DNA of 64,000 nucleotides from Dyadobacter sp. 676 (GTDB lineage: Bacteria; Bacteroidota; Bacteroidia; Cytophagales; Spirosomataceae): NCBI RefSeq assembly GCF_040448675.1, contig NZ_CP159289.1, positions 7,175,001-7,239,000 on the forward strand, in the 5' to 3' direction. A program made the position numbers and the translations under genes. Shown one piece after another: positions 1 to 64,000 of this stretch (position 1 is its first letter; the number at the start of each line of letters is the position of its first letter). Below the pieces are notes generated by a model, which was not told the DNA's origin, made no database searches, and was given only the letters and a program-made list of their open reading frames with translations.

Positions 1-1
1 T

Positions 2-1426
2 GTAAAGTCGGACCCTGAAATGATTGAGCGTTTGAATATGATTGATAAAAACACCTCCCGGCTGATCGACCTGACCAACCAGCTCCTCGATTTCAGAAAA
101 GCCGAGGCAAATAATTACAGCCTTAATTTTACCAAAACCGATATTAACGAACTGCTCAACGACGTCTTCGCGACCTTCCGCCCCGCCGCGGAGCAAAAGC
201 AGTTGCAATACAAACTGGAATTACCGCGCATTACATTGCAGGCGTTTGTGGACGAGGAAGCCTGCAAGAAAATCACCAGCAACCTGATCAGTAACGCGAT
301 CAAATATGCCGAAAGCCGCGTCAAAGTGAAGCTTTCTCCATTCAACAGCGACGACCTCCTTTTCCATATCGAATTCTCCAACGACGGCCCGCTGATCGAA
401 TACCAGGACCGCGACCGCATTTTCGAGCCGTTTTACCGCGCGGAAGGCAATAGCAAGGAGCAGGGAACAGGCATTGGCCTGCCGCTCGCCCGGTCGCTCG
501 CCGAGTTGCACAAGGGCTCGCTCGAACTGAAACGGTCGGAAATGGATCAGAACACATTCCTGTTGTCCATCCCGATCCACCAGGATTACGAGCTCGACCT
601 CAATAAGGAGAACGAAGGAACCGCCGCGGAAAACAATGCCGGCGAAAATGAACAAAGTTCGGCTAACCCGAATAAACCCAATGTATTACTTGTAGAAGAT
701 AACACTGAAATTCTCGGGTATCTCGGCCGCGAACTAAGCCTGGATTATAATATTTTCAGGGCGGGCGACGGCCGGCAGGCCATCGATCTGTTGCAGGAAG
801 AACAAATCCATCTGGTAATCTCCGACATTATGATGCCTGTGATGGACGGTATCGCATTATGCCGGGAAATGAAAAATGATGTGCGTTTCAGCCACATCCC
901 AATCATCCTGCTGACCGCCAAAAACTCGATCAGTTCCAGGATCGAAGGACTGGAAGTAGGTGCGGACGCTTACATCGAAAAACCGTTTTCGCTCGAACAT
1001 TTATCCGCGCAGATCTCGAACCTGCTCCATAACCGCGATATTATCAAAGATTATTTCGCGCGCTCGCCGCTTACCCACATCAAGGGCATCGCATTCTCGC
1101 GTGCGGACAAGGACTTTCTCGAACAGCTGAATGCCATCATCACCGCCCACATCGCCGACAGCGATCTGGATGTGGATATGTTGTCGTCCAAAATGAACAT
1201 GAGCCGCCCTACCCTATACCGGAAGATCAAGGGCATTTCCGACATGACGCCCCATGAGCTTATTAACCTGTCGCGGCTCAAAAAAGCGGCCGAACTGCTT
1301 GCCGAAAAAAATTACAAAATCAACGAAGTGGCCGACATGGTGGGATACAGCGTGCCTACCAACTTCTCGCGCGATTTTCAAAAACAGTTCGGCGTGAGCC
1401 CTTCCGGTTACATGAATGCATTGTAG
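2..1426 (+). CDS. Hybrid two-component sensor kinase/response regulator with AraC output, 3' part
   Basis: The frame is open to the left edge, so the sensor and the start of the kinase lie outside the window. Numbering from the ATG at 20: end of the dimerisation helix with the DFRK signature (about 25), HATPase_c domain with N box SNLISNAIKYAE (about 88-99) and G2 box GTGIGLPLA (about 148-156), an acidic linker, a receiver domain with VEDN, phospho-acceptor in DIMMP and lysine in KPF (about 222-335), then an AraC-type double helix-turn-helix to the end. This architecture is the Bacteroidetes one-protein system in which a membrane sensor directly controls transcription, typically of polysaccharide-utilisation genes. 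No such target genes are visible in the window. The domain assignment is secure; the ligand cannot be told. Confidence 0.93.
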   Translation, partial: VKSDPEMIERLNMIDKNTSRLIDLTNQLLDFRKAEANNYSLNFTKTDINELLNDVFATFRPAAEQKQLQYKLELPRITLQAFVDEEACKKITSNLISNAIKYAESRVKVKLSPFNSDDLLFHIEFSNDGPLIEYQDRDRIFEPFYRAEGNSKEQGTGIGLPLARSLAELHKGSLELKRSEMDQNTFLLSIPIHQDYELDLNKENEGTAAENNAGENEQSSANPNKPNVLLVEDNTEILGYLGRELSLDYNIFRAGDGRQAIDLLQEEQIHLVISDIMMPVMDGIALCREMKNDVRFSHIPIILLTAKNSISSRIEGLEVGADAYIEKPFSLEHLSAQISNLLHNRDIIKDYFARSPLTHIKGIAFSRADKDFLEQLNAIITAHIADSDLDVDMLSSKMNMSRPTLYRKIKGISDMTPHELINLSRLKKAAELLAEKNYKINEVADMVGYSVPTNFSRDFQKQFGVSPSGYMNAL

Positions 1427-1485
1427 GTTGTCCGGCGCCTTCGCAGATTTTGAAAACCGGCTAAGGACATGCCGTTGCACAGGCC

Positions 1486-2466
1486 TCAGATCGCCTCCGA
1501 ATCGTAGGCGTTGAACCGGATGTTATCGAACGTCACCGGCGCTTTGCTGACAATGTAGATGTCCTGTAAACCGGAGCTGATCTTCCTGTAACGCGTGTAG
1601 TTTTCTTTTGCCAGGCCGAGATCGGAAAAACAACGGCTCAGGTAATTTTCGCTTACAAACGTCGTCCCATATACGCTGGCGTTTTTGATACTGTCTTCCA
1701 CGACACTGTCGCTGTCTTCGCTTTGCGTCGAATAGATGAAGTCGTCGTCCGAATTGCACAGGGACGTATCATGCACCGTAAATGCGAGGACACCAAGCGG
1801 CGCCAGGCAATTCAACAGCTGTATCAGCCACCTCCGGAAAAGGTCTTCGGGCAAATGGCTGAACAGGGAAGCCACAAAGATAAACGGGAACTTCATTCCC
1901 GGCCGGAACTCCTCGGGGATAAACGAGGAGACGATCCCGTTGACCCCGAATCTTTCGATCTGGAAATCCACCCCATGTTTTTTAACATCGGCCGTGTAGA
2001 TATGTTCCGGGCGCATTACGTGAACCAGATGCCTTTCCAGCGTACCATAGCCCGAAGCAAAGTCCAGGAAAGGGCCGGCTTCCCGCGCCCACCCGCTACC
2101 CCACCTTTTTTCGGCTATCTTGCTGACCATATCGAGCAAGCTCACTCCCCTGACCAGGTACGCCCGGACCGCCGCCTCGACGCTGAAACCGTTATTAATG
2201 AAATGCAGCAGCATCATATCGTTTTTTGAGATACCCATATCGAGGCGCGACGGGAGGGCCAGAACCTTCTTGACCCGCTCTATTTCAAGCAGTGTCGCCT
2301 CATTCAATCGCCACTCGTCCGGATAAATGTCGTGAATCCTTTGTTCCAGTGCGTGCAGTTTTTGATTGGTTTCCCTGTGCAGCGCCATTTGAGAGATAAT
2401 ATATTTGACCGGCGGGCCAAATACCAGCATTACCATTTTCTTTAAAATAACTTTCATAGCTAACAA
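1486..2466 (-). CDS. Class I SAM-dependent methyltransferase
   Basis: A 326-residue protein. SAM-binding motif I is seen as FLDFASGYGTLERHL at about residue 134, followed by motif II acidic residue in YTADVKK and a motif IV-like stretch FIFVASLFSHLPEDLF. The C-terminal half has the rest of the Rossmann fold (LNCLAPLGVLAFTVHD). The N-terminal ~130 residues are helical and not a known catalytic domain. Such proteins in Bacteroidetes are often linked to surface glycan modification, but nothing nearby supports a specific substrate. It stands alone, convergent with the kinase gene. A second ATG (residue 4) is an equally good start. Confidence 0.75.
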   Translation of the reverse strand: MLAMKVILKKMVMLVFGPPVKYIISQMALHRETNQKLHALEQRIHDIYPDEWRLNEATLLEIERVKKVLALPSRLDMGISKNDMMLLHFINNGFSVEAAVRAYLVRGVSLLDMVSKIAEKRWGSGWAREAGPFLDFASGYGTLERHLVHVMRPEHIYTADVKKHGVDFQIERFGVNGIVSSFIPEEFRPGMKFPFIFVASLFSHLPEDLFRRWLIQLLNCLAPLGVLAFTVHDTSLCNSDDDFIYSTQSEDSDSVVEDSIKNASVYGTTFVSENYLSRCFSDLGLAKENYTRYRKISSGLQDIYIVSKAPVTFDNIRFNAYDSEAI

Positions 2467-2614
2467 CTGTTAAAGGTGGAAGAACGTGTAGCGTACTATT
2501 TGGTCAAAAAGGGAGATGGCCGTCTCTATTTACAGGACAACAAAATAAATCACGAGCGTTGCGCTTTTTAAAAAAAACTGCGCAATGCCCGTGATACCAA
2601 TGAAATACAATAAG

Positions 2615-2745
2615 TAAAAGAAGAGGGAGTAACAATCCACGCGTGCTTATGGGACTCGAACCTCCATCATGGTTTGCACCACAATGCCCTCCCCCTGTGA
2701 TGCAGCGAAGTATCCCGTTTCTACGGCATCTCTGTATTGTGGCGG
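2615..2745 (-). ncRNA. Candidate Y RNA with tRNA-like domain (YrlA-type)
   Basis: Immediately downstream of the Ro60-like gene, on the same strand, is a stretch that reads like part of a tRNA without being one. On the minus strand it has a T-loop-like GGTTCGAGTCC (2653-2663), preceded by a 4-bp D-arm-like hairpin TGGT-GCAA-ACCA (2670-2681), a 5-bp stem GATGC/GCATC (2699-2703 with 2726-2730) and a 7-bp arm CCACAAT/ATTGTGG (2679-2685 with 2736-2742) that competes with the D-like arm. An 8-bp pairing (2622-2629 with 2689-2696) is followed by a T-rich stretch and may end the transcript. There is no anticodon arm or paired acceptor stem of a real tRNA. YrlA RNAs encoded beside bacterial Rsr/Ro60 genes mimic tRNA in this way. 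Ends are approximate. Confidence 0.5.
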
Positions 2746-2755
2746 TACCACACCG

Positions 2756-3824
2756 CTATATCGACATACTATTTATGGATTCCAAAGCATGCGCGCCGTT
2801 TTCCAACGCAACCAGCACGCCAAAAATCTTGTCGCTCCAACCTGCGATCAGATAAACGTCATCATTCATGAGCCGCAACGGCGTTTGTCCATATCCACGT
2901 AAATCGAACAGATAAAGCCGTGCGCGTGGAGCCAGATCACGTTTGTAACGTATCCAAAGCGCCTGGATGCTTTCTGTTCCCATGCTGTCCCAAAGCTGGC
3001 AGTCTGTAAAAAGCAGTATTTTATCCACAACCGCTTTTCTTTGCAACAGGTCCCTGACAACCAGATAGCCGTTAGTGGCGTAACCCACTTCACCTTCCCT
3101 TCGGTAAAACTCCTGAACACCGGCCAACACACGGTTACTACGAACACCGATGCGCTTCCAGATGTCACCGAACATTCCGATCTCCACATTAGCACAACGC
3201 GTTTGCAACAACATTGCCAGCACCAGTCCCACGTCGTAAAGCATAATGGTCGACTTGGCGGAAACGGGCGTCTGCATTGAACCGGAGACATCGCACGCAA
3301 GCACCACTCGCGTATTTTTTCCAAAACCGCTGATCGCGGCGGCACTATGCGCAACAGCCAGCTCCAATGCTTCCATCACCCGTTCGCGCCCTTCCGGCTC
3401 GCGGCCGAACAACCTTTTGAAACCGCTCATAGCATTCTTGTCATCACTTTCAGAAGTCATTTTCAAAAGCTCACGGTAAGCCGCAAGGTATCGGAACGGA
3501 AGTTGTTTGGCTTTCGCAACCTGCTCTGCCGATGACAAAATCCGGCAGATTTTCCGGAAATGCGCCGGGGAAATTAACTTCCAGCAAATTCCGGAGATTT
3601 CGAAGCAATGCCATATAGCCGAGTTTTCCACTGTCTATCAACTCCTCCCACTTTGTTTTGAATGCTTCCGCACGTTCGGCTTCGTCCGAAAATACCTGCT
3701 GCCCCAACGTCGACAACTCGATTTCCCAGGTGTAGGGCGTGTCCAGATTGTCGGACGCGATCCGGTCGAAAACCATTTGCTGGCCGGCATCTTTTGCTTT
3801 CGGGTGCATTGTAGTGGTCGACAA
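2756..3824 (-). pseudogene. rsr: Ro60-like TROVE/VWA protein (Rsr), 5'-truncated and frameshifted
   Basis: Two reading frames together give the C-terminal two thirds of a TROVE-domain protein. The first (from 3824) contains TPYTWEIELS, WEELIDSGKLGYMALLRNLRN; the second (ending 2756) contains AKQLPFRYLAAYREL and then a von Willebrand A domain with MIDAS CDVSGSM. Rsr proteins are ring-shaped RNA-binding chaperones that hold Y RNAs and misfolded or degrading RNAs. The frames join cleanly if one C is removed from the CCCC run near 3567-3570, which gives ...VNFPAHFRKI.... Upstream of HPKA about 200 residues normally present are missing; the sequence runs straight into a broken WYL gene. So the frameshift may be a sequencing error, but the 5' deletion looks real. 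Confidence 0.8.
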
Positions 3825-3828
3825 AAAG

Positions 3829-4473
3829 TACTACACCTATTCAGACAAAAATTACAGCATCGCCAATATCCCCCCTGAGCCGTCGGGATTTGAAGATTCT
3901 TGGGGAAATATCGGCTCTGCTGCGACAATTTAAAGGGCTGAGCCATTTCGCCGACCTCAACGAAATGTCAGTCGGCTGGAAGACAAGATTCACGCAAGGC
4001 GCACGCACAGCATGCCTGTGGTTGATTTTGAAAAGAATGATAATTTGAAGGGACTCGAACACATCGAATCGATCAGACAGGCGATCATTTCGAAAACGGC
4101 CATGTGCTTTACATACCAATGTTTCAAAGCACGGGCGGCATCCACTTTCTGTTTCAGCCCCTATTTGCTGAAAGAGTATCGCAACCGCTGGTTCGTTTTG
4201 GGCGAGTCGCATCGGCAGCAGGAACAGATACTCACACTGGCACTCGACCGTATCCTGCATTTAACGGAAGAACCGGCGGAAGTTTACCGGGAAAACCACA
4301 GAATCGATTTAGTCACTCATTATGACGATGTAATCGGGGTCACGAAAACGCCTGGCCGGAAAAGCACCGTAGTAACATTTCGAATAGACCATGCCAACGC
4401 CCCCTATGTTATTACCAAACCCCTGCAAAATGCATTGGCCGTGACGAACACGGTCAGATTTTGGATCAAGCAG
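3829..4473 (+). pseudogene. WYL-domain transcriptional regulator, broken at both ends
   Basis: Pieces of one WYL-type regulator are readable in sequence: YYTYSDKNYSIANIP (3829 on), LSRRDLKILGEISALLRQF (3873-3930), then RLEDKIHA and the WYL domain proper, FSPYLLKEYRNRWFVLG (about 4158-4208). The pieces join if one C is dropped from the C6 run at 3870-3875 and one G is added after ATG at 3966-3968. WYL regulators bind a ligand or nucleic acid and control defence and RNA-repair genes; a WYL gene beside an Ro60 gene is a known pairing. The N-terminal HTH is deleted at the junction with the Ro60-like gene, and the C-terminus is cut by the insertion sequence at 4474. Confidence 0.75.
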
Positions 4474-4490
4474 AAAATCTGGGGGGGAGA

Positions 4491-5339
4491 TTAAGCATAA
4501 AGTTTGGTAAGCCTGAATAGGAAGAATGGAATATCCCTCACACCTCTGGATGAGGATCTAAAAGCCTTGATCTTCGCATTGAATGACTCTGCCGAAGCGT
4601 TGGTACTCCTGTTATTGAAGAAATTAAGGATGTCCAGATAATGCGTTTGAATAGATCGGGCAACGGTTTTAAAGGAATCTAAGCCGCAATTTTCAACTGC
4701 ATTGTACCACAATGCCAGTCTTTTAAACGCCTGCTCTTTGGACTTGCAAACCCGAAAAACGGTTCCTAAGCCTGTTGCGAGCGTGTAAGCCTGGGCGATT
4801 AGTGGGTAACGCTCGAAAAGCAGCCTGGAACGATGAACCTGTGAAGGTGTCCACTTGTCATGGTGCTTGAAAAGCAAATATCTACTCCTGACAAGCAGCT
4901 GTTTTAAGGTATCTCCGTTGGCAAGAATTTCCGGCTGGTAAACCAAACCAGATTGCCTGCCAGCTTCAATAGCCTGATTTTCTTGATCCAGGGCTTGCCA
5001 ACGATGTTGTATCCTGATTTCCTGAACTGCATCAAAGGCAAGTTTTTGCACATGAAAGCGGTCGATGACCTTCAGAGCTTTTGGAAAACATCGACTGACA
5101 ATCAACCCCATGTTAGCGGCCATATCCAGCGTTACTTCCCGTACTTTACCTCGAATACCTTTCGGAATCTTTCTCAAAACCTCGATGACCAAGCTAGCTT
5201 GCGTGCCTTTGACCATAGCCACCAATGAGCCTTTTCTGCCTCTGGCTGCTTTGTTAGTCACAATTGTATAGAGCTCACCGTTGGAAAGAGAGGTTTCGTC
5301 AATGCTTAAATACGGGCCGGTGTTCTCAGGGTACAACAA
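4491..5339 (-). CDS. ISAon1-type transposase, catalytic part (copy 1)
   Basis: DDE transposase C-terminal ORF, 282 residues from a TTG; the frame is open up to about 5483, so about 48 more residues can be encoded. Likely catalytic acids are in SIDETSL, VTLDMAANM and a C-terminal ASAESFNAKI; the stretch RFHVQKLAFDAVQEIR is typical of ISL3-like enzymes. It lies one frame away from the N-terminal ORF, which suggests translation through a frameshift at the junction. Nothing is truncated, so the element may be active. Confidence 0.85.
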   Translation of the reverse strand: MLYPENTGPYLSIDETSLSNGELYTIVTNKAARGRKGSLVAMVKGTQASLVIEVLRKIPKGIRGKVREVTLDMAANMGLIVSRCFPKALKVIDRFHVQKLAFDAVQEIRIQHRWQALDQENQAIEAGRQSGLVYQPEILANGDTLKQLLVRSRYLLFKHHDKWTPSQVHRSRLLFERYPLIAQAYTLATGLGTVFRVCKSKEQAFKRLALWYNAVENCGLDSFKTVARSIQTHYLDILNFFNNRSTNASAESFNAKIKAFRSSSRGVRDIPFFLFRLTKLYA

Positions 5340-5469
5340 CCAGTCAGCAGCATGCTCGCGTTGATCCCAATCTTTGTAGTCGCTTATATGGTCTTTATAC
5401 TGTTGTTGAAGCTGTTTGCCGTCCAGATGAAAGTATTTCCCTAATTGTGAGCAGCTAACAGGATTATTA

Positions 5470-5850
5470 TCAATACATTGTTTTTAAAAAATCAGCGAAC
5501 TCTTTAGTCATCCGAGTTCCCTGTTGCACCACATTCCAATCCCTGCTGATAATTTCGCCAGTGTCCTTGACTTCCCAGCGTCGACGCTTGATACAGAGCG
5601 TAACTTTTTGATTACGAATAGGAAAGTCCTGAATGTAAATCTCAGGTAAATAACCTTTGGATTCTAATTTTTGATCCTTGTATTCGGAAGGAGGAAGATT
5701 TTTCTCTTCCAAGTAAATATGCAGACCAGTGAGGCCTTCGACGATTTTGGAAAGCTCGAAATAATCGAGGATACCCTCTGGTAACAGGAAGCGGACTAGA
5801 GCTAAATAGGACTCTTGCAATGCATTCAATGTTGATTCATTGCAAAACAA
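5470..5850 (-). CDS. ISAon1-type transposase, N-terminal region (copy 1)
   Basis: A 126-residue ORF of the kind annotated as ISAon1 transposase N-terminal region. It ends LKTMY at a T6A5 stretch. The downstream catalytic ORF is in the +1 frame and becomes open at this stretch (a TAA closes it just before), so a +1 slip within the last four codons would give one long transposase. It contains the DNA-binding part of the enzyme by position; no HTH motif is clear by eye. Confidence 0.8.
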   Translation of the reverse strand: MFCNESTLNALQESYLALVRFLLPEGILDYFELSKIVEGLTGLHIYLEEKNLPPSEYKDQKLESKGYLPEIYIQDFPIRNQKVTLCIKRRRWEVKDTGEIISRDWNVVQQGTRMTKEFADFLKTMY

Positions 5851-5931
5851 CTACTTTTTTCACCGCTCCCCAAGTTTTCGGACTGATCCCTGATCCCAGA
5901 TTTTGGATCAAGCAGAAAATCTGGGGGGAGA

Positions 5932-6780
5932 TTAAGCATAAAGTTTGGTAAGCCTGAATAGGAAGAATGGAATATCCCTCACACCTCTGGATGAGGATCT
6001 AAAAGCCTTGATCTTCGCATTGAATGACTCTGCCGAAGCGTTGGTACTCCTGTTATTGAAGAAATTAAGGATGTCCAGATAATGCGTTTGAATAGATCGG
6101 GCAACGGTTTTAAAGGAATCTAAGCCGCAATTTTCAACTGCATTGTACCACAATGCCAGTCTTTTAAACGCCTGCTCTTTGGACTTGCAAACCCGAAAAA
6201 CGGTTCCTAAGCCTGTTGCGAGCGTGTAAGCCTGGGCGATTAGTGGGTAACGCTCGAAAAGCAGCCTGGAACGATGAACCTGTGAAGGTGTCCACTTGTC
6301 ATGGTGCTTGAAAAGCAAATATCTACTCCTGACAAGCAGCTGTTTTAAGGTATCTCCGTTGGCAAGAATTTCCGGCTGGTAAACCAAACCAGATTGCCTG
6401 CCAGCTTCAATAGCCTGATTTTCTTGATCCAGGGCTTGCCAACGATGTTGTATCCTGATTTCCTGAACTGCATCAAAGGCAAGTTTTTGCACATGAAAGC
6501 GGTCGATGACCTTCAGAGCTTTTGGAAAACATCGACTGACAATCAACCCCATGTTAGCGGCCATATCCAGCGTTACTTCCCGTACTTTACCTCGAATACC
6601 TTTCGGAATCTTTCTCAAAACCTCGATGACCAAGCTAGCTTGCGTGCCTTTGACCATAGCCACCAATGAGCCTTTTCTGCCTCTGGCTGCTTTGTTAGTC
6701 ACAATTGTATAGAGCTCACCGTTGGAAAGAGAGGTTTCGTCAATGCTTAAATACGGGCCGGTGTTCTCAGGGTACAACAA
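5932..6780 (-). CDS. ISAon1-type transposase, catalytic part (copy 2)
   Basis: Same 282-residue protein as in copy 1 (4491-5339), with no differences in translation. All DDE region motifs are kept. Confidence 0.85.
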   Translation of the reverse strand: MLYPENTGPYLSIDETSLSNGELYTIVTNKAARGRKGSLVAMVKGTQASLVIEVLRKIPKGIRGKVREVTLDMAANMGLIVSRCFPKALKVIDRFHVQKLAFDAVQEIRIQHRWQALDQENQAIEAGRQSGLVYQPEILANGDTLKQLLVRSRYLLFKHHDKWTPSQVHRSRLLFERYPLIAQAYTLATGLGTVFRVCKSKEQAFKRLALWYNAVENCGLDSFKTVARSIQTHYLDILNFFNNRSTNASAESFNAKIKAFRSSSRGVRDIPFFLFRLTKLYA

Positions 6781-6910
6781 CCAGTCAGCAGCATGCTCGC
6801 GTTGATCCCAATCTTTGTAGTCGCTTATATGGTCTTTATACTGTTGTTGAAGCTGTTTGCCGTCCAGATGAAAGTATTTCCCTAATTGTGAGCAGCTAAC
6901 AGGATTATTA

Positions 6911-7291
6911 TCAATACATTGTTTTTAAAAAATCAGCGAACTCTTTAGTCATCCGAGTTCCCTGTTGCACCACATTCCAATCCCTGCTGATAATTTCGCC
7001 AGTGTCCTTGACTTCCCAGCGTCGACGCTTGATACAGAGCGTAACTTTTTGATTACGAATAGGAAAGTCCTGAATGTAAATCTCAGGTAAATAACCTTTG
7101 GATTCTAATTTTTGATCCTTGTATTCGGAAGGAGGAAGATTTTTCTCTTCCAAGTAAATATGCAGACCAGTGAGGCCTTCGACGATTTTGGAAAGCTCGA
7201 AATAATCGAGGATACCCTCTGGTAACAGGAAGCGGACTAGAGCTAAATAGGACTCTTGCAATGCATTCAATGTTGATTCATTGCAAAACAA
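6911..7291 (-). CDS. ISAon1-type transposase, N-terminal region (copy 2)
   Basis: Same 126-residue protein as in copy 1 (5470-5850), including the T6A5 stretch at its end. Confidence 0.8.
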   Translation of the reverse strand: MFCNESTLNALQESYLALVRFLLPEGILDYFELSKIVEGLTGLHIYLEEKNLPPSEYKDQKLESKGYLPEIYIQDFPIRNQKVTLCIKRRRWEVKDTGEIISRDWNVVQQGTRMTKEFADFLKTMY

Positions 7292-7372
7292 CTACTTTTT
7301 TCACCGCTCCCCAAGTTTTCGGACTGATCCCTGATCCCAGATTTTGGATCAAGCAGAAAATCTGGGGGGAGA

Positions 7373-8221
7373 TTAAGCATAAAGTTTGGTAAGCCTGAAT
7401 AGGAAGAATGGAATATCCCTCACACCTCTGGATGAGGATCTAAAAGCCTTGATCTTCGCATTGAATGACTCTGCCGAAGCGTTGGTACTCCTGTTATTGA
7501 AGAAATTAAGGATGTCCAGATAATGCGTTTGAATAGATCGGGCAACGGTTTTAAAGGAATCTAAGCCGCAATTTTCAACTGCATTGTACCACAATGCCAG
7601 TCTTTTAAACGCCTGCTCTTTGGACTTGCAAACCCGAAAAACGGTTCCTAAGCCTGTTGCGAGCGTGTAAGCCTGGGCGATTAGTGGGTAACGCTCGAAA
7701 AGCAGCCTGGAACGATGAACCTGTGAAGGTGTCCACTTGTCATGGTGCTTGAAAAGCAAATATCTACTCCTGACAAGCAGCTGTTTTAAGGTATCTCCGT
7801 TGGCAAGAATTTCCGGCTGGTAAACCAAACCAGATTGCCTGCCAGCTTCAATAGCCTGATTTTCTTGATCCAGGGCTTGCCAACGATGTTGTATCCTGAT
7901 TTCCTGAACTGCATCAAAGGCAAGTTTTTGCACATGAAAGCGGTCGATGACCTTCAGAGCTTTTGGAAAACATCGACTGACAATCAACCCCATGTTAGCG
8001 GCCATATCCAGCGTTACTTCCCGTACTTTACCTCGAATACCTTTCGGAATCTTTCTCAAAACCTCGATGACCAAGCTAGCTTGCGTGCCTTTGACCATAG
8101 CCACCAATGAGCCTTTTCTGCCTCTGGCTGCTTTGTTAGTCACAATTGTATAGAGCTCACCGTTGGAAAGAGAGGTTTCGTCAATGCTTAAATACGGGCC
8201 GGTGTTCTCAGGGTACAACAA
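7373..8221 (-). CDS. ISAon1-type transposase, catalytic part (copy 3)
   Basis: Same 282-residue protein as in copies 1 and 2. Confidence 0.85.
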   Translation of the reverse strand: MLYPENTGPYLSIDETSLSNGELYTIVTNKAARGRKGSLVAMVKGTQASLVIEVLRKIPKGIRGKVREVTLDMAANMGLIVSRCFPKALKVIDRFHVQKLAFDAVQEIRIQHRWQALDQENQAIEAGRQSGLVYQPEILANGDTLKQLLVRSRYLLFKHHDKWTPSQVHRSRLLFERYPLIAQAYTLATGLGTVFRVCKSKEQAFKRLALWYNAVENCGLDSFKTVARSIQTHYLDILNFFNNRSTNASAESFNAKIKAFRSSSRGVRDIPFFLFRLTKLYA

Positions 8222-8351
8222 CCAGTCAGCAGCATGCTCGCGTTGATCCCAATCTTTGTAGTCGCTTATATGGTCTTTATACTGTTGTTGAAGCTGTTTG
8301 CCGTCCAGATGAAAGTATTTCCCTAATTGTGAGCAGCTAACAGGATTATTA

Positions 8352-8732
8352 TCAATACATTGTTTTTAAAAAATCAGCGAACTCTTTAGTCATCCGAGTT
8401 CCCTCTTGCACCACATTCCAATCCCTGCTGATAATTTCGCCAGTGTCCTTGACTTCCCAGCGTCGACGCTTGATACAGAGCGTAACTTTTTGATTACGAA
8501 TAGGAAAGTCCTGAATGTAAATCTCAGGTAAATAACCTTTGGATTCTAATTTTTGATCCTTGTATTCGGAAGGAGGAAGATTTTTCTCTTCCAAGTAAAT
8601 ATGCAGACCAGTGAGGCCTTCGACGATTTTGGAAAGCTCGAAATAATCGAGGATACCCTCTGGTAACAGGAAGCGGACTAGGGCTAAATAGGACTCTTGC
8701 AATGTATTCAATGTTGATTCATTGCAAAACAA
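8352..8732 (-). CDS. ISAon1-type transposase, N-terminal region (copy 3)
   Basis: As in copies 1 and 2 but with two substitutions: Ala to Thr in TLNTLQES and Gln to Glu in VVQEGTRM. This makes copy 3 the diverged member, and suggests that copies 1 and 2 share the most recent duplication. Confidence 0.8.
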   Translation of the reverse strand: MFCNESTLNTLQESYLALVRFLLPEGILDYFELSKIVEGLTGLHIYLEEKNLPPSEYKDQKLESKGYLPEIYIQDFPIRNQKVTLCIKRRRWEVKDTGEIISRDWNVVQEGTRMTKEFADFLKTMY

Positions 8733-8811
8733 CTACTTTTTTCACCGCTCCCCAAGTTTTCGGACTGATCCCAGATTTTTTTATTGCAACATGGAGGCGA
8801 ATATAAGAAAA

Positions 8812-8839
8812 AAGCACTTAACAAAGTTGCTAAGTGCTT
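8812..8839 (-). terminator. Terminator of tRNA-Thr
   Basis: Inverted repeat AAGCACTTA (8812-8820) and TAAGTGCTT (8831-8839), followed on the minus strand by a run of T. It lies just after the tRNA-Thr gene. Confidence 0.75.
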
Positions 8840-8848
8840 GATTTCAAG

Positions 8849-8922
<74 letters not shown>

Positions 8923-9034
8923 CTTTTTTCTTTGTGATACCGTTTGTTATTCCGTTATCATGGTGCAAAAGTAGTCGAGCGGGATATACAATGCAACCTT
9001 TACAAAGTATTTTTTTGAACTTTTTTTTCCGGTT

Positions 9035-10940
9035 TCAGATAGCTTCCTGAATAATAGTGAGTTGGTGTTTCAGGTCGTCCAGCTGACTCAACGCGTTATT
9101 GATCTTCCTCTCGAATTCGGCTTTCAAACGATCCGAAGTTTTCGATTTCGCAAAGAATTCGATGTTGTTTTGCCAAAGTGCGATGTCGTTTTCAAGCTGT
9201 GTAATCTTCCGGCGGATATCATTTTCCTTCCGGTACAGGTTACGGCTGCTTTCGCTGTCACGTACCAGTTCCACTTCGCTTTCCAGCACGGCTTGTTCCT
9301 TCTCTTTCGTAGAGAGCTGGCCGATGGCGCTTACATAAGTGTTGATGGCCGCGATATAACGCTTCTGAATGGCTTGCATATCCTTTTTTGGGAACAAACC
9401 CTATCGACGACCATTCGGCCTTGAACGCGCTCAGCAAATTGAGCGAAGATTCGTCCTTATCCTTGGCTGCCGCCTCGATTCTCTCGATGAGATCGGTTTT
9501 CAGTTTCAAGTTGTTTTCGAATTCCTCTTCTACTTCGCGGTTTTTGGCACGTTTCTGGTCGAAATAGGAATCGCAGGCTTTTTTGAAGCGGTCGTAAATC
9601 GTATCCTTGAATTTCTCGGGAACCTGTCCGATTCCCTTCCATTTCTTTTGCAGTTCGATCACCTTCTGGGTCGTGGCGGGATTGTCCTCACCGCTCGCCA
9701 GAAGAGCTTCCGCTTCTTCACAAAGCTGGTTTTTCAGTTCGAGGTTCTGCTCGCGCTTGGCTTCCAGCTGACGGAAGAACTCGCCTTTGTTATTGAAAAA
9801 CGTTTTCAACGCGGCCCAGAACTTCTTGCTGAGTTCCTTGCCTTCTTCGCGTGGCATAATGCCTTTCAAGGCAACCCATTGGTCCTGGAACGCCATGATA
9901 TCTTTCGTCTTGGCATTCCATTCCTTGATGCTGCCGGAGTTATAGGTCGTGAACGGAACAATCGCCTCGTAGATTTTCAGCTTTTGCTCGTAGTTTTCCT
10001 GCATGGATTTTTTCTGCTCCGCGAACTGGCCGCGCTGCGCATCGTAAAGCACGTCCAAAGCCTCCTTGAAACGTTGCCAGAGCTTCTCCTGTTCCTCTTT
10101 AGGGGCGGGCCCGAGGTGTTTATATTCCTCGAAAATATGGTTGGCTTCATTCAGGATTTCCCGTGACATTGGGCGGTTTTCCAGCGACCTGCCGAGTTCC
10201 TCTACTTTCTCGCACAACTCGGCTTTCAGTTCCGCGTTCCGGCGACGGTCCAGCTCCTTGAGTTCGAAGTAAATATTGCGGTTGCTGAAATACCGGTCGA
10301 TCAGCGCATTGTACGTCGCCCAGAGCGTGCCGTTATGCGGCGATGCGACGTTACCGGCCGCCTTCCATTCCTCCTGTATCTTTTTAAATTCTTCCCAGCT
10401 CGATTTCAATCCGCTGGCGTCGGTCTCCCGCGTGCCTTCCTCGTCTACAAGCGCACGCAAGCGGCCGAGAAGTGCCGTCTTGACGTTGAAATTCTTCTCC
10501 TTTTCCTTCTCCTGACTTTGGTAAAATGCGTTTTTCAAACTACGGATGTCGCGCGTCAGGGAATCGATTTTCTGCGTTTCCGCGTCGTATTTGTATTCGA
10601 ACCCTTCTTCGCCGCCGGTTTCTTCGATAAATACCTTCAATGCGGCTTCGCGGTCCCTTTGTTTGATCTGATCCAAAACCGTACGGACGCCCCTGGCAAC
10701 GGCTTCCGCCTTTTTCAGCTGAGCTGCGGTAGCACCTTCGCCGCGGATGGCCGCCAGCTCGTTCTCCAACAAATTAACCAGCTGCTCCTTAGACAGTTGG
10801 CTATAATCCACATCAGGCGTTTCTTCCTCGTGCTCCTCAGTCAACTCATTGTTAAGATCAATTTCAAGGGTATCAATCGTTTTTGGTGCCAGGTCGTCCT
10901 GCTCTTCGCTTTTGACCCCTTCTTGTTGTTCTTGTGCCAT
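9035..10940 (-). pseudogene. DUF349 (bacterial coiled-coil repeat) protein with one frameshift
   Basis: A long acidic N-terminus is followed by several DUF349 repeats (for example WEEFKKIQEEWKAAG, LWQRFKEALDVLY, IYDRFKKACDSYF), a charged helical-repeat family of unclear role common in Bacteroidetes. The first frame runs from 10940 to the SSIGFVPKK segment; the second continues with KKDMQAIQKRYIAAINTYVSAIG and ends at 9035. They join if one A is removed from the A6 run at 9386-9391. Gene order and the otherwise perfect sequence suggest an intact gene of about 630 residues with a base-calling error rather than true loss. Confidence 0.8.
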
Positions 10941-11047
10941 CGTGATGCTTGTTTCGTACGTACGGTCTCTTATAGATTACAAATCTAATAATCTTTCCTT
11001 TGAATTGGCTACTTTTGACAGCCCATCATTGAACATATTAGTATCCA

Positions 11048-11689
11048 ATGGATCAGAATATTGCAAATATCCGTCATGATTATCAGCTCAAAGGCCTTCT
11101 CGAATCCGATCTCGACCCTGATCCCCTGAAACAGTTCAGGTTATGGTTCGACGACGTGCTGGAAGCAGGGATTACCGAATCGAATGCAATGCTCCTCAGC
11201 ACGGTTTCCGAGGGTCGCCCGGCGGGCCGGATTGTGTTGCTCAAGGACTTCGATAAAAGAGGGTTTTCCTTCTTCACCAATTATGACAGTAAAAAAGGCA
11301 GGGAAATCGAAGCCAACCCGCAGGTAGCTTTGACTTTTTTTTGGAAAGAACTTGAAAGACAGGTCCGTATCGAAGGTAAAATCGAAAAAACATCGGAAGA
11401 AGAATCGGACGAATACTTTGCTGTGCGACCGCGCGGCAGCCAGATCGGCGCGTGGGCTTCGGCCCAAAGCGAGGTCATTCCCGATCGTACGTTTCTTGAA
11501 GAAAAAACCAGCGAACTGAAAGCCCGGTTCGAAGGCCGGCCGGTGCCCCGTCCGCCCTATTGGGGTGGCTACCGGGTCGTTCCCGACTATATCGAATTCT
11601 GGCAGGGCCGCCCCAGCCGCCTGCACGACCGGTTGGCCTATACGAAGCAAAGCGACGGAGAGTGGAAAGTTGAGCGGCTTTCGCCGTAG
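11048..11689 (+). CDS. pdxH: Pyridoxamine 5'-phosphate oxidase
   Basis: A 213-residue protein that oxidises pyridoxamine or pyridoxine 5'-phosphate to pyridoxal 5'-phosphate with FMN. Family signatures are plain: [51 protein letters not shown], and the C-terminal [20 protein letters not shown] with RLHDRL. The length is normal. It is convergent with the citrate synthase gene, separated by a long hairpin. Confidence 0.96.
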
Positions 11690-11715
11690 TCAATAAGTTA
11701 ATGAGTGAATGCTTC

Positions 11716-11771
11716 AATGAGTGAATGAGTGAATAGTTTACAGAAACAGATCATTCACTCATTCACTCATT
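11716..11771. terminator. 19-bp perfect hairpin made of TGAGTGAA repeats
   Basis: Perfect inverted repeat (11716-11734 with 11753-11771) built from AATGAGTG units, with an 18-nt loop, between convergent pdxH and gltA. Further TGAGTGAA units lie on both sides (from 11700 and to about 11785). It probably works as a two-way terminator; the repeat composition is unusual. Confidence 0.65.
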
Positions 11772-11787
11772 CAAAATTCACTCATTA

Positions 11788-13074
11788 CTATTTCCTCTCA
11801 CTCATCGGAACGAAATCCCTCCTTGGCGCTCCGATGTAAATCTGGCGTGGGCGGCCGATCGGCTCTTTGTTTTCGCGCATTTCTTTCCATTGGGCGATCC
11901 ATCCAGGCAAGCGACCAATGGCGAACATTACCGTGAACATGTTGGTCGGGATACCCAATGCGCGGTAAATGATACCTGAATAGAAATCCACATTCGGGTA
12001 GAGCTTGCGCTGCACGAAGTATTCGTCTTCCAAAGCGGCTTTTTCGAGTCTTTGCGCGATTTCAAGCACAGGATCGTTGATGCCCAGCTTGTTCAATACG
12101 TCGTCCGCAGCCTTTTTGATGATGCGTGCACGCGGGTCGAAATTTTTATAAACGCGGTGACCGAAACCGAACAGGCGGAAGCCGCTGCTCTTGTCCTTGG
12201 CCATATTAATGTATTTCTGCGTATCGCCGCCGTCGGCTTTGATAGCCTCGAGCATTTCGATCACCTCCTGATTGGCACCTCCGTGGAGAGGCCCCCATAA
12301 TGCGCTGATACCCGAAGAAATCGAAGAGAAAATGTTGGCATGCGACGAGCCTACCAGCCTCACGGTAGAAGTAGAGCAGTTCTGCTCGTGGTCGGCGTGG
12401 AGAATGAGAAGCTTGTTCAATGCGGCGGAAACAACCGGGTCAACATGGTATTTCGCTACCGGCAACGAGAACATCATGTTCAGGAAGTTCGAGCAATAAT
12501 CGAGGTCGTTCTGCGGATAGTTTACGGGATGCCCCTGGGATTTTTTGTACGACCACGTTGCGATCGTCGGCAATTTGGCCAGCAAGCGGATAATGTGCAG
12601 CTGGGTCACCTCCTCCGAATTCTGCCCGTTCGCATCGGGATAGAATGCGCTCATCGCACTCACCAGCGACGACAGCACGCCCATCGGGTGGGCATTTACC
12701 GGAAAACCTTCGAAAATTTTGCGCATATCCTCGTTCACGAGCGTATGCGTACGGATTTCATGTTCAAATTCAGCGAATTGTTTTTCGGTAGGAAGCTCTC
12801 CGTAAATAAGCAGGTATGCAACTTCAAGGAAAGAAGATTTCTCGGCCAGGTCCTCGATCGAGTAACCTCTGTAATTCAGAATGCCCTCTTCTCCGTCCAG
12901 AAATGTAATGGCACTTTTGGTCGCGCCGGTATTCTTGTAACCCGAGTCAATCGTAATATACCCTGTCTGGTCACGCAATTTGGAAATATCTATCGCCTTT
13001 TCCTGTTCACTACCTTCAATTATGGGGAACTCGTACTTTTTACCTTCAAGGGTCAATTCAGCTATTTGGGACAT
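11788..13074 (-). CDS. gltA: Citrate synthase
   Basis: Condenses oxaloacetate and acetyl-CoA in the TCA cycle. Seen: NAHPMGVLSSLVSAM, CSTSTVRLVGSSHANIFSSISSGISALWGPLHGGANQ with the active-site His, FGHRVYKNFDPRA with the second catalytic His, and PNVDFYSGIIYRALGIP with the catalytic Asp. The start at 13074 (MSQIAELTLEGKKYE) is preferred over an upstream alternative that adds 15 unrelated residues. The product is 428 residues, the usual type II length. A 310-bp region upstream separates it from the next gene. Confidence 0.96.
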   Translation of the reverse strand: MSQIAELTLEGKKYEFPIIEGSEQEKAIDISKLRDQTGYITIDSGYKNTGATKSAITFLDGEEGILNYRGYSIEDLAEKSSFLEVAYLLIYGELPTEKQFAEFEHEIRTHTLVNEDMRKIFEGFPVNAHPMGVLSSLVSAMSAFYPDANGQNSEEVTQLHIIRLLAKLPTIATWSYKKSQGHPVNYPQNDLDYCSNFLNMMFSLPVAKYHVDPVVSAALNKLLILHADHEQNCSTSTVRLVGSSHANIFSSISSGISALWGPLHGGANQEVIEMLEAIKADGGDTQKYINMAKDKSSGFRLFGFGHRVYKNFDPRARIIKKAADDVLNKLGINDPVLEIAQRLEKAALEDEYFVQRKLYPNVDFYSGIIYRALGIPTNMFTVMFAIGRLPGWIAQWKEMRENKEPIGRPRQIYIGAPRRDFVPMSERK

Positions 13075-13380
13075 AGAAATAAGAATAAAATTAAAAGGGT
13101 TAATGACAAGGCAGGCCAATCGGTCAATTCAAGCCAAAGTTTTTCGTTAACAGCGATTTACTTACCCAACAAGTTAATTTTGTGTTAAATAGGCCCGGGG
13201 ATTAACCATTTCCCCGTCCGACACAAGCCGCAATATCCTAAAAAACTGCGTACTTTCTATTATTATCCATGGTTTATTTGTGAAAAATCAAGACGGAAAC
13301 AATATTATTTCACAATTTGAAGTATTTATAAGAATATTCTACTGCCACACTTTTACCGGACAATAATTCGCAGTAAAAAA
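13075..13380. other. Intergenic region upstream of gltA
   Basis: About 300 bp without a gene. It must hold the gltA promoter (minus strand) and the end of the downstream-facing gene. It is AT-rich in its right half; I see no RNA gene or repeat. Confidence 0.5.
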
Positions 13381-13396
13381 AGCGCCTAAACGGCGC
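13381..13396 (-). terminator. Terminator overlapping the end of the 13386 gene
   Basis: GCGCC-loop-GGCGC (minus strand) followed by seven T. The stop codon of the membrane-protein gene lies in the loop. Confidence 0.6.
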
Positions 13397-13841
13397 CGGA
13401 ACCACTTTTCCCCTGTGTTAGCACATCGTTACCCGGTTCTTTGACCAATATCCTCTTGAAGAGGTACCTCAGGTGCAGGCCGGTGAGGATGACCGGCAAT
13501 AAATGCGCGCCGTAAATGAATGCCTTGCCCGTGATCCGGTACGAAAATGACGAGAACGTTACAAACACGTACATGAACCACGCAAGCGAAACGCCCGTCA
13601 ATGCGAGGTAGGTAAATATGGCCGTTTTCCTGCGCGTCAAACGGTAAACCAGCTCACAAAGCGCAAGCGAAATCCCGACGACGATCATCACGGTTAGCAA
13701 TGCCCTCGGAAAATTACGTATGTAATGGTGCTTGTACACCAGTACTCCGATCTTCCCGATCAGATTCGGATGCGCGAGAAGGTAAGCATCCGTGACACTC
13801 AATACCAGCAGCAGCAACAGGCTGCTCCATTTGCGATTCAT
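13386..13841 (-). CDS. Four-helix integral membrane protein of unknown function
   Basis: A 151-residue protein with four likely membrane spans: SSLLLLLVLSVTDAYLLA near the N-terminus, ALLTVMIVVGISLALCELVY, AIFTYLALTGVSLAWFMYVF and a last weaker one around YGAHLLPVILTGLHL. I do not recognise the family. It follows miaA by about 30 bp on the same strand and may share its transcript, ending in the terminator at its stop codon. Confidence 0.6.
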   Translation of the reverse strand: MNRKWSSLLLLLVLSVTDAYLLAHPNLIGKIGVLVYKHHYIRNFPRALLTVMIVVGISLALCELVYRLTRRKTAIFTYLALTGVSLAWFMYVFVTFSSFSYRITGKAFIYGAHLLPVILTGLHLRYLFKRILVKEPGNDVLTQGKSGSGAV

Positions 13842-13871
13842 TCTGATGACGTTTTTCAGGTTGGTTTACAC

Positions 13872-14834
13872 TTACATACTACCCTCGCGGATACTTTTAA
13901 ATTCCCGATAATGCCGGACGATGAAGGCAATTTTTTGCGCTTCGGGCCACTCGTCCGGTATCCAGTTGATTTTCAGGCCGTCTTTTTCCATTTTCCTGAA
14001 AAAGGTCATCTGCCGTTTTGCAAATCGATGAATTTCTGTTTCCAGCTTTGCATACATTTCTCCGTAGTCCATTTCTCCCGTCAGGTAATGCGTCACATAC
14101 TTATATTCCAGCCCATAGTAAATCAATTGATCGGGAGTGATCCCCTGATCTAAAAGGCCTTGCACCTCTTCTGTTAAACCTTGCTTTAACCGGGCAGCCA
14201 GCCGGCCGCTGATCTTTTGTCGCCGTGTTTCGACCGGAGGGTCAAGGCCGAAAATTATGGCAGGATACACTGGCTCTTTTGTACCAAACTGTATTTGATG
14301 TTGAGGATGTTCATCCAGAAATGCGGCAATTTCGAGCGCGCGTATCAGCCGCTTGCGTGTGGAAGTGTCCGCGAATGCATGGTAAGGCGAATCCGATTGC
14401 CGAAACCGTTCGAGTAGCTGTTCGGTTGTCTGGTTTTCCAAACTTTCGCGTAAAGGCGCATTCACCGGCACCGTGTCGTTTGCATGCCCTTTCAGCAATG
14501 CGTAAATATAAAACCCGGTACCGCCGCAAACAACCGGAATGCGCTCCCTCGCGACGACCTCCCGATAGGCCGTGGCGAAATCGTGCTGGAAATCGTTGAC
14601 ATTGTACTGTTCACCGGCATCACGAATATTAATCAGATGGTAAGGGATATTTTTACCGTCCACCACATATTCACTAAGGTCCTTTCCGGTCCCGATGTCC
14701 ATCTGCCGGTAAACCTGCCGGGAATCGGCACTGAGTATCTCGCCGCCTATTTCGTGCGCGACCCGCGTCGCAAGATGCGTCTTGCCCGAGGCGGTTGGCC
14801 CCAGAATGACTAGTAAGGGCGTTTTCTTATTCAT
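13872..14834 (-). CDS. miaA: tRNA dimethylallyltransferase
   Basis: Adds a dimethylallyl group to A37 of tRNAs that read UNN codons. The P-loop ILGPTASGKTHLA is at residues 10-22, followed by the family hallmark ILSADSRQVYRQMDIGTGK, and VVCGGTGFYIYALL. The length of 320 is usual. The start overlaps the end of the upstream gene at 14827 by 8 bp, so the two are likely co-transcribed. Confidence 0.95.
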   Translation of the reverse strand: MNKKTPLLVILGPTASGKTHLATRVAHEIGGEILSADSRQVYRQMDIGTGKDLSEYVVDGKNIPYHLINIRDAGEQYNVNDFQHDFATAYREVVARERIPVVCGGTGFYIYALLKGHANDTVPVNAPLRESLENQTTEQLLERFRQSDSPYHAFADTSTRKRLIRALEIAAFLDEHPQHQIQFGTKEPVYPAIIFGLDPPVETRRQKISGRLAARLKQGLTEEVQGLLDQGITPDQLIYYGLEYKYVTHYLTGEMDYGEMYAKLETEIHRFAKRQMTFFRKMEKDGLKINWIPDEWPEAQKIAFIVRHYREFKSIREGSM

Positions 14835-15741
14835 TAAACCGGGCGATTTTAAGGGTTTTTACATACTTGATACTGCCCAGGTTGCACACGGTAAGGTATA
14901 CCTTCGGTGGATTTTCCGGCAAATCTCCGGCCCCGAACGGTTTGCCGGTCCGCTCTCCGGTGGCCGTGTTGACATACACCTTACGGGGCATCATTTCTCC
15001 CTTTTTTTCAAAACCCAACTGACGATAGCTGCGGCCGTCCGACCATTCAAGATCCGCGTAGGTCATGATATCGTCCGGTAATTTCTCGCGAATGAAAGCA
15101 TTCAACAGCTTATCGAGCGCGCCAACTACATTGGTACCGGGCAAGCTGGCGAAACGGATCAGTTCGTGCGATCTGAACGGCCTGTCGCTTTGCCCGAAAA
15201 TGCGTGCGTGGCTGAACGTAGCGACGGCCACCATCCATTCGCCGGCCGGTTTTTCCATGGCGAAACCATGGGGTAATATACGGTAATATCGCTCCGGCAA
15301 AAACAGTCCGTACCGGAATTTCGACGCGGTACTGCCGTTCAGATGACTTCCCTCGAGAAACGCGGAAGCAGTCGCGGTATCGATCCTGCGTACCTGGGTG
15401 AGGCGGGCGGGAATTTTGGTCGAAATACCCAGCATCGCCGCCAGCCGCGACCGGACAATGCCTTTTCGCGCAGCCCAATAATCTTCCCAAACCACAACCG
15501 CCCGGGTCCCATCGTCCCGCGTGGCCGACAACCGCTTTTTCAATTCCGCAGGCAGAAGTTCATGCTGCGCTTTCCGCCAAGACTCGAACGTGACCGCGAT
15601 CACCTCCATGCGCAACCTGCTGTCTTCGAAGACACCTATTACGGGCAATGCAAAGCCGGGTTTTTCGAGGAATACCGCACGGAACCCTATGGATATTAAC
15701 CAGTCGCAAAGTTGGTCCGGAAATGATATTTGTTCTGCCAA
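14827..15741 (-). CDS. Conserved protein with Hef-like fold, unknown function
   Basis: About 304 residues. The C-terminal half, with FLEGSHLNGSTASKFRYGL, ELIRFASLPGTNVVGALDKLL, MTYADLEWSDGRSYRQLGFE and RKVYVN, resembles the domain found next to homing endonucleases (Hef-like) and in uncharacterised Bacteroidetes proteins; what it does in the cell is not established. An earlier TTG at 15822 would lie inside the terminator hairpin of the upstream gene, so a TTG at 15741 (before AEQISFPDQL) is more likely the start. It overlaps miaA. Confidence 0.6.
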   Translation of the reverse strand: MAEQISFPDQLCDWLISIGFRAVFLEKPGFALPVIGVFEDSRLRMEVIAVTFESWRKAQHELLPAELKKRLSATRDDGTRAVVVWEDYWAARKGIVRSRLAAMLGISTKIPARLTQVRRIDTATASAFLEGSHLNGSTASKFRYGLFLPERYYRILPHGFAMEKPAGEWMVAVATFSHARIFGQSDRPFRSHELIRFASLPGTNVVGALDKLLNAFIREKLPDDIMTYADLEWSDGRSYRQLGFEKKGEMMPRKVYVNTATGERTGKPFGAGDLPENPPKVYLTVCNLGSIKYVKTLKIARFNE

Positions 15742-15798
15742 TTTGAAATGCCCGAATAAAGGGGGCAAGTTAAGTCGGGAAAGTCTGACAACAAAAAA

Positions 15799-15817
15799 AC
15801 GCGCCGATGCGGCGCGT
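15799..15817 (-). terminator. Terminator of the outer-membrane protein gene
   Basis: ACGCGCCG and CGGCGCGT with a 3-nt loop, followed on the minus strand by seven T. It ends the gene at 15843-16448. Confidence 0.8.
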
Positions 15818-15842
15818 TCCAATCAGAGTGTCATATAATGGA

Positions 15843-16448
15843 TTACTTGCCTCCTAACCCGAAAATGATGCCGACATTGACTCCCCCGAATTTGGAAGTA
15901 GATTCAAAGTCGATATTATTGGGTGATCCGGTTTCCGAGCTATGGTTTTTGTTGCCAAATACGAAGTGATAAATGCCCTCTACCTGTATACCCAGGTTAC
16001 CGAACGCGAACACCACACCGGCGCGGGGAGCTGCACCAAAATTGCTGTGTTTCGACGATTCGAGTACCGTTTCACCGTTCCATTTCGCCTTGTATTTGGA
16101 AAAATACACACCTGCGTCACCGCCGACATACGGACGGATCACGCCATCGGTAAAGAAATAGTCCAGTGTACCGGTCACGGGAGTCAGAGTTCCCGTGGTA
16201 GTCAGCGTCTGGCCGGCCACCCGGTAATCGCTACCGTCGGCGTAAATCTTGCCGGCCACCCCGATCGCAAATTGCGGCGACGCGAATACGCGAAGGTTTA
16301 CGCCACCGCCCGCCACCGTTTTGGAATCTTCCACGTTGGATTTTGCCACGCCACCTTGCAACCCGAGGGAAAACTGTGCAAAGCTTGCCGATGTTCCCGC
16401 AATAACCAATGCAAAAACTGCCAGCGAGAGGATTAGTTTCTTTTTCAT
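15843..16448 (-). CDS. Outer-membrane beta-barrel protein
   Basis: A 201-residue protein with a Sec signal peptide (LILSLAVFALVIAGTSASFA) and alternating beta strands ending GVNVGIIFGLGGK, as in small porin-like barrels of Bacteroidetes. The size fits an eight-stranded barrel. No specific transport role can be read from the sequence. It has its own terminator and appears monocistronic. Confidence 0.75.
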   Translation of the reverse strand: MKKKLILSLAVFALVIAGTSASFAQFSLGLQGGVAKSNVEDSKTVAGGGVNLRVFASPQFAIGVAGKIYADGSDYRVAGQTLTTTGTLTPVTGTLDYFFTDGVIRPYVGGDAGVYFSKYKAKWNGETVLESSKHSNFGAAPRAGVVFAFGNLGIQVEGIYHFVFGNKNHSSETGSPNNIDFESTSKFGGVNVGIIFGLGGK

Positions 16449-16583
16449 GTTGATGTATGGATTTGGTTAATAGTTCCGAAATCGTCATCCATAATCAGTC
16501 CAACACGGAAAAATTGCATTACAGCAGCATTATAACATTGTCATACAATCCATTACAATAACAATTTATTTTTATTGTACTAT

Positions 16584-17453
16584 TCAGACGGCCTGTTTCT
16601 GTGCAAAATATTCCTCATCCTGATGGGCTGCCTCCCACCCGATAAGCGCTTTCTTGCGCAGGCGGCCCCACCGGTATTCGCCAAGAACGCCCTCTTTACG
16701 GATGACCCTGTGACACGGAATAATGTAAGCGATCGGGTTATCGCCTACGGCCGATCCGACTGCCCGAACGGCTTTCGGATGACCGATTTTCTCGGCGATC
16801 TGCTGGTAAGTCGTCACGGCGCCCTGTGGAATGCTTAACAACGCCTCCCATACTTTCAGCTGAAAATTGGTACCCTGGACAAGCAGCGGTAGTTTTTCGA
16901 ACGATTGGTGATCCCGGTTGAAAATGCGCCCGATATAGCCGGCTGTCAACGACTGGTCGGCGCGGATGGTGGCATAATGCCACTTGCGGGCGAGTTCTAT
17001 CAATTGCAGGTCGCGGGTGGCTTCTTCGACGAACGCCATGGCGCAAATACCCCGGTCGGTTGCAGCCAAAAAGCATTCTCCGAACGGTGTCTCATGGAAG
17101 CCATAGCTGATCACCAGCCCCTTACCCGCGCTTTTGTACTCTTGCGGCGTGACGCCTTCAATCGAAATAAAGTGATCGTAAACGCGGCTCTGGCTGGAAA
17201 GTCCGGCAGATTCGGCCAGTTCGGCCAAATTGTTCGATTCCCTGATCTTCTCTTTCAGATAAGCCGCGGTAATGTATTGCAGGAAGCGTTTGGGGCTCAC
17301 CCCGGCCCATTCCGAAAACACCCGCTGGAAATGGAACTGGCTGATACTGACTTCATCGGCAACCTCCGTAAGCGACGGCTGTCCTTTCGCATTCGCCACG
17401 ATGTATTCAATGGCTCTCGCGATCTTTTCGTAATTATAAGCTTGCTGGTTCAT
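16584..17453 (-). CDS. AraC-type/methylated-DNA--protein-cysteine methyltransferase fusion (Ada-like)
   Basis: The N-terminal ~100 residues are an AraC-type HTH domain (LTEVADEVSISQFHFQRVFSEWAGVSPKRFLQY). The C-terminal half is an alkyltransferase: FQLKVWEALLSIPQGAVTTYQQIA and the active-site motif IPCHRVIRKEG, with the Cys that takes O6-alkyl groups from guanine. Unlike E. coli Ada it lacks the N-terminal zinc-bound methyl acceptor domain. The start at 17453 (MNQQAYNYEK) is favoured over an upstream one with an unlikely N-terminus. The protein is cytoplasmic and acts in DNA alkylation repair, possibly sensing damage through its own HTH. Confidence 0.9.
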   Translation of the reverse strand: MNQQAYNYEKIARAIEYIVANAKGQPSLTEVADEVSISQFHFQRVFSEWAGVSPKRFLQYITAAYLKEKIRESNNLAELAESAGLSSQSRVYDHFISIEGVTPQEYKSAGKGLVISYGFHETPFGECFLAATDRGICAMAFVEEATRDLQLIELARKWHYATIRADQSLTAGYIGRIFNRDHQSFEKLPLLVQGTNFQLKVWEALLSIPQGAVTTYQQIAEKIGHPKAVRAVGSAVGDNPIAYIIPCHRVIRKEGVLGEYRWGRLRKKALIGWEAAHQDEEYFAQKQAV

Positions 17454-17624
17454 TGGATTTTTTAATTTGTCGATACAAATTTGGCACGGCCGCTGCCGGC
17501 AGCCAACCCGAAACTTGCGCAAGTATCTGCACCAGTTACGAAGCGGGCCTGGCGCCGTTTCTGTACGCAGGCTTATATTCGCATCAGTTTAAAACCACGA
17601 CATTACCTCGAATTTTTCTCAGCC

Positions 17625-17924
17625 ATGAAGTTAGTTTTTACGAGCCTTTTTACCATATCTATTGCATTCGGCAGCCATTCCCAGAACTTTAAAGCCGACC
17701 TGCGCAAACTCAACGGCCAGGTCGAGGCGGCGTATAAAAACCGGAAGCTGACCGCCAACGAATACGCCAAACTGAAACGGGAACACGATGCAATCCGGCT
17801 GACGATCGACAAGGCGCTGGCCGACGACATCCTGACGCCCGACGAAAAGAACAGGATCCATTCGAAAATTGTCCGTTCCCGGAAGCGATTGGCCAAATAC
17901 AAAACCAACCGGGAAATCTATTAA
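17625..17924 (+). CDS. Small secreted helical protein
   Basis: 99 residues from the ATG at 17625, with signal peptide MKLVFTSLFTISIAFGSHSQ and a charged helical remainder (two helix pairs rich in Lys, Arg, Glu). I do not recognise a family. An in-frame extension upstream to 17481 has no signal-like features and is rejected. Confidence 0.6.
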   Translation: MKLVFTSLFTISIAFGSHSQNFKADLRKLNGQVEAAYKNRKLTANEYAKLKREHDAIRLTIDKALADDILTPDEKNRIHSKIVRSRKRLAKYKTNREIY

Positions 17925-17932
17925 ATACGAAT

Positions 17933-17959
17933 GGCTCCTGCAACATATTTGCGGGAGCC
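17933..17959. terminator. Hairpin between convergent small genes
   Basis: GGCTCCTGC / GCGGGAGCC with a 9-nt loop directly after the secreted protein gene; it probably ends both this gene and the small gene on the other strand. Confidence 0.55.
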
Positions 17960-17984
17960 ACCGGGAGAGGACATTCGGAAAGGA

Positions 17985-18098
17985 TCAATAGTCCTTTTTG
18001 CCATCCTTCTTCGCCTTTTTCTCAGCTCTTTTTTCTTTCAGGGTTTTAGTAGCCTCTTTTTTGGCGCTCCCCTTGTCCAGGTTTTTTCCTTTGGCCAT
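17985..18098 (-). CDS. Small lysine-rich protein, 37 residues
   Basis: ATG at 18098 to TGA at 17985. It begins MAKGKNLDKGSAKKEA and ends KKDGKKDY, with about 40% Lys. Very similar small basic ORFs recur in Cytophagales genomes, but their role is not known. RNA binding would fit the charge, which is only a guess. Confidence 0.55.
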   Translation of the reverse strand: MAKGKNLDKGSAKKEATKTLKEKRAEKKAKKDGKKDY

Positions 18099-18173
18099 GA
18101 CTATGAATTTAGAGTAGTGTAGATCGTTTAAATAACTGCAATAACCCGCGCATTTGTATCTGTAACGCGAAAA

Positions 18174-19157
18174 TTATTGTCTTTGTGTGATCCGGTCCAT
18201 GATCAGATTGGCACGCGCACCGGTGTCACCGTCGCTCGGACTTCTTCCTTCACCGCGTAACTCCTGAACGATCAGGCTAATGAGCGGTTGCTGCACGTGT
18301 TGCGGGTAAGGAACGTGGAACACTTCGATGCCTTCGGACGTTTCGAGATGGATATCGAATTTTTCGAAAAACGAGAAGGTAATGCGGCCGTTGGAGCCGA
18401 TAATCTGCGTCTGGTCCTCGCGTTGGTCCTTATCCACCGTAAAACACCAGCTTCCCTTACCTAATATACCCGATTCGAACTCGAAATTGGCCACTACGAT
18501 ATCATCGGCCTCGTACAGGCCCGCCTGGTTGCGCGCGATGCCAGACGCGTGGCGAATCGGCCCGAAGACGAATTCGAGGAAGTCGAACTGGTGTGAAGCA
18601 AGGTCGTGGAAATGGCCGCCTCCGGAAATTTCCGGTTTCACACGCCAGCGTGGCCTGGCATCGGGGCCTATTTCTTCCTCGTAGGGTTGCCATTGCAGAC
18701 AGATATCCACAAACCGGACGTCCCCTATGGCTTTTTTGTCGACAAGCTCCTTCACTTTCAGGAAGTAGTCGAGCGCACGGCGATAATAGGCTACAAAAAC
18801 CGGAACGCCCGTCCGTTTGCTTTCCGCATTGATCCGGTCGCATTCAGCAGCGTTGCGCGCCATCGGTTTTTCGATGTAGACCGGTTTTCCCGCCTGCATG
18901 GCCCTGATGGCGAGGCTTTCGTGCGCATCCGGCGGCGTGGCAATATAAACCGCGTTGACCTCGGGATCGTTGATGAGCGCATCCGCGTCGTCGTACCATT
19001 TGGGTACGCCGTGACGTTCGGCATAGTCTTTTGCCAGCGCGCCATCGCGGCGCATCACCGCCACCAGCGAGGAATTAGGTACCTTGGCGAATGCAGGCCC
19101 GCTTTTTATCTCGGTCACATTTCCGCAACCGATAATACCCCATTTGATCTGATCCAT
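18174..19157 (-). CDS. Gfo/Idh/MocA family oxidoreductase
   Basis: 327 residues. The N-terminal NAD(P)-binding fold starts with KWGIIGCGNVTE (GxGxxT-like), with IATPPDAHESLA and the EKPMARN motif typical of the family; the C-terminal alpha/beta domain (GGGHFHDLASHQFDFLEF) forms the substrate site. Members reduce or oxidise sugars and inositols; the substrate cannot be inferred from the neighbours. It appears monocistronic. Confidence 0.9.
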   Translation of the reverse strand: MDQIKWGIIGCGNVTEIKSGPAFAKVPNSSLVAVMRRDGALAKDYAERHGVPKWYDDADALINDPEVNAVYIATPPDAHESLAIRAMQAGKPVYIEKPMARNAAECDRINAESKRTGVPVFVAYYRRALDYFLKVKELVDKKAIGDVRFVDICLQWQPYEEEIGPDARPRWRVKPEISGGGHFHDLASHQFDFLEFVFGPIRHASGIARNQAGLYEADDIVVANFEFESGILGKGSWCFTVDKDQREDQTQIIGSNGRITFSFFEKFDIHLETSEGIEVFHVPYPQHVQQPLISLIVQELRGEGRSPSDGDTGARANLIMDRITQRQ

Positions 19158-19257
19158 TGGACAGGTTTTTAGGTTTTGAACTAATCAACCTGCATAATAA
19201 TTATTTATAAACAGAAATCTACTTTAAATTGAACACCAACATTTCCTGACGGTACGA

Positions 19258-19479
19258 ATGGAATCGCAACCGAACAATCCGCTTCACGGCAAAACGCTGG
19301 AAGCTATCCTCCACGAACTTGTGGACTATTACGGCTGGGAGCAAATGGGCTACTATGTGAATATCAACAGCTTTCAGCACGACCCGAGTGTGAAATCGAG
19401 CCTCAAATTTTTGAGAAAAACTCCCTGGGCGCGTAAGAAAGTCGAGGATTTGTACCTGAAAATGCTGGCACGAAAGTAG
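19258..19479 (+). CDS. VF530-type (DUF2132) small protein
   Basis: 73 residues, almost all matching the DUF2132/VF530 family: [22 protein letters not shown], then [22 protein letters not shown]. The family has a compact helical fold proposed to bind DNA, without a known role. It is followed 45 bp later by the chaperone genes. Confidence 0.85.
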
Positions 19480-19524
19480 AACCGGCTGTTTTACCCATTG
19501 TTCACTTCAACAGATTGAATATTT

Positions 19525-20400
19525 ATGGCTTTTGTAGATTATTATCAAATTCTTGGAATCGATAAAAATGCCGACGAGAAGGCCATTAAGAGTGCATACA
19601 GAAAACTGGCGAGAAAATACCACCCTGATCTGAACCCGAACGACAAGGAAGCGGAGAAGAAGTTCAAGGAGGTGAACGAGGCCAACGAGGTGCTGAGCGA
19701 CCCTGAAAAACGGAAGAAATACGACAAATACGGCAAGGACTGGCAACACAGCGAAGAATTCGAGCGGGCGCGCCAGGCACGCAGCCAGGCCGGGGGACAC
19801 GAGGGCCAGTGGTTCGGCGGGGGTGGCGAAGGTTTCTCGGATTTTTTCGAATCGATGTTCGGCTCGGGCTTTGGCGGCGGGCGCCAGGCGCGTTTCCGCG
19901 GACAGGACTACCAGGCGGAAATCCAGCTGAGCCTGCGGGAGGCTTATGAAACCCACAAGCAGACACTTACCGTAAATGGCAAGAATATCCGCATTACGAT
20001 TCCGGCAGGCGTTGAAAACGGCCAGACGATCAAGATCGCAGGCCACGGCGGCCCCGGGAGCAACGGCGGCCCGAATGGCGATCTGTATATTACCTTTTCC
20101 GTGGCGGCCGACGAAAAATTCAGGCGTTCGGGCAATGATCTGCATGTGAAGGCGGATCTCGATCTGTACACGGCGGTTCTGGGCGGTGAGCTGGTGGTGG
20201 AGACGTTGAACGGCAAGGTGAAACTGCCTGTCAAGCCCGAGACACAGAATGGCAGCACCGTTCGGCTGAAAGGCAAGGGCTTCCCGGTTTACAAACAGGA
20301 AGGCAAATTCGGCGACCTTTACGTGACTTTCGACATAAAGATTCCTACCAACCTCAGCGAGCGGCAAAAAGAACTGTTCACAGAATTGGCTAAATCCTGA
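19525..20400 (+). CDS. cbpA: DnaJ-family co-chaperone (CbpA type)
   Basis: 291 residues. J domain at the N-terminus ([28 protein letters not shown] motif in KYHPDLN), a Gly/Phe-rich linker ([22 protein letters not shown]) and the two C-terminal substrate-binding beta domains, without the Cys-rich zinc finger of DnaJ. It stimulates DnaK and binds unfolded proteins. It is followed after 6 bp by a CbpM-like gene, which in E. coli and other bacteria inhibits CbpA. Confidence 0.93.
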
Positions 20401-20406
20401 AACGAT

Positions 20407-20706
20407 ATGGAAAATGATCAATTGATTGCTATCGATGTATTCTGCTCGAATTATGAAGTGGAATACTCATTTGTAGAGTCATTGCAGGAACACGACCTCA
20501 TCGAGACGGTGGCGATAGGCAACACCCGCTTTTTACAGGTGCCGCAGCTCAGCCGGATCGAGCGCATTATCCGGCTCCATCACGACCTGGACATCAACCT
20601 CGAAGGCATCGCGGCCATCCAGGGCCTGCTGAACCGCATCGAGCAACTCGATAAAGAGGTGACGTCACTAAGGAACCGCCTCCGGTTTTACGAGCCCGGC
20701 ATATAA
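20407..20706 (+). CDS. CbpM-like chaperone modulator
   Basis: 99 residues with a MerR-like N-terminal part (HDLIETVAIGNTRFLQVPQLSRIERIIRLHHDL) and a C-terminal coiled-coil helix (LLNRIEQLDKEVTSLRNRLRFY). It matches the CbpM group by size, fold and position. It probably binds the J domain of the upstream co-chaperone and limits its activity. Gene spacing of 6 bp indicates an operon. Confidence 0.8.
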   Translation: MENDQLIAIDVFCSNYEVEYSFVESLQEHDLIETVAIGNTRFLQVPQLSRIERIIRLHHDLDINLEGIAAIQGLLNRIEQLDKEVTSLRNRLRFYEPGI

Positions 20707-20796
20707 TATGTTGATGCATTGCCGGATAACCGGCTATCTTTGCACTCCATTTAAAAATCAAGGGCAGGCCCGGACAGGCTTTCCTCCTTTATTACT

Positions 20797-22032
20797 ATGA
20801 AATTTGAAGACTATCCCATTGCCCCGGAAATCAAACGGAGCCTGGAAACGGCGGGGTTCAAAAAACCGACCGACATCCAGTTCAAAGCGATTCCGGCGGT
20901 GATGAAGGGAGAAGACGTGCTCGCTATCGCGCAAACCGGGACAGGCAAAACGGCCGCTTTCGCGATCCCTGTGGTAGACAAACTCCATAAGCAGAAGTCG
21001 TCCAGCCGGTCGGAGGGCATCAAATGCGTGGTCATGGTGCCTACACGGGAGCTGGCGATCCAGATTGCCGAGGTGTTCGGAAACATCGCCCGGTACACGA
21101 AAGTGAAGGCTTTCAGCGTATTCGGGGGCGTGGAGCAGGGCCCGCAGATCGCGAAGCTGGAAAAGGGGATCGACATTCTCGTGTCGACGCCGGGGCGGAT
21201 GTTCGACCTCGTGAGCCAGGGTTATATCAAGCTGGACCGCGTCGACACGCTTATCCTCGACGAAGCCGATCATATGCTCGACCTCGGCTTTATCAAAGAC
21301 ATTCAGGACCTTATCCGGCATTTGCCCAAAAGACGGCAAACCTTGTTCTTCTCCGCGACTATCGACGAAAAGATTAAGAAACTGGCCTATTCGCTCGTAA
21401 GGAACGCGATCCGCATTCAAATTTCCCCGAAAAATCCGGTGGCGAAAAACATCGACCATTCCGTCGCGTTTGTGGCAATGGATGACAAGCGTTTTTTCCT
21501 GGAAAGGATTATCCGGCAGAATGAGAATAAAAAGATCCTCGTGTTCGTACGCACGAAGGTACGCGCCGAACGCGTGCATAACGCGCTCGAACGCATGGAG
21601 ATCGACAGTCTCACCATTCACGGGGACAAGCAGCAGGCCGACCGGCTTACCGCTCTGAACGAGTTCCGGAACGGTAAGGTGAAAGTGCTGATCGCCACGG
21701 ACGTCAGCGCCCGCGGCATCGATATTCCGAATGTAGATTACGTGATCAATTACGACCTCCCCGAGCAGCCCGAAAACTACGTGCACCGTGTAGGCCGGAC
21801 CGGTCGCGGCATGCAAAAAGGCATTGCCGTATCGTTTTGCAGCAATGAGGAAAAGCCGCTGCTCGATGAGATCCAGCAATACCTCGACAAACCCATTGCC
21901 GTGGTCGACATCAGCGCCGCGGACTATGCCCAGACGCTCGATTTCACAGCCGACGCGTCCAACGATTTGAATGCGCTGATGCGGGAAGTGGAGGAATTCG
22001 AGTCCCGGCAGAAAAAGAAAGGAAAAAAATAG
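20797..22032 (+). CDS. DEAD-box ATP-dependent RNA helicase (RhlE-like)
   Basis: 411 residues with all helicase motifs: Q motif around KPTDIQFKAIP, Walker A AQTGTGKT, PTRELA, STPGR, DEAD in LDEADHMLD, SAT, and in the C-terminal lobe TDVSARGID and HRVGRTGR. It has a short basic tail (RQKKKGKK), as in RhlE proteins, which help ribosome assembly or RNA decay. Its own terminator follows. Confidence 0.95.
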   Translation: MKFEDYPIAPEIKRSLETAGFKKPTDIQFKAIPAVMKGEDVLAIAQTGTGKTAAFAIPVVDKLHKQKSSSRSEGIKCVVMVPTRELAIQIAEVFGNIARYTKVKAFSVFGGVEQGPQIAKLEKGIDILVSTPGRMFDLVSQGYIKLDRVDTLILDEADHMLDLGFIKDIQDLIRHLPKRRQTLFFSATIDEKIKKLAYSLVRNAIRIQISPKNPVAKNIDHSVAFVAMDDKRFFLERIIRQNENKKILVFVRTKVRAERVHNALERMEIDSLTIHGDKQQADRLTALNEFRNGKVKVLIATDVSARGIDIPNVDYVINYDLPEQPENYVHRVGRTGRGMQKGIAVSFCSNEEKPLLDEIQQYLDKPIAVVDISAADYAQTLDFTADASNDLNALMREVEEFESRQKKKGKK

Positions 22033-22040
22033 CGCAATAA

Positions 22041-22073
22041 AAAAGGCTTTCAGAACCGTTCCGAAAGCCTTTT
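22041..22073. terminator. Two-way terminator
   Basis: AAAAGGCTTTC and GAAAGCCTTTT with an 11-nt loop between the convergent helicase and CHRD genes. Confidence 0.85.
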
Positions 22074-22090
22074 TCATAGGTATATTTTGC

Positions 22091-22555
22091 TTATTCCTCG
22101 TATTTGTCGGCGATAATCTGTCCGCGAATTTCCCCGTAAGGATTTTCCTCGGTAGGAATGTTGATGTACATCATTCCCATGATCAACTGGGTTTGCTCCT
22201 CCTCGTTTTTCAGTTTATAGGTACCTGTAACCTGGCCGGTTGGGTTTTCAGCCAGCGTCTGGATGATTCCGCCTCTTTCCCATGCCGGGTTGGCAGCGTT
22301 GAGCGTTACCGAAGTGGGTTTAATATTTTGGAAATTAATATTGTATTTCAGGTCCATGGTATTCTTGTTGTACTCAAAAACCCCTGTGCCTTGTGCAGAA
22401 GAGGTAGCTTTTGGAACAGTTGGACTACTATTAATGACAGCCGAGAACTTGACAATGTCATCTTTGTGAGGCCCTTCCTCTTTACAGGAAGTGACAAATC
22501 CTAACATCAAAACTCCTGCGATCAATAGTAAAAAACGTTTCATTGGCTTTTTCAT
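22091..22555 (-). CDS. CHRD-domain lipoprotein
   Basis: 154 residues. Lipoprotein signal peptide ending LGFVTSC (lipobox, Cys 24), then a CHRD-type beta domain (VKFSAVINSSPTVP, GTGVFEYNKNTMDLKYNINF, and the terminal GEIRGQI). CHRD domains occur in exported bacterial proteins of unclear function. It is likely anchored in a cell-envelope membrane. Monocistronic. Confidence 0.82.
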   Translation of the reverse strand: MKKPMKRFLLLIAGVLMLGFVTSCKEEGPHKDDIVKFSAVINSSPTVPKATSSAQGTGVFEYNKNTMDLKYNINFQNIKPTSVTLNAANPAWERGGIIQTLAENPTGQVTGTYKLKNEEEQTQLIMGMMYINIPTEENPYGEIRGQIIADKYEE

Positions 22556-22632
22556 ACAGCGTTAAATTAAAAATTTGACTCCTAAATATACATACAAACT
22601 CATATGTTGCAAAAATGATACCAATCGGACCG

Positions 22633-23367
22633 TTAAATGTTCCACAAATCACTTTTGCGGATATAGACGATCCGGTTATTCCAGATCACCCTGTCCCAGT
22701 GGTCCACAGAGCCTATAATCGTCAGTTTATGGCCTTTTCCCACCCTTTCGACCACTCCCGCCGCCGACGAGGGTTCATCGCGCAGGAAGGTATTTTCGTT
22801 CACTATAATGCACGTTTGATAAAGGGAAGGGACATTTAATATTCCCAGCAATGCCAGCAGATAAACTACAATGGAAACCTTGTGAATCTGCAAAATAGGC
22901 TCCTTTCGGCGTGTCTTTGTGACCATTATGACAACGATATAGGTGCCCAAAGTTAGGAGCAATATCGGAATGTAATCACCATATTTTCGATAAAATATTA
23001 TGAAATAGTTGTAATCGTCGAATTCATAGCCACTTAGATTTTGCTCTTTGGCGAGCTTATCCATTTTTTCGAAAAGGTGCCTTGACGGCTGTACCAGGGC
23101 CAGTTTTGAGAGGTAGAAGAGGCAATCGGTATAATTGTTCGTTTTCTCGGCAAGGAAGGCGAGCTTCAACAGGAGCGCCTGGCTATTTTTTTCGGTTAGG
23201 TTGAAATTTTTTTTATAGAGCATTTGGGCCTCGGGATACCGGGCGATAGCGAACAGAGAATCAGCGATTTTGAGCTCCTTCCGATTAGCGCAGAAAGCTG
23301 TCACCGGTCCGAAAAAAGCCAGGAATAAAAACGAAAAAAAAAGGTTTTTCTTATTTGACGCTTGCAT
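22633..23367 (-). CDS. Membrane protein with TPR-like helices and C-terminal SH3-like domain
   Basis: 244 residues. Signal peptide (LFFSFLFLAFFGPVTAFCA), helical repeats around ADSLFAIARYPEAQMLYKKNF, two membrane spans (IPILLLTLGTYIVVIMV and VSIVVYLLALLGILNV), then a bacterial SH3-like domain (NENTFLRDEPSSAAGVVERVGKGHKLTII). The layout resembles BatE-like proteins of Bacteroidetes aerotolerance operons, but no other bat gene is nearby, so this is only a structural resemblance. Confidence 0.7.
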   Translation of the reverse strand: MQASNKKNLFFSFLFLAFFGPVTAFCANRKELKIADSLFAIARYPEAQMLYKKNFNLTEKNSQALLLKLAFLAEKTNNYTDCLFYLSKLALVQPSRHLFEKMDKLAKEQNLSGYEFDDYNYFIIFYRKYGDYIPILLLTLGTYIVVIMVTKTRRKEPILQIHKVSIVVYLLALLGILNVPSLYQTCIIVNENTFLRDEPSSAAGVVERVGKGHKLTIIGSVDHWDRVIWNNRIVYIRKSDLWNI

Positions 23368-23467
23368 TATACTTTAAAGAATTCTACTTTTGCATCGCAA
23401 TTACGGAAAACGCCACGGCTAATCCAAAACTGCAAAGTCTCGAAAGCCCCGAAAGCAAATAGAAACC

Positions 23468-23540
23468 GATTCCGTAGCTCAGCTGGTAGAGCAATACACT
23501 TTTAATGTATGGGTCCTGGGTTCGAATCCCAGCGGGATCA
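23468..23540 (+). tRNA. tRNA-Lys (anticodon TTT)
   Basis: All arms pair: acceptor GATTCCG/CGGGATC, D arm GCTCAGCTGGTAGAGC, anticodon stem ATACA/TGTAT with loop CTTTTAA, T arm CTGGG-TTCGAAT-CCCAG, discriminator A. CCA is not encoded. The 3' end is the insertion site of the island that follows: its last 13 bases plus CT recur at 61640-61654. Confidence 0.95.
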
Positions 23541-23570
23541 CTGAAAGCGCCTCAAAGGGCGCTTTTTTTG
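23528..23570 (+). other. att site 1 (left end of the island) with tRNA terminator
   Basis: CCCAGCGGGATCACT at the tRNA-Lys 3' end followed by the hairpin AAAGCGCC-TCAAA-GGGCGCTTT and a T run, which also is the tRNA terminator. The same block, with one base different between the two parts, recurs at 61640 and partly at 25189. Such a repeat pair, one copy completing a tRNA, marks the ends of a tRNA-targeted integrative element. Confidence 0.85.
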
Positions 23571-23643
23571 TTTTAAATTGTTCTGAAAATCAGCTTGTTT
23601 CAAAATTTTTGAGTCATTCCTGATCAAAGTAACCTATCCGATT

Positions 23644-23690
23644 CGGTTACCGTTTCGGTTACCTATTTGATTTTCTAAATTAGGTAACCG
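23644..23690 (+). promoter_or_regulatory. CGGTTACC repeats upstream of integrase 1
   Basis: Direct repeats CGGTTACC at 23644-23651 and 23656-23663, an inverted GGTAACCG at 23683-23690, plus a partial GTAACC at 23629. The same arrangement lies upstream of integrase 2 (61755-61801). They are likely integrase arm-binding sites or operators for the integrase promoter. Confidence 0.6.
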
Positions 23691-23791
23691 AATTTCCGAA
23701 AATAGCTTGTGTGATGTGGTTTTGAGGAAATCGATGCGTCGCCTGCGGGAAGTCCCCACAGGGAACATTAGATCACTTAAAAATGTGAAGG

Positions 23792-25102
23792 ATGAAAAGC
23801 AATCAGAAACTTTCGATCCTCTTCTGGCTATTCAAAGCCAAAGCAACCAAAGACGGCAAAGCGCCGATCTATGTCCGGATTACCATCGATGGCCTCGATG
23901 ACGAAATCTCTCTCGGCAAAAAAGTGCACCCCGATGACTGGTGCAACCAAACCAAAAAGGTTACTGCGTCAGGCATGGAAGCCAAACTGATCAACATTGC
24001 TATCGATCAGGCGCGCACCTCGCTGACATCCCAATTCATGGTGCTGCAATCGCAGTTTGAATGCATCACGCCTACGATGCTCAAAAACGTCTACAAAGGC
24101 AAACCGGTCGAAGACAAAGTCGATGCTCCCCAGCCAGGATCGAAGAAGCAGCAGACCCTGCTTCAAGCCTTCGACGAACACATCGAGAAATTCGAATTAA
24201 TGGTTCAACGAGGCATGCGTTCGGACAACACACTGCGACATTGGCGAAAACTTAAAAGACATGTTACAGCTTTCATCAAGTTTCAGTACAAAGCATCTGA
24301 CCTGAATTTTTCAGAGTTATCTGGTTTGTTTGCCGAAGAGCTCTACGAATACCTGACGCTCTACAAGCCCAAACCGCTCGCTGAGGTATCTGCTCGCAAG
24401 GATGTGAAATGGACCAGGCAGATAGTAAAAATCGGCGTCAAAAAAGATTTCATAACGCGCAACCCGATGGAAGGTTTCAAATGCTCCGGCGGCGATGTGG
24501 AGGTAATTCCATTGGAGTTCGAACAGGTGGAGCGAATCCACCGAAAGAAATTGCATGTTGAAAGACTGGCTGAGGTGCGCGACGCTTTCATCTTTCAATG
24601 CTTTACCGGTTTTGCTTACCAGGACATTTATGGTCTCACTCGTGATAGCATAACGCTTGTGGGTCCGAAGAGAGAAAGGTGGCTGGTTCGGAAACGAGGT
24701 AAAACGCAGGTCGGCGAAATGGTACCGATACTGCCTATCGTTGAAGAATTGATTGAAAAATACAAGGATCATCCCTATTGCGTAGCACACGATAAATTGA
24801 TCCCAGTGAACAGCAATTTCAGGTACAACACCTATTTGAAAGAGCTGGCAGATCTCTGCGATATCCGTGACATCACGGGAAGTATCAGGAGATTAGATAC
24901 TCATGATGCCAGGCATTTCTTTGCAGATATGATGTTGAATAATGGCGTTCCATTAGAAGACGTCAGCAAGATGCTTGGTCATAGAAACATCAGAACTACG
25001 ATGCGTTATTGCCGGGTGAGGAAATCGCGCATCAGTGAAAATGTGGGACTGGTAAGAGATCGGTTGTTTACTAAAACCGGGAAACTCCGACAAGCATCCT
25101 GA
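23792..25102 (+). CDS. int: Tyrosine integrase 1
   Basis: 436 residues in the Bacteroidetes layout: Arm DNA-binding domain (LFWLFKAKATKDGKAPIYVRI), SAM-like core-binding domain (about 110-215), catalytic domain with RRLDTHDARHFF (His and Arg), MLGHRNIRTTMRYCRV (His and nucleophile Tyr). It sits 250 bp inside the att site at tRNA-Lys and is expected to integrate and excise the element. It is closely related to integrase 2 at 61882-63192, including identical stretches such as GFKCSGGDVEVIPLEF. Confidence 0.93.
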   Translation: MKSNQKLSILFWLFKAKATKDGKAPIYVRITIDGLDDEISLGKKVHPDDWCNQTKKVTASGMEAKLINIAIDQARTSLTSQFMVLQSQFECITPTMLKNVYKGKPVEDKVDAPQPGSKKQQTLLQAFDEHIEKFELMVQRGMRSDNTLRHWRKLKRHVTAFIKFQYKASDLNFSELSGLFAEELYEYLTLYKPKPLAEVSARKDVKWTRQIVKIGVKKDFITRNPMEGFKCSGGDVEVIPLEFEQVERIHRKKLHVERLAEVRDAFIFQCFTGFAYQDIYGLTRDSITLVGPKRERWLVRKRGKTQVGEMVPILPIVEELIEKYKDHPYCVAHDKLIPVNSNFRYNTYLKELADLCDIRDITGSIRRLDTHDARHFFADMMLNNGVPLEDVSKMLGHRNIRTTMRYCRVRKSRISENVGLVRDRLFTKTGKLRQAS

Positions 25103-25188
25103 ACATCTCCAAGGTGGGTGGCCTCACACCGTCAATGTGATGTTAGCAGCTTGATCAGGTGAAGCTTCGCTATAAGAGGCCTACAGCT

Positions 25189-25290
25189 GGATCACCTAAA
25201 GCGCCTCAAAGGGCGCTTTTTTCGTTCAAAAACGTCATTTTTTCACTGTTTTAGAAGACAAGCATATCCTTCTGATTCATAGTGTACACT
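25189..25290 (+). other. att-like site 2, inside the island
   Basis: GGATCACCTAAAGCGCC-TCAAA-GGGCGCTTTTTTCG and about 75 further bp are almost the same as the block to the right of att site 3 (61646-61735), sharing for example AACGTCATTTTTTCACTGTTTT. It starts 87 bp after integrase 1. The upstream part of the tRNA match is reduced to GGATCAC. It is probably an internal att remnant from tandem insertion. Confidence 0.75.
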
Positions 25291-25348
25291 CAACTAAGAG
25301 CCAATATGTCTGGCAATGTGGCTGACGAAGGGAGAGTTGTTTGCACCG

Positions 25349-25645
25349 TCAGATCCTAAGTTTTGTCGCTGTTTCAGGATCGTATCGCACATCGACTATA
25401 AATTTGGGCCATTCCGATCGAAAGCATTGGTGTAATTGAATTAGAACCGGTTGTGGCCATTGCTTTCCCGCGAACTTGACAGGATGTGTGTCACTAAAAG
25501 GATTAAATGGAATACTTCCCAAGTCCCTATCAACCGTGGCGAGTGAAGAGTTGTTGCGCGATTGATTAACCAAAAAGTAATGGAAGATCCGATAGCACGA
25601 CTCCGCATATTCATCCATGCTTGGTGTTCTTAGTGGTTGCTTCAA
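25349..25645 (-). CDS. Small protein of unknown function coupled to the Crp-type gene
   Basis: 98 residues, reading from a TTG that overlaps the stop of the Crp-type gene (2 bp), or from an ATG 9 codons later. No known motif; the composition (YRIFHYFLVNQSRNNS, PKFIVDVRYDP) is protein-like. It could be a real coupled gene or the remains of one. Confidence 0.35.
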   Translation of the reverse strand: MKQPLRTPSMDEYAESCYRIFHYFLVNQSRNNSSLATVDRDLGSIPFNPFSDTHPVKFAGKQWPQPVLIQLHQCFRSEWPKFIVDVRYDPETATKLRI

Positions 25646-26295
25646 AGCAGGAGGTCACCAGCCAAGATGTTAATTATCGTATTGAACGTCAATACAGGCA
25701 ACTGAGATGGCTTATCCCGTAACAACAGTTTCAGGCAGCGGCTGAATGTTGCGGGAGTTGTCCCAAGGTAAGATGCGATATAGTGATCTGGGATACGGCG
25801 GAACAATGAATTGGGCTGACCTAGGTATGATTCGATGCGCTTTTCGACCGTCAGAGACTTAAACAATTTAATACGTTCACTAAAATTGACCAACCGTTGC
25901 TCCAATATTCTCACTATCAAATTGGAAATCAAAACATGTCTTTCCGCTAACATTTTATACTCCGCATATGAAACTGAATAAATCAAACAGTCCTCTAACG
26001 TCTCGATTGCTTCATTAGATTTCTGCCTCAGAAAAAAGCTTTCTGCGACGCATGCCATATCGCCATCGGCGACCAAACGGGATGTCACGTCCTCCCCTCC
26101 GATGTGATAGTAGGTGCGTATAACTCCGGAATGAATAAAGTAAATGTGATCGTTTATTTGTCCGACATCCACAAGAATACGTCCCTTTCTAACTCGATAA
26201 GGACTAGTCAGTGAAGAAAATTCGTGCTTCAAATCGGCGAAAGCCTCCGATTGTAAAGCGTCGAAAAGCAACGTAAGAGGTTTAGAGTCTTTCAT
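25642..26295 (-). CDS. Crp/Fnr-family transcriptional regulator
   Basis: 217 residues. N-terminal cNMP-binding beta roll (VRKGRILVDVGQINDHIYFIHSGVIRTYY), long dimer helix, and a C-terminal winged HTH (IPDHYIASYLGTTPATFSRCLKLL). The Bacteroidetes members often lack residues needed for cAMP, and no effector can be read here. It is divergent from the three-gene secreted operon at 26450-30002, with a palindrome between them, and is the best candidate regulator of it. Confidence 0.88.
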   Translation of the reverse strand: MKDSKPLTLLFDALQSEAFADLKHEFSSLTSPYRVRKGRILVDVGQINDHIYFIHSGVIRTYYHIGGEDVTSRLVADGDMACVAESFFLRQKSNEAIETLEDCLIYSVSYAEYKMLAERHVLISNLIVRILEQRLVNFSERIKLFKSLTVEKRIESYLGQPNSLFRRIPDHYIASYLGTTPATFSRCLKLLLRDKPSQLPVLTFNTIINILAGDLLL

Positions 26296-26345
26296 AAATA
26301 TTGCGAAGTGTAATGCTTAGTTTCTTGTGCTACAACAAGCCAAAA

Positions 26346-26360
26346 TGTTGTCGAACAACA
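26346..26360. promoter_or_regulatory. Palindrome between the Crp-type gene and the secreted operon
   Basis: TGTTGTCGAACAACA, a 15-bp palindrome (6-bp half sites, 3-bp centre) about 50 bp from the regulator start and 90 bp before the operon. The position fits an operator for the divergent Crp-type protein; binding is inferred. Confidence 0.45.
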
Positions 26361-26449
26361 ACCAAAAGTGATGTTTTATAACAAGATAAGCATAGTTCAA
26401 TTGTGATTTAATTTGTAACCGATAAATATTTATTCTACAAATTAAACGA

Positions 26450-27415
26450 ATGGGTATGAGAACAACTTCCTATCAGGTACGTAGATCGGCGTGGCCGGTT
26501 TTCCTGAGTTTTTGTGGTGCATTGTCGGTGTTGTTAAGTGGTTGCGACAAGCAGCTGCTAAGCGAGACGCGAAGCAGTCCCGACGAAGGCAAGCGAGCGG
26601 CTCGACTTTCTGGGGAACCAGTTTTTAAAGCTGACTATGAAGTTGAAACGGTCTCAATAGGACGAATTGAGTCTCGTGATTCGAAGGCGGCCAAATCCGA
26701 CATTGTTTTCGCAGAAATCGGGTTGCAACCAAGAATCGAAAGACAGAAAGTCAATTTTCAGATTAATGGCGATGGTTCTTACGAACTTACGATACAGCCG
26801 CTTTCCCCGCAACGATTAGATCTTTTACCTCCGACGGTAAGAAAAAGAGCTTCCGAGTCTGTGCTGTCAAACAGAACAGTTGTCAGGAATAATGTAGCTA
26901 CATTTTACAATTCAAAAGGGGAAGAAGTCGGAAATTCAATGTTCAAAGCAGGCCGATTCGATAAACTGGTGGCTAAGGTGCTTGAAAGTAAAGGTGGCGA
27001 CAATTCGATTTCGAACGAGATCATCGGACATCCCCTTATAACAGAATCTCAAATTCTTAAAACTGCCCAGGAGAAGGGTGCCGTTGTGAAGGCCAATGGG
27101 GCCGTTACCGAGATAACATTCGATCTTTCAAAATTCAGTGGCGAGGTTGATGCTCAGGGGGAGAGCCTAAGCAAAATGGCAGTGCAATATTATGATTTTG
27201 ACAGACACAGGCTGCTGGGAGAAAAGTTACTCGAAAGCAGCACTGATAAGCTGCTTTACAAATCCAGTATATTTTACTCCTCTCCAGAGGAAGGGAATCA
27301 GGTTTCGAAAATCATTAGTGAAACCTTTGACGAAGATCCAAGGACGGGTTTGCGGACGAAGGTAACCAAACAGGTTTTCTACTCGAAAATGAACATTGTC
27401 GTAAATCAAAACTAA
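26450..27415 (+). CDS. Lipoprotein of unknown function
   Basis: 321 residues with a lipoprotein signal peptide ending VLLSGC (lipobox). The rest is a soluble, partly beta-rich domain without motifs I recognise. It is the first gene of a three-gene unit: 7 bp separate it from the hydrolase gene. It is exported and membrane-anchored by its signal. Confidence 0.7.
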   Translation: MGMRTTSYQVRRSAWPVFLSFCGALSVLLSGCDKQLLSETRSSPDEGKRAARLSGEPVFKADYEVETVSIGRIESRDSKAAKSDIVFAEIGLQPRIERQKVNFQINGDGSYELTIQPLSPQRLDLLPPTVRKRASESVLSNRTVVRNNVATFYNSKGEEVGNSMFKAGRFDKLVAKVLESKGGDNSISNEIIGHPLITESQILKTAQEKGAVVKANGAVTEITFDLSKFSGEVDAQGESLSKMAVQYYDFDRHRLLGEKLLESSTDKLLYKSSIFYSSPEEGNQVSKIISETFDEDPRTGLRTKVTKQVFYSKMNIVVNQN

Positions 27416-27422
27416 TTTAAGG

Positions 27423-28700
27423 ATGAAAATCTTAACTCGATCCAGGATAATGCTGCTTACAGCACTTACGGCTCTGTTCACGAGTCGTTCACTTTCCTAC
27501 GGCCAGCAAACGCGGGGCGTCGATTGGATACACGGTCTCGGTGGGGATGTGAACTCGTTGCGCAGAGTGGACAGCTTATATAATGCATTGCGACGAGTAG
27601 TTACCCCAATCCGTCAGGGATACAATACGAGTAACGGGATTACTAACATGGCAACTGCAGTTCAAGGAAGCACAGGAGGAGCTAACAGACTTGGCATAGG
27701 CCATAGTCTCGGAGGAACCGCCGCGAGACAAGTCAGTTTCTGGAACAATTCGCACTGGAGAGGTATAGTAACCATGGGATCGCCTTTGCGAGGTGCAAAA
27801 ATATCTGCATCGGCTTCGGATGGAACAAACACTGCATTCATCAACAATGGTATCGACCGGATGATGGCCGGACCGGGAGTTGGAGCAGGAACAGCACCTC
27901 CAATCTTTCCGAACCTAGGAATACTAATCCACCAAGTGAGTATTCTCGGCCAGCTTTTTTCCGGCACGCTTGCTTCCAAAGCGAATAGTACGTTGATGAA
28001 TAGCTTCGGCCTCGTCGGACAAACCGCGGTGGATTTGCACCCCAATAGTAACTATCAATCCGGCGTGCAATTCCAGGGTGCTACCGTACCTAAAATACTA
28101 ATTTGGGGAAATGAAGTTTATCCGCTTTTATGGCGAACCGTCGGAACATACTCATCCGATAATGGAACCGATGATCAGGGAGTAAGTATTGCATCTACTG
28201 CCGCTGACATTTATAATACAATCGCCAATGGTGAGGAAGCATTGAGTTGGGCAAACCTGCCTATGCATGGGTTCCATCAATGGCGCAAAGGCAAATGGGA
28301 AGAAGGTAAGAATTGGGTTAATAATGACTCAAACGCTGGATGGGAGGAAGTGATTGGTTCGAATTACACAGAATTGGTTTCGTGGTATGAAACTGTTGTA
28401 ACATGCGATGCAAACCAATGGCAAGCATGCTATGCTTCAAGTCCTCCACCAGGCTATTGTGATGACTACTGTACAGATCAGGTATATCATTCTTACACCG
28501 TGTACCATGACTATCCGAGTGACGGAGTAGTAACCCAACGATCAGCGACGAACGATGGAGGTAGCTGGCAAGGGATCCACCTAGAAGCTCCGAACACCAA
28601 TCACGGAGAATTTAAGCGACCGGATAGGGTAAGACCGACGTTGGATTGGGTTTTCAATAACGGTGACCAAAGTGGGCACTTCCAAATTGACCTCAGATAA
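27423..28700 (+). CDS. Secreted alpha/beta hydrolase (lipase-like)
   Basis: 425 residues with a signal peptide (MLLTALTALFTSRSLSYG). VDWIHGLGGD looks like the oxyanion-hole strand of an alpha/beta hydrolase and GIGHSLGGTAAR is the nucleophile elbow with catalytic Ser; MGSPLRGA follows as in PGAP1/DUF676-type lipases. A likely catalytic His is in NLPMHGFHQW or in the final third. The last ~100 residues contain Cys pairs (CDANQWQACYA, YCDDYC), which suggests disulfides outside the cytoplasm. It abuts the next gene without a gap. Confidence 0.75.
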   Translation: MKILTRSRIMLLTALTALFTSRSLSYGQQTRGVDWIHGLGGDVNSLRRVDSLYNALRRVVTPIRQGYNTSNGITNMATAVQGSTGGANRLGIGHSLGGTAARQVSFWNNSHWRGIVTMGSPLRGAKISASASDGTNTAFINNGIDRMMAGPGVGAGTAPPIFPNLGILIHQVSILGQLFSGTLASKANSTLMNSFGLVGQTAVDLHPNSNYQSGVQFQGATVPKILIWGNEVYPLLWRTVGTYSSDNGTDDQGVSIASTAADIYNTIANGEEALSWANLPMHGFHQWRKGKWEEGKNWVNNDSNAGWEEVIGSNYTELVSWYETVVTCDANQWQACYASSPPPGYCDDYCTDQVYHSYTVYHDYPSDGVVTQRSATNDGGSWQGIHLEAPNTNHGEFKRPDRVRPTLDWVFNNGDQSGHFQIDLR

Positions 28701-30002
28701 ATGCGTAAGCTACTATTTATATTGTTCTTCTCCTGGTTGCAGAGCTGCAATCAGGAGAAGATTGGTACCCAGGTCGACAAGGATGGCGTGGTTACTAAAA
28801 TGCCCTTTTTATGGAAATCTCGTATCTCGGACGGCGCCCGCTTATCAGCAATATCAAGAGGATATTTAGTTGACGGGAAAGGGCTTCTTTGCGTGGCGAT
28901 GAAAAATTCTACGCCGCCGGAAGGCTATGGTGACAATTTTCTGCAACTTAAAGACATACAAACAGGAAGAAATATTTGGGAATGGGACGACCTGTTCGAT
29001 AAAAGGATCGCCAACACCATTCGTCAGAGCATTGATGTTCAGAAAGGCAGGATGCTTTTACATGATGGGCGATCCCGGTATTTTGTTGACACGGATGCAG
29101 GCAAGACCATATGGAAGGGGAAGAGCGAGCTACCTGGTATTGGCCCACACGCTTCCTTTCTTGACGACCGTTATTTTATCAAAGCGTCCGACCCAGAAAT
29201 AATGGCCCTCGATATTGCCAAAGACGCTATTTATGAGGGTAATTATCAGAATGGCGACCTGCGACAAATCGCAATGCCGAAGTATAGCGATGAGTATTTT
29301 AAGAAAGTTGATGGTCGCGTGGATATGGGCGGTGCGATTGTAAACTTTCATGCATTCAAAAAGGACGGGAAAAGCTACTTGATCATACCCTACGCAGAGC
29401 CGGGTCCGGCAGTGAAATACTCTAGCGTACGTGCACTGTTCGGTATGTACAATTTGGATACAAAGAAATGGATATATGACCGAATTCCTCTGGGTATTAG
29501 CGAAGACGGCACAACTGCGAGTGTCGTGCCTGTTATCGATGGGGACTTTGTTTACATGACTTCACGCGCCGCTGTAGATTGTTATGAGATTATGACAGGC
29601 AAAAGGATTTGGCAAACTCGGCTTACGGAAACCAGCACAACAGCCCTGGATATGATTGTTGACGGCTCTAATCTACTCGTTAACTCGGGCGATGCCAAAT
29701 TGTACTGTCTGGATAAAACGACGGGGGCACAACGCTGGTCGCTACCATCAAGCGCATTTGCAAGCGATCTCTACTGCCAAGATGGCACGGTGTATTGGAT
29801 CGCTACTAATGCGCTGCGGGCTGCTGATATACAGTCGGGGAAAATGTTGTGGAACATGGAATCGCCGGACAAACATGAAGAGGGACGTTCCGACTCCTGG
29901 TTTTGGGGATTTGTTACCGGATTACCCGCATATAGCGGAAACAAAGGTAAAATATACGTGAGTACGAATTTAAATATCTATGCCTTTGATGCTGTAAAAT
30001 AG
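28701..30002 (+). CDS. PQQ-type beta-propeller lipoprotein
   Basis: 433 residues with lipobox WLQSC (Cys 16). Repeats such as DTDAGKTIWKG, YEIMTGKRIWQT, LDKTTGAQRWSL and DIQSGKMLWNME are the blades of a PQQ-like propeller, as in BamB and similar scaffold or dehydrogenase-like proteins. No catalytic PQQ residues are evident, so it probably acts as a binding or scaffold protein for the hydrolase or its substrate in the envelope. The start codon follows the hydrolase stop directly, so the two are coupled. Confidence 0.8.
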   Translation: MRKLLFILFFSWLQSCNQEKIGTQVDKDGVVTKMPFLWKSRISDGARLSAISRGYLVDGKGLLCVAMKNSTPPEGYGDNFLQLKDIQTGRNIWEWDDLFDKRIANTIRQSIDVQKGRMLLHDGRSRYFVDTDAGKTIWKGKSELPGIGPHASFLDDRYFIKASDPEIMALDIAKDAIYEGNYQNGDLRQIAMPKYSDEYFKKVDGRVDMGGAIVNFHAFKKDGKSYLIIPYAEPGPAVKYSSVRALFGMYNLDTKKWIYDRIPLGISEDGTTASVVPVIDGDFVYMTSRAAVDCYEIMTGKRIWQTRLTETSTTALDMIVDGSNLLVNSGDAKLYCLDKTTGAQRWSLPSSAFASDLYCQDGTVYWIATNALRAADIQSGKMLWNMESPDKHEEGRSDSWFWGFVTGLPAYSGNKGKIYVSTNLNIYAFDAVK

Positions 30003-30310
30003 AATCCCACCCGACTGGAGAATATTTTGAGGGACTATGCAATAGTCACTACTTGATCTGACAGATAGGGGTTAAAATTAACAACCCGTCACCTTTTCAG
30101 GCGCATTTGGTGTACCACACCCACGCCCAAGCAGGTCTCTCCCAATTTTTTAGCTGCTCACCATTTACATTTTGCCATTGTATTCTTTGATAATGGCAGA
30201 AAAACCTGGCTGCTTCTCCGGCCATCGATCCCTTCTACAAAAAATAAACCCTAACGTGGCCTTCGTTCGGGGGACACTGGCATCCAAAACCGGTTGGGCG
30301 TTGTTGAATT
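30003..30310. other. Intergenic region after the secreted operon
   Basis: About 308 bp between convergent genes. I see no coding frame, repeat or RNA gene in it; no strong terminator is evident. Confidence 0.4.
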
Positions 30311-30631
30311 TCATTTGGATGCCGCAATTTTGAATTTCTCGAACATCTTATCGATATCAGTTCTATCATAATAAATCACACCCCCGATCCGCATAAAGGC
30401 AAGCTGACGACTTGCGCGCATCGCATGCAGCTTGCCCGGTGATACATCAAGTAACTTCCTTACTTCCCGAGATTTGAGCCATTGTTTGGAATGCTGAGTG
30501 CCTCCACCTGCCAGCAGCCGTCTCATTTCAGAGAGCATTTGCTCTTTAAACTTTTCAAGATCCGCCAAAGTGACTAGTTGATGCATGAACAACTCCGAAC
30601 TCTCCTCAGATTGCTTGCCCTTCTTTTCCAT
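30311..30631 (-). CDS. Helix-turn-helix protein of the excisionase/MerR-like type
   Basis: 106 residues. The C-terminal half, WLKSREVRKLLDVSPGKLHAMRASRQLAFMRIGGVIYYDRTDID, is a winged HTH of the kind found in excisionases and transfer regulators of Bacteroidetes elements. The N-terminal half is helical and charged. It lies behind a leader with a 14-bp-arm hairpin. Its role may be excision or regulation of transfer. Confidence 0.75.
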   Translation of the reverse strand: MEKKGKQSEESSELFMHQLVTLADLEKFKEQMLSEMRRLLAGGGTQHSKQWLKSREVRKLLDVSPGKLHAMRASRQLAFMRIGGVIYYDRTDIDKMFEKFKIAASK

Positions 30632-30653
30632 TGCACATTATTTTATGTTAACA

Positions 30654-30694
30654 ATCAAAAACATCGATTGACACGTGCAGTCGATGTTTTTGAT
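30654..30694 (-). promoter_or_regulatory. 14-bp hairpin in the leader of the HTH gene
   Basis: ATCAAAAACATCGA (30654-30667) and its perfect complement at 30681-30694, with a 13-nt loop. It is 23 bp before the start codon, so it may be an operator, an attenuator or a structure in the leader RNA. Confidence 0.5.
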
Positions 30695-30756
30695 CGGAAA
30701 ATAATAGTCAGGACTTGATACTTGCTTCCTATTTTTCCAGGTGGAACAAAAAGAAT

Positions 30757-30793
30757 AAGTGCCGTTCGATGCGGGCCGCATCGAACGGCACTT
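30757..30793 (-). terminator. 37-nt perfect palindrome behind ardA
   Basis: Arms of 18 bp (30757-30774 and 30776-30793) around a single G. It follows the ardA stop by 4 bp; a T-rich stretch follows on the minus strand, so it is most simply a very strong terminator. The near absence of a loop is unusual for that purpose. Confidence 0.6.
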
Positions 30794-30797
30794 GCCT

Positions 30798-31355
30798 TCA
30801 ATAATCTGTGAAGATATGACCTTCGTGATCGCTGTATCCTTCTAAAAACAAGTCTTTAGCGAAGGCTTCGTAGTCGAAGTACCTTTCAAGAGACTGTGGC
30901 ACACCTGACAACAAACCTGTGTCTTCGATATATTGATAGGCATATTCAACTGTAGCGTCTTTCCCAGAGCCTCCAAAGAATCCTTGGTAGCTTTCCCGGA
31001 AACTTTCGATTTGGTCTTCCAGCTCGCAGCCATTAGATGGCCAATAATTGATCTGCTTACAGTAAATCTCGAACGCTTCGGCAGTCTCTTTGTCCATTTC
31101 GCTGGTTGCCTCAAAGTAAGCGAACGCCTCTTTATGAAGACTGCATTCTGATATCAAAAAATCCGGGATATTTTCCCAGTCCTGGAACATCAACTCCGGA
31201 TCGAATTCGTTTCGATGAAACTCGTGGCAGTCTTGCAGGAATTTTTTGACGTCTGCGTAGTCTGTCAGGTCAAACCATTTCCCGAACAGCGACCCATTGT
31301 TGTACTGGCCATAGGTTCCCACATAGATTTTTGGAGCATTTTCGAGACTTTTCAT
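30798..31355 (-). CDS. ardA: Antirestriction protein ArdA
   Basis: 185 residues, very acidic, matching the ArdA family: IYVGTYGQYNNGSLFGKWFDLTDY at the start, LMFQDWENIP, and further Asp/Glu-rich segments up to EGYSDHEGHIFTDY. ArdA mimics DNA and blocks type I restriction enzymes, which protects elements just after conjugative entry. Its presence supports the view that this island moves by conjugation. A large structured DNA element lies just upstream. Confidence 0.9.
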   Translation of the reverse strand: MKSLENAPKIYVGTYGQYNNGSLFGKWFDLTDYADVKKFLQDCHEFHRNEFDPELMFQDWENIPDFLISECSLHKEAFAYFEATSEMDKETAEAFEIYCKQINYWPSNGCELEDQIESFRESYQGFFGGSGKDATVEYAYQYIEDTGLLSGVPQSLERYFDYEAFAKDLFLEGYSDHEGHIFTDY

Positions 31356-31426
31356 GATTGAAAGACATTTTAGGTTGCTTTGGCCCCAGCGTTGTGCTCA
31401 GGGCAATCGCTGCCTTCCACTCAAAG

Positions 31427-31549
31427 AAAAAATGACGGGGCTTGTCCCCCTGGTTGCAAGCCCATACGGCGGTTTAAGGTGCGGCTGGGAGTTGTGCGAC
31501 CAGCTAAAAAGCCGGATGACGGAGTAAAGGCTTGCAACCGTCATTTTTT
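31427..31549. promoter_or_regulatory. Large imperfect hairpin upstream of ardA
   Basis: A 21-nt right arm (31529-31549) pairs with two left segments, AAAAAATGAC (31427-31436) and GGTTGCAAGCC (31452-31462). Between the two left segments a side hairpin GGGG-CTTGT-CCCC protrudes, and inside the main loop GCTGG/CCAGC can pair (near 31483-31503). It begins about 70 bp before the ardA start. In F-type plasmids such folded single-stranded DNA upstream of early genes acts as a promoter during transfer; that role is inferred here. A structured RNA is the alternative. Confidence 0.5.
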
Positions 31550-31624
31550 GCTTTGTAACTTTCGTTTGCACTGATCACATCGTTAACTTCGGTTCCCATT
31601 CAAGTATCATTTCCTCCGCGGTTT

Positions 31625-32734
31625 ATGAAAAGTCCATTACTGCTTGTTGCATTTTCCCTATTCGCTCGATTAGCTTATGCTCAGACATCAAAAGTTGACT
31701 CGATGGTTATCGGGAAGTTGAAAGAGCTGCACGTTCCAGGCCTTGCCGCAGCGAAGGTTGAAAATGGCCAAGTTTCCTGGACGCGCTATTACGGCTTCCA
31801 GGACATGGAGCAGAAAATACCCGTGACAGATTCAACGGTCTTTCACATAGCCTCTATTTCTAAGACAATAACGGCTGCGGCCATTATGCAACTCGAAGCA
31901 AAGGGATACTTCAAACTGGATGATGACATAAACCGCTCCCTCCCATTCCGAGTTGTGAATCCATTGTTTCCAGCTGCTCCGATCATGTTCAGACAACTGT
32001 TGCGGCACCGCTCGTCGATAACAGATAACACGGATTATCTGCTCCCATTTTGGGAGAATGAATATCAGGGTGCCGATATCCCATTGGAAACGTTTCTTAC
32101 AGACTATCTATCTGTCGGGGGCAAACATTATCACGCGAATAAGAATTTTGCCGTCGCTGAACCCGGTAGCAGGTTCGAATATTCCAATATTGGCTTTGCG
32201 TTGCTAGGTTATCTTGTCGAGCGAATTGCGAAAATGCCATTCGACCAGTATTGCAGAACGCATCTGTTCGCTCCGCTGGAAATGAATCATACCAGTTGGC
32301 TTTTAGAATCGCCCGAATCACATCGGCTGGCGGTGCCTTATCTGTATTCAGACTCACTAGGCCGGTATCAAAAACTGCCCCAAGGCAAATATCCTGATTA
32401 CCCCGCGGGCCAGCTGCGCTGCACAATAAACGATCTGGCGAAGTTCCTTGCCTGCTGGTCAAACGATGGCGTATATGCTGGCAAGCATGTTATTGAAGCC
32501 AGGTCAGTACAACTTCTCACGCCAAAAGACGTGAGCCTGGGATTTCACACCTGGTTTATGTATTTGCTCAACACCGAGACACCCACATACAGCCATAGCG
32601 GGCATGGCCCCGGTATATCCACTTACATGCTTTATGACCCGTTCTCAAAAAAAGGGTTGATTGTTTTGATGAACGGAGAGCTTTCCGATTATTTCGAGTG
32701 GAGAAAATTAATTGATTTGCTCTGGAAGTCGTAA
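31625..32734 (+). CDS. Secreted serine hydrolase of the beta-lactamase/PBP family
   Basis: 369 residues with a signal peptide (SPLLLVAFSLFARLAYA). Motif SxxK is SISK in HIASISKTITAAAIMQLE, the YxN motif is YSN in FEYSNIGFALLGYL, and HSGHGPG stands for the third motif. Such proteins are esterases, peptidases or beta-lactamases; the family alone does not tell the substrate. It is 40 bp from the next gene on the same strand. Confidence 0.88.
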   Translation: MKSPLLLVAFSLFARLAYAQTSKVDSMVIGKLKELHVPGLAAAKVENGQVSWTRYYGFQDMEQKIPVTDSTVFHIASISKTITAAAIMQLEAKGYFKLDDDINRSLPFRVVNPLFPAAPIMFRQLLRHRSSITDNTDYLLPFWENEYQGADIPLETFLTDYLSVGGKHYHANKNFAVAEPGSRFEYSNIGFALLGYLVERIAKMPFDQYCRTHLFAPLEMNHTSWLLESPESHRLAVPYLYSDSLGRYQKLPQGKYPDYPAGQLRCTINDLAKFLACWSNDGVYAGKHVIEARSVQLLTPKDVSLGFHTWFMYLLNTETPTYSHSGHGPGISTYMLYDPFSKKGLIVLMNGELSDYFEWRKLIDLLWKS

Positions 32735-32773
32735 ACAGCCCCGACAAGTAACGTTACTTAAATCCAATTTTCG

Positions 32774-33331
32774 ATGTTCAATAGAAAAGCGCTTCTGGTA
32801 ATTGATATGCAAAAAGGCTCATTTACAGAAGCCACGCCTCGTCACAACACCGAAGGAGTCGTGCAGATAATCAATTTGCTTGCAGCGGTCTTTCGCGAGC
32901 AATCTTGGCCCGTGTTGTTTATTCAGCATGATGGTAGCACAATGAACGAGTTCGTGCCCTTTACTACTGAGTGGGAATTGCTGGACGAGCTGAAAATTGA
33001 TAACGATGATATCCGCATTGACAAATATGCCAATGACGTATTCTATCGCTCCGAACTCAAAAAGAGACTGGACCTGCTAGCTGTTAACGAATTAGTTATC
33101 ACAGGCTGCGCCACAGATTTCTGTGTAGAATCCACGGTTCAGTCAGCGGTTTCCAAGGATTATAACGTAACCGTCATCGAAGATGGTCACACTACCGGCG
33201 ACAGACCGGGTCTGAGAGCCCATCAGGTGATTGACCACTACAATTGGGTATGGAAGAACATGATTCCAACAAAGGGAAAAATTGAAGTTTTACCCCATCA
33301 CTTATTTCTTCAACAGATTCTCAACGATTGA
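32774..33331 (+). CDS. Isochorismatase-family cysteine hydrolase
   Basis: 185 residues. ALLVIDMQKG holds the catalytic Asp, and ELVITGCATDFCVESTVQSAVSKDYNV holds the nucleophile Cys of the family; the catalytic Lys would be in DIRIDKYAND. Family members hydrolyse amide or vinyl-ether bonds (for example nicotinamidase-like). No substrate is evident. It is likely co-transcribed with the serine hydrolase. Confidence 0.88.
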   Translation: MFNRKALLVIDMQKGSFTEATPRHNTEGVVQIINLLAAVFREQSWPVLFIQHDGSTMNEFVPFTTEWELLDELKIDNDDIRIDKYANDVFYRSELKKRLDLLAVNELVITGCATDFCVESTVQSAVSKDYNVTVIEDGHTTGDRPGLRAHQVIDHYNWVWKNMIPTKGKIEVLPHHLFLQQILND

Positions 33332-33348
33332 TCCTGTTTTCCTTCAAA

Positions 33349-34110
33349 TCAGTTCGGCATCGAAGAAATACTGGCGAATTCAGACCAACAGAGCCCCTCG
33401 GGCAATGGTTTTCTGCCAAATTCTATGTGTATCACACGACGGCGATGGTTAGAAGTTGTGCGGCTCGAAGCATGAAGCAATAGCGGCTTCATTAACATGA
33501 TTCCGCCACTCGGGACATTGCAGATAACCTCACGCTCGGCAGACCAGTCGATGTCCTCGGCGCGGTACACTCCTTTGGCATGGGATCCTGGCACCACCCG
33601 GAGGGCCCCGTTTGTTTGATCGGTATCATCCAGGTGAATCCGGATCGTAAAATTATCTTCCAAGATCTCCAATGGCGGCTGAACGGCAAATTGCCCTTGC
33701 TTTACAGTCCATGGCCCAAAGCCGGGATAATCACCTTTTTTGTCGACCGAGATGGTAAGGTCCTGGTGATAAGGCACAAACCAGTTCGACTTTTCTGGCT
33801 TATCGAAATAGATAGATTTAATGATAAAGTAATCGTTTCCGAAAAGCCTGTCAATCAAATGGTCCAGCCGCTGATTCATAACCTGCAATTGAATCTGCGG
33901 AATTTCTTTTACGAACTGCCTGATTGCGAATAAATCGCCATTCTGACGAAATGTATCGTTACTGGCATCGGCATTAGAAATAGTTTCCAGCAACATTTTA
34001 ACTTCCTCACCAGTAAAAACCTCATTGAGTACAAAAAAGCCATCGCTGGCGAATTGGCTTTGGACGTCGTCATAATTGATCACAGGTACTTCCGGACAGG
34101 TTTGCAGCAA
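33349..34110 (-). CDS. Phytanoyl-CoA dioxygenase (PhyH) family protein
   Basis: 253 residues from a TTG. This is the fold of Fe(II)/2-oxoglutarate hydroxylases: FASDGFFVLNEVFTGEEV at the N-terminus, facial triad residues in VPYHQDLTI (HxD) and LLLHASSRTTSNHRRRVIHIEF (distal His and the 2OG-binding Arg). The substrate is unknown. No in-frame ATG lies near the N-terminus and a stop lies 24 bp upstream, so the TTG start is by necessity. Confidence 0.82.
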   Translation of the reverse strand: MLQTCPEVPVINYDDVQSQFASDGFFVLNEVFTGEEVKMLLETISNADASNDTFRQNGDLFAIRQFVKEIPQIQLQVMNQRLDHLIDRLFGNDYFIIKSIYFDKPEKSNWFVPYHQDLTISVDKKGDYPGFGPWTVKQGQFAVQPPLEILEDNFTIRIHLDDTDQTNGALRVVPGSHAKGVYRAEDIDWSAEREVICNVPSGGIMLMKPLLLHASSRTTSNHRRRVIHIEFGRKPLPEGLCWSEFASISSMPN

Positions 34111-34142
34111 AGTAAGCGAAATATGCCTTCACGGAGAATAGG

Positions 34143-34346
34143 TTACAAGCACTTTCCGTTGGTATAGGAGACGATTCCGTGGCTTTCCGCTTCACAACTA
34201 TTCCCATATGTTATTCCGTTAGACCCGCAAACCGGCCTGTAAATATCCGGGCAGTTAAGTGGCTCCGGTGCATCTTCCTTACAGGCTAGACATGCCATTG
34301 TCAACGCAATCTTTAAAACGCTCTTGCTGACCGGGTAGTTTGTCAT
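34143..34346 (-). CDS. Kazal-type protease inhibitor domain lipoprotein 1
   Basis: 67 residues. A likely lipoprotein signal (ALTMACLAC) is followed by one Kazal-like domain: CPDIYRPVCGSNGITYGNSC with the spacing C-x(n)-C-x(7)-TYGNxC and the last Cys in YTNGKC. Kazal domains inhibit serine proteases. A similar gene lies 54 bp upstream. Confidence 0.78.
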   Translation of the reverse strand: MTNYPVSKSVLKIALTMACLACKEDAPEPLNCPDIYRPVCGSNGITYGNSCEAESHGIVSYTNGKCL

Positions 34347-34399
34347 AGGGATGTCAATTGAGACCTTAAATGCGAGGGATCACATTCAAGCATGTTTGA

Positions 34400-34648
34400 C
34401 TATTTGGATTTTGAACACTCACCGCTTTGGTAGGAAGTAATGCCATGGGCGAGCGCTTCACATTCGTTGCCATATGTTTTGCCGTTACAGCCGCAGACAG
34501 GATGGTAAATATGATAACATCCGGAGTCATTTCGCGGCTGTTCTTGACAGCTGGGATCAGGATCTTTGTCTCCGTGGCAACTTGAAACCGCTGCTGCCAG
34601 GAGTACCGGCAGCAGAAATGGAGCGCGTAGAAATTTTCGAACTCTCAT
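34400..34648 (-). CDS. Kazal-type protease inhibitor domain lipoprotein 2
   Basis: 82 residues with lipobox VSSC and one Kazal-like domain (CYHIYHPVCGCNGKTYGNEC, SYQSGEC). It is clearly related to its neighbour (shared HG-I-SY-x-GxC ending), so the two probably come from a duplication. It is exported and anchored, and could protect the cell surface from foreign or own serine proteases. Confidence 0.8.
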   Translation of the reverse strand: MRVRKFLRAPFLLPVLLAAAVSSCHGDKDPDPSCQEQPRNDSGCYHIYHPVCGCNGKTYGNECEALAHGITSYQSGECSKSK

Positions 34649-34660
34649 GGTCTGGTGATT

Positions 34661-34957
34661 TTATCTGGGACGGATCGACGATATAATGATCCAATTCCCT
34701 TGTTTTTTCGCTCCGTCGCTCTCATCTTTTTCAAATCGTATCCACACGTCCTGATTCCCTCCCTTATACGGCTCGGGAACATTCGCCCGATACATTATTG
34801 AATCGATGGTCACAAGCCATCCACCGCACCAACCGCAAAACAAGGGATCTGCCCTATCAATGTAGGCGGCCTTCTCCTTCGGCTGAATGTTATGACACCC
34901 AGACAAACCGAGAACCAAAACGAAATAACGGAATTTTTTAAAGGTAAGGTTCTTCAT
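34661..34957 (-). CDS. Small lipoprotein of unknown function
   Basis: 98 residues with lipobox VLGLSGC (Cys 21). It contains CGWCGG and a beta-rich remainder (WIRFEKDESDG, NWIIISSIRP). I do not recognise a family. It is 12 bp from the Kazal gene, so probably in the same operon. Confidence 0.6.
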   Translation of the reverse strand: MKNLTFKKFRYFVLVLGLSGCHNIQPKEKAAYIDRADPLFCGWCGGWLVTIDSIMYRANVPEPYKGGNQDVWIRFEKDESDGAKKQGNWIIISSIRPR

Positions 34958-35056
34958 ATGCTCCCCGCGTTATTTTCGAAAAAGACACCATCGCAAGTGC
35001 TAACGTTGGAAGTGCCTGTTTACAAATGCGACGGCAAGCGCACTGCTTCGTTAATT

Positions 35057-35530
35057 TCAATGAGCTGGTGCAAGTTTCTTTCTCAGTGTTGTGAAATGAG
35101 CATCAGGAATTTCACCGTTTTCATGCGCTTTTTTTATTAATGGGAAGTACCGGTCCTGATACGGCCTCTTCGCATGCCAAACGACTAACCATGCGGCATT
35201 GACTCCTTGGCTTCCAACCACGCTTAATTTGGGCCATCCCATATGCGCTATAATCTTTGTCAAAATCGCCTGGTTGGCTTTGTCATTTGCTATCAACTTA
35301 GAAACGTACCCCAAGTACCGTTGATCTGTGCCAGGTACACTCATTAATCTGTCCCGGTAGAGCTGGTCCACCATCTCCATTTTTGAAAGTAGGTGGCGGA
35401 TTTGCGCAACGCTATACTCACTTACCTTTACAGAAGTGTCAATATCGGCCCTCGTTCCTTCGTGGCTGAAAAACCAACCGACTAGATCTTTTTTTGCCAT
35501 TACTACCTGCGCCGGATTGAGCAAATGCAT
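35057..35530 (-). CDS. DUF6624-like protein
   Basis: About 157 residues from the ATG at 35530 (an earlier TTG adds four). GWPKLSVVGSQGVNAAWLVVWHAKRPYQDRYFPLIKKAHENGEI fits the DUF6624 pattern, where a His and long helices are conserved; the function is unknown. Such genes are frequent in Bacteroidetes accessory DNA. Confidence 0.6.
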   Translation of the reverse strand: MHLLNPAQVVMAKKDLVGWFFSHEGTRADIDTSVKVSEYSVAQIRHLLSKMEMVDQLYRDRLMSVPGTDQRYLGYVSKLIANDKANQAILTKIIAHMGWPKLSVVGSQGVNAAWLVVWHAKRPYQDRYFPLIKKAHENGEIPDAHFTTLRKKLAPAH

Positions 35531-35632
35531 CGAGAGCGACAAACATTTGTCCCAAGCAAAATATGCAAGAAATCAATTTCATTACTGACTTAGGTTTATG
35601 TTGACGGGTACATCCAATTTATGCGATACAAT

Positions 35633-36280
35633 TTAGGGATTCACATCGAATGCCACTTCTTGGCTTTCACCCTTGTCGCCTACCTCGTACTCGGCTTTCA
35701 AAATTAGGGAAAAAGCTTCTGCGAGTGCCTCTAATAGCTCATATTGGTGTACCTCATTGCATTCTCCCGTCGCCTCGCAGATGCTCATCTTGCTTAAACC
35801 ATATTCGACCCAGTCTTCCAAAATCTGGTTCCAATCATCCTGGCTGTATGTCTCAAAGAATCTTTTAATGAAAAACACAGGCCTTTCCGACTCAGCGAGC
35901 GTCAGTCTCCTTATTGTTCCATTGTACTTTGCTGTTAGCAATTTGATCTCCCGCATGTATTGAAAATCGCTAGCAATCTGTTCTTCGCTAAAAGCAGGAA
36001 AGCTGTTTCGCTGCTTTTTATCGTCATGCCTGCCGGTGGTATCCAGGATCAGCCTTCCAGTATCTATCATTTTAGTCAGCTGCTTCCATAGGGAAATAAC
36101 CGTTGATGGCTCTCCACGAAAAAGGAATGGCTTTTCACCTGTCACAGCTTTCAACCAGTGCCATAAATCTACGCGTAGATATTCTAGATCTCCGGGCTGA
36201 AAGAATACCAATATCTCTTGAAGTGCTTGTGCTACTTCGGCGTTATAGCTTTGTGATGGATTGATACCTAAATTCTCCAT
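35633..36280 (-). CDS. Hypothetical helical protein
   Basis: 215 residues without a signal peptide or membrane segment, with several amphipathic helices (EVAQALQEILVFFQPGDLEYLRVDLWHWLKAV). It resembles small accessory-element proteins in which the C-terminal part binds DNA, but no domain can be named with confidence. It is divergent from the XRE-type regulator gene. Confidence 0.6.
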   Translation of the reverse strand: MENLGINPSQSYNAEVAQALQEILVFFQPGDLEYLRVDLWHWLKAVTGEKPFLFRGEPSTVISLWKQLTKMIDTGRLILDTTGRHDDKKQRNSFPAFSEEQIASDFQYMREIKLLTAKYNGTIRRLTLAESERPVFFIKRFFETYSQDDWNQILEDWVEYGLSKMSICEATGECNEVHQYELLEALAEAFSLILKAEYEVGDKGESQEVAFDVNP

Positions 36281-36419
36281 AGTCCAAGTTTTTAGGGCAA
36301 GGAGCCAAACAACTCAGACGTAGCGAACCATGGTCCCTTGTATTCCACCAATCATGACTGGTATAATACTTCCGGGTTAACAGTTGACCTTAGCCAGTAT
36401 ATTTCATTTATTTGTAACC

Positions 36420-36818
36420 ATGAGCACAGCAACAAAACCAAATCATATTGGTCACAAGATCGGCCGCATCCGCGAACTACGCGGACTCAAGCAAGAAGTC
36501 CTCGCGCACGAATTGAAGGTTAGCCAGCAAACGGTGTCGAAAATCGAGCAGAGCGAGACTATTGATGAAGAATTGCTCGAACAGATCAGTAAGATACTGG
36601 GTGTGCCTGCCGAGGGAATCAAAAATTTTAGCGAAGAGGCTGTTTTCAATATTATCGCCAACACCTTCCACAACGAGTCGGTGGCCTACGTTGAAAACTA
36701 CAAATGCACTTTTAATCCACTGGATAAACTCATTGAAGCTTATGAAGAAAATAGGAAACTCTATGAGCGTTTGCTTCAAAGTGAACGAGAGAAAGTTGAG
36801 CTTCTGAGCAAAAAGTAA
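36420..36818 (+). CDS. XRE-family HTH regulator
   Basis: 132 residues from the ATG at 36420. HTH at 10-65: GHKIGRIRELRGLKQEVLAHELKVSQQTVSKIEQSETIDEELLEQISKILGV; the C-terminus is a coiled coil (NPLDKLIEAYEENRKLYERLLQSEREKVELL). These small regulators are common on Bacteroidetes elements. It ends in a 12-bp-arm two-way terminator. Confidence 0.88.
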   Translation: MSTATKPNHIGHKIGRIRELRGLKQEVLAHELKVSQQTVSKIEQSETIDEELLEQISKILGVPAEGIKNFSEEAVFNIIANTFHNESVAYVENYKCTFNPLDKLIEAYEENRKLYERLLQSEREKVELLSKK

Positions 36819-36822
36819 CAAA

Positions 36823-36850
36823 AAGAAAGCCGCGTCGACGCGGCTTTCTT
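36823..36850. terminator. Two-way terminator
   Basis: AAGAAAGCCGCG and its perfect complement with a TCGA loop, between the convergent XRE gene and the 36887 gene. Confidence 0.8.
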
Positions 36851-36886
36851 GCTTATCATGAAAATCTAGCGCGTCGCGATAACGAT

Positions 36887-37354
36887 CTATTCTGCCTGCT
36901 GACGAGGCTTTCTGCCACGTGGCTTACCTGTGTATTCAGGTTTCGGAGCCTCAGCTTCAATTGCCAGCTCAAACCCCTTCGTGGTCTGATCAAAATCAAA
37001 TGTCGAGATTTTGAAAATTAGCTTTTCACTTTCGAAGTTGACGTTACCTTTTTTTAAAATTATGGCCAATGGAATTACATGACCTCGGCCGCTTTTTTCG
37101 AATGAGAAAGTTTGATCGGAACTTGTAGATGGGACCAGATATACGGATTTGATTTTTCGCTTCCCTTCCTGAGTGCCGATTTTGAATTTGGTGGACTCAG
37201 GATCAATTCCTAGATCACGTAGTGCAGTTGCCGGAAAGACAAGTTTGCCTGTATTAGAAATGTAACCCGTTGGAAGCGGTGCTTCTTTGCGGGTCTCCTT
37301 GGCTTTTGATACGTTTTCCTCTGGGGAAAAGAATTTGATTGCTTTAAGCTTCAT
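36887..37354 (-). CDS. Conserved small protein of the mobilisation region
   Basis: 155 residues. Seen are a beta-rich middle (GYISNTGKLVFPATALRDLGIDPESTKFKIG) and a basic tail (TGKPRGRKPRQQ) with an AT-hook-like RGRKP. It is the last gene of the mobilisation block on this strand. The function is unknown; DNA binding is suggested by the tail. Confidence 0.6.
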   Translation of the reverse strand: MKLKAIKFFSPEENVSKAKETRKEAPLPTGYISNTGKLVFPATALRDLGIDPESTKFKIGTQEGKRKIKSVYLVPSTSSDQTFSFEKSGRGHVIPLAIILKKGNVNFESEKLIFKISTFDFDQTTKGFELAIEAEAPKPEYTGKPRGRKPRQQAE

Positions 37355-37409
37355 GGGTGCAATTGGTTATTTTTGGCTAAAATAAGTCATTCTCCCTAGA
37401 AACTGGCAT

Positions 37410-38255
37410 TTAAATGCCAAGGCCCTGCTTTTTCTGTCTTTTTTGCACCTGCTGCAACTGCTCTTTTACCTCGATTCCGATGTTTTGAGCCAGTCGTTTT
37501 TCAATGGAGGCTAGCGAATAGCTCCGTCCTAAGTCGGAGCCCTTAATCTTGATATTTTTTTGCATATGATAGAATGCGATCCCTCTTCCAACATAAGTCT
37601 TATACCCCTGGGTTAACAATTTCGCTTTGAGCTCATCGATCGATGCTGCCGAATTTAGAAGCTCGTCAACGGATGATTTAAGTTTCAGATACTGCTTGTC
37701 GGTCAGGACATTTTCAAGCCCGAGCCGCTTATTGATCCTCATTTCCGGTGCCTGCACTAATTCAAGCCGTTGTTCCATTCTTCGGCAAAACTCGCCGGTT
37801 CTGGCGTAGTTATGAAAATGCTTTGAGGTGTTTTTACCATTCGAATCAATGCGATTGGCAACGATATGAAAGTGCAAATTGGCGCTATCCTCATGCTTGA
37901 AAACCAGCATCTGGTTCTGTTCAAACCCAAACTCCCTGCCGAATTCCGTGGAAATCTCGGCGATCGTTTCGTTGCCCGGCTTTTCGCCCGGCGCGAAGCT
38001 AAAAGACTGGTGCCACATGAATTTTTTCAGGTTCGTATTTTGCATGTGGTTACTGTTAAACTGATTGATCAAATAGTCCAGGTCCAGCTTCCCGTCTGCC
38101 TGCATTTTTATACCCAGGTTTTGGATATAAACCAATTCCCCTCGGACATCTTGTTCGTCCAGCCTTTGCCGCATCTTTGGGGAGACATGCTTGTCGTAGT
38201 AGCAGTATTGAATGAGCCCTTTAGCGTAACTGCCGAGTGTCGCCTTTCCAATCAC
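37410..38255 (-). CDS. mobB: Relaxase/mobilisation nuclease
   Basis: 281 residues from a GTG whose first bases overlap the MobC-like stop (GTGA). Relaxase features: MWHQSFSFAPGE, and the metal-binding motif ANLHFHIVANRID (HxH plus a third His); the likely catalytic Tyr is near the N-terminus (GLIQYCYYDKH). It would nick the element at oriT and lead the strand into the recipient. Fits the MOBP-like relaxases of Bacteroidetes mobilisable elements. Confidence 0.85.
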   Translation of the reverse strand: MIGKATLGSYAKGLIQYCYYDKHVSPKMRQRLDEQDVRGELVYIQNLGIKMQADGKLDLDYLINQFNSNHMQNTNLKKFMWHQSFSFAPGEKPGNETIAEISTEFGREFGFEQNQMLVFKHEDSANLHFHIVANRIDSNGKNTSKHFHNYARTGEFCRRMEQRLELVQAPEMRINKRLGLENVLTDKQYLKLKSSVDELLNSAASIDELKAKLLTQGYKTYVGRGIAFYHMQKNIKIKGSDLGRSYSLASIEKRLAQNIGIEVKEQLQQVQKRQKKQGLGI

Positions 38256-38911
38256 AATTTCATCTTTTTCAGGGTTGCATTTACAGCTTTTTCAATCTCA
38301 GCGTGAACGGAAAGTGCATCGGTTTCACCCGATTTCCAGAGGGGCGCGAGCTCTTCAAGAGGCTGCGAATAGTAGGCCTCATATTTTTGCTGCAAATCAC
38401 CGATCAGTCGACTGGTCGCACTGCATCTTAGAAGCAGCTGATGTTTGCCTTCGGTTTCAGGCAGCATTTGAGAAAGATAAGAGCTGAGCTCATTTGACCA
38501 TTTATGCAGTTCTTCGAATGCCTTCTTCATGCTGCGGATCTCAAAGCTTTCAAACACCCAAAGGGTGATAAGATCAGCGAGTAGCCTAATCCGCTGGCTA
38601 CTGTGCTGCCACTGGTCTGAAAGCATCTGGTGTCCCTTGGTTTTTAGCGCCGCTAGGGATAGGACGCCCGAAAGTTGTTGGAGCACCTTGACTATTTCAG
38701 CAGTTGCTTTGGGGAGCGCCCTTTTCTGTGGCCTTTTAAAAGGGACATCCAGCGCCAAGGTCAAGAAATATTGACTGGCGGAAAGCCCGCTTTTCTCTAT
38801 GAGTTCATTGATCCGTCTTTTCTGATCAGCGCTCACCCATACTGAAAAGTGTTCCCGTTTGGCAATGCCTTTTTCCTTTGGCGGTCTGCCTTTTTGTTTC
38901 TGATTTTCCAT
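38252..38911 (-). CDS. mobC: MobC-like mobilisation protein
   Basis: 219 residues from ATG 38911. The N-terminal part is a ribbon-helix-helix-like domain (KREHFSVWVSADQKRRINELIEKSGLSASQYFLTLAL) as in plasmid MobC proteins, followed by helices that include a conserved WSNEL segment. It should help the relaxase to bind oriT. A longer reading frame upstream (to 39073) runs through the structured DNA and is rejected. Confidence 0.78.
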   Translation of the reverse strand: MENQKQKGRPPKEKGIAKREHFSVWVSADQKRRINELIEKSGLSASQYFLTLALDVPFKRPQKRALPKATAEIVKVLQQLSGVLSLAALKTKGHQMLSDQWQHSSQRIRLLADLITLWVFESFEIRSMKKAFEELHKWSNELSSYLSQMLPETEGKHQLLLRCSATSRLIGDLQQKYEAYYSQPLEELAPLWKSGETDALSVHAEIEKAVNATLKKMKL

Positions 38912-38973
38912 GTGTCTTTTTTGATTAGCTATGAGCCGGAGGCGAATAGCAGGGGTCCAGGGGTTCTCCCATG

Positions 38974-39024
38974 GCCAGCTCCCGCCGGGGAGTCGCATTT
39001 CGCGACGTACCGGCGATAGCTGGC
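38974..39024. other. Candidate oriT: nested 51-nt hairpin
   Basis: Three nested stems: GCCAGCT/AGCTGGC (38974-38980 with 39018-39024), CGCCGG/CCGGCG (38983-38988 with 39010-39015) and GTCGC/GCGAC (38992-38996 with 39002-39006). It lies 63 bp upstream of the MobC-like start. Repeats with TTTGGAGCAC (39110-39163) follow. Position and symmetry are those of an origin of transfer; the nick site is not known. Confidence 0.5.
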
Positions 39025-39192
39025 TGTGGAGGAAACCACCGCGCAGGACCTTTCCTGACCGTTTCTGGCTCAATTTTTTCTTTAAGTGATTTTTCTGGAT
39101 TGCTTTTTGACTCTTTGGAGCACTTTCTGGCTCTTAATGCCCCTTAAAGACTCCTTTGGAGCACATTTAGACCTTTCTGTATCGCTTTTGGA

Positions 39193-39723
39193 TCAATTTT
39201 TCCTCTGCAAAGGCACTTTGACCAATTTTCGTCGCGAGTCGAATTCGTAAGACTTTCCGAACACATATTTGCCACGTTTTGAAGGCGAGAGAATAAGATA
39301 CTCAATGCCGCCTGACGTTTCCGTCTCACCCTCGCTGATCAGTGCCGCATAGTTCGAGGCATTTTTGTAAGCTGAAACGAAATCCTCGATCCGCTGGTAA
39401 TCCACATACGTACTCATGTATACGTAGTACAGAATTCCCAGAACAAGTGCAGTAATCGAATACGGCAATCCCTTCCCTAATCCGTGGATGAAAGCTTCCC
39501 AAATCGAATTGAATTGGACCATCTTCACAGAGTCCTTGATCTTGCCGCTCAGCTTTTTGTTCTCATCCAGAACTGCCCGGAGCTGGCTATCCATGTTTTG
39601 AAATTGAGCTTGGTTGTCCAGTAGTATGATTGCCGACCAGTCGTCCATCTCGATTTCGTACCTGGCCAGGTATTCCGCTTTGATCCTGGCCAGGGTTTGT
39701 CTATTGATCGGCTGGCTAGACAT
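39193..39723 (-). CDS. Membrane protein of the mobilisation region
   Basis: 176 residues from ATG 39723. The middle has a predicted membrane span (LPYSITALVLGILYYVYMS), with a coiled-coil-like segment before it (MDSQLRAVLDENKKLSGKIKD) and a basic C-terminus. It overlaps the ParA-like gene by 8 bp. The function is unknown; it may connect the transfer complex to the membrane. Confidence 0.6.
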   Translation of the reverse strand: MSSQPINRQTLARIKAEYLARYEIEMDDWSAIILLDNQAQFQNMDSQLRAVLDENKKLSGKIKDSVKMVQFNSIWEAFIHGLGKGLPYSITALVLGILYYVYMSTYVDYQRIEDFVSAYKNASNYAALISEGETETSGGIEYLILSPSKRGKYVFGKSYEFDSRRKLVKVPLQRKN

Positions 39724-40414
39724 CGGCAAAGTTGATTTGAAGTTCTCTTTGAAGCCTTAGTCTTGGCCCAATGGTGTAGGTATCAAGTGCAAGGCCTTTG
39801 CGGATGCCTGTCAGGATTTCTGCCCCGAGAAATGACTCAGGCTCAAAATCTCCAAACCTGCGAAATGCCAGGCCTGAGTTCTTACAGTTTTCCTTGAGCT
39901 CCTGGGTCAGATGCGGAAACTTGCGAAAGGTGACCATACTTTGCCAGACGACGATTTCAAAGTCTGTTTTGACAAGGTCAAACATTCTTAGCAAATAATC
40001 GATGGATGGATTGTAAGCACCTCCACCGCCGATGACGATATAAAATGTGATTTCAAAACCCAGCGCTTCCGCAAAAGCTTTGAGAGGGATGTCGTACTCG
40101 ATAAGCGCTGGAAGCTGCTCGCTTTCAGGCGCACCGAAATCGAAATAGGCTTCTTCGAAATCTTCCTTTGCGATACTCTGCAAATAAGCCAGTAAATTAT
40201 CACGGATCAAAAGACCTTTCTCGTCTAACAGGTTCGCAACATCGGATTGATCCTGATGGACGAATTTCAGCTGACGTGTACTGGTCTGCGTAGAAGCGTC
40301 CACGTCAATAAAAAGACATTTGGGGTCTTGATAATGTTTGAGGGCAAACAGGTACATCAAAATGGATTTGCCTACGCCTCCTTTGGCTTGCACTATAAAA
40401 TGTAAGTTTTTCAT
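39716..40414 (-). CDS. ParA-like ATPase
   Basis: 232 residues. Deviant Walker A KGGVGKSILM at residues 11-20, Walker B-like FIDVDASTQTS. It is shorter than chromosomal ParA and is typical of the TraA/ParA-like proteins on Bacteroidetes mobile elements; it may position the element or help transfer. It is 3 bp downstream of the 40418 gene, so in an operon. Confidence 0.88.
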   Translation of the reverse strand: MKNLHFIVQAKGGVGKSILMYLFALKHYQDPKCLFIDVDASTQTSTRQLKFVHQDQSDVANLLDEKGLLIRDNLLAYLQSIAKEDFEEAYFDFGAPESEQLPALIEYDIPLKAFAEALGFEITFYIVIGGGGAYNPSIDYLLRMFDLVKTDFEIVVWQSMVTFRKFPHLTQELKENCKNSGLAFRRFGDFEPESFLGAEILTGIRKGLALDTYTIGPRLRLQRELQINFADV

Positions 40415-40417
40415 CGG

Positions 40418-40744
40418 TTAGTACTTTTTAGATGGTTTAACATATGGCTCAGGCTCGGAGCGGGGAAATTTCATTGCCGCTTTGGGTTGAGCCTCAGCTT
40501 CGGGCTTTTCAGTTTTTTGAACTGGCATTTGTTGGTCACCCCACTTTTTCATTTTAGCGCGGATGTATTTGATATCATAAAGCGACACTGCCTCCGTCGA
40601 GAGCTTTTCGTTGATCACGTCCACAAGGAACCTGGCTGACATCGTGGTGGTAAACAGATCGCGGTACAGCTCAAAAAGCATGCGCTTGCGTTTAGGGTCT
40701 TTTCGCTCACAGAGCTTCAAGACCAACTCCTTGGTTATCTCCAT
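40418..40744 (-). CDS. Small protein between ParA-like and HTH genes
   Basis: 108 residues from ATG 40744. Helical N-terminus (LVLKLCERKDPKRKRMLFELYRDLF) and a disordered Pro/Lys/Glu-rich tail. It could be the ParB-like or adaptor partner of the ATPase by position, which is inference only. Confidence 0.6.
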   Translation of the reverse strand: MEITKELVLKLCERKDPKRKRMLFELYRDLFTTTMSARFLVDVINEKLSTEAVSLYDIKYIRAKMKKWGDQQMPVQKTEKPEAEAQPKAAMKFPRSEPEPYVKPSKKY

Positions 40745-40748
40745 AGCG

Positions 40749-41045
40749 TCAACGGTTAATCTTGTGATCTTTCTGGTATTCACTCCTGCGGAACCAGTGC
40801 CGAAGAACCGTCTCGGAGAAATACAGCTTCCCTGATTGGCGAACAAATGGCAGATGTCCCTTGGCACAATGGTAGTAAAGCTTCTTTGCAGTGACTCTTT
40901 TCAACAACCGCTTTGCTTCGCGCACATCGACGAGATGGTCAGAGCTGGCCGCAGGATCGGAGCGCATTTTGGCAGGGAGCGTATCCTGAGTAGTGGGGTT
41001 TGTGTTGGGATTGTGGATCCCCGAATCCGGAGTTTTGTTTTTCAT
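40749..41045 (-). CDS. HTH protein of the excisionase/MerR-like type
   Basis: 98 residues from ATG 41045. C-terminal winged HTH: VDVREAKRLLKRVTAKKLYYHCAKGHLPFVRQSGKLYFSETVL. It lies 4 bp upstream of the next gene and is the first gene of the mobilisation operon by position, so it may regulate it. Confidence 0.75.
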   Translation of the reverse strand: MKNKTPDSGIHNPNTNPTTQDTLPAKMRSDPAASSDHLVDVREAKRLLKRVTAKKLYYHCAKGHLPFVRQSGKLYFSETVLRHWFRRSEYQKDHKINR

Positions 41046-41136
41046 TTTGCCTTTCTGTTTGAGAAAACATGCTGGCAAAATTCAGAGTCAGGTAGCAGGA
41101 TTTCCTTCCTGCTATTCGCTCGGGAATGAAAAGAAT

Positions 41137-42033
41137 TTAGTTTAGAAGTCTCGAAGGAGCAATCTGACCTCTGTTAAATATTTTGTGCGAGGATTTTTTA
41201 TCTCCCCCATCGAATTGACTTAGCTCTTCCGCTTGAAAGGCTTTCACAAAGGAGCTTTGTTCAAAATCATGCACCAACCAAGAGTTGAAGGATGCGGCAA
41301 TCTGCGGCGCATCTGCTGTCATCTTGATATAATGTTTTTCCATTAGAACGTAGTAAAGCGCGGCGATGTAAAGCCTTCCACCCTTGGATTGTTTGCAATA
41401 CCGGTAAGTATCCGTGTCGCCGATCGGCACAATCCATCGTTCCGTCAACAAGATACGCTTCAAGCGGTTAAATTTGAGCAACCTTTCGTCAGTTTCTCCG
41501 TCTATAAATTGTTCCTGGAAGCTTTCCGACACCCGGGTACGCGCTGCCCTCTTTGTAGCAGCTTCTGGCTTTGGTAATTGTTGAACTAAAAGTTCCAACT
41601 CCTTTCGCCATCGATCTAAGTCAAGCAATTTCTCCGCTACTGCCTCAGGGGATAACGTTTGAACCCAGTTTGAAATTGAAGTGATAGTATCGTGGATGGC
41701 TTTCTCAGACCCATAGTCCTCCCTTGTCAAAAGCTGTTCAATTACCTCTCGATTATGTAGAAGCGTGAATGCTGTGCGACGCTTGACTTGGCGGACCCTA
41801 ACACGCTTCGATGGACCGAACCACCAGTGCAGCCAGTCAGGCCCGGAAATGCCTTGCTCGTACGAAGTAATGAACTCGCCGACGTCGTTCCTCCTAACCG
41901 TAAATGAATACCTATTATGGTAGAGAATCAGAAGCCTGTTCAGGCTGGTTAAATCGTCCTCGTAAAAAGTGCCGGAGAATTCTTCAATTATGAATTTAAA
42001 AAACGGATACCGAATGGTGGAGTGAAGATTCAT
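41137..42033 (-). CDS. Hypothetical protein upstream of the mobilisation operon
   Basis: 298 residues with no signal or membrane segment. I do not recognise a domain with certainty; proteins of this size with a middle YIAALYYVLMEKHYIK segment are often found beside the HTH gene on Bacteroidetes mobile elements. It lies 91 bp upstream of the HTH gene on the same strand. Confidence 0.6.
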   Translation of the reverse strand: MNLHSTIRYPFFKFIIEEFSGTFYEDDLTSLNRLLILYHNRYSFTVRRNDVGEFITSYEQGISGPDWLHWWFGPSKRVRVRQVKRRTAFTLLHNREVIEQLLTREDYGSEKAIHDTITSISNWVQTLSPEAVAEKLLDLDRWRKELELLVQQLPKPEAATKRAARTRVSESFQEQFIDGETDERLLKFNRLKRILLTERWIVPIGDTDTYRYCKQSKGGRLYIAALYYVLMEKHYIKMTADAPQIAASFNSWLVHDFEQSSFVKAFQAEELSQFDGGDKKSSHKIFNRGQIAPSRLLN

Positions 42034-42234
42034 GGTCTAACAATCAGATAACACATTTAGCAATTTAATCACCATCAGTTACTTTTCATACTCTCTCACT
42101 AACGGTGACTCGATAAGGCAATCAGGTGATTTGTCGATACGATGGTTTGACCGTTTAATCAATTCATGAGCATCTCAGATTAGCTTGGTTACTTAAATTA
42201 CTTTATTTGAATGTAAGCCTAACTCGACTTCACG

Positions 42235-43149
42235 ATGCTTGATACTACATTCTTTCAATCCTATGACAACGATTCGCACTCGATTTTCTGCGGCCCTGCA
42301 CAGCTGCACAAAGATCTGAACACTCTTTACGGATACATTGTAGGCATACAGGCCGACGGACATATTAACGAAACAGAAATCGACTTACTGCGCTCGTGGA
42401 TCAATTCCATCGGTACGTTACGTACGAAAGCGCCCTACTTTAAGCTGGTCGACAAGATCAATGAAATCATCAGTGATGGAGTCATTACAGAGGAAGAAGC
42501 CGAAGATTTGATTTGGCTATGTAGAAGCTATCTCGACCATAATAGTCCGTACTACGATGTGATCACCTCGTCGGCTCAACAGTTAAGTGGGTTTCTGGCA
42601 GGGATCTCGGCCGATAAATCTATTAATGTTGAAGAGTTAATTGCGCTTGGAAATTGGACCTCGGAAAACGCTTCGCTTACGCAAGTTTGGCCGTTTGACA
42701 CGCTGGTACCGATCATTGCGCAGGTTGAAACAGAAAAGCACCTGAGCGCAGAACGGCAGACTCAATTGCTGGATTTTTGTCAGTCAGTCTGTAGCCTAGG
42801 GGCGCCACAGGGACGGAGAACGTCCATCGCGATGAAACTTTCCAATGAGAAAGTAGCAATTGTGATACAAGAGTCTACTTTTTGCTTCACCGGTAAATCC
42901 GAAAAGTATTCTCGGGAGGAGCTCGCACAGATTGTTGAGATGTACGGCGGTTTTGCGACAAACTCTATTACGGCGAAGCTTCAATATCTAGTAGTATGTG
43001 AGAAGAGAAATCCGGCGTGGGCATTTGAAATGTACGGGCGAAAGGTGGAGAAAGCAATGAGTATGAAGAAGAAAGGAGCCGGGCCGGAAGTGGTTTTTGA
43101 GGAGGATTTGTTTGCGGCGCTAAATGTATTCGGTTTCAAGTCGGCTTAG
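42235..43149 (+). CDS. BRCT-domain protein with EF-hand/TerB-like N-terminus
   Basis: 304 residues. The C-terminal ~90 residues form a BRCT domain like that of NAD-dependent DNA ligase: STFCFTGKSEKYSREELAQIVEMYGGFATNSITAKLQYLVV. The N-terminal two thirds has helices with GIQADGHINETEIDLLRSWI and SDGVITEEEAEDLIWLC, like TerB or EF-hand repeats. BRCT domains bind nucleic acid ends or phosphopeptides. It directly precedes the OLD/helicase genes on the same strand (about 57 bp) and may be part of the same defence unit. Confidence 0.78.
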   Translation: MLDTTFFQSYDNDSHSIFCGPAQLHKDLNTLYGYIVGIQADGHINETEIDLLRSWINSIGTLRTKAPYFKLVDKINEIISDGVITEEEAEDLIWLCRSYLDHNSPYYDVITSSAQQLSGFLAGISADKSINVEELIALGNWTSENASLTQVWPFDTLVPIIAQVETEKHLSAERQTQLLDFCQSVCSLGAPQGRRTSIAMKLSNEKVAIVIQESTFCFTGKSEKYSREELAQIVEMYGGFATNSITAKLQYLVVCEKRNPAWAFEMYGRKVEKAMSMKKKGAGPEVVFEEDLFAALNVFGFKSA

Positions 43150-43206
43150 CCGCATCCGACAATCAAACAGTTGCTATCTAAAAGTACAGCCTAAATACCC
43201 CCTTCA

Positions 43207-45385
43207 TGAATATCAGTTTTGTACATCTTCAAAATTTCAGAAAACTAAAAGGACTGCCGCATAGAGTTCTCAATGAAAGAAACAATTTTCGTTGGGCCTA
43301 ATAACAGCGGAAAGACAACAGCGATGGACGCGCTGATTCTATTCTTAAAAGCGCGGCATAAATTCACAACTCGAGATTTTACCATCTCAAACTGGCGCTC
43401 GATCAATGATATTGGCTACGTATGGGCAAATGAAGCAGAGTTCGCCAAACTTGACTTGCGGATGGATCAATGGGAGCAGTATTTACCGACATTGGACGTA
43501 TGGCTCAATGTCAGTTCAAAAGAGGTTCACTATGTTAGTCATTTAATACCGACCCTTGAATGGACAGGCGGCGTGCTAGGGATCCGGCTACGATTTGAAC
43601 CAGAAAATTTACTTGATTTATACAACGAATTCAGCACACAGTATAATAATTCAAAAAAGGTAAGTAACGCCAAAAAAAAAGAAGGAAAAATAAACTTATG
43701 GCCAAAAGACCTTTGGGATTTCCTAGATAAACATCTCGGAAAATTCTTTACTGTAAGAACATATCTACTTAATCCGGAACTACACGAATCGCCTCAAAAG
43801 CTTGAATCGACAAATCTGCCATTGGACATAGATGCCTTTAACGGGCTTATAAAAGTTGATATTATAAATGCGCAACGAGGATTTTCCGATCCGAATTCCG
43901 AATTAGCAGATGCATCTACTACCAACAAAACTTTATCCAGCCAGTTAAGAAGTTATTATGATAAGCACTTGAACCCAGCCATTAACCCTACGGAAGCGGA
44001 TTTGAGTGCATTGGAAATGATCTATAATGCTAAAGAATCCTTTGATGACAATCTAAAACAAAGTTTTGCGGCTCCACTTAAAGAGCTTGAATTCCTAAAC
44101 TACCCCGGCTTTGGGAACCCGAAAATAAAGCTCTCAACCATAATCAATACTGTCGAAGGATTGAGTCATGAATCCGCAGTGCAATATTTTCTGGATGAAA
44201 GTATGTTGGACCTCTCGCTGCCAGAGAAATATAATGGACTGGGCTACCAAAATCTTATATCCATTATATTTAAACTAATCCGGTTTAGGGATGAATGGAT
44301 GCAGGTTGGAAAGGGAATTAAGACGGCATCAGGAGAGTCCGATTTTAGCTTTGAACCATTGCACCTAGTCCTGATCGAAGAGCCTGAAGCACATTTACAC
44401 GCACAGGTCCAACAGGTTTTTATCAAGCAGGCCTTTAATACTCTGCGGCGGCATGATAATCTAAGCGATAATAATTTCACCACCCAGCTAGTCATTAGCA
44501 CACATTCAAATCACATAGCACACGAAGTCGATTTCAACTGCTTGCGATACTTTAAGAGGCAAATTGAGCATGGGAAGAGCCTGCACACTTCGAAAGTTGT
44601 CAATTTATCCAGGACGTTCGGTGATGAAACTGAGACTACTAAATTTGCCATTCGATACCTTAAGACAACACATAGTGATCTTTTTTTTGCTGACGCGGTA
44701 ATTATGGTTGAGGGCCCAGCAGAACGCATGCTGATTCCCTACTTTATTAAACACCACACTAAAATGAGTAATTGCTACATCTCCATACTGGAAATCGGAG
44801 GCAGCCACGCTCATACTTTAAAACCGCTTATCGAGAGCTTGGGGATAATAAGTCTAATCATAACGGATATTGATTCAATTGATCCGGAAAATCATAATAG
44901 TAAAGTGCCCCCCCGAACTTCGAAAGGGCTTCAAGTCGGGAAATGACACTTTAGCGGAATGGCTTCCGGGAACAAGAGATCTAGACAAACTCTTGGGATT
45001 TTCACAGGATGCTAAGGTCGATAAAAGCTATCCCGTCAGAGTAGCATATCAATTTAAGGTGAGTGAGATGAACGGAGAAAAAGAATCTATTGTCTACCCG
45101 TACACGTTTGAAGATTCGCTTGTTCTTGAAAACCGAGGGTTATTTCAAGGTCTCGAAAAGGGTACCGGTCTGTTGAGAAAAATGTGTGCTGCTGCCAAAG
45201 AAACAGATTTTGAAAAGTCAGCCCAGTTGATGTATAAGGAAATAACTGAGAAGGGTGCTAAAAAGGCAGAATTCGCCCTTGAGTTATTCTATTTTCAAGA
45301 CCCAAACATCTTAAAAACACCCCTATATATCGAAGAAGGATTGAATTGGCTGGAAGGCAAACTAGCCGCTGGGAAACCCCTTTAA
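43207..45385 (+). pseudogene. OLD-family ATPase/TOPRIM nuclease (GajA-like), two frameshifts as sequenced
   Basis: Three frames make one protein of about 720 residues. MNISFVHLQNFRKLK starts at 43207; after one G in AAAAGG is removed (43245-43251) the frame continues RIEFSMKETIFVGPNNSGKTT (Walker A). The ABC-type ATPase ends with LVLIEEPEAHLHAQ (Walker B) and VISTHSNHIAHE. The TOPRIM domain has VEGPAERMLIPYF and IITDIDS. At the C7 run 44908-44914 one C too many moves the frame; from there PELRKGFKSGNDTLAEWLPG continues to 45385. Together with the helicase behind it this fits Gabija/class 2 OLD systems, in which the nuclease cuts phage DNA. Confidence 0.8.
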
Positions 45386-45414
45386 CTCACGGAAAAATTT
45401 AGCCGAATCTAACT

Positions 45415-47322
45415 ATGGTACAGGTTGCACCCAACAGCATCGATGATACGGTTGATGATGTAATATACGACTGTCTGACACCATCGGCTCCTAAAAGCTT
45501 TTTTCTGTTTGCGGGAGCCGGATCTGGGAAAACAAGGTCGCTAGTTAACGTTCTAACAAAATTCAAACTTAACCACGGCAACAGATTTCGTCTGTTGAGA
45601 AAGAAAGTTGCAATCATAACTTACACAAATGCTGCTGCTGACGAAATCACTCATCGACTAGATCATGATGACATATTTGTTGTCAGCACTATCCATAGCT
45701 TTTCCTGGGAACTGGTTAAAAACTTTACGCATGATATACGCTATTGGCTCAAATTCAATCTCAGCGAGGAAATCAAGATTCTTGAGGAGGAGCAATCAAA
45801 AAGCCGAAATCTCAACAACAAGACCTCCATTGCTCGAGCCCTCAGGATCGATTCTAAAAAGAAACGACTAGTGCATCTTGATAACGTAGTGAGGTTCACC
45901 TACAACCCCAATGGAGACAATATTACAAAGGACTCTATAAACCATGCTGAGGTAATCAGTATGACGGCAAGCTTTATTCAGAGTAAGCCGCTGATGCAAG
46001 ACATATTGACATGTAAATTTCCAATAATCTTTGTCGATGAAAGTCAAGATACAAAGAAGGAACTAGTAGATGCGCTGTTTACATTACAACACGCTAAGAG
46101 AGATTGCCTTACACTCGGATTGTTTGGGGATACCATGCAGCGAATCTACTCCGATGGGAAGGAGAACTTAGGCACTGAACTTCCTGCCGACTGGCTTCAA
46201 CCAGCAAAGAAGATGAATCATCGGTCAAGTAAGCGTATTATCAATTTAATCAATGACATTAGAAAGAATGTTGACGATCAGAAACAGATACCAAGGACCG
46301 AGCAAAGAGACGGATATGTTAGATTTTTTATTGCGAAGCGAGGTAGCGATAAATCCGCGATCGAAGAAAATGTGTGCTCGGAAATGGCGTCGGTGACTGC
46401 AGACCAGCTTTGGACGACCGATACTATTGATACAAAGTTCTTAATTCTGGAACACCACATGGCGGCGAATCGCCTATCTTTCATGGAATTCTTTGAACCA
46501 CTCTACAGAGTCGACAGGTTTAAAACTGGATTAATTGACGGTAGTTTATCGAGTATAAGCTTGTTCACTAAAATCATACTTCCTCTGTATGACGCACATA
46601 AACGTGGCGATCAGTTTTCAATAGCAAGGATTGTGAAAGCAAATGCGCCTTCTCTAACGCGAGAGGCCTTGCTAGCAAGTGTGAATCAAGTCGACGAGAT
46701 AGATATGATGGGTAAGAAAGTGCGAAATTTGTTGGACTTGTGGGAAGGAGGCAGAGATCCGAAATTGATTGAAATCGCCAAAGAAGTTTATAACTCATCC
46801 TTGTTTCAAATCTCGGATAATCTTTCTTTGGTTATATCGAAGGAAGCAAGAGTAAACGCATTAGCAAAGGAAAAATTACACGATGCGGCGGACGACGAGG
46901 AGGAAGAAGTAGATGATGATCTGTTAGTCGCGTTGGGAAACGCACTACAGGCCCCATTTTCATGTATCATAAATTATCATAAATACATTTCCGAAAAGTC
47001 GAAGTTTGGAACACATCAAGGTGTCAAGGGATTAGAGTACCCTCGCGTCATGGTAATAATTGATGACGACGAGGCCAGAGGGTTTATGTTCAGCTACGAC
47101 AAATTGTTCGGAACAAAAGATCTTAGCGAAACAGACAAGAAAAATTTAGAAGATCGTAAAGAAAGCGGTATCGACCGGACAAGAAGGCTCTTTTACGTTG
47201 CCTGCAGCCGCGCCAAAGAGAGCCTCGCTATCGTCGCCTATTCAGATAACCCTGAAATGCTAAAAAGCAATATATTGAAATTCGGCTGGTTTCACGCGGG
47301 TGAGGTTTCAGTTATGGAATAA
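45415..47322 (+). CDS. UvrD/PcrA-like helicase (GajB-like)
   Basis: 635 residues of superfamily 1 helicase. Motif I FLFAGAGSGKTRSL, Ia ITYTNAAADEI, II FVDESQDT, III-like GLFGDTMQRIY, V HQGVKGLEYPRVMVI, VI RRLFYVACSRAKESL. It is 30 bp behind the OLD gene, as GajB is behind GajA. In Gabija the helicase is part of the anti-phage complex. It is longer than B. cereus GajB. Confidence 0.88.
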   Translation: MVQVAPNSIDDTVDDVIYDCLTPSAPKSFFLFAGAGSGKTRSLVNVLTKFKLNHGNRFRLLRKKVAIITYTNAAADEITHRLDHDDIFVVSTIHSFSWELVKNFTHDIRYWLKFNLSEEIKILEEEQSKSRNLNNKTSIARALRIDSKKKRLVHLDNVVRFTYNPNGDNITKDSINHAEVISMTASFIQSKPLMQDILTCKFPIIFVDESQDTKKELVDALFTLQHAKRDCLTLGLFGDTMQRIYSDGKENLGTELPADWLQPAKKMNHRSSKRIINLINDIRKNVDDQKQIPRTEQRDGYVRFFIAKRGSDKSAIEENVCSEMASVTADQLWTTDTIDTKFLILEHHMAANRLSFMEFFEPLYRVDRFKTGLIDGSLSSISLFTKIILPLYDAHKRGDQFSIARIVKANAPSLTREALLASVNQVDEIDMMGKKVRNLLDLWEGGRDPKLIEIAKEVYNSSLFQISDNLSLVISKEARVNALAKEKLHDAADDEEEEVDDDLLVALGNALQAPFSCIINYHKYISEKSKFGTHQGVKGLEYPRVMVIIDDDEARGFMFSYDKLFGTKDLSETDKKNLEDRKESGIDRTRRLFYVACSRAKESLAIVAYSDNPEMLKSNILKFGWFHAGEVSVME

Positions 47323-47852
47323 ATTATGGGTCTGCCCTTCACGCTCGTTAAAATGAAATAGTAGTGCTTTGTCATAGTCGGCCATACGGCAGTCCTCGGA
47401 ACGCAGCAATAGATTACAACCGAACATGTGATGCCTACATTCGTTTTACTTGGCCCGAAGGCTAACTATTCTTTCTGAATCAGCCATTAAAAATCGTTCC
47501 AAACAGGCCAAACCGGTTTGCCAACAAGGATCTTTCGGTTGCAGTCGTGAAAACATAGTCGCTTTACGCTGCGCATTAATATTTATCACCGTCGGTCTGT
47601 ACCAAGATCAGGAGCCTGATGCCCACGTTCTTCCTCAGCACACGGGCAAACCGGACGGTCAGGTACCTTGGATTGTCGTACACACCGACGCATTCCAACA
47701 AATTGTGTTCGCGGCTGAAGGCCAATATGAAGTCTGCAAATTGCCTGACCTGGATGTCAGCCCGACTAGCCATTATGCGTCTCAAGCATGACTTTTCGTG
47801 CCAATAAGATTATTGATGGTGATGGCAGCTCATTCTACTTCGCCAGAGCAAC
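47323..47852. other. Stretch with decayed coding remains before the IS66 elements
   Basis: About 530 bp. On the minus strand 47576-47785 is open for 69 residues (…ECVGVYDNPRYLTVRF…, …RKNVGIRLLILVQTDGDKY) and reads like part of a gene, but I cannot name it; it could be a transposase remnant. No repeats or RNA genes are seen. It is likely scrap DNA between insertions. Confidence 0.4.
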
Positions 47853-47924
47853 GTATCCGGCCTATCAAGTGCATATTTTTTAGCAGCGGCCGCCTGATTA
47901 CTTTTGGCAAAAACATAACGCATT

Positions 47925-48203
47925 ATGGATCAGTCAGAAGAAATGTTCAAATTAGTGAGACAATGGCGTAAAAGTGGCCTGAGCCAAAGTGAATTCTGCA
48001 AGTTGCACGGCATGACAGTAGCTAAATTTGGCTATTGGGTCGGAAAGGAAAAGTTGGTTGAAAAAGCGACGGGTTTTGTTCGTATATCCGCCCAGCGTTC
48101 GGCCATGGACAATGCTTATGAAGTCATTTATCCAAATGGCGTGCAGGTAAATTATCAGGGCGGTGATCTGACGGTGCTCTCTGAGTTGATCCGGCTTTAC
48201 TAA
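47925..48203 (+). CDS. tnpA: IS66 accessory protein TnpA (copy A)
   Basis: 92 residues, HTH-like N-terminus (VRQWRKSGLSQSEFCKLHGM). Typical first gene of IS66 elements. It ends where the next gene starts. Confidence 0.85.
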   Translation: MDQSEEMFKLVRQWRKSGLSQSEFCKLHGMTVAKFGYWVGKEKLVEKATGFVRISAQRSAMDNAYEVIYPNGVQVNYQGGDLTVLSELIRLY

Positions 48204-48547
48204 TGTTTAGTCTGGGTTCATCCCACCAATATTATCTGTACCGAGGCGATTGCGATATGCGTAAAGGTTTTGATGGACTCTGTGGCCTGGTGGATTCCGA
48301 GTTAGGTAGAGTGGCCACCAGTGGCGAAGTTTTTATCTTTCTTAACCGAAGACGGACCCATCTTAAAATGCTGCATTGGGAGCCGGGAGGCTTTGTACTT
48401 TATTATAAAAGACTGGAAAGTGGCACCTTTCCCTCCCCTAAAAAACAGGCAACCGGAAGTATTTCTTGGAGCGAACTGGTGCTGATGATCGAAGGAATCC
48501 AGGTACTGAAAAGCAGTCGTAGAAAGCGTTTTATTTTACAGCAATAA
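48203..48547 (+). CDS. tnpB: IS66 accessory protein TnpB (copy A)
   Basis: 114 residues, IS66 Orf2 signature DMRKGFDGLCGLV and FIFLNRRRTHLKMLHWEPGGFVLYYKRLE. Required with TnpA for transposition of IS66 elements. Confidence 0.9.
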   Translation: MFSLGSSHQYYLYRGDCDMRKGFDGLCGLVDSELGRVATSGEVFIFLNRRRTHLKMLHWEPGGFVLYYKRLESGTFPSPKKQATGSISWSELVLMIEGIQVLKSSRRKRFILQQ

Positions 48548-48591
48548 GTGCTTTTGCTAGCTTTAAAGGCTGTTTTTCCGTACTTTTAAGT

Positions 48592-48849
48592 ATGCAAAAT
48601 GCCCCGCTGGAAACGCTGGATAAAGACCAATTGCTCGCTCTTTTAAAAGAACGGGATCAGCAGATATCGGGTTTAACCCAGCAGAACGCATACCTGGAAT
48701 CTCAGGTAGAGATGTACAAACGGATGCAGTTCGGTCAAAAGCGTGAACGCTTTGAAGGAGATCCGGCCCAGATTGCGCTTCCCTTTGAAGCTCCTAGCGA
48801 ACAGGCTGCTGCACAAGAAGAAATTCTGCATGAAAAAATCAGCTACATC
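48592..48849 (+). pseudogene. tnpC: IS66 transposase TnpC fragment (copy A)
   Basis: N-terminal coiled-coil region of TnpC, the same as the first ~86 residues of copy B, cut at ISYI by the inserted copy B. The remaining ~415 residues are absent, so it is inactive. Confidence 0.85.
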
Positions 48850-48865
48850 GTATCCGGCCTATCAA

Positions 48866-50374
48866 CTACGTATTTGTTAATTGGTGAACCTTGTTAAAGT
48901 GTTGCGGATACAGGTCAGTGATGTTTTTATGATTGATTGTGGAGATGTTTAGTAGAGTGTTTTTTAGCCAATTGTAGGGATTGACGTTGTGTTTTTTGCA
49001 GATAGCAAAGAAGGAGTAGATCATAGCAGCCCGCTGTGCTGCTTCGTGTGAGCCAGCGAATAAATAGTTTTTCCGGCCCAGGGCCAACGGGCGTATAGAA
49101 TTTTCAATTTGATTATTATCGATCAACAGATTTCCGTCGTATAAGTAGGCACTGAGTGCATCCCAACGGCCGTAACTGTACTGCATCGCCTTTCCGATCT
49201 GGCTTTTTGGGAGCGTACTTTTAATTTGTTCGAAGATCCATTTGCCCAGCTCGTTGATAACTGGAAGGGATTCTGTTAGCCGCAGCTCTTTGATTTCAAC
49301 AGCATCCAGCATCAGTTGGCGGGCTTTCCGCTCCACAGCGTACAGTTGCTGGATCATCGATAGTGCTTTTTGCGCCCTGGTTTTGTCGTTGTCCAGGGCC
49401 CGTTCAAATTCCCGACGCGCATGCGCCCAGCAAGCAAGATGGATAACATCTTTCCGCTTCCCATGCTTTTCATAAACTGCGTAGCCGTCCGTCTGTAGAT
49501 AGCCCTTAAAGCTTTCCAACATCGTCTTCGCTCCTGCTGAGCCTCTTGTCGGTTGGTAATCAAAGAGAACGACATCATCCAAAGGGCTGTGGTAGACCCA
49601 ATAGTATCCCTGATGGCAAGCGCCTTTCTTGTCAGTTTCCAGTACTTTAATCGGACTTTCATCCACCTGCCAATAGCCCTTCGATTTCATATCAAAGACC
49701 AGTTGCTCATAAAGCGGTTCCAGCTTGATCAGCGCTTCTTTGGTCCATCCTTCAAGTGTTGAAGATGCGATCTGGATATTTTCCCTGGCAAAACGCTGCT
49801 TCTGCCGGTAAAGTGGAAGGTGGTCTTGGTATTTATCGGTTAAAATGCTAGCCAGCAGTCCCGCAGATGGTATTCCTTTGTCGATGACCCGCTCGGGAAG
49901 TTGACCGATTCTGACCCCTTCACCATTTTTGGGTGCATATTTATAGCGTATATATCTTTTGATCAAAAAGCGTGCGGGTTCGTAATCCAGCTCTTCAGTA
50001 ACTTCCTTGCCGATACATACCATTTCAGAAAGATCACCGGCAGGATAAATCTCGATCTCTTCGACGGGTAAATGAGAAGGCAGTGCTGCACGGCCCTTAT
50101 GGTTTGGCCTTTTACGGATGTAGCTGATTTTTTCATGCAGAATTTCTTCTTGTGCAGCAGCCTGTTCGCTAGGAGCTTCAAAGGGAAGCGCAATCTGGGC
50201 CGGATCTCCTTCAAAGCGTTCACGCTTTTGACCGAACTGCATCCGTTTGTACATCTCTACCTGAGATTCCAGGTATGCGTTCTGCTGGGTTAAACCCGAT
50301 ATCTGCTGATCCCGTTCTTTTAAAAGAGCGAGCAATTGGTCTTTATCCAGCGTTTCCAGCGGGGCATTTTGCAT
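48866..50374 (-). CDS. tnpC: IS66 transposase TnpC (copy B)
   Basis: 502 residues: N-terminal leucine-rich coiled coil, a short zinc-binding/IS66 linker region, and the DDE catalytic domain (YWQVDESPIKVLE, DGYAVYE, and IENSIRPLALGRKNYLFAGS with the last acid). Length is complete. Confidence 0.93.
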   Translation of the reverse strand: MQNAPLETLDKDQLLALLKERDQQISGLTQQNAYLESQVEMYKRMQFGQKRERFEGDPAQIALPFEAPSEQAAAQEEILHEKISYIRKRPNHKGRAALPSHLPVEEIEIYPAGDLSEMVCIGKEVTEELDYEPARFLIKRYIRYKYAPKNGEGVRIGQLPERVIDKGIPSAGLLASILTDKYQDHLPLYRQKQRFARENIQIASSTLEGWTKEALIKLEPLYEQLVFDMKSKGYWQVDESPIKVLETDKKGACHQGYYWVYHSPLDDVVLFDYQPTRGSAGAKTMLESFKGYLQTDGYAVYEKHGKRKDVIHLACWAHARREFERALDNDKTRAQKALSMIQQLYAVERKARQLMLDAVEIKELRLTESLPVINELGKWIFEQIKSTLPKSQIGKAMQYSYGRWDALSAYLYDGNLLIDNNQIENSIRPLALGRKNYLFAGSHEAAQRAAMIYSFFAICKKHNVNPYNWLKNTLLNISTINHKNITDLYPQHFNKVHQLTNT

Positions 50375-50418
50375 ACTTAAAAGTACGGAAAAACAGCCTT
50401 TAAAGCTAGCAAAAGCAC

Positions 50419-50763
50419 TTATTGCTGTAAAATAAAACGCTTTCTACGACTGCTTTTCAGTACCTGGATTCCTTCGATCATCAGCACCAGTTCGCTCCAA
50501 GAAATACTTCCGGTTGCCTGTTTTTTAGGGGAGGGAAAGGTGCCACTTTCCAGTCTTTTATAATAAAGTACAAAGCCTCCCGGCTCCCAATGCAGCATTT
50601 TAAGATGGGTCCGTCTTCGGTTAAGAAAGATAAAAACTTCGCCACTGGTGGCCACTCTACCTAACTCGGAATCCACCAGGCCACAGAGTCCATCAAAACC
50701 TTTACGCATATCGCAATCGCCTCGGTACAGATAATATTGGTGGGATGAACCCAGACTAAACAT
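50419..50763 (-). CDS. tnpB: IS66 accessory protein TnpB (copy B)
   Basis: Identical in translation to the protein of copy A (48203-48547). Confidence 0.9.
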   Translation of the reverse strand: MFSLGSSHQYYLYRGDCDMRKGFDGLCGLVDSELGRVATSGEVFIFLNRRRTHLKMLHWEPGGFVLYYKRLESGTFPSPKKQATGSISWSELVLMIEGIQVLKSSRRKRFILQQ

Positions 50764-51041
50764 TAGTAAAGCCGGATCAACTCAGAGAGCACCGTCAGAT
50801 CACCGCCCTGATAATTTACCTGCACGCCATTTGGATAAATGACTTCATAAGCATTGTCCATGGCCGAACGCTGGGCGGATATACGAACAAAACCCGTCGC
50901 TTTTTCAACCAACTTTTCCTTTCCGACCCAATAGCCAAATTTAGCTACTGTCATGCCGTGCAACTTGCAGAATTCACTTTGGCTCAGGCCACTTTTACGC
51001 CATTGTCTCACTAATTTGAACATTTCTTCTGACTGATCCAT
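50763..51041 (-). CDS. tnpA: IS66 accessory protein TnpA (copy B)
   Basis: Identical in translation to the protein of copy A (47925-48203); overlaps TnpB by one base. Confidence 0.85.
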   Translation of the reverse strand: MDQSEEMFKLVRQWRKSGLSQSEFCKLHGMTVAKFGYWVGKEKLVEKATGFVRISAQRSAMDNAYEVIYPNGVQVNYQGGDLTVLSELIRLY

Positions 51042-51208
51042 AATGCGTTATGTTTTTGCCAAAAGTAATCAGGCGGCCGCTGCTAAAAAATATGCACTTG
51101 ATAGGCCGGATACATTTGTTGATGCAAATTAACAAGTTCTTTCTCCAGGTTAAATCATTCAGTGTGCTGTTTCCTAAGGTGGTTGAAGTATGATTGAAAG
51201 TCTTCAAT

Positions 51209-51303
51209 TATTTCTTTGGACAAACACTTGTTCGATACTTGTCATTAAGTGCTTCAATATATGGGTTATCCGTCGGTTCTCCGCCTGAGCTAAACGTTGA
51301 CAA
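51209..51303 (-). pseudogene. IS3-type transposase fragment
   Basis: The minus strand reads STFSSGGEPTDNPYIEALNDKYR, the conserved DDE-region end of IS3-family OrfB (…G.P.DNA..E.FN…). Only this short piece remains, between the IS66 element and the HlyD-type gene. Confidence 0.6.
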
Positions 51304-51325
51304 TATCCGCCTCGCCTAATATCCA

Positions 51326-52672
51326 TTAAAAGTTGCCGGGCCGGAAAGTGGCAAAGAGCCTTTGCAATAAATTTCTATCGGAAGTAATAATTTCTGCACT
51401 GCCCTTCATTCCATTCCTGAAAGGTAATTGATGGCCATGCTTGGTCACAAGCTTGTTGGGTAGTGTGACGTAGCCCCAAAAAGCGCTGTCGCTACCAGGA
51501 GTGATGGAAAGTTTTGCGAGGGATCCCTCAAGAATACCATATTCTCGAAATGGATAGCCGTCAAGTTTTATTAAGACCGTTTGCCCCTCGCGCAATTTAC
51601 CTAGGTTTGGCTGAGGCAACTTGACTAATCCGAGGTACTTACCATGTAAAGGTTCTACCGTCATCAATTCTTGACCTGCATTTAGAAATTGACGCTCCTG
51701 CCATGGCTCTGAAAATGATATTTTCCCATCGACTGGTACAAATATTAAATATTTATTTTTCCAAGTTTGAATAGAACTTTTCAATGTCTGAATCGATTGA
51801 TGAAAGCTTAGCTTCTGGCTTCTGACCGTAGCATCGAGTTCGAGAAGCTCTTTTTGTTTGAGTTTTCGGGCTGACTGGTTTTGTATCTTTGCTGACTTTA
51901 AGCTTTTGACCGGCATCTCCCGAGCTAATAATTTTGCTCTTTCCTTCATAAAATCTACACTAGAAATGACTTTATTATCATGTAACTTAGATTGTATCCT
52001 AAATTCATCTGCCGCGAGCTCCAGATCTTGATTTTGTATTGTTAATTGCTCATTAATCAGCTCGTCCATCTGAGTTAGGTCATTTTGGTCCTCAATTAAC
52101 AAATGCCGTTTTTGCGTGTAGTAGCCATCAGCTAAAACCGCCTGTAATTTTAAAAGCTCTTGATGAAAAGTTTGAAAGTCTAACTGAATTTCGCCCAAGG
52201 TGTCAAAAGTACTCAAAACCAAAACATTTAGCTTTTCCCAATCACCTGTCATAATGAGTCGATAAACGTCGTCGATCTGCTCCTCTAGTCTTAGAATTTG
52301 TTTGGGATTTCCAGTACTTTCCGAGTATCCAATAATCTGCCCCCGTTTTACTAACTCTCCATCCGCTACCGATAATTTTTCTAGCCTTCCTTCTGTTCTA
52401 ACAACGACCCGTCTGGGAGCATTGGCTGAAGAGAGTAGAAAAGGTGCGGTAATTACATCAGGATAACGGATCCACCACATGGCGGTGAATAGTAATAATA
52501 TTAATAAGATAAACATCGTATTGCCCCAAAGAATAAGCCAATGCGGGGGGCGTCCCAGGACAGCTTGCATCTTTACCGAATGTTCGGGCAACCTCTCAAT
52601 ATGATGTTCCTCAAGCTGCCTACTTTGCTCTTCCGATGATGTAAAATCTTTTGGATAAACGATACCATTCAC
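51326..52672 (-). CDS. HlyD-type membrane-fusion adaptor
   Basis: 448 residues. A single N-terminal membrane span (WLILWGNTMFILLILLLFTA), then a lipoyl-like beta domain half (VVVRTEGRLEKLSVADGELVKRGQIIGY), a long coiled coil (about 130-300), and the second beta half and barrel (LIFVPVDGKISFSEPWQERQFLNAGQELMTVE). Such adaptors join C39-type ABC exporters to an outer-membrane channel. It is the last gene of the peptide operon, 5 bp behind the ABC gene. No TolC is in the window. Confidence 0.9.
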   Translation of the reverse strand: MNGIVYPKDFTSSEEQSRQLEEHHIERLPEHSVKMQAVLGRPPHWLILWGNTMFILLILLLFTAMWWIRYPDVITAPFLLSSANAPRRVVVRTEGRLEKLSVADGELVKRGQIIGYSESTGNPKQILRLEEQIDDVYRLIMTGDWEKLNVLVLSTFDTLGEIQLDFQTFHQELLKLQAVLADGYYTQKRHLLIEDQNDLTQMDELINEQLTIQNQDLELAADEFRIQSKLHDNKVISSVDFMKERAKLLAREMPVKSLKSAKIQNQSARKLKQKELLELDATVRSQKLSFHQSIQTLKSSIQTWKNKYLIFVPVDGKISFSEPWQERQFLNAGQELMTVEPLHGKYLGLVKLPQPNLGKLREGQTVLIKLDGYPFREYGILEGSLAKLSITPGSDSAFWGYVTLPNKLVTKHGHQLPFRNGMKGSAEIITSDRNLLQRLFATFRPGNF

Positions 52673-52677
52673 AATTT

Positions 52678-55047
52678 CTATACAGCTAACTCTAATTGGT
52701 TACTTACTAATTCAAAATACTTACCCTGTCTTGCAACTAGCTCAGAATGGGTGCCGGTTTCAACAACCTGGCCTCCTTCAAGTACAATAATCTGGTCTGC
52801 ATGCTTTACCGTACTTAAACGATGAGCGACCACAACAACTGTCCTTCCCTTAAAAAACTCCTCCAATTTCCTTACAATCATCGCCTCATTGTTGGCATCG
52901 AGCGAATTGGTGGCCTCGTCAAACAACAATAAGCTTGGATCTTTATAAACCGACCGCGCAATCAAAATTCTCTGTCGTTGTCCTTGACTCAGCCCTTTGC
53001 CTGCTGCACCAATAATTGTAAAATATCCTTGTGGTTGCGACTCAATAAATTCATGGATATTGGCAAGCATCGCAGCTTGGCGCAACTTTGTCATATCAAC
53101 GACTTCGTCGGCTACAGCAATATTTTTAGCAATCGTATCAGAAAAAATAAATCCATCTTGCATTACTACGCCGCACTGTCGACGCCACGCTCTATGCGAA
53201 ATATTTTTAAGGTCGAGGGCCATCCTATCAAACCCAACATGATTGCTTAGAACTTCTCTTTCACTCGAACTAGTAAATTTACCCTGATTTGATAAGACGA
53301 TCGCGCCCTCATTCGGTTGATAAAATCGGAGCAAAAGCTTTAGCAGGGTGGTCTTACCGCTTCCACTTGTCCCTACAATCGCAGTTGTTTTGCCATAAGG
53401 GATTTTTAAAGTAATATCTTTTAACACTGGCTCATTGCCAGCACCTGGGTAGGCAAAAGTGATATTTTCAAAATTGATATCCTGTGCAATCTCCCAAACC
53501 GTTCGACCAGGCAGGCTTGCGTTCTCTTCGTCAGGGAGCGAATGCACCTCATTAAGCCGTTCTAAACTCATGCGTGCATCTTGCAAAGCTTGGATAAATC
53601 CAATCAACTGTTCAATCGGTGAATTGAATTGGCCTAGGATGTACTGAATGGACATCATCCCACCAATCGTTAGCTGACCATCTAGAACAGCCTTTGCCGC
53701 AAGAAATGTGACTAGCACGTTCTTACCCTGATTGATAAACAAAGCGCCGGCCTGCTGAATTTGGGAAAGAGATAGTGACCTGACGTTCCATTTGAACACG
53801 GTAGTTTGCACGTTCTCCCAGTCCCACCGTTTAGAAATCTCCGCTCCCGACAACTTAATGTCTTGCATTCCCTGAATCAGTTGAATTATCTGGCTCTGAT
53901 TCTTCGATTGTACATCGAAACGTTGTGAATCAATTGTCCTCCGTTTACCTAAAAAAGCAGCAATCCAAAGAGAGTAAATAACAGCCGAGATAATGGCCAC
54001 GGAAAAAATTGATACGTGATAAAAGGCAAGAAGGACCCCAAATACCAGCAGGTTAACAAATGAAAAAAGAATATTGAGAGTTTGTCCCGTTAAGAAAGCT
54101 TCGATTCTGTGATGGTCGCCAATTCTTTGCATGATATCACCAAACTGCTTCACTTCAAAAAATGAAATCGGCAGGTTCATCAGCTTCGCAAGAAATTCAG
54201 ATAAAATAGCAAGGTTGATTCGAGTGCTAATATGCAACAAAATCCAACTTCGGAGAAAATCAACGGACGCAGTTCCGCAAACTAGCGTCATCTGTGCAAC
54301 TAGGACCAAATAAATAAATGGAAGATTTTGTCCATTTATACCAACATCTACAACGGATTGAGCTAGGATAGGCATCAACACCATCAATGCACTTCCAACC
54401 AACATGCCCAGTCCAAGCTGAACCAGTAGCTTTTTGTACTTCCAGAGGTATGAGACAAGTTGACTAAGCTGGAGGCCATTAGCTTTTTCTCCCTCGTCGG
54501 CAAAAAAAGCTTGTGTGGGTTCCACGACCATAGCCAGTCCCTCTTTTCCTAGCTCATTTTCGCCCAACCAGCGCTTCTCGAACTCTTGAAACGTATACTT
54601 CATCAATCCTTGGGCTGGATCGGCGACGTGGAAGATAATTTTTTCGTCATTCAAATTTGACCCTTCGCCGCTTGGTCTGCCTGATCTTGGACTCTCGTCA
54701 TTTCGATGACGCCTCATTAGATTGGGCCATGAACTACCTGATCTCGGTAACTTTTTAGACACCTTGTGTAGGACAACAAAGTGATTCTGCCCCCAATGCA
54801 ACACACAAGGCAAGGGAACCTGCTCAATTAGGACTTTTATCGGAATGCGAACGCCTAAGGAATGAAGCCCGATCGATTCGGCGGCCTCTGAAATGCCCAA
54901 CATTGAGACGCCTTCTCGACTAATTTGTGCCCTTTCCCGAAGTGTTTGTGCTGTGTAATGCTTTCCATAATGCTGTGCAATCATCCGGAGGCATGTTGGG
55001 CCACAATCCATCTGATCAAGCTGTTTAAAAAAAGGGAAAGATTTCAT
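52678..55047 (-). CDS. Peptidase C39-domain ABC exporter
   Basis: 789 residues from ATG 55047. C39 peptidase domain first: nucleophile Cys in QMDCGPTC (about 15), catalytic His in NHFVVLHK, Asp in VADPAQG; between His and Asp is an unusual insertion rich in Arg, Ser and Gly (about 30 residues). Then six membrane spans (about 225-470) and an ABC domain with GTSGSGKTTLLKLL, LSQGQRQRILIARS and LLLFDEATNSLD. It cuts a GG-type leader and exports the core peptide. An upstream in-frame stretch (to 55140) is not part of the family and is left out. Confidence 0.93.
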   Translation of the reverse strand: MKSFPFFKQLDQMDCGPTCLRMIAQHYGKHYTAQTLRERAQISREGVSMLGISEAAESIGLHSLGVRIPIKVLIEQVPLPCVLHWGQNHFVVLHKVSKKLPRSGSSWPNLMRRHRNDESPRSGRPSGEGSNLNDEKIIFHVADPAQGLMKYTFQEFEKRWLGENELGKEGLAMVVEPTQAFFADEGEKANGLQLSQLVSYLWKYKKLLVQLGLGMLVGSALMVLMPILAQSVVDVGINGQNLPFIYLVLVAQMTLVCGTASVDFLRSWILLHISTRINLAILSEFLAKLMNLPISFFEVKQFGDIMQRIGDHHRIEAFLTGQTLNILFSFVNLLVFGVLLAFYHVSIFSVAIISAVIYSLWIAAFLGKRRTIDSQRFDVQSKNQSQIIQLIQGMQDIKLSGAEISKRWDWENVQTTVFKWNVRSLSLSQIQQAGALFINQGKNVLVTFLAAKAVLDGQLTIGGMMSIQYILGQFNSPIEQLIGFIQALQDARMSLERLNEVHSLPDEENASLPGRTVWEIAQDINFENITFAYPGAGNEPVLKDITLKIPYGKTTAIVGTSGSGKTTLLKLLLRFYQPNEGAIVLSNQGKFTSSSEREVLSNHVGFDRMALDLKNISHRAWRRQCGVVMQDGFIFSDTIAKNIAVADEVVDMTKLRQAAMLANIHEFIESQPQGYFTIIGAAGKGLSQGQRQRILIARSVYKDPSLLLFDEATNSLDANNEAMIVRKLEEFFKGRTVVVVAHRLSTVKHADQIIVLEGGQVVETGTHSELVARQGKYFELVSNQLELAV

Positions 55048-55200
55048 TCTAAGTATCAAAATGAACAAACCTACTTCAAGCACCAGATGCAAACATAAGG
55101 TACTTTGTCGAAGTCGAAAGAAATTCTTGTAACCGAGCACTCATACGTCAGGCCGATACGAAAAAGACAACAAGTCTTCCAGAATATCCGCTTAGCCTGA

Positions 55201-56562
55201 TTAGAAACTGAGTCGATTAAAGATTTGATTAATTGCCGGATCTGACGGTCGCGGTGCATCAGAATCGACCACCTTGCCGCTTTTATCAATAATCATATAT
55301 CTCGGGATCGACTTTACACCATATTTTCGGAGAATGGCGGATTGTATTCCTTTGGGCATAAGAAAGCTTGCGTCCTTATTAAGGCCGATCTGATGCGCCG
55401 CCTTCTGCCAAGCAGCTGGATTTTTGTCGATTGAGATATAGACGAAGTTAATTCCCTTACTTGAATACTGATCACTGAGCCTAGCGGATGCAGGCATTTC
55501 TTCTCGGCAAGGCGCACACCAAGAGGCCCAGAAATCAACGTACGTTATCTTATTGCCAGTGGCTTTTCCGAAAGTCGATTTTTTTCCGGACGAAGTGATG
55601 ACATCGTCGCCTTGGATACTAATCGAGCTGATCCTGTCTATAGTGGACAAATATCTTGAATACTTTGAATCTTCATGAGTAGCCGCAACATCAGCGACTA
55701 ACTGGTCGCGCTCTTTTTTAGTTAGCTTAAACATGGGGCCAGTATTTCTCGGACTATTCAATATACTTACAACTAAGTAGGTTCGCGTCTGACCGGAAAA
55801 ATGCTTCGCCAAAATATCTCGTACAGCTGTCTCGGGATATAGTTTCCTAAGAGCGAACAAACAAGCGTTTGCCGAGTTCCTATACGAACTTAAAAAAAGG
55901 AATCGGTCTTCTTTGAGGCTTGTCTCCGCTTCTTGCGTCATGTCTTTGATATACTGGGCTGGAAACACCACATTTCCAAAACGTAGCTTTCGCTCGGTGA
56001 CATTAAAGAGCTCCACAGCTTCATAAAATTGCACAAAGTGATTGTTAAGATGATTTTCCGCTGCGTATTGCTTTATAAAGCCATCGTAATCTCTATACTG
56101 ACTTTCGAAAGCGTTGTTACGAGATTTGGGATTGGCAACATATTCCTTACCCAAGAAGGAACGTTGAAAAGACAATTGATTAAATGACTCTGAATCAAAC
56201 TTCTTAAAAAAGGCGAGTGGGAACATTAGCTCCCTGTCCCTTTCACTATTTTGTGAAGCTAACTTGACAAACTCATTTGATTTAGTAACTGTGATTCGGT
56301 CACCTTTCTTAAGGAAATAGTCTATTTTGAATCGATTATCTGTGACTTGAAGATCGGATGTGTCATCGAACCTGTTTACTCCGCTTTTTAAAAATTCCAA
56401 GTTTCCGAAATCATCAATATAGTAAAGCCTATTTCCATCAGTCAATTTTACGTCGACTACAATAAAATTGTCCGAGTGTTGGAAATTGTTACACTTCCCG
56501 TTTGCAAGTCCAAATGGAGCAACGACTATCATTGCAACAACGATCTTCACCAATAAATGCAT
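55201..56562 (-). CDS. TlpA-like secreted thiol-disulfide oxidoreductase
   Basis: 453 residues from ATG 56562, where a signal peptide begins (MHLLVKIVVAMIVVAPFGLA). A large N-terminal region of unknown type is followed by a C-terminal thioredoxin fold with the redox motif WCAPC at about 348-352 and cis-Pro in SIPRYMIIDKSG. It is expected in the periplasm, acting on disulfides of the cysteine-rich peptide encoded 70 bp upstream. The longer reading frame (to 56682) would overlap the precursor gene and is rejected. Confidence 0.88.
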   Translation of the reverse strand: MHLLVKIVVAMIVVAPFGLANGKCNNFQHSDNFIVVDVKLTDGNRLYYIDDFGNLEFLKSGVNRFDDTSDLQVTDNRFKIDYFLKKGDRITVTKSNEFVKLASQNSERDRELMFPLAFFKKFDSESFNQLSFQRSFLGKEYVANPKSRNNAFESQYRDYDGFIKQYAAENHLNNHFVQFYEAVELFNVTERKLRFGNVVFPAQYIKDMTQEAETSLKEDRFLFLSSYRNSANACLFALRKLYPETAVRDILAKHFSGQTRTYLVVSILNSPRNTGPMFKLTKKERDQLVADVAATHEDSKYSRYLSTIDRISSISIQGDDVITSSGKKSTFGKATGNKITYVDFWASWCAPCREEMPASARLSDQYSSKGINFVYISIDKNPAAWQKAAHQIGLNKDASFLMPKGIQSAILRKYGVKSIPRYMIIDKSGKVVDSDAPRPSDPAINQIFNRLSF

Positions 56563-56633
56563 AACTATTGTGCTTGCTAATTTGATTGATTTATGTAAAT
56601 CAGACAAAGGGTTTCCCCTTTGCCTGTCACTGA

Positions 56634-56843
56634 TTAACAGCTTGTGCAGCACCAGTAGCCACGACCACCGGCTTCTCCACATTGCTTAGCAAACTTCTTT
56701 GCTTTTTTCTTGGAAACAGTACCATAGCCAGAAATTGGCTCCGATCCTCCGTTTGAGTAACATGACGCGCCACATCCCGCGCCCAAGACATTTTTCATTT
56801 CTGCTCTTGTCAACGCGAAAGCGCTAAAAGACGATAAATTCAT
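56634..56843 (-). CDS. Six-cysteine exported peptide precursor (bacteriocin-like)
   Basis: 69 residues. The first ~23 look like a Bacteroidetes GG-type leader: ALTRAEMKNVLGAG (the typical form is L-x-R-x-E-M-K-x-V-x-GG), cut probably after GAG at position 23. The core of about 46 residues begins CGASCYSNGG, has a lysine-rich helix (KKKAKKFAKQC) and ends GYWCCTSC. Cys are at 24, 28, 55, 65, 66 and 69; Ser/Thr/Gly-rich stretches lie between. Context: C39 exporter, HlyD, two disulfide enzymes and glycosyltransferase around it. I predict an exported, disulfide-bonded antimicrobial or signalling peptide. No close relative is known to me. Confidence 0.82.
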   Translation of the reverse strand: MNLSSFSAFALTRAEMKNVLGAGCGASCYSNGGSEPISGYGTVSKKKAKKFAKQCGEAGGRGYWCCTSC

Positions 56844-56873
56844 GATTTAAATAGAATTAAGTGAAAAAATAAT

Positions 56874-58514
56874 TTATGTGATTTGATCAAATCCAGTAGG
56901 TTGTAGATATCGGCTCAGCTTTTCAATGTCCGAAACAGAATAGAATGGTGGAAGTTTAATATCGTTAAAGATCATAAACGGAGTGTTGGTAATGCCGGCT
57001 AACTCACTCCATCTAACATGCAAGTCAAGCTGACTTATCCCCGTCTCGATCTCTGAAATATTCCTCCTGTTCTCACCTATCCATTGGTCAGCCGTCATGT
57101 TTTGCTTCGCAAACCATCTAGCCAACCCTCCGTTAATCTCCTCGACTGGTAAGCTCAGTAAGTTTCGAGCAATCTTTCCGGATTCGTCTTGAATGTCATT
57201 GTACGCCGCAAAAAGAAAATTGACACGTAAATCGTCCATACGACCTTTAAGCTTGACTACTTGCTCATACATATCTGCGCATGAGCGGCACTTAGGTGTC
57301 AGCACCACAGTCAACACATTATCGGATTCAATGTCTCCAATGCCGCCAACCTTCATTCCATTAAAAAATGGCGGAATAGGCTCCCGCATTTCCATCAAGG
57401 ATTTCAGGTAGTTTGAGGCGAATTTCATTTGCTCGAAAGAGCGACTAACACCAGCGAATTTTATTGACTTTACAAGAGTAGATTGGAACGCCAACCAAGA
57501 GGCAATAGATATTGAAAAACCGATTATAAAAGTGCCGACAACTTGATATGAAATGTGAGAAAAGACGGGAGCCGGGGTAGAGATCACAAATAATAGTTCA
57601 AGAAGCAGCAAAAGTTGTACAACGAGGCACATGACACACCAGCTTTTCCAAATAAATGCCTGGTAGGATACCGAATAAATAGCATATGGAAACGCCAAAA
57701 CACTCAGAGCGCCAATCCAAGGTAGGACTTCGCTGATAGAACCGGTCAGCATTGCAGTAACAATGGTCAACAAAGTACCGAAAAAGTAAATCAGTCCAAT
57801 TTCGGACCATTTGAAGACTCGAAAAAGCCGTGCTGATTTTGAACTCAGTAAGCTTCCGCAACTAGATTTACCGCTTAGATTACATACCTTTCTAAGAACG
57901 GGGTTACTCAAATCAATCCCAGCCCACACTAGCATTGAGCAAACAATTGTACCACAAATTTTTGAAAACAATAGCGGTAGAACTAAACTCGGATCGACTC
58001 CTCCTATGACAGCGAGCGCCACAACGCACGATACGGCAACTAAGCCCAATACCATTGCAGTGGGTTTCCGCAAGGAACTTAAAACTTCATTCCTTCTTTT
58101 CTCTGTATATTCCGGCTCGCCGGAATGTTCCGTTCGCTCCAATAACAAAGTGATTCCAGACCACTTTAGCCGGAAACTATCAATGGCATCTACCTGTCTC
58201 CCAAGGGTTGTATCGATCCATTCCACTTTGTTCTCATCCGCGGATATAATCGTCGCAAGCACTCCACCTCCGACATTCATAAAGCCGAGAGCTGGCATTG
58301 GGGCGGTTTGGAGTTGCTCTATTGATAAGCGCACGGAGATATTTTTGACATGTAAGTCTTGTAAAGTATCCGAAATGGACGTTAATCTAGGAAAATCAGG
58401 ATGATTCCATAACAGATTTTTGACGGTATGAGAGGTAGCGCGAATATCTGCACGCCGAATCAAGTCCAGGGATGCAAGCATCGCATTTTTTTCAGAGGCA
58501 TTCGGATTCATCAA
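56874..58514 (-). CDS. C39-like/VKOR/thioredoxin membrane fusion protein
   Basis: 546 residues. N-terminal ~135 residues resemble an inactive C39-type domain (PDFPRLTSISDTLQDLHVKNISVRLSIEQL). Then a vitamin K epoxide reductase (VKOR) membrane domain with four to five spans, a conserved Cys in NLSGKSSCGSLL and the CxxC motif SWCVMCLV. The C-terminal part (about 390-546) is a thioredoxin-like domain with CRSC in VLTPKCRSCADMYEQ. VKOR proteins make disulfides with quinone as acceptor. It lies 30 bp before the precursor gene and overlaps the upstream glycosyltransferase gene by 23 bp (or starts at 58481). Confidence 0.88.
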   Translation of the reverse strand: MMNPNASEKNAMLASLDLIRRADIRATSHTVKNLLWNHPDFPRLTSISDTLQDLHVKNISVRLSIEQLQTAPMPALGFMNVGGGVLATIISADENKVEWIDTTLGRQVDAIDSFRLKWSGITLLLERTEHSGEPEYTEKRRNEVLSSLRKPTAMVLGLVAVSCVVALAVIGGVDPSLVLPLLFSKICGTIVCSMLVWAGIDLSNPVLRKVCNLSGKSSCGSLLSSKSARLFRVFKWSEIGLIYFFGTLLTIVTAMLTGSISEVLPWIGALSVLAFPYAIYSVSYQAFIWKSWCVMCLVVQLLLLLELLFVISTPAPVFSHISYQVVGTFIIGFSISIASWLAFQSTLVKSIKFAGVSRSFEQMKFASNYLKSLMEMREPIPPFFNGMKVGGIGDIESDNVLTVVLTPKCRSCADMYEQVVKLKGRMDDLRVNFLFAAYNDIQDESGKIARNLLSLPVEEINGGLARWFAKQNMTADQWIGENRRNISEIETGISQLDLHVRWSELAGITNTPFMIFNDIKLPPFYSVSDIEKLSRYLQPTGFDQIT

Positions 58515-59862
58515 TGTATTTTTTTAACAGTTTCTTAATTTCCTTGGGGGAATACGTAGCCCTTAATTTCTTACTCATCTCGTCAATATTTTTCTTATAT
58601 ACGCCGTTTCCGAGAAGTCGATTAATTTTGTCATATATATCACTCGCCCTTTCATGCCTGAATTCTCCTTTTAGGCCAATTCCATGATGTACAACTTTGA
58701 ATGCATTTCCATTTTGGTCATACCGCATGTCCAAAGGATAAACGAGCATTGGTGTTCCGCAAAAAATAGACTCTTTGACAGATCCCAATCCCCCGTGCGT
58801 CACGAATAAGTTAGCTACTTTTAGAACCTCCAACTGTGCCACACTTTTGAAAAAGTAAAATGGCTTTTTAATTGTCATATTATGCACTATTGTATCAATA
58901 ACAAGTTGATTAACAGAGAATATTACAACCACATCATCAATTCTCTCTAGCGCAGAAATCAGTTTCTCTAAAAAATCAAAAAGTGCGCGATCTGAACCCT
59001 CATAAAATGTACCAAAACTGCAATAAATCAACTTTCTCCCATTCAAACCCTGAACAATATTTCTGAAAACACTGGAAAATAGTTCATCCTCTTCTGGGCT
59101 CTGACGCTGATCATTGACCGATAATCCTAAATAAACTTGGTGTTCTCGACGAATTGACGGCGATATCTCCAGCTCAAGCGGAGCTAAAATAAATTCTCTA
59201 AAATTATTGAATATTAATGCCTTAGTACAGTCTTTCGATATCGGATGGCGAGTTGAAAATTCGTTATGTCTTAGTATGTGCTTAAACCGGTATTCTCTCG
59301 CAAGTCTCAAAATCAGCGACTTCGGCTGAACAACCATGGCTTTAATCAAATTTACAAATCTAGTATCTTTACCTGCGCCAGCAGGGACAGTCTTTGGATA
59401 AAAATCTTGGTCAACATTTGGAAAGCCTGGTGTTCTCAGCGTCGACAGCATGGGATTAATTAAAATGTACTGGGCTTGAACGCCTAACGAATTTAGTACC
59501 AATAGGTCAGTACTGTTGAATATATCAATAAAAATTAGAGTTGGCGAAATCTTTGAAATTACTTCACTTAATTCTTTTTGCCTATGTTTGAGGACTTTAT
59601 CTCCCAAAACGCACTTTAATGTCGACCACCACCCAGATTTGCCTAGTGTTGAAGCAACAAAGGAATCTTCCATACCTACTCCGACTCGGTAGTCAGTTGT
59701 AAGTAATGCCTTATAACCATGCGACGCTACTATTGATTTCAAGACCTCATTCGACACTGAGAAGTAGACATCAAACTCCTCTGACAAAACATCACAAAAG
59801 CTAAAAAGAGGGAAAACATGGCTTTTGATCGATGCGGGAAGAAAAAGTGCTACTTTTTGCAT
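58492..59862 (-). CDS. UGT-type (GT-B fold) glycosyltransferase
   Basis: 456 residues from ATG 59862 (QKVALFLPASIKSHVFPLFSF). The C-terminal donor-binding region FVTHGGLGSVKESIFCGTPMLVYPLDMRYDQNGNA is that of macrolide/UDP-glycosyltransferases (GT1). These use a UDP- or other NDP-sugar. First gene of the operon with the VKOR fusion, precursor, TlpA and exporter, so it likely modifies the peptide or its immunity/lipid partner. The frame continues to 60042 but has no sensible protein start there. Confidence 0.88.
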   Translation of the reverse strand: MQKVALFLPASIKSHVFPLFSFCDVLSEEFDVYFSVSNEVLKSIVASHGYKALLTTDYRVGVGMEDSFVASTLGKSGWWSTLKCVLGDKVLKHRQKELSEVISKISPTLIFIDIFNSTDLLVLNSLGVQAQYILINPMLSTLRTPGFPNVDQDFYPKTVPAGAGKDTRFVNLIKAMVVQPKSLILRLAREYRFKHILRHNEFSTRHPISKDCTKALIFNNFREFILAPLELEISPSIRREHQVYLGLSVNDQRQSPEEDELFSSVFRNIVQGLNGRKLIYCSFGTFYEGSDRALFDFLEKLISALERIDDVVVIFSVNQLVIDTIVHNMTIKKPFYFFKSVAQLEVLKVANLFVTHGGLGSVKESIFCGTPMLVYPLDMRYDQNGNAFKVVHHGIGLKGEFRHERASDIYDKINRLLGNGVYKKNIDEMSKKLRATYSPKEIKKLLKKYIDESECL

Positions 59863-60104
59863 TTGATAATTGAAAGTCGAGCACAATATTAAGGAACATT
59901 TGAAAATTATAGCAATTGAAATATATTTGATGAAAATACAAAGTAAATTTTCTCTGATGACTGCGGCAGAAATAAACTGACAATCAACTTGTTGACTAAA
60001 ACAAACCGAATAGTAATTTTGTAAAAAGAAATTATAACTCAATTTTTACGAAATTTCCACCTTTCTCCGTTCTTTTAACGGTTTATCCAAATAACAACTT
60101 TTGA
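59863..60104. other. Divergent promoter region of the peptide cluster
   Basis: About 240 bp, strongly AT-rich, between the minus-strand operon and the plus-strand GT2 gene. It must hold the promoters of both. I see no clear operator by eye. Confidence 0.5.
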
Positions 60105-60992
60105 ATGGATTCTGAAATTTTAGGGCGTTGCACAGTTAACGCCGACGTAGCTGTGATTCTTACTGTATGGCGGCGTGATAATTTACGTGAACAGCTACTA
60201 GCGATTATGGCGCAAACAGTACAGCCAAAGGAGATATGGGTTTGTCAGAATGAAAACTTTATTGATGTCAGAGCCATATTGTCGGAATTCCCAGGAGTTG
60301 AGCATGTACACTCATCTGTTAATTTGAAATATTTTGGTCGTTTCTCCATCGCCAGGCACCTTAAGGCAAAGTTTATTTGGATTTTGGATGATGATCAAAT
60401 ACCATCCCCTAACTGGTTGAAGACCTGCCTAATGATTTGTGAAGCTGAAAACGCCATTGTAAGTAGTGCGGGAAGAATTATACCCGAAAATGATTACTTG
60501 CCCGAGCGAAGTAACAATATTGGCAAGTTTTTCTTCGGAGACGTTCCTCAAACTGGAAATTCAAATACGTGCGCGGAGGATTCAATCGTTGACTATGGTT
60601 GCAATGGGTGGTTCCTGCAGCAACAATGGTTAAGGTATTTTTGGGAAACATCTCCTTTCACATTAGAAATTTCGGAAGACATGCATTTGTCCGCTCTCTG
60701 CAAGATTAGGGCAGGCATACGTACAATCGTTCCGATGCAAACAAGTCCAATCAACTCTGGAAATTTGAAAATCGAGTATGGAAGGGATGAACATGCCTCT
60801 TGGACTAAACCGGGCTTTTTGGAAAAACGGAAGGAGGTACTACATTATCTCATTGACGAACTAGGTTGGCGCCCTACGATGTGGAAGCAAGCTCACACTA
60901 CCAAGAGTGGCGAAGCGACCAAGGATGCACGCTTCAACTTGAGATTACCGATTATATCCAGAATATTCTCCCTTAAAAAGAAACTTGTATAG
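60105..60992 (+). CDS. Family-2 glycosyltransferase
   Basis: 295 residues. GT-A fold start VAVILTVWRRDNLREQLLAIMAQTVQPKEIWV, DDD at 95-97 in FIWILDDDQIPSPNW (metal-binding acids), and SEDMHLS as the likely catalytic base region. It uses a nucleotide sugar; the acceptor is unknown. It is divergent from the peptide operon, and GT2 enzymes are the S-glycosyltransferases of glycocin clusters, so the precursor's Cys or Ser are possible acceptors. A protein or surface glycan substrate is also possible. Confidence 0.85.
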   Translation: MDSEILGRCTVNADVAVILTVWRRDNLREQLLAIMAQTVQPKEIWVCQNENFIDVRAILSEFPGVEHVHSSVNLKYFGRFSIARHLKAKFIWILDDDQIPSPNWLKTCLMICEAENAIVSSAGRIIPENDYLPERSNNIGKFFFGDVPQTGNSNTCAEDSIVDYGCNGWFLQQQWLRYFWETSPFTLEISEDMHLSALCKIRAGIRTIVPMQTSPINSGNLKIEYGRDEHASWTKPGFLEKRKEVLHYLIDELGWRPTMWKQAHTTKSGEATKDARFNLRLPIISRIFSLKKKLV

Positions 60993-61639
60993 AATGTACC
61001 GTGCAACATTGAGGTGTCTGCAGGCGGGCCTCTATAGTTTTCATGTGGCTGATGCATTCAAATGCATACTGAAATATGATCGACACATTCTTGACTGACA
61101 GTTCACGAAACTTGTTAAGGAAAATCTATACTGGATAGGATAGCGATGTTGATTCAACAGAGAGTTCGGACCCACTAGTTACCCTGGATCGAATTCTAGG
61201 TCCGTTCTGTTTTGGGAAATTGACCACGGTAATAATTTGGTTGAAACCTGCTTTAAATAATAGACCGATATTCTATCGATCGTCGTTTTGGCCATGGAAG
61301 CTGATATTTAATCGAACCGAGTTCTCCAGCGCCGATTTCGCACAAGAATTTGAGACTTCTTCTACTAAGGGGGCGTTATCATACAGGTGATCTTGGACAG
61401 GGAAGTACTGCGGCAGAAAGGCGACCCAAGGCTATGTAAGCTCATTAGTTTTGCCTTGGATTAGTCAAGCAACTGCAACGGCCTTATACTCCTATAATGT
61501 TTTTCGTATCTTCGACTTGACAAACCGATGCTTAAAATGCATCAAAACAAGCCAAAAAAATCGATTACCGTTTCAGTTACCTATTTTGAAGGGAGTTGCA
61601 AATAATTGATATACAAGCGTTTTCAAAATTCAAATTGTT
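60993..61639. other. Gene-poor right end of the island
   Basis: About 650 bp with no convincing gene; only a 34-codon frame right after the GT2 gene. The end (61562-61586) has CGATTACC-GTTT-CAGTTACC, a degenerate version of the repeats beside integrase 1, as expected at an element end. Confidence 0.45.
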
Positions 61640-61735
61640 CCCAGCGGGATCACTTAAAGCGCCTCAAAGGGCGCTTTTTTCGTTTAAAAACGTCATTTTT
61701 TCACTGTTTTCGAAGATAAGCATATCATTCTGATT
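61640..61735 (+). other. att site 3 (right end of the island)
   Basis: CCCAGCGGGATCACT (61640-61654) is the tRNA-Lys 3' end; the terminator-like AAAGCGCC-TCAAA-GGGCGCTTTTTTCG follows, and then the same ~75 bp as at att-like site 2. It is not joined to a full tRNA here. It marks the right end of the 38-kb island and the left end of the next element carrying integrase 2. Confidence 0.85.
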
Positions 61736-61754
61736 CATTCCAGATCAAAGCATT

Positions 61755-61801
61755 CGGTAACCTATTCGGTAACCTGCTTTGCTTACTAAATTAGGTTACC
61801 G
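61755..61801 (+). promoter_or_regulatory. CGGTAACC repeats upstream of integrase 2
   Basis: Direct repeats at 61755-61762 and 61767-61774 and an inverted GGTTACCG at 61794-61801, matching in layout the block before integrase 1. They probably bind integrase arms or a regulator. Confidence 0.6.
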
Positions 61802-61881
61802 AATGGATATGTTTGACGGAGGCGATTTTGACCAGGGTTTCTCAAACATCAATGTTTTTCTAACCTTAAACTGTGAGGATG

Positions 61882-63192
61882 ATGAATTTCAAACAGAACC
61901 TGACTGTACTCTTCTGGCTGTACAGACAAAAAGCGAAAGCAGACGGCAAAGCTCCTATTTACGCCAGAATCACAATCGACGGTAAGTACACCGAAATTTC
62001 AACGGGCAAAAAAGTAAACCCGGTCTGCTGGGACTTGGATGTCAAGCAGGTCACTGGCTCGGGACTGGAAGTAAAACTGGCGAACCAGAAACTGGCCCAA
62101 TTGCAAACTGACGTCGAACGGATTTTCAACGGCCTTCAAACTCAGTTCCCTGAGGTGACCCCGGCGATGGTCAAGAACGTTTACCTAGGTAAACCTGCGG
62201 TCGACCAGCCTAAACTAGCCAAACCTGCTGCCAAAAGCGAGCAAACCGTGCTGGAAGTCTTTGATGAGTTCATCGCAAAGTTTGAGAAGCGGGTAGAACG
62301 GGAGAACGCTTCATTTGAGACCTTGAAACATTGGCGAAGCACCAAAAAGAAGGTGGCCGGTTTCATCAAATATCATTTCGATCGCGAGGATGTTCACTTT
62401 TCTTCTCTTCCCGACACCTTTGCCGAAGATTTGTACGATTATTTAACCCTACATGTTTCGAAACCGCTTGCAGAGGTGACGGCCCGAAAGGAAATTAAAT
62501 GGGTGCGTCAAATCGTCAAAATTGGGGTTAAGAAGAAATATATCCCTTCCAATCCCATGGAAGGCTTCAAGTGCTCTGGCGGCGATGTGGAGGTAATCCC
62601 GCTAGAATTCTGGCAGGTCGAGAAAATCCAGCAAAAGCAGTTTAGCGTTGACCGGATTTCTGAGGTTAGGGATGCATTCATTTTCCAATGTTTCACCGGC
62701 TTTGCCTATCAGGACATTTATGACCTCAGTCCGGAAAACGTCGTTCTGGTTGGGCATAGAAAAGAACGTTGGCTCGTGAAGCACAGAGGGAAGACAGAAG
62801 TGGGTGAAATGGTGCCGATCCTGCCGATCGTGGATCAACTCATAATAAAATATCAAGACCATCCTTACTGTATAGCAAACCGCAAGCTGATCCCAGTTAA
62901 CAGCAATTACCGCTACAACGTATATTTGAAGGACATTGCTCAGCTATGTGAAATCCGGGATGTTAGTGGAGGTATCAGAAGGCTGGATACGCATGACGCA
63001 CGACATTTCTTCGCAGATATGATGCTCAACAATGGCGTTCCTCTGGAAGATGTCAGCAAAATGTTGGGCCACCGAAGCATTAGAACAACGATGCGTTACT
63101 GTCGAGTGAGAAAGTCGAGGATTAGCGCGAACGTTGCATTAGTGAAAAACAAGCTATTTACCAAGGCAGGTAAACTTCGGCAAGCCTCTTGA
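61882..63192 (+). CDS. int: Tyrosine integrase 2
   Basis: 436 residues from ATG 61882 (in line with integrase 1; ATG at 61879 and GTG at 61873 also exist). Arm domain LFWLYRQKAKADGKAPIYARI, core-binding domain, catalytic residues in RRLDTHDARHFF and MLGHRSIRTTMRYCRV. It lies beside att site 3 exactly as integrase 1 lies beside site 1, so it should belong to a second element that extends past the window. Confidence 0.93.
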   Translation: MNFKQNLTVLFWLYRQKAKADGKAPIYARITIDGKYTEISTGKKVNPVCWDLDVKQVTGSGLEVKLANQKLAQLQTDVERIFNGLQTQFPEVTPAMVKNVYLGKPAVDQPKLAKPAAKSEQTVLEVFDEFIAKFEKRVERENASFETLKHWRSTKKKVAGFIKYHFDREDVHFSSLPDTFAEDLYDYLTLHVSKPLAEVTARKEIKWVRQIVKIGVKKKYIPSNPMEGFKCSGGDVEVIPLEFWQVEKIQQKQFSVDRISEVRDAFIFQCFTGFAYQDIYDLSPENVVLVGHRKERWLVKHRGKTEVGEMVPILPIVDQLIIKYQDHPYCIANRKLIPVNSNYRYNVYLKDIAQLCEIRDVSGGIRRLDTHDARHFFADMMLNNGVPLEDVSKMLGHRSIRTTMRYCRVRKSRISANVALVKNKLFTKAGKLRQAS

Positions 63193-63201
63193 CGGTCAGT
63201 A

Positions 63202-63245
63202 TTCTGGCTGCGCGGTCGGGACCATCTCCCGACTGACAGCCAGAA
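63202..63245 (+). terminator. Hairpin after integrase 2
   Basis: TTCTGGCTG/CAGCCAGAA (63202-63210 with 63237-63245) enclosing GTCGGGA/TCCCGAC (63215-63221 with 63227-63233), directly after the stop. It looks like a terminator, though no T run follows, or part of a further recombination site. Confidence 0.5.
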
Positions 63246-63524
63246 CACTGAAGACTCAGGTAGAACCTAAGACCCAGCTTAATATGTAGCTTGTCAGTTG
63301 CACTGGAAATAAATTAGCGCTTAACTTGTGAACTATTCGTTTACAAATTACCCTTCGCTTACGTCTCATAATTGATGATATCAAAAATTCTTCTTGGAGG
63401 CAAGCCGGTGAGCCTTTCAGTGGATTCGATACCAATCCTCAGGCTTATAATAGGGGGCGCAACGTTTTTCGAACGGATGATGAGGAGACAAATGTATCTT
63501 AGGCATTACTGAAATTTTTTGAGC
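63246..63524. other. Stretch without visible genes
   Basis: About 280 bp; I see no coding frame or RNA. Confidence 0.4.
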
Positions 63525-63668
63525 ATGGCACAAGTGAAGGACACCTCGCATCCGAGCCCCTGGTTTATTCTCTTTATGTTTGGAATAGGAATTGCGCTAC
63601 TCATCATAATCAGACCGAATGACGTGGTTCCTTTTTGGTTCATACTTTTGCGGGTCTGTAGATATTAA
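63525..63668 (+). CDS. Small membrane protein or gene fragment
   Basis: 47 residues with one membrane span (PWFILFMFGIGIALLIIIRP). The ATG is in a good context, but it ends just before a transposase fragment, so it may be the N-terminal piece of a longer interrupted gene. Confidence 0.35.
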   Translation: MAQVKDTSHPSPWFILFMFGIGIALLIIIRPNDVVPFWFILLRVCRY

Positions 63669-63679
63669 AAACTCAATTC

Positions 63680-63784
63680 TTATCCAGTTTGTCCGTAATA
63701 TTCAGCTTCAAAAGCTGCCGGATTTTGGTAGTTTAGTGCCGAATACAATCTTCTGGTATTGTAATGCGACACAGTATTATAAAA
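63680..63784 (-). pseudogene. IS3-type transposase C-terminal fragment
   Basis: The minus strand reads SHYNTRRLYSALNYQNPAAFEAEYYG then a stop, the usual end of IS3-family OrfB. Further upstream to the window edge I could not follow the frame. Confidence 0.55.
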
Positions 63785-64000
63785 CACGAGCAACGTATCT
63801 GATGATGCTCATATTTGCGTATATTACGATTACTTTCAACGGTCTGGATATATCCTGATAAGCGGTAGCATTCAAAAAATCAATCAATGGTTTCTGGTTT
63901 GGTGAAATGTAATACTGTGGTAATCGTTCCCTACTTTGGAGAGCTGCCCTGGTATTTTTGGTACTTTATTAAAAGTTGTGAAAATAATCCTGATTTTCAC

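Follow-up and report, generated by a model that had tools for sequence, protein, structure and literature searches.

Sublancin and glycocin F have cores with paired CX6C helices. Glycocin clusters join a precursor, a GT2 glycosyltransferase, a C39 exporter, and oxidoreductases, as described in the accessible parts of PMC6405829 and PMC12457901, so that the logic of such a cluster is already known. RiPP clusters bearing a glycosyltransferase have also been described in Bacteroidales, together with radical SAM (rSAM), LanC, and GlyS proteins (accessible part of PMC10352776). The leaders of exported peptides follow the consensus Leu(-12)-X3-Glu(-8)-Leu(-7), which precedes Gly-Gly/Ala/Ser (excerpt of PMC6363468). 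Our search of the open-licence PMC literature returned no description of a C39-like/VKOR fusion in RiPP biosynthesis. Here, we analyzed a window of 64,000 nucleotides (positions 7175001-7239000) of the Dyadobacter sp. 676 genome, which consists of one contig of 7.28 Mb. The analysis was computational and covered gene set, folds, loss of the C39 active site, redox cysteines, loop charges, gene neighborhoods, glycosyltransferase fusions, and cysteine parity.

Gene Content of the Locus

Seven genes had been proposed for the locus, and ORF and domain analysis revealed all of them intact, which bears out the original prediction that exporter, precursor, and disulfide enzymes can be seen directly. 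The minus strand encodes an HlyD-type adaptor (51326..52672; domain match), a C39 peptidase ABC exporter with conserved DCGPTC motif and catalytic His (52678..55047), a TlpA-like thioredoxin with a WCAPC motif (55201..56562; domain match), a precursor peptide of 69 aa (56634..56843), a membrane fusion protein of 545 aa with six TM helices, comprising a C39-like (dead protease), a VKOR, and a DsbA-like thioredoxin domain (56874..58511; domains and fold), and a UGT-type (GT-B) glycosyltransferase of 456 aa with UDPGT and MGT-type matches (58492..59862). Likely starts are at 55047 for the exporter, 56562 for the TlpA-like protein, 58511 for the fusion, and 59862 for the UGT. The N-terminus of the TlpA-like protein resembles a signal peptide as judged by eye. 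The plus strand encodes a GT2 (GT-A) glycosyltransferase of 295 aa, supported by domain, fold, and alignment (60105..60992).

A second, similar cluster in tandem (L004) starts 2.9 kb beyond GT2 and is separated from the first by a tyrosine integrase gene. It lies nearly completely outside the window, which contains only the 5' end of its first gene, a putative glycosyltransferase gene of the DUF6625 type (63887..64000, plus strand). Besides this gene, L004 comprises an HlyD protein, a C39 exporter, a 64-aa precursor with a six-Cys core, a VKOR fusion, and a TlpA-like protein.

Next to the peptide cluster, two IS66 copies lie face to face (47925-48897, plus strand; 48866-51041, minus strand). 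They are identical over 900 bases counted from the start of the first ORF; the plus-strand copy ends inside its transposase gene. Directly upstream of these insertion sequences, PADLOC identified a Gabija anti-phage pair on the plus strand (GajA, 43273-44946, E 4e-221; GajB, 45415-47322, E 3e-243). Further away, three identical ISL3-type transposase ORFs follow each other on the minus strand (4491-5339, 5932-6780, and 7373-8221), exactly 1441 bases apart; either these are IS copies arrayed in tandem or the repeat stems from the assembly.

Precursor Peptide and Cysteine Parity

The precursor is composed of a leader (56778-56843) and a 47-aa core with six Cys (56637-56777). The leader, MNLSSFSAFALTRAEMKNVLGA, carries L(-12), E(-8), M(-7), and GA(-2,-1), i.e., the pattern L(-12)xxxE(-8)L/M(-7)...GG/GA/GS of double-glycine peptides exported by PCATs. 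Near-identical leaders, e.g., MSLSSFSAFALTRAEMKNVVGG, precede differing cores in relatives. The Cys residues of the window core are spaced CX3C ... C ... CCX2C, and the paired CX6C pattern was not found in it. The calculated core mass is 4771.12 Da in the reduced form and 4765.07 Da with three disulfides.

The search for double-glycine cores gave 62 rows. Counted were the 48 rows from the 29 loci whose C39-like/VKOR gene is Cys-intact, including those of L012, L031, L051, and L062, where an interruption or a split into two ORFs affects the fusion gene. The 14 excluded rows are L013_6411 (the start of an HlyD protein), two from L016, five from L036, three from L037, and one each from L040, L042, and L081. 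The Cys number was even in 45 of the 48 cores, and all cores were even in 26 of the 29 loci (binomial p = 1.3e-10, an optimistic value because cores within one locus are related). Odd numbers were restricted to the second core of L014 (1 Cys) and the cores of L061 (9) and L067 (3). Outside this count, later-found cores contain 8, 6, and 6 Cys in L134-L136, and 3 and 3 Cys in L138-L139, which are clusters with a 2OG oxygenase. The predominance of even counts fits full pairing of the cysteines into disulfides.

Architecture and Orientation of the Fusion Protein

The fusion protein keeps six redox cysteines (C210, C218, C292, C295, C408, and C411) and thereby, on a VKOR core, the Cys pair, the CxxC, and the thioredoxin CxxC of bacterial VKOR-thioredoxin oxidases. 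VKOR structures were matched by fold only, none by sequence search. Fold searches also revealed a C39 fold in the N-terminal domain and aligned this domain plus the first TM helix with PCAT1, whose protease domain is cytoplasmic. We compared 31 C39-like domains with an active reference set of 12 exporters. The catalytic Cys was found in none of the 31 and the His in two; judged by these positions, the domain is a catalytically dead protease. The architecture given in the original prediction stands; the dead C39 active site and the inverted-looking VKOR had been missed.

Ordinary bacterial VKORs face outward, i.e., to the periplasmic side. By positive-inside prediction, the loop charges of the fusions are reversed compared with ordinary VKORs, the related sequences behind this comparison not being independent. 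Since the charges are opposite, a cytoplasmic location is probable for the VKOR oxidase as well as for the thioredoxin and C39-like domains. The charge of L078, an ordinary VKOR of the class with the Synechococcus VKOR as solved relative, was ambiguous by eye, and a larger control of ordinary VKORs was therefore assembled. It used 19 of 32 ORFs, a set to which L078 does not belong. Six ORFs were omitted for having a C39 domain and seven further ones by choice, namely L071, L072, L079, L105, L116, and L125 as odd or poor matches (by eye or score), and L124 as a split fusion. Re-adding the former six left the result unchanged, and one ordinary VKOR (L118) has fusion-like loop charges. A disulfide catalyst inside the reducing cytoplasm would be unusual, which counts against an inverted VKOR; VKOR action in two compartments has reportedly been described in Aeropyrum (by Hibender in 2017, as cited in PMC12453122).

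Glycosyltransferases and Their Neighborhoods

Within NCBIfam, the UGT scores against macrolide-type glycosyltransferase models, one of which is a self-immunity model. A profile built from 17 UGT relatives matched solved UGTs (best E 3.1e-27). GT2 has a GT-A/GT2 fold, and DDD 95-97, ED 191-192, and H194 are invariant in nine aligned sequences, window included. Its structural neighbors are mostly polysaccharide enzymes, among the best matches listed. NCBIfam, which we take to include a SunS-type model, gave no SunS-type family for GT2 at E ≤ 1, and no solved structure matched the GT2 profile at E ≤ 0.01. SunS is also absent among the 50 structural matches listed, where absence excludes nothing. 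The AvpGT structure (9jma) was considered and set aside, as it represents a nucleoside-glucosylating enzyme according to the accessible part of its description. Sugars added by UGT and GT2 would most likely be placed on Ser/Thr/Tyr rather than on Cys; S-glycosylation appears unlikely because the even Cys counts leave no spare Cys.

Of 20 UGT loci within the genus, 12 have the UGT relative at most ~1 kb from a C39-like/VKOR gene, and three more have a C39 exporter alone, within 10 kb. Neither scaffold nor C39 exporter was found with the UGT in the remaining five (L039, L043, L129, L131, and L034, which lies at a contig end). In L043, a 499-aa ORF of ABC type is located 4 kb away from the UGT; since tblastn detected no C39 exporter in this locus, it was counted as having none. 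For GT2 relatives, a C39 ABC exporter was found within ~10 kb in 11/12 loci, the twelfth (L050) being a GT2 fragment only. No glycosyltransferase was found in 3/20 genus loci (L013/L140, L132, and L133). Near L132 and L133, a precursor was not found either; there, the C39-like/VKOR gene (L132, 9678-11291, plus strand; L133, 8939-10561, plus strand) lies a few kb from a large, weakly LanB-like ORF.

The original prediction had named glycosyltransferases conserved with surface-glycan genes, and without a precursor, as the pattern that would speak against it. The neighborhoods revealed no such pattern in the genus, and a surface-glycan setting was rejected there in view of the exporters next to GT2. 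Instead, their conservation supports a putative peptide maturation cluster, in which glycosyltransferases and disulfide enzymes belong together with a Cys-rich peptide of the double-glycine type, as had been proposed. The genus neighborhoods and two in-frame glycosyltransferase fusions (see below) make a glycosylated, disulfide-rich peptide a well supported, though not proven, product.

We searched 395 genomes of the class for the window fusion protein and obtained matches in 26, its own genome counted; two of the weakest matches (G078 and G293) lie in exporter-sized ORFs. The window UGT was not found in 16 C39-like/VKOR loci that belong to other families; a Pfam scan of 105 neighboring ORFs revealed no glycosyltransferase among the 25 commonest families listed, and one locus (L053) has one Branch-type glycosyltransferase. 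With this single glycosyltransferase and no window UGT in the 16 loci, glycosylation would be at most a lineage-specific addition. Disulfide-only peptides look commoner, and glycosylation looks like an added trait of this family.

A scan for GT2 in one genome per species (84,980 species) yielded 18 loci. Eight are from Dyadobacter, every one with a strong C39-exporter match, and three of these (L086-L088) show radical-SAM settings without VKOR fusion. Among the ten loci from elsewhere, a strong match was present in two, L081 (Parapedobacter) and L085 (uncultured Flammeovirgaceae); weak ABC matches only were near GT2 in L090, L092, and L097, and no exporter match in L091, L094, L095, L096, and L098. 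The GT2 family thus has other settings as well, one of them in Parabacteroides (L095), where the GT2 relative is near a double-glycine peptide. L085 combines a VKOR fusion, a six-Cys precursor, exporter, HlyD, a UGT relative, and GT2 with three sulfotransferase genes directly after GT2 (10783-13062, plus strand), suggesting sulfated sugars or a sulfated peptide.

Enzyme Fusions and Cysteine Loss in Related Loci

In Dyadobacter sp. CY356 (L037), a frame of 798 aa joins C39-like, VKOR, and thioredoxin-like parts to a GT2 of the window family. An 827-aa frame of D. tibetensis (L035) links the same scaffold to a PLOD-type glycosyltransferase (PF25342, 1.1e-29). By eye, the linker before the fused glycosyltransferases contains no further TM segment in either frame. 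Both have lost the VKOR loop Cys and the thioredoxin CxxC and retain the VKOR CxxC. L040 has lost the VKOR Cys pair and CxxC and retains one thioredoxin CxxC; Cys loss in these three loci is partial. In L016, the C39-like part alone remains. Six double-glycine cores of L016, L037, and L040 contain 0, 0, 0, 0, 0, and 1 Cys, and no such core was found in L035 or L015. The UGT is retained where VKOR cysteines are lost. Since the Cys-loss loci keep both the C39-like part and glycosyltransferases with cores of 0-1 Cys, these two components apparently outlast the abandonment of disulfides.

L016 (11943-12260, minus strand) and L037 (7755-8087, plus strand) also encode small proteins, HTH-like by eye, in which a double-glycine leader motif lies near the C-terminus and is followed by a short tail without Cys. 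Both clusters have Rce1-like genes nearby, which we take to resemble bacteriocin immunity genes.

A further type of fusion joins a dead C39 domain to a 2OG-Fe(II) oxygenase (PF13640, ~1e-12 each), which applies to L137 (10555-11676, minus strand), L138 (9261-10274, plus strand), and L139 (9414-10436, minus strand). All three are near a C39 exporter and double-glycine-like precursors, and the L137 neighborhood also has PLOD-type glycosyltransferase, radical SAM, and ATP-grasp genes. As the common factor across VKOR/thioredoxin, glycosyltransferase, and 2OG fusions, the dead C39 domain looks, from its fold and gene context, like a module that binds and holds the leader.

Proposed Mechanism and Alternative Explanations

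We propose that the product is a ribosomal peptide, both disulfide-bonded and glycosylated, which leaves the cell via a type I-like C39 exporter. The dead C39-like domain would bind the double-glycine leader in the cytoplasm, and the DsbA-like domain would form the core disulfides while the leader is held. An inverted VKOR with a cytoplasmic active site would re-oxidize the DsbA-like domain and pass the electrons to the membrane quinone. UGT and GT2, the latter as second or extending enzyme, would glycosylate the core in the same compartment. The C39 exporter would then cleave after Gly-Ala and send the core out via HlyD and an outer-membrane channel, and the periplasmic TlpA-like protein may proofread the disulfides. 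We infer the order of steps and the biological role; the product may be an antibacterial peptide or a signal. Taken as a whole, from leader holding by the dead C39 domain through inverted disulfide formation and sugar addition to C39 export, the scheme seems to us somewhat probable. A wider reading is tentative and falls a little short of probable: dead C39 domains could form a second, RRE-like class of leader recognition in Bacteroidota, which sits on an inverted VKOR/thioredoxin oxidase, glycosyltransferases, and 2OG oxygenases and steers double-glycine precursors to cytoplasmic disulfide formation, glycosylation, and hydroxylation ahead of export. Glycosylated RiPPs rich in disulfides, some of them also hydroxylated and collagen-like, would then make up a family of their own.

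The same peptide system could work with an ordinary, periplasmic VKOR/thioredoxin. Disulfide formation would then follow export and removal of the leader, with the C39-like domain as a periplasmic relic or a holder of the core. The reversed loop charges argue against such an orientation, as do the glycosyltransferases fused at the same end behind a linker without an extra TM segment (by eye) and the alignment with PCAT1 and its cytoplasmic protease. It is favored by the outward orientation of ordinary VKORs, one of which (L078) has the Synechococcus VKOR as solved relative, and by the DsbB-like and thioredoxin-like proteins used in glycocin clusters (accessible part of PMC6405829). On balance, we consider it unlikely.

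Doubts of another kind concern the sugars, since the glycosyltransferases may act elsewhere, on a surface glycan or a self-protection target, and leave a disulfide-bonded, unglycosylated peptide. The 16 VKOR-fusion loci of other families without UGT relative, the macrolide-type and self-immunity models matched by the UGT, the polysaccharide enzymes prevailing among the listed structural neighbors of GT2, and the eight of ten non-genus GT2 loci without a strong C39-exporter match all point in this direction. We regard this explanation as improbable. Membership in the glycocins, suggested by the original prediction, fared worst. In a true glycocin, GT2 would glycosylate a core cysteine in the manner of SunS. 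The ensemble equals palA/palS/palT/Trx/DsbB-like (accessible part of PMC6405829), and a seven-Cys S- and O-glycosylated glycocin and a related eight-Cys precursor exist (accessible part of PMC12457901). However, the six Cys of the window core, the even counts in 45/48 relatives' cores, and a GT2 without SunS-type NCBIfam match at E ≤ 1 or sequence match to a solved structure make this very improbable. We prefer the scheme of leader holding, cytoplasmic disulfide formation, and glycosylation. If it is true, enzymes are guided to a peptide in a new manner; the system would be a Gram-negative counterpart of glycocins and would suggest how RiPP enzymes without known recognition element locate their peptides. 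Fusion of an enzyme with a dead C39 domain would be a searchable signature for new RiPP families, and a natural inverted VKOR that forms disulfides on a leader-bound peptide within the cell could serve as a tool for producing disulfide-rich peptides.

Comparison with Known Systems

RREs, which are PqqD-like, are a leader-binding module common to unrelated modifying enzymes and have another fold than C39 domains. The dead C39 domain, as proposed here, would resemble them in being such a module on unrelated enzymes; the accessible part of PMC12710340 makes no mention of C39. The locus shares with sublancin, glycocin F, pallidocin, and thermoglycocin the presence of precursor, C39 exporter, thiol oxidoreductases, and GT2 in one cluster, as far as these are described in the accessible sources, and it has the double-glycine leader and C39 ABC exporter typical of glycocins. 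It differs by its Bacteroidota host, a GT2 that is not SunS-like by sequence, the added UGT, and the even Cys counts, and by a VKOR/thioredoxin that is fused to a dead C39 domain, unlike the separate DsbB-like and thioredoxin-like proteins of glycocins. The Bacteroidales clusters with rSAM, LanC, and GlyS are likewise glycosyltransferase-bearing RiPP clusters of the same phylum; in contrast to the window cluster, their description in the accessible part of PMC10352776 contains no mention of thioredoxin, vitamin K, disulfide, or VKOR. The Synechococcus VKOR-thioredoxin (3kp9/4nv2) has the same relay of Cys pair, CxxC, and thioredoxin CxxC on a VKOR core, to which the window fusion adds a TM helix, an N-terminal C39-like domain, and opposite loop charges. 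Unlike the CLD of HlyB-type exporters, which is part of an ABC transporter, the C39-like domain described here is found on modifying enzymes, i.e., VKOR/thioredoxin, glycosyltransferase, and 2OG oxygenase.
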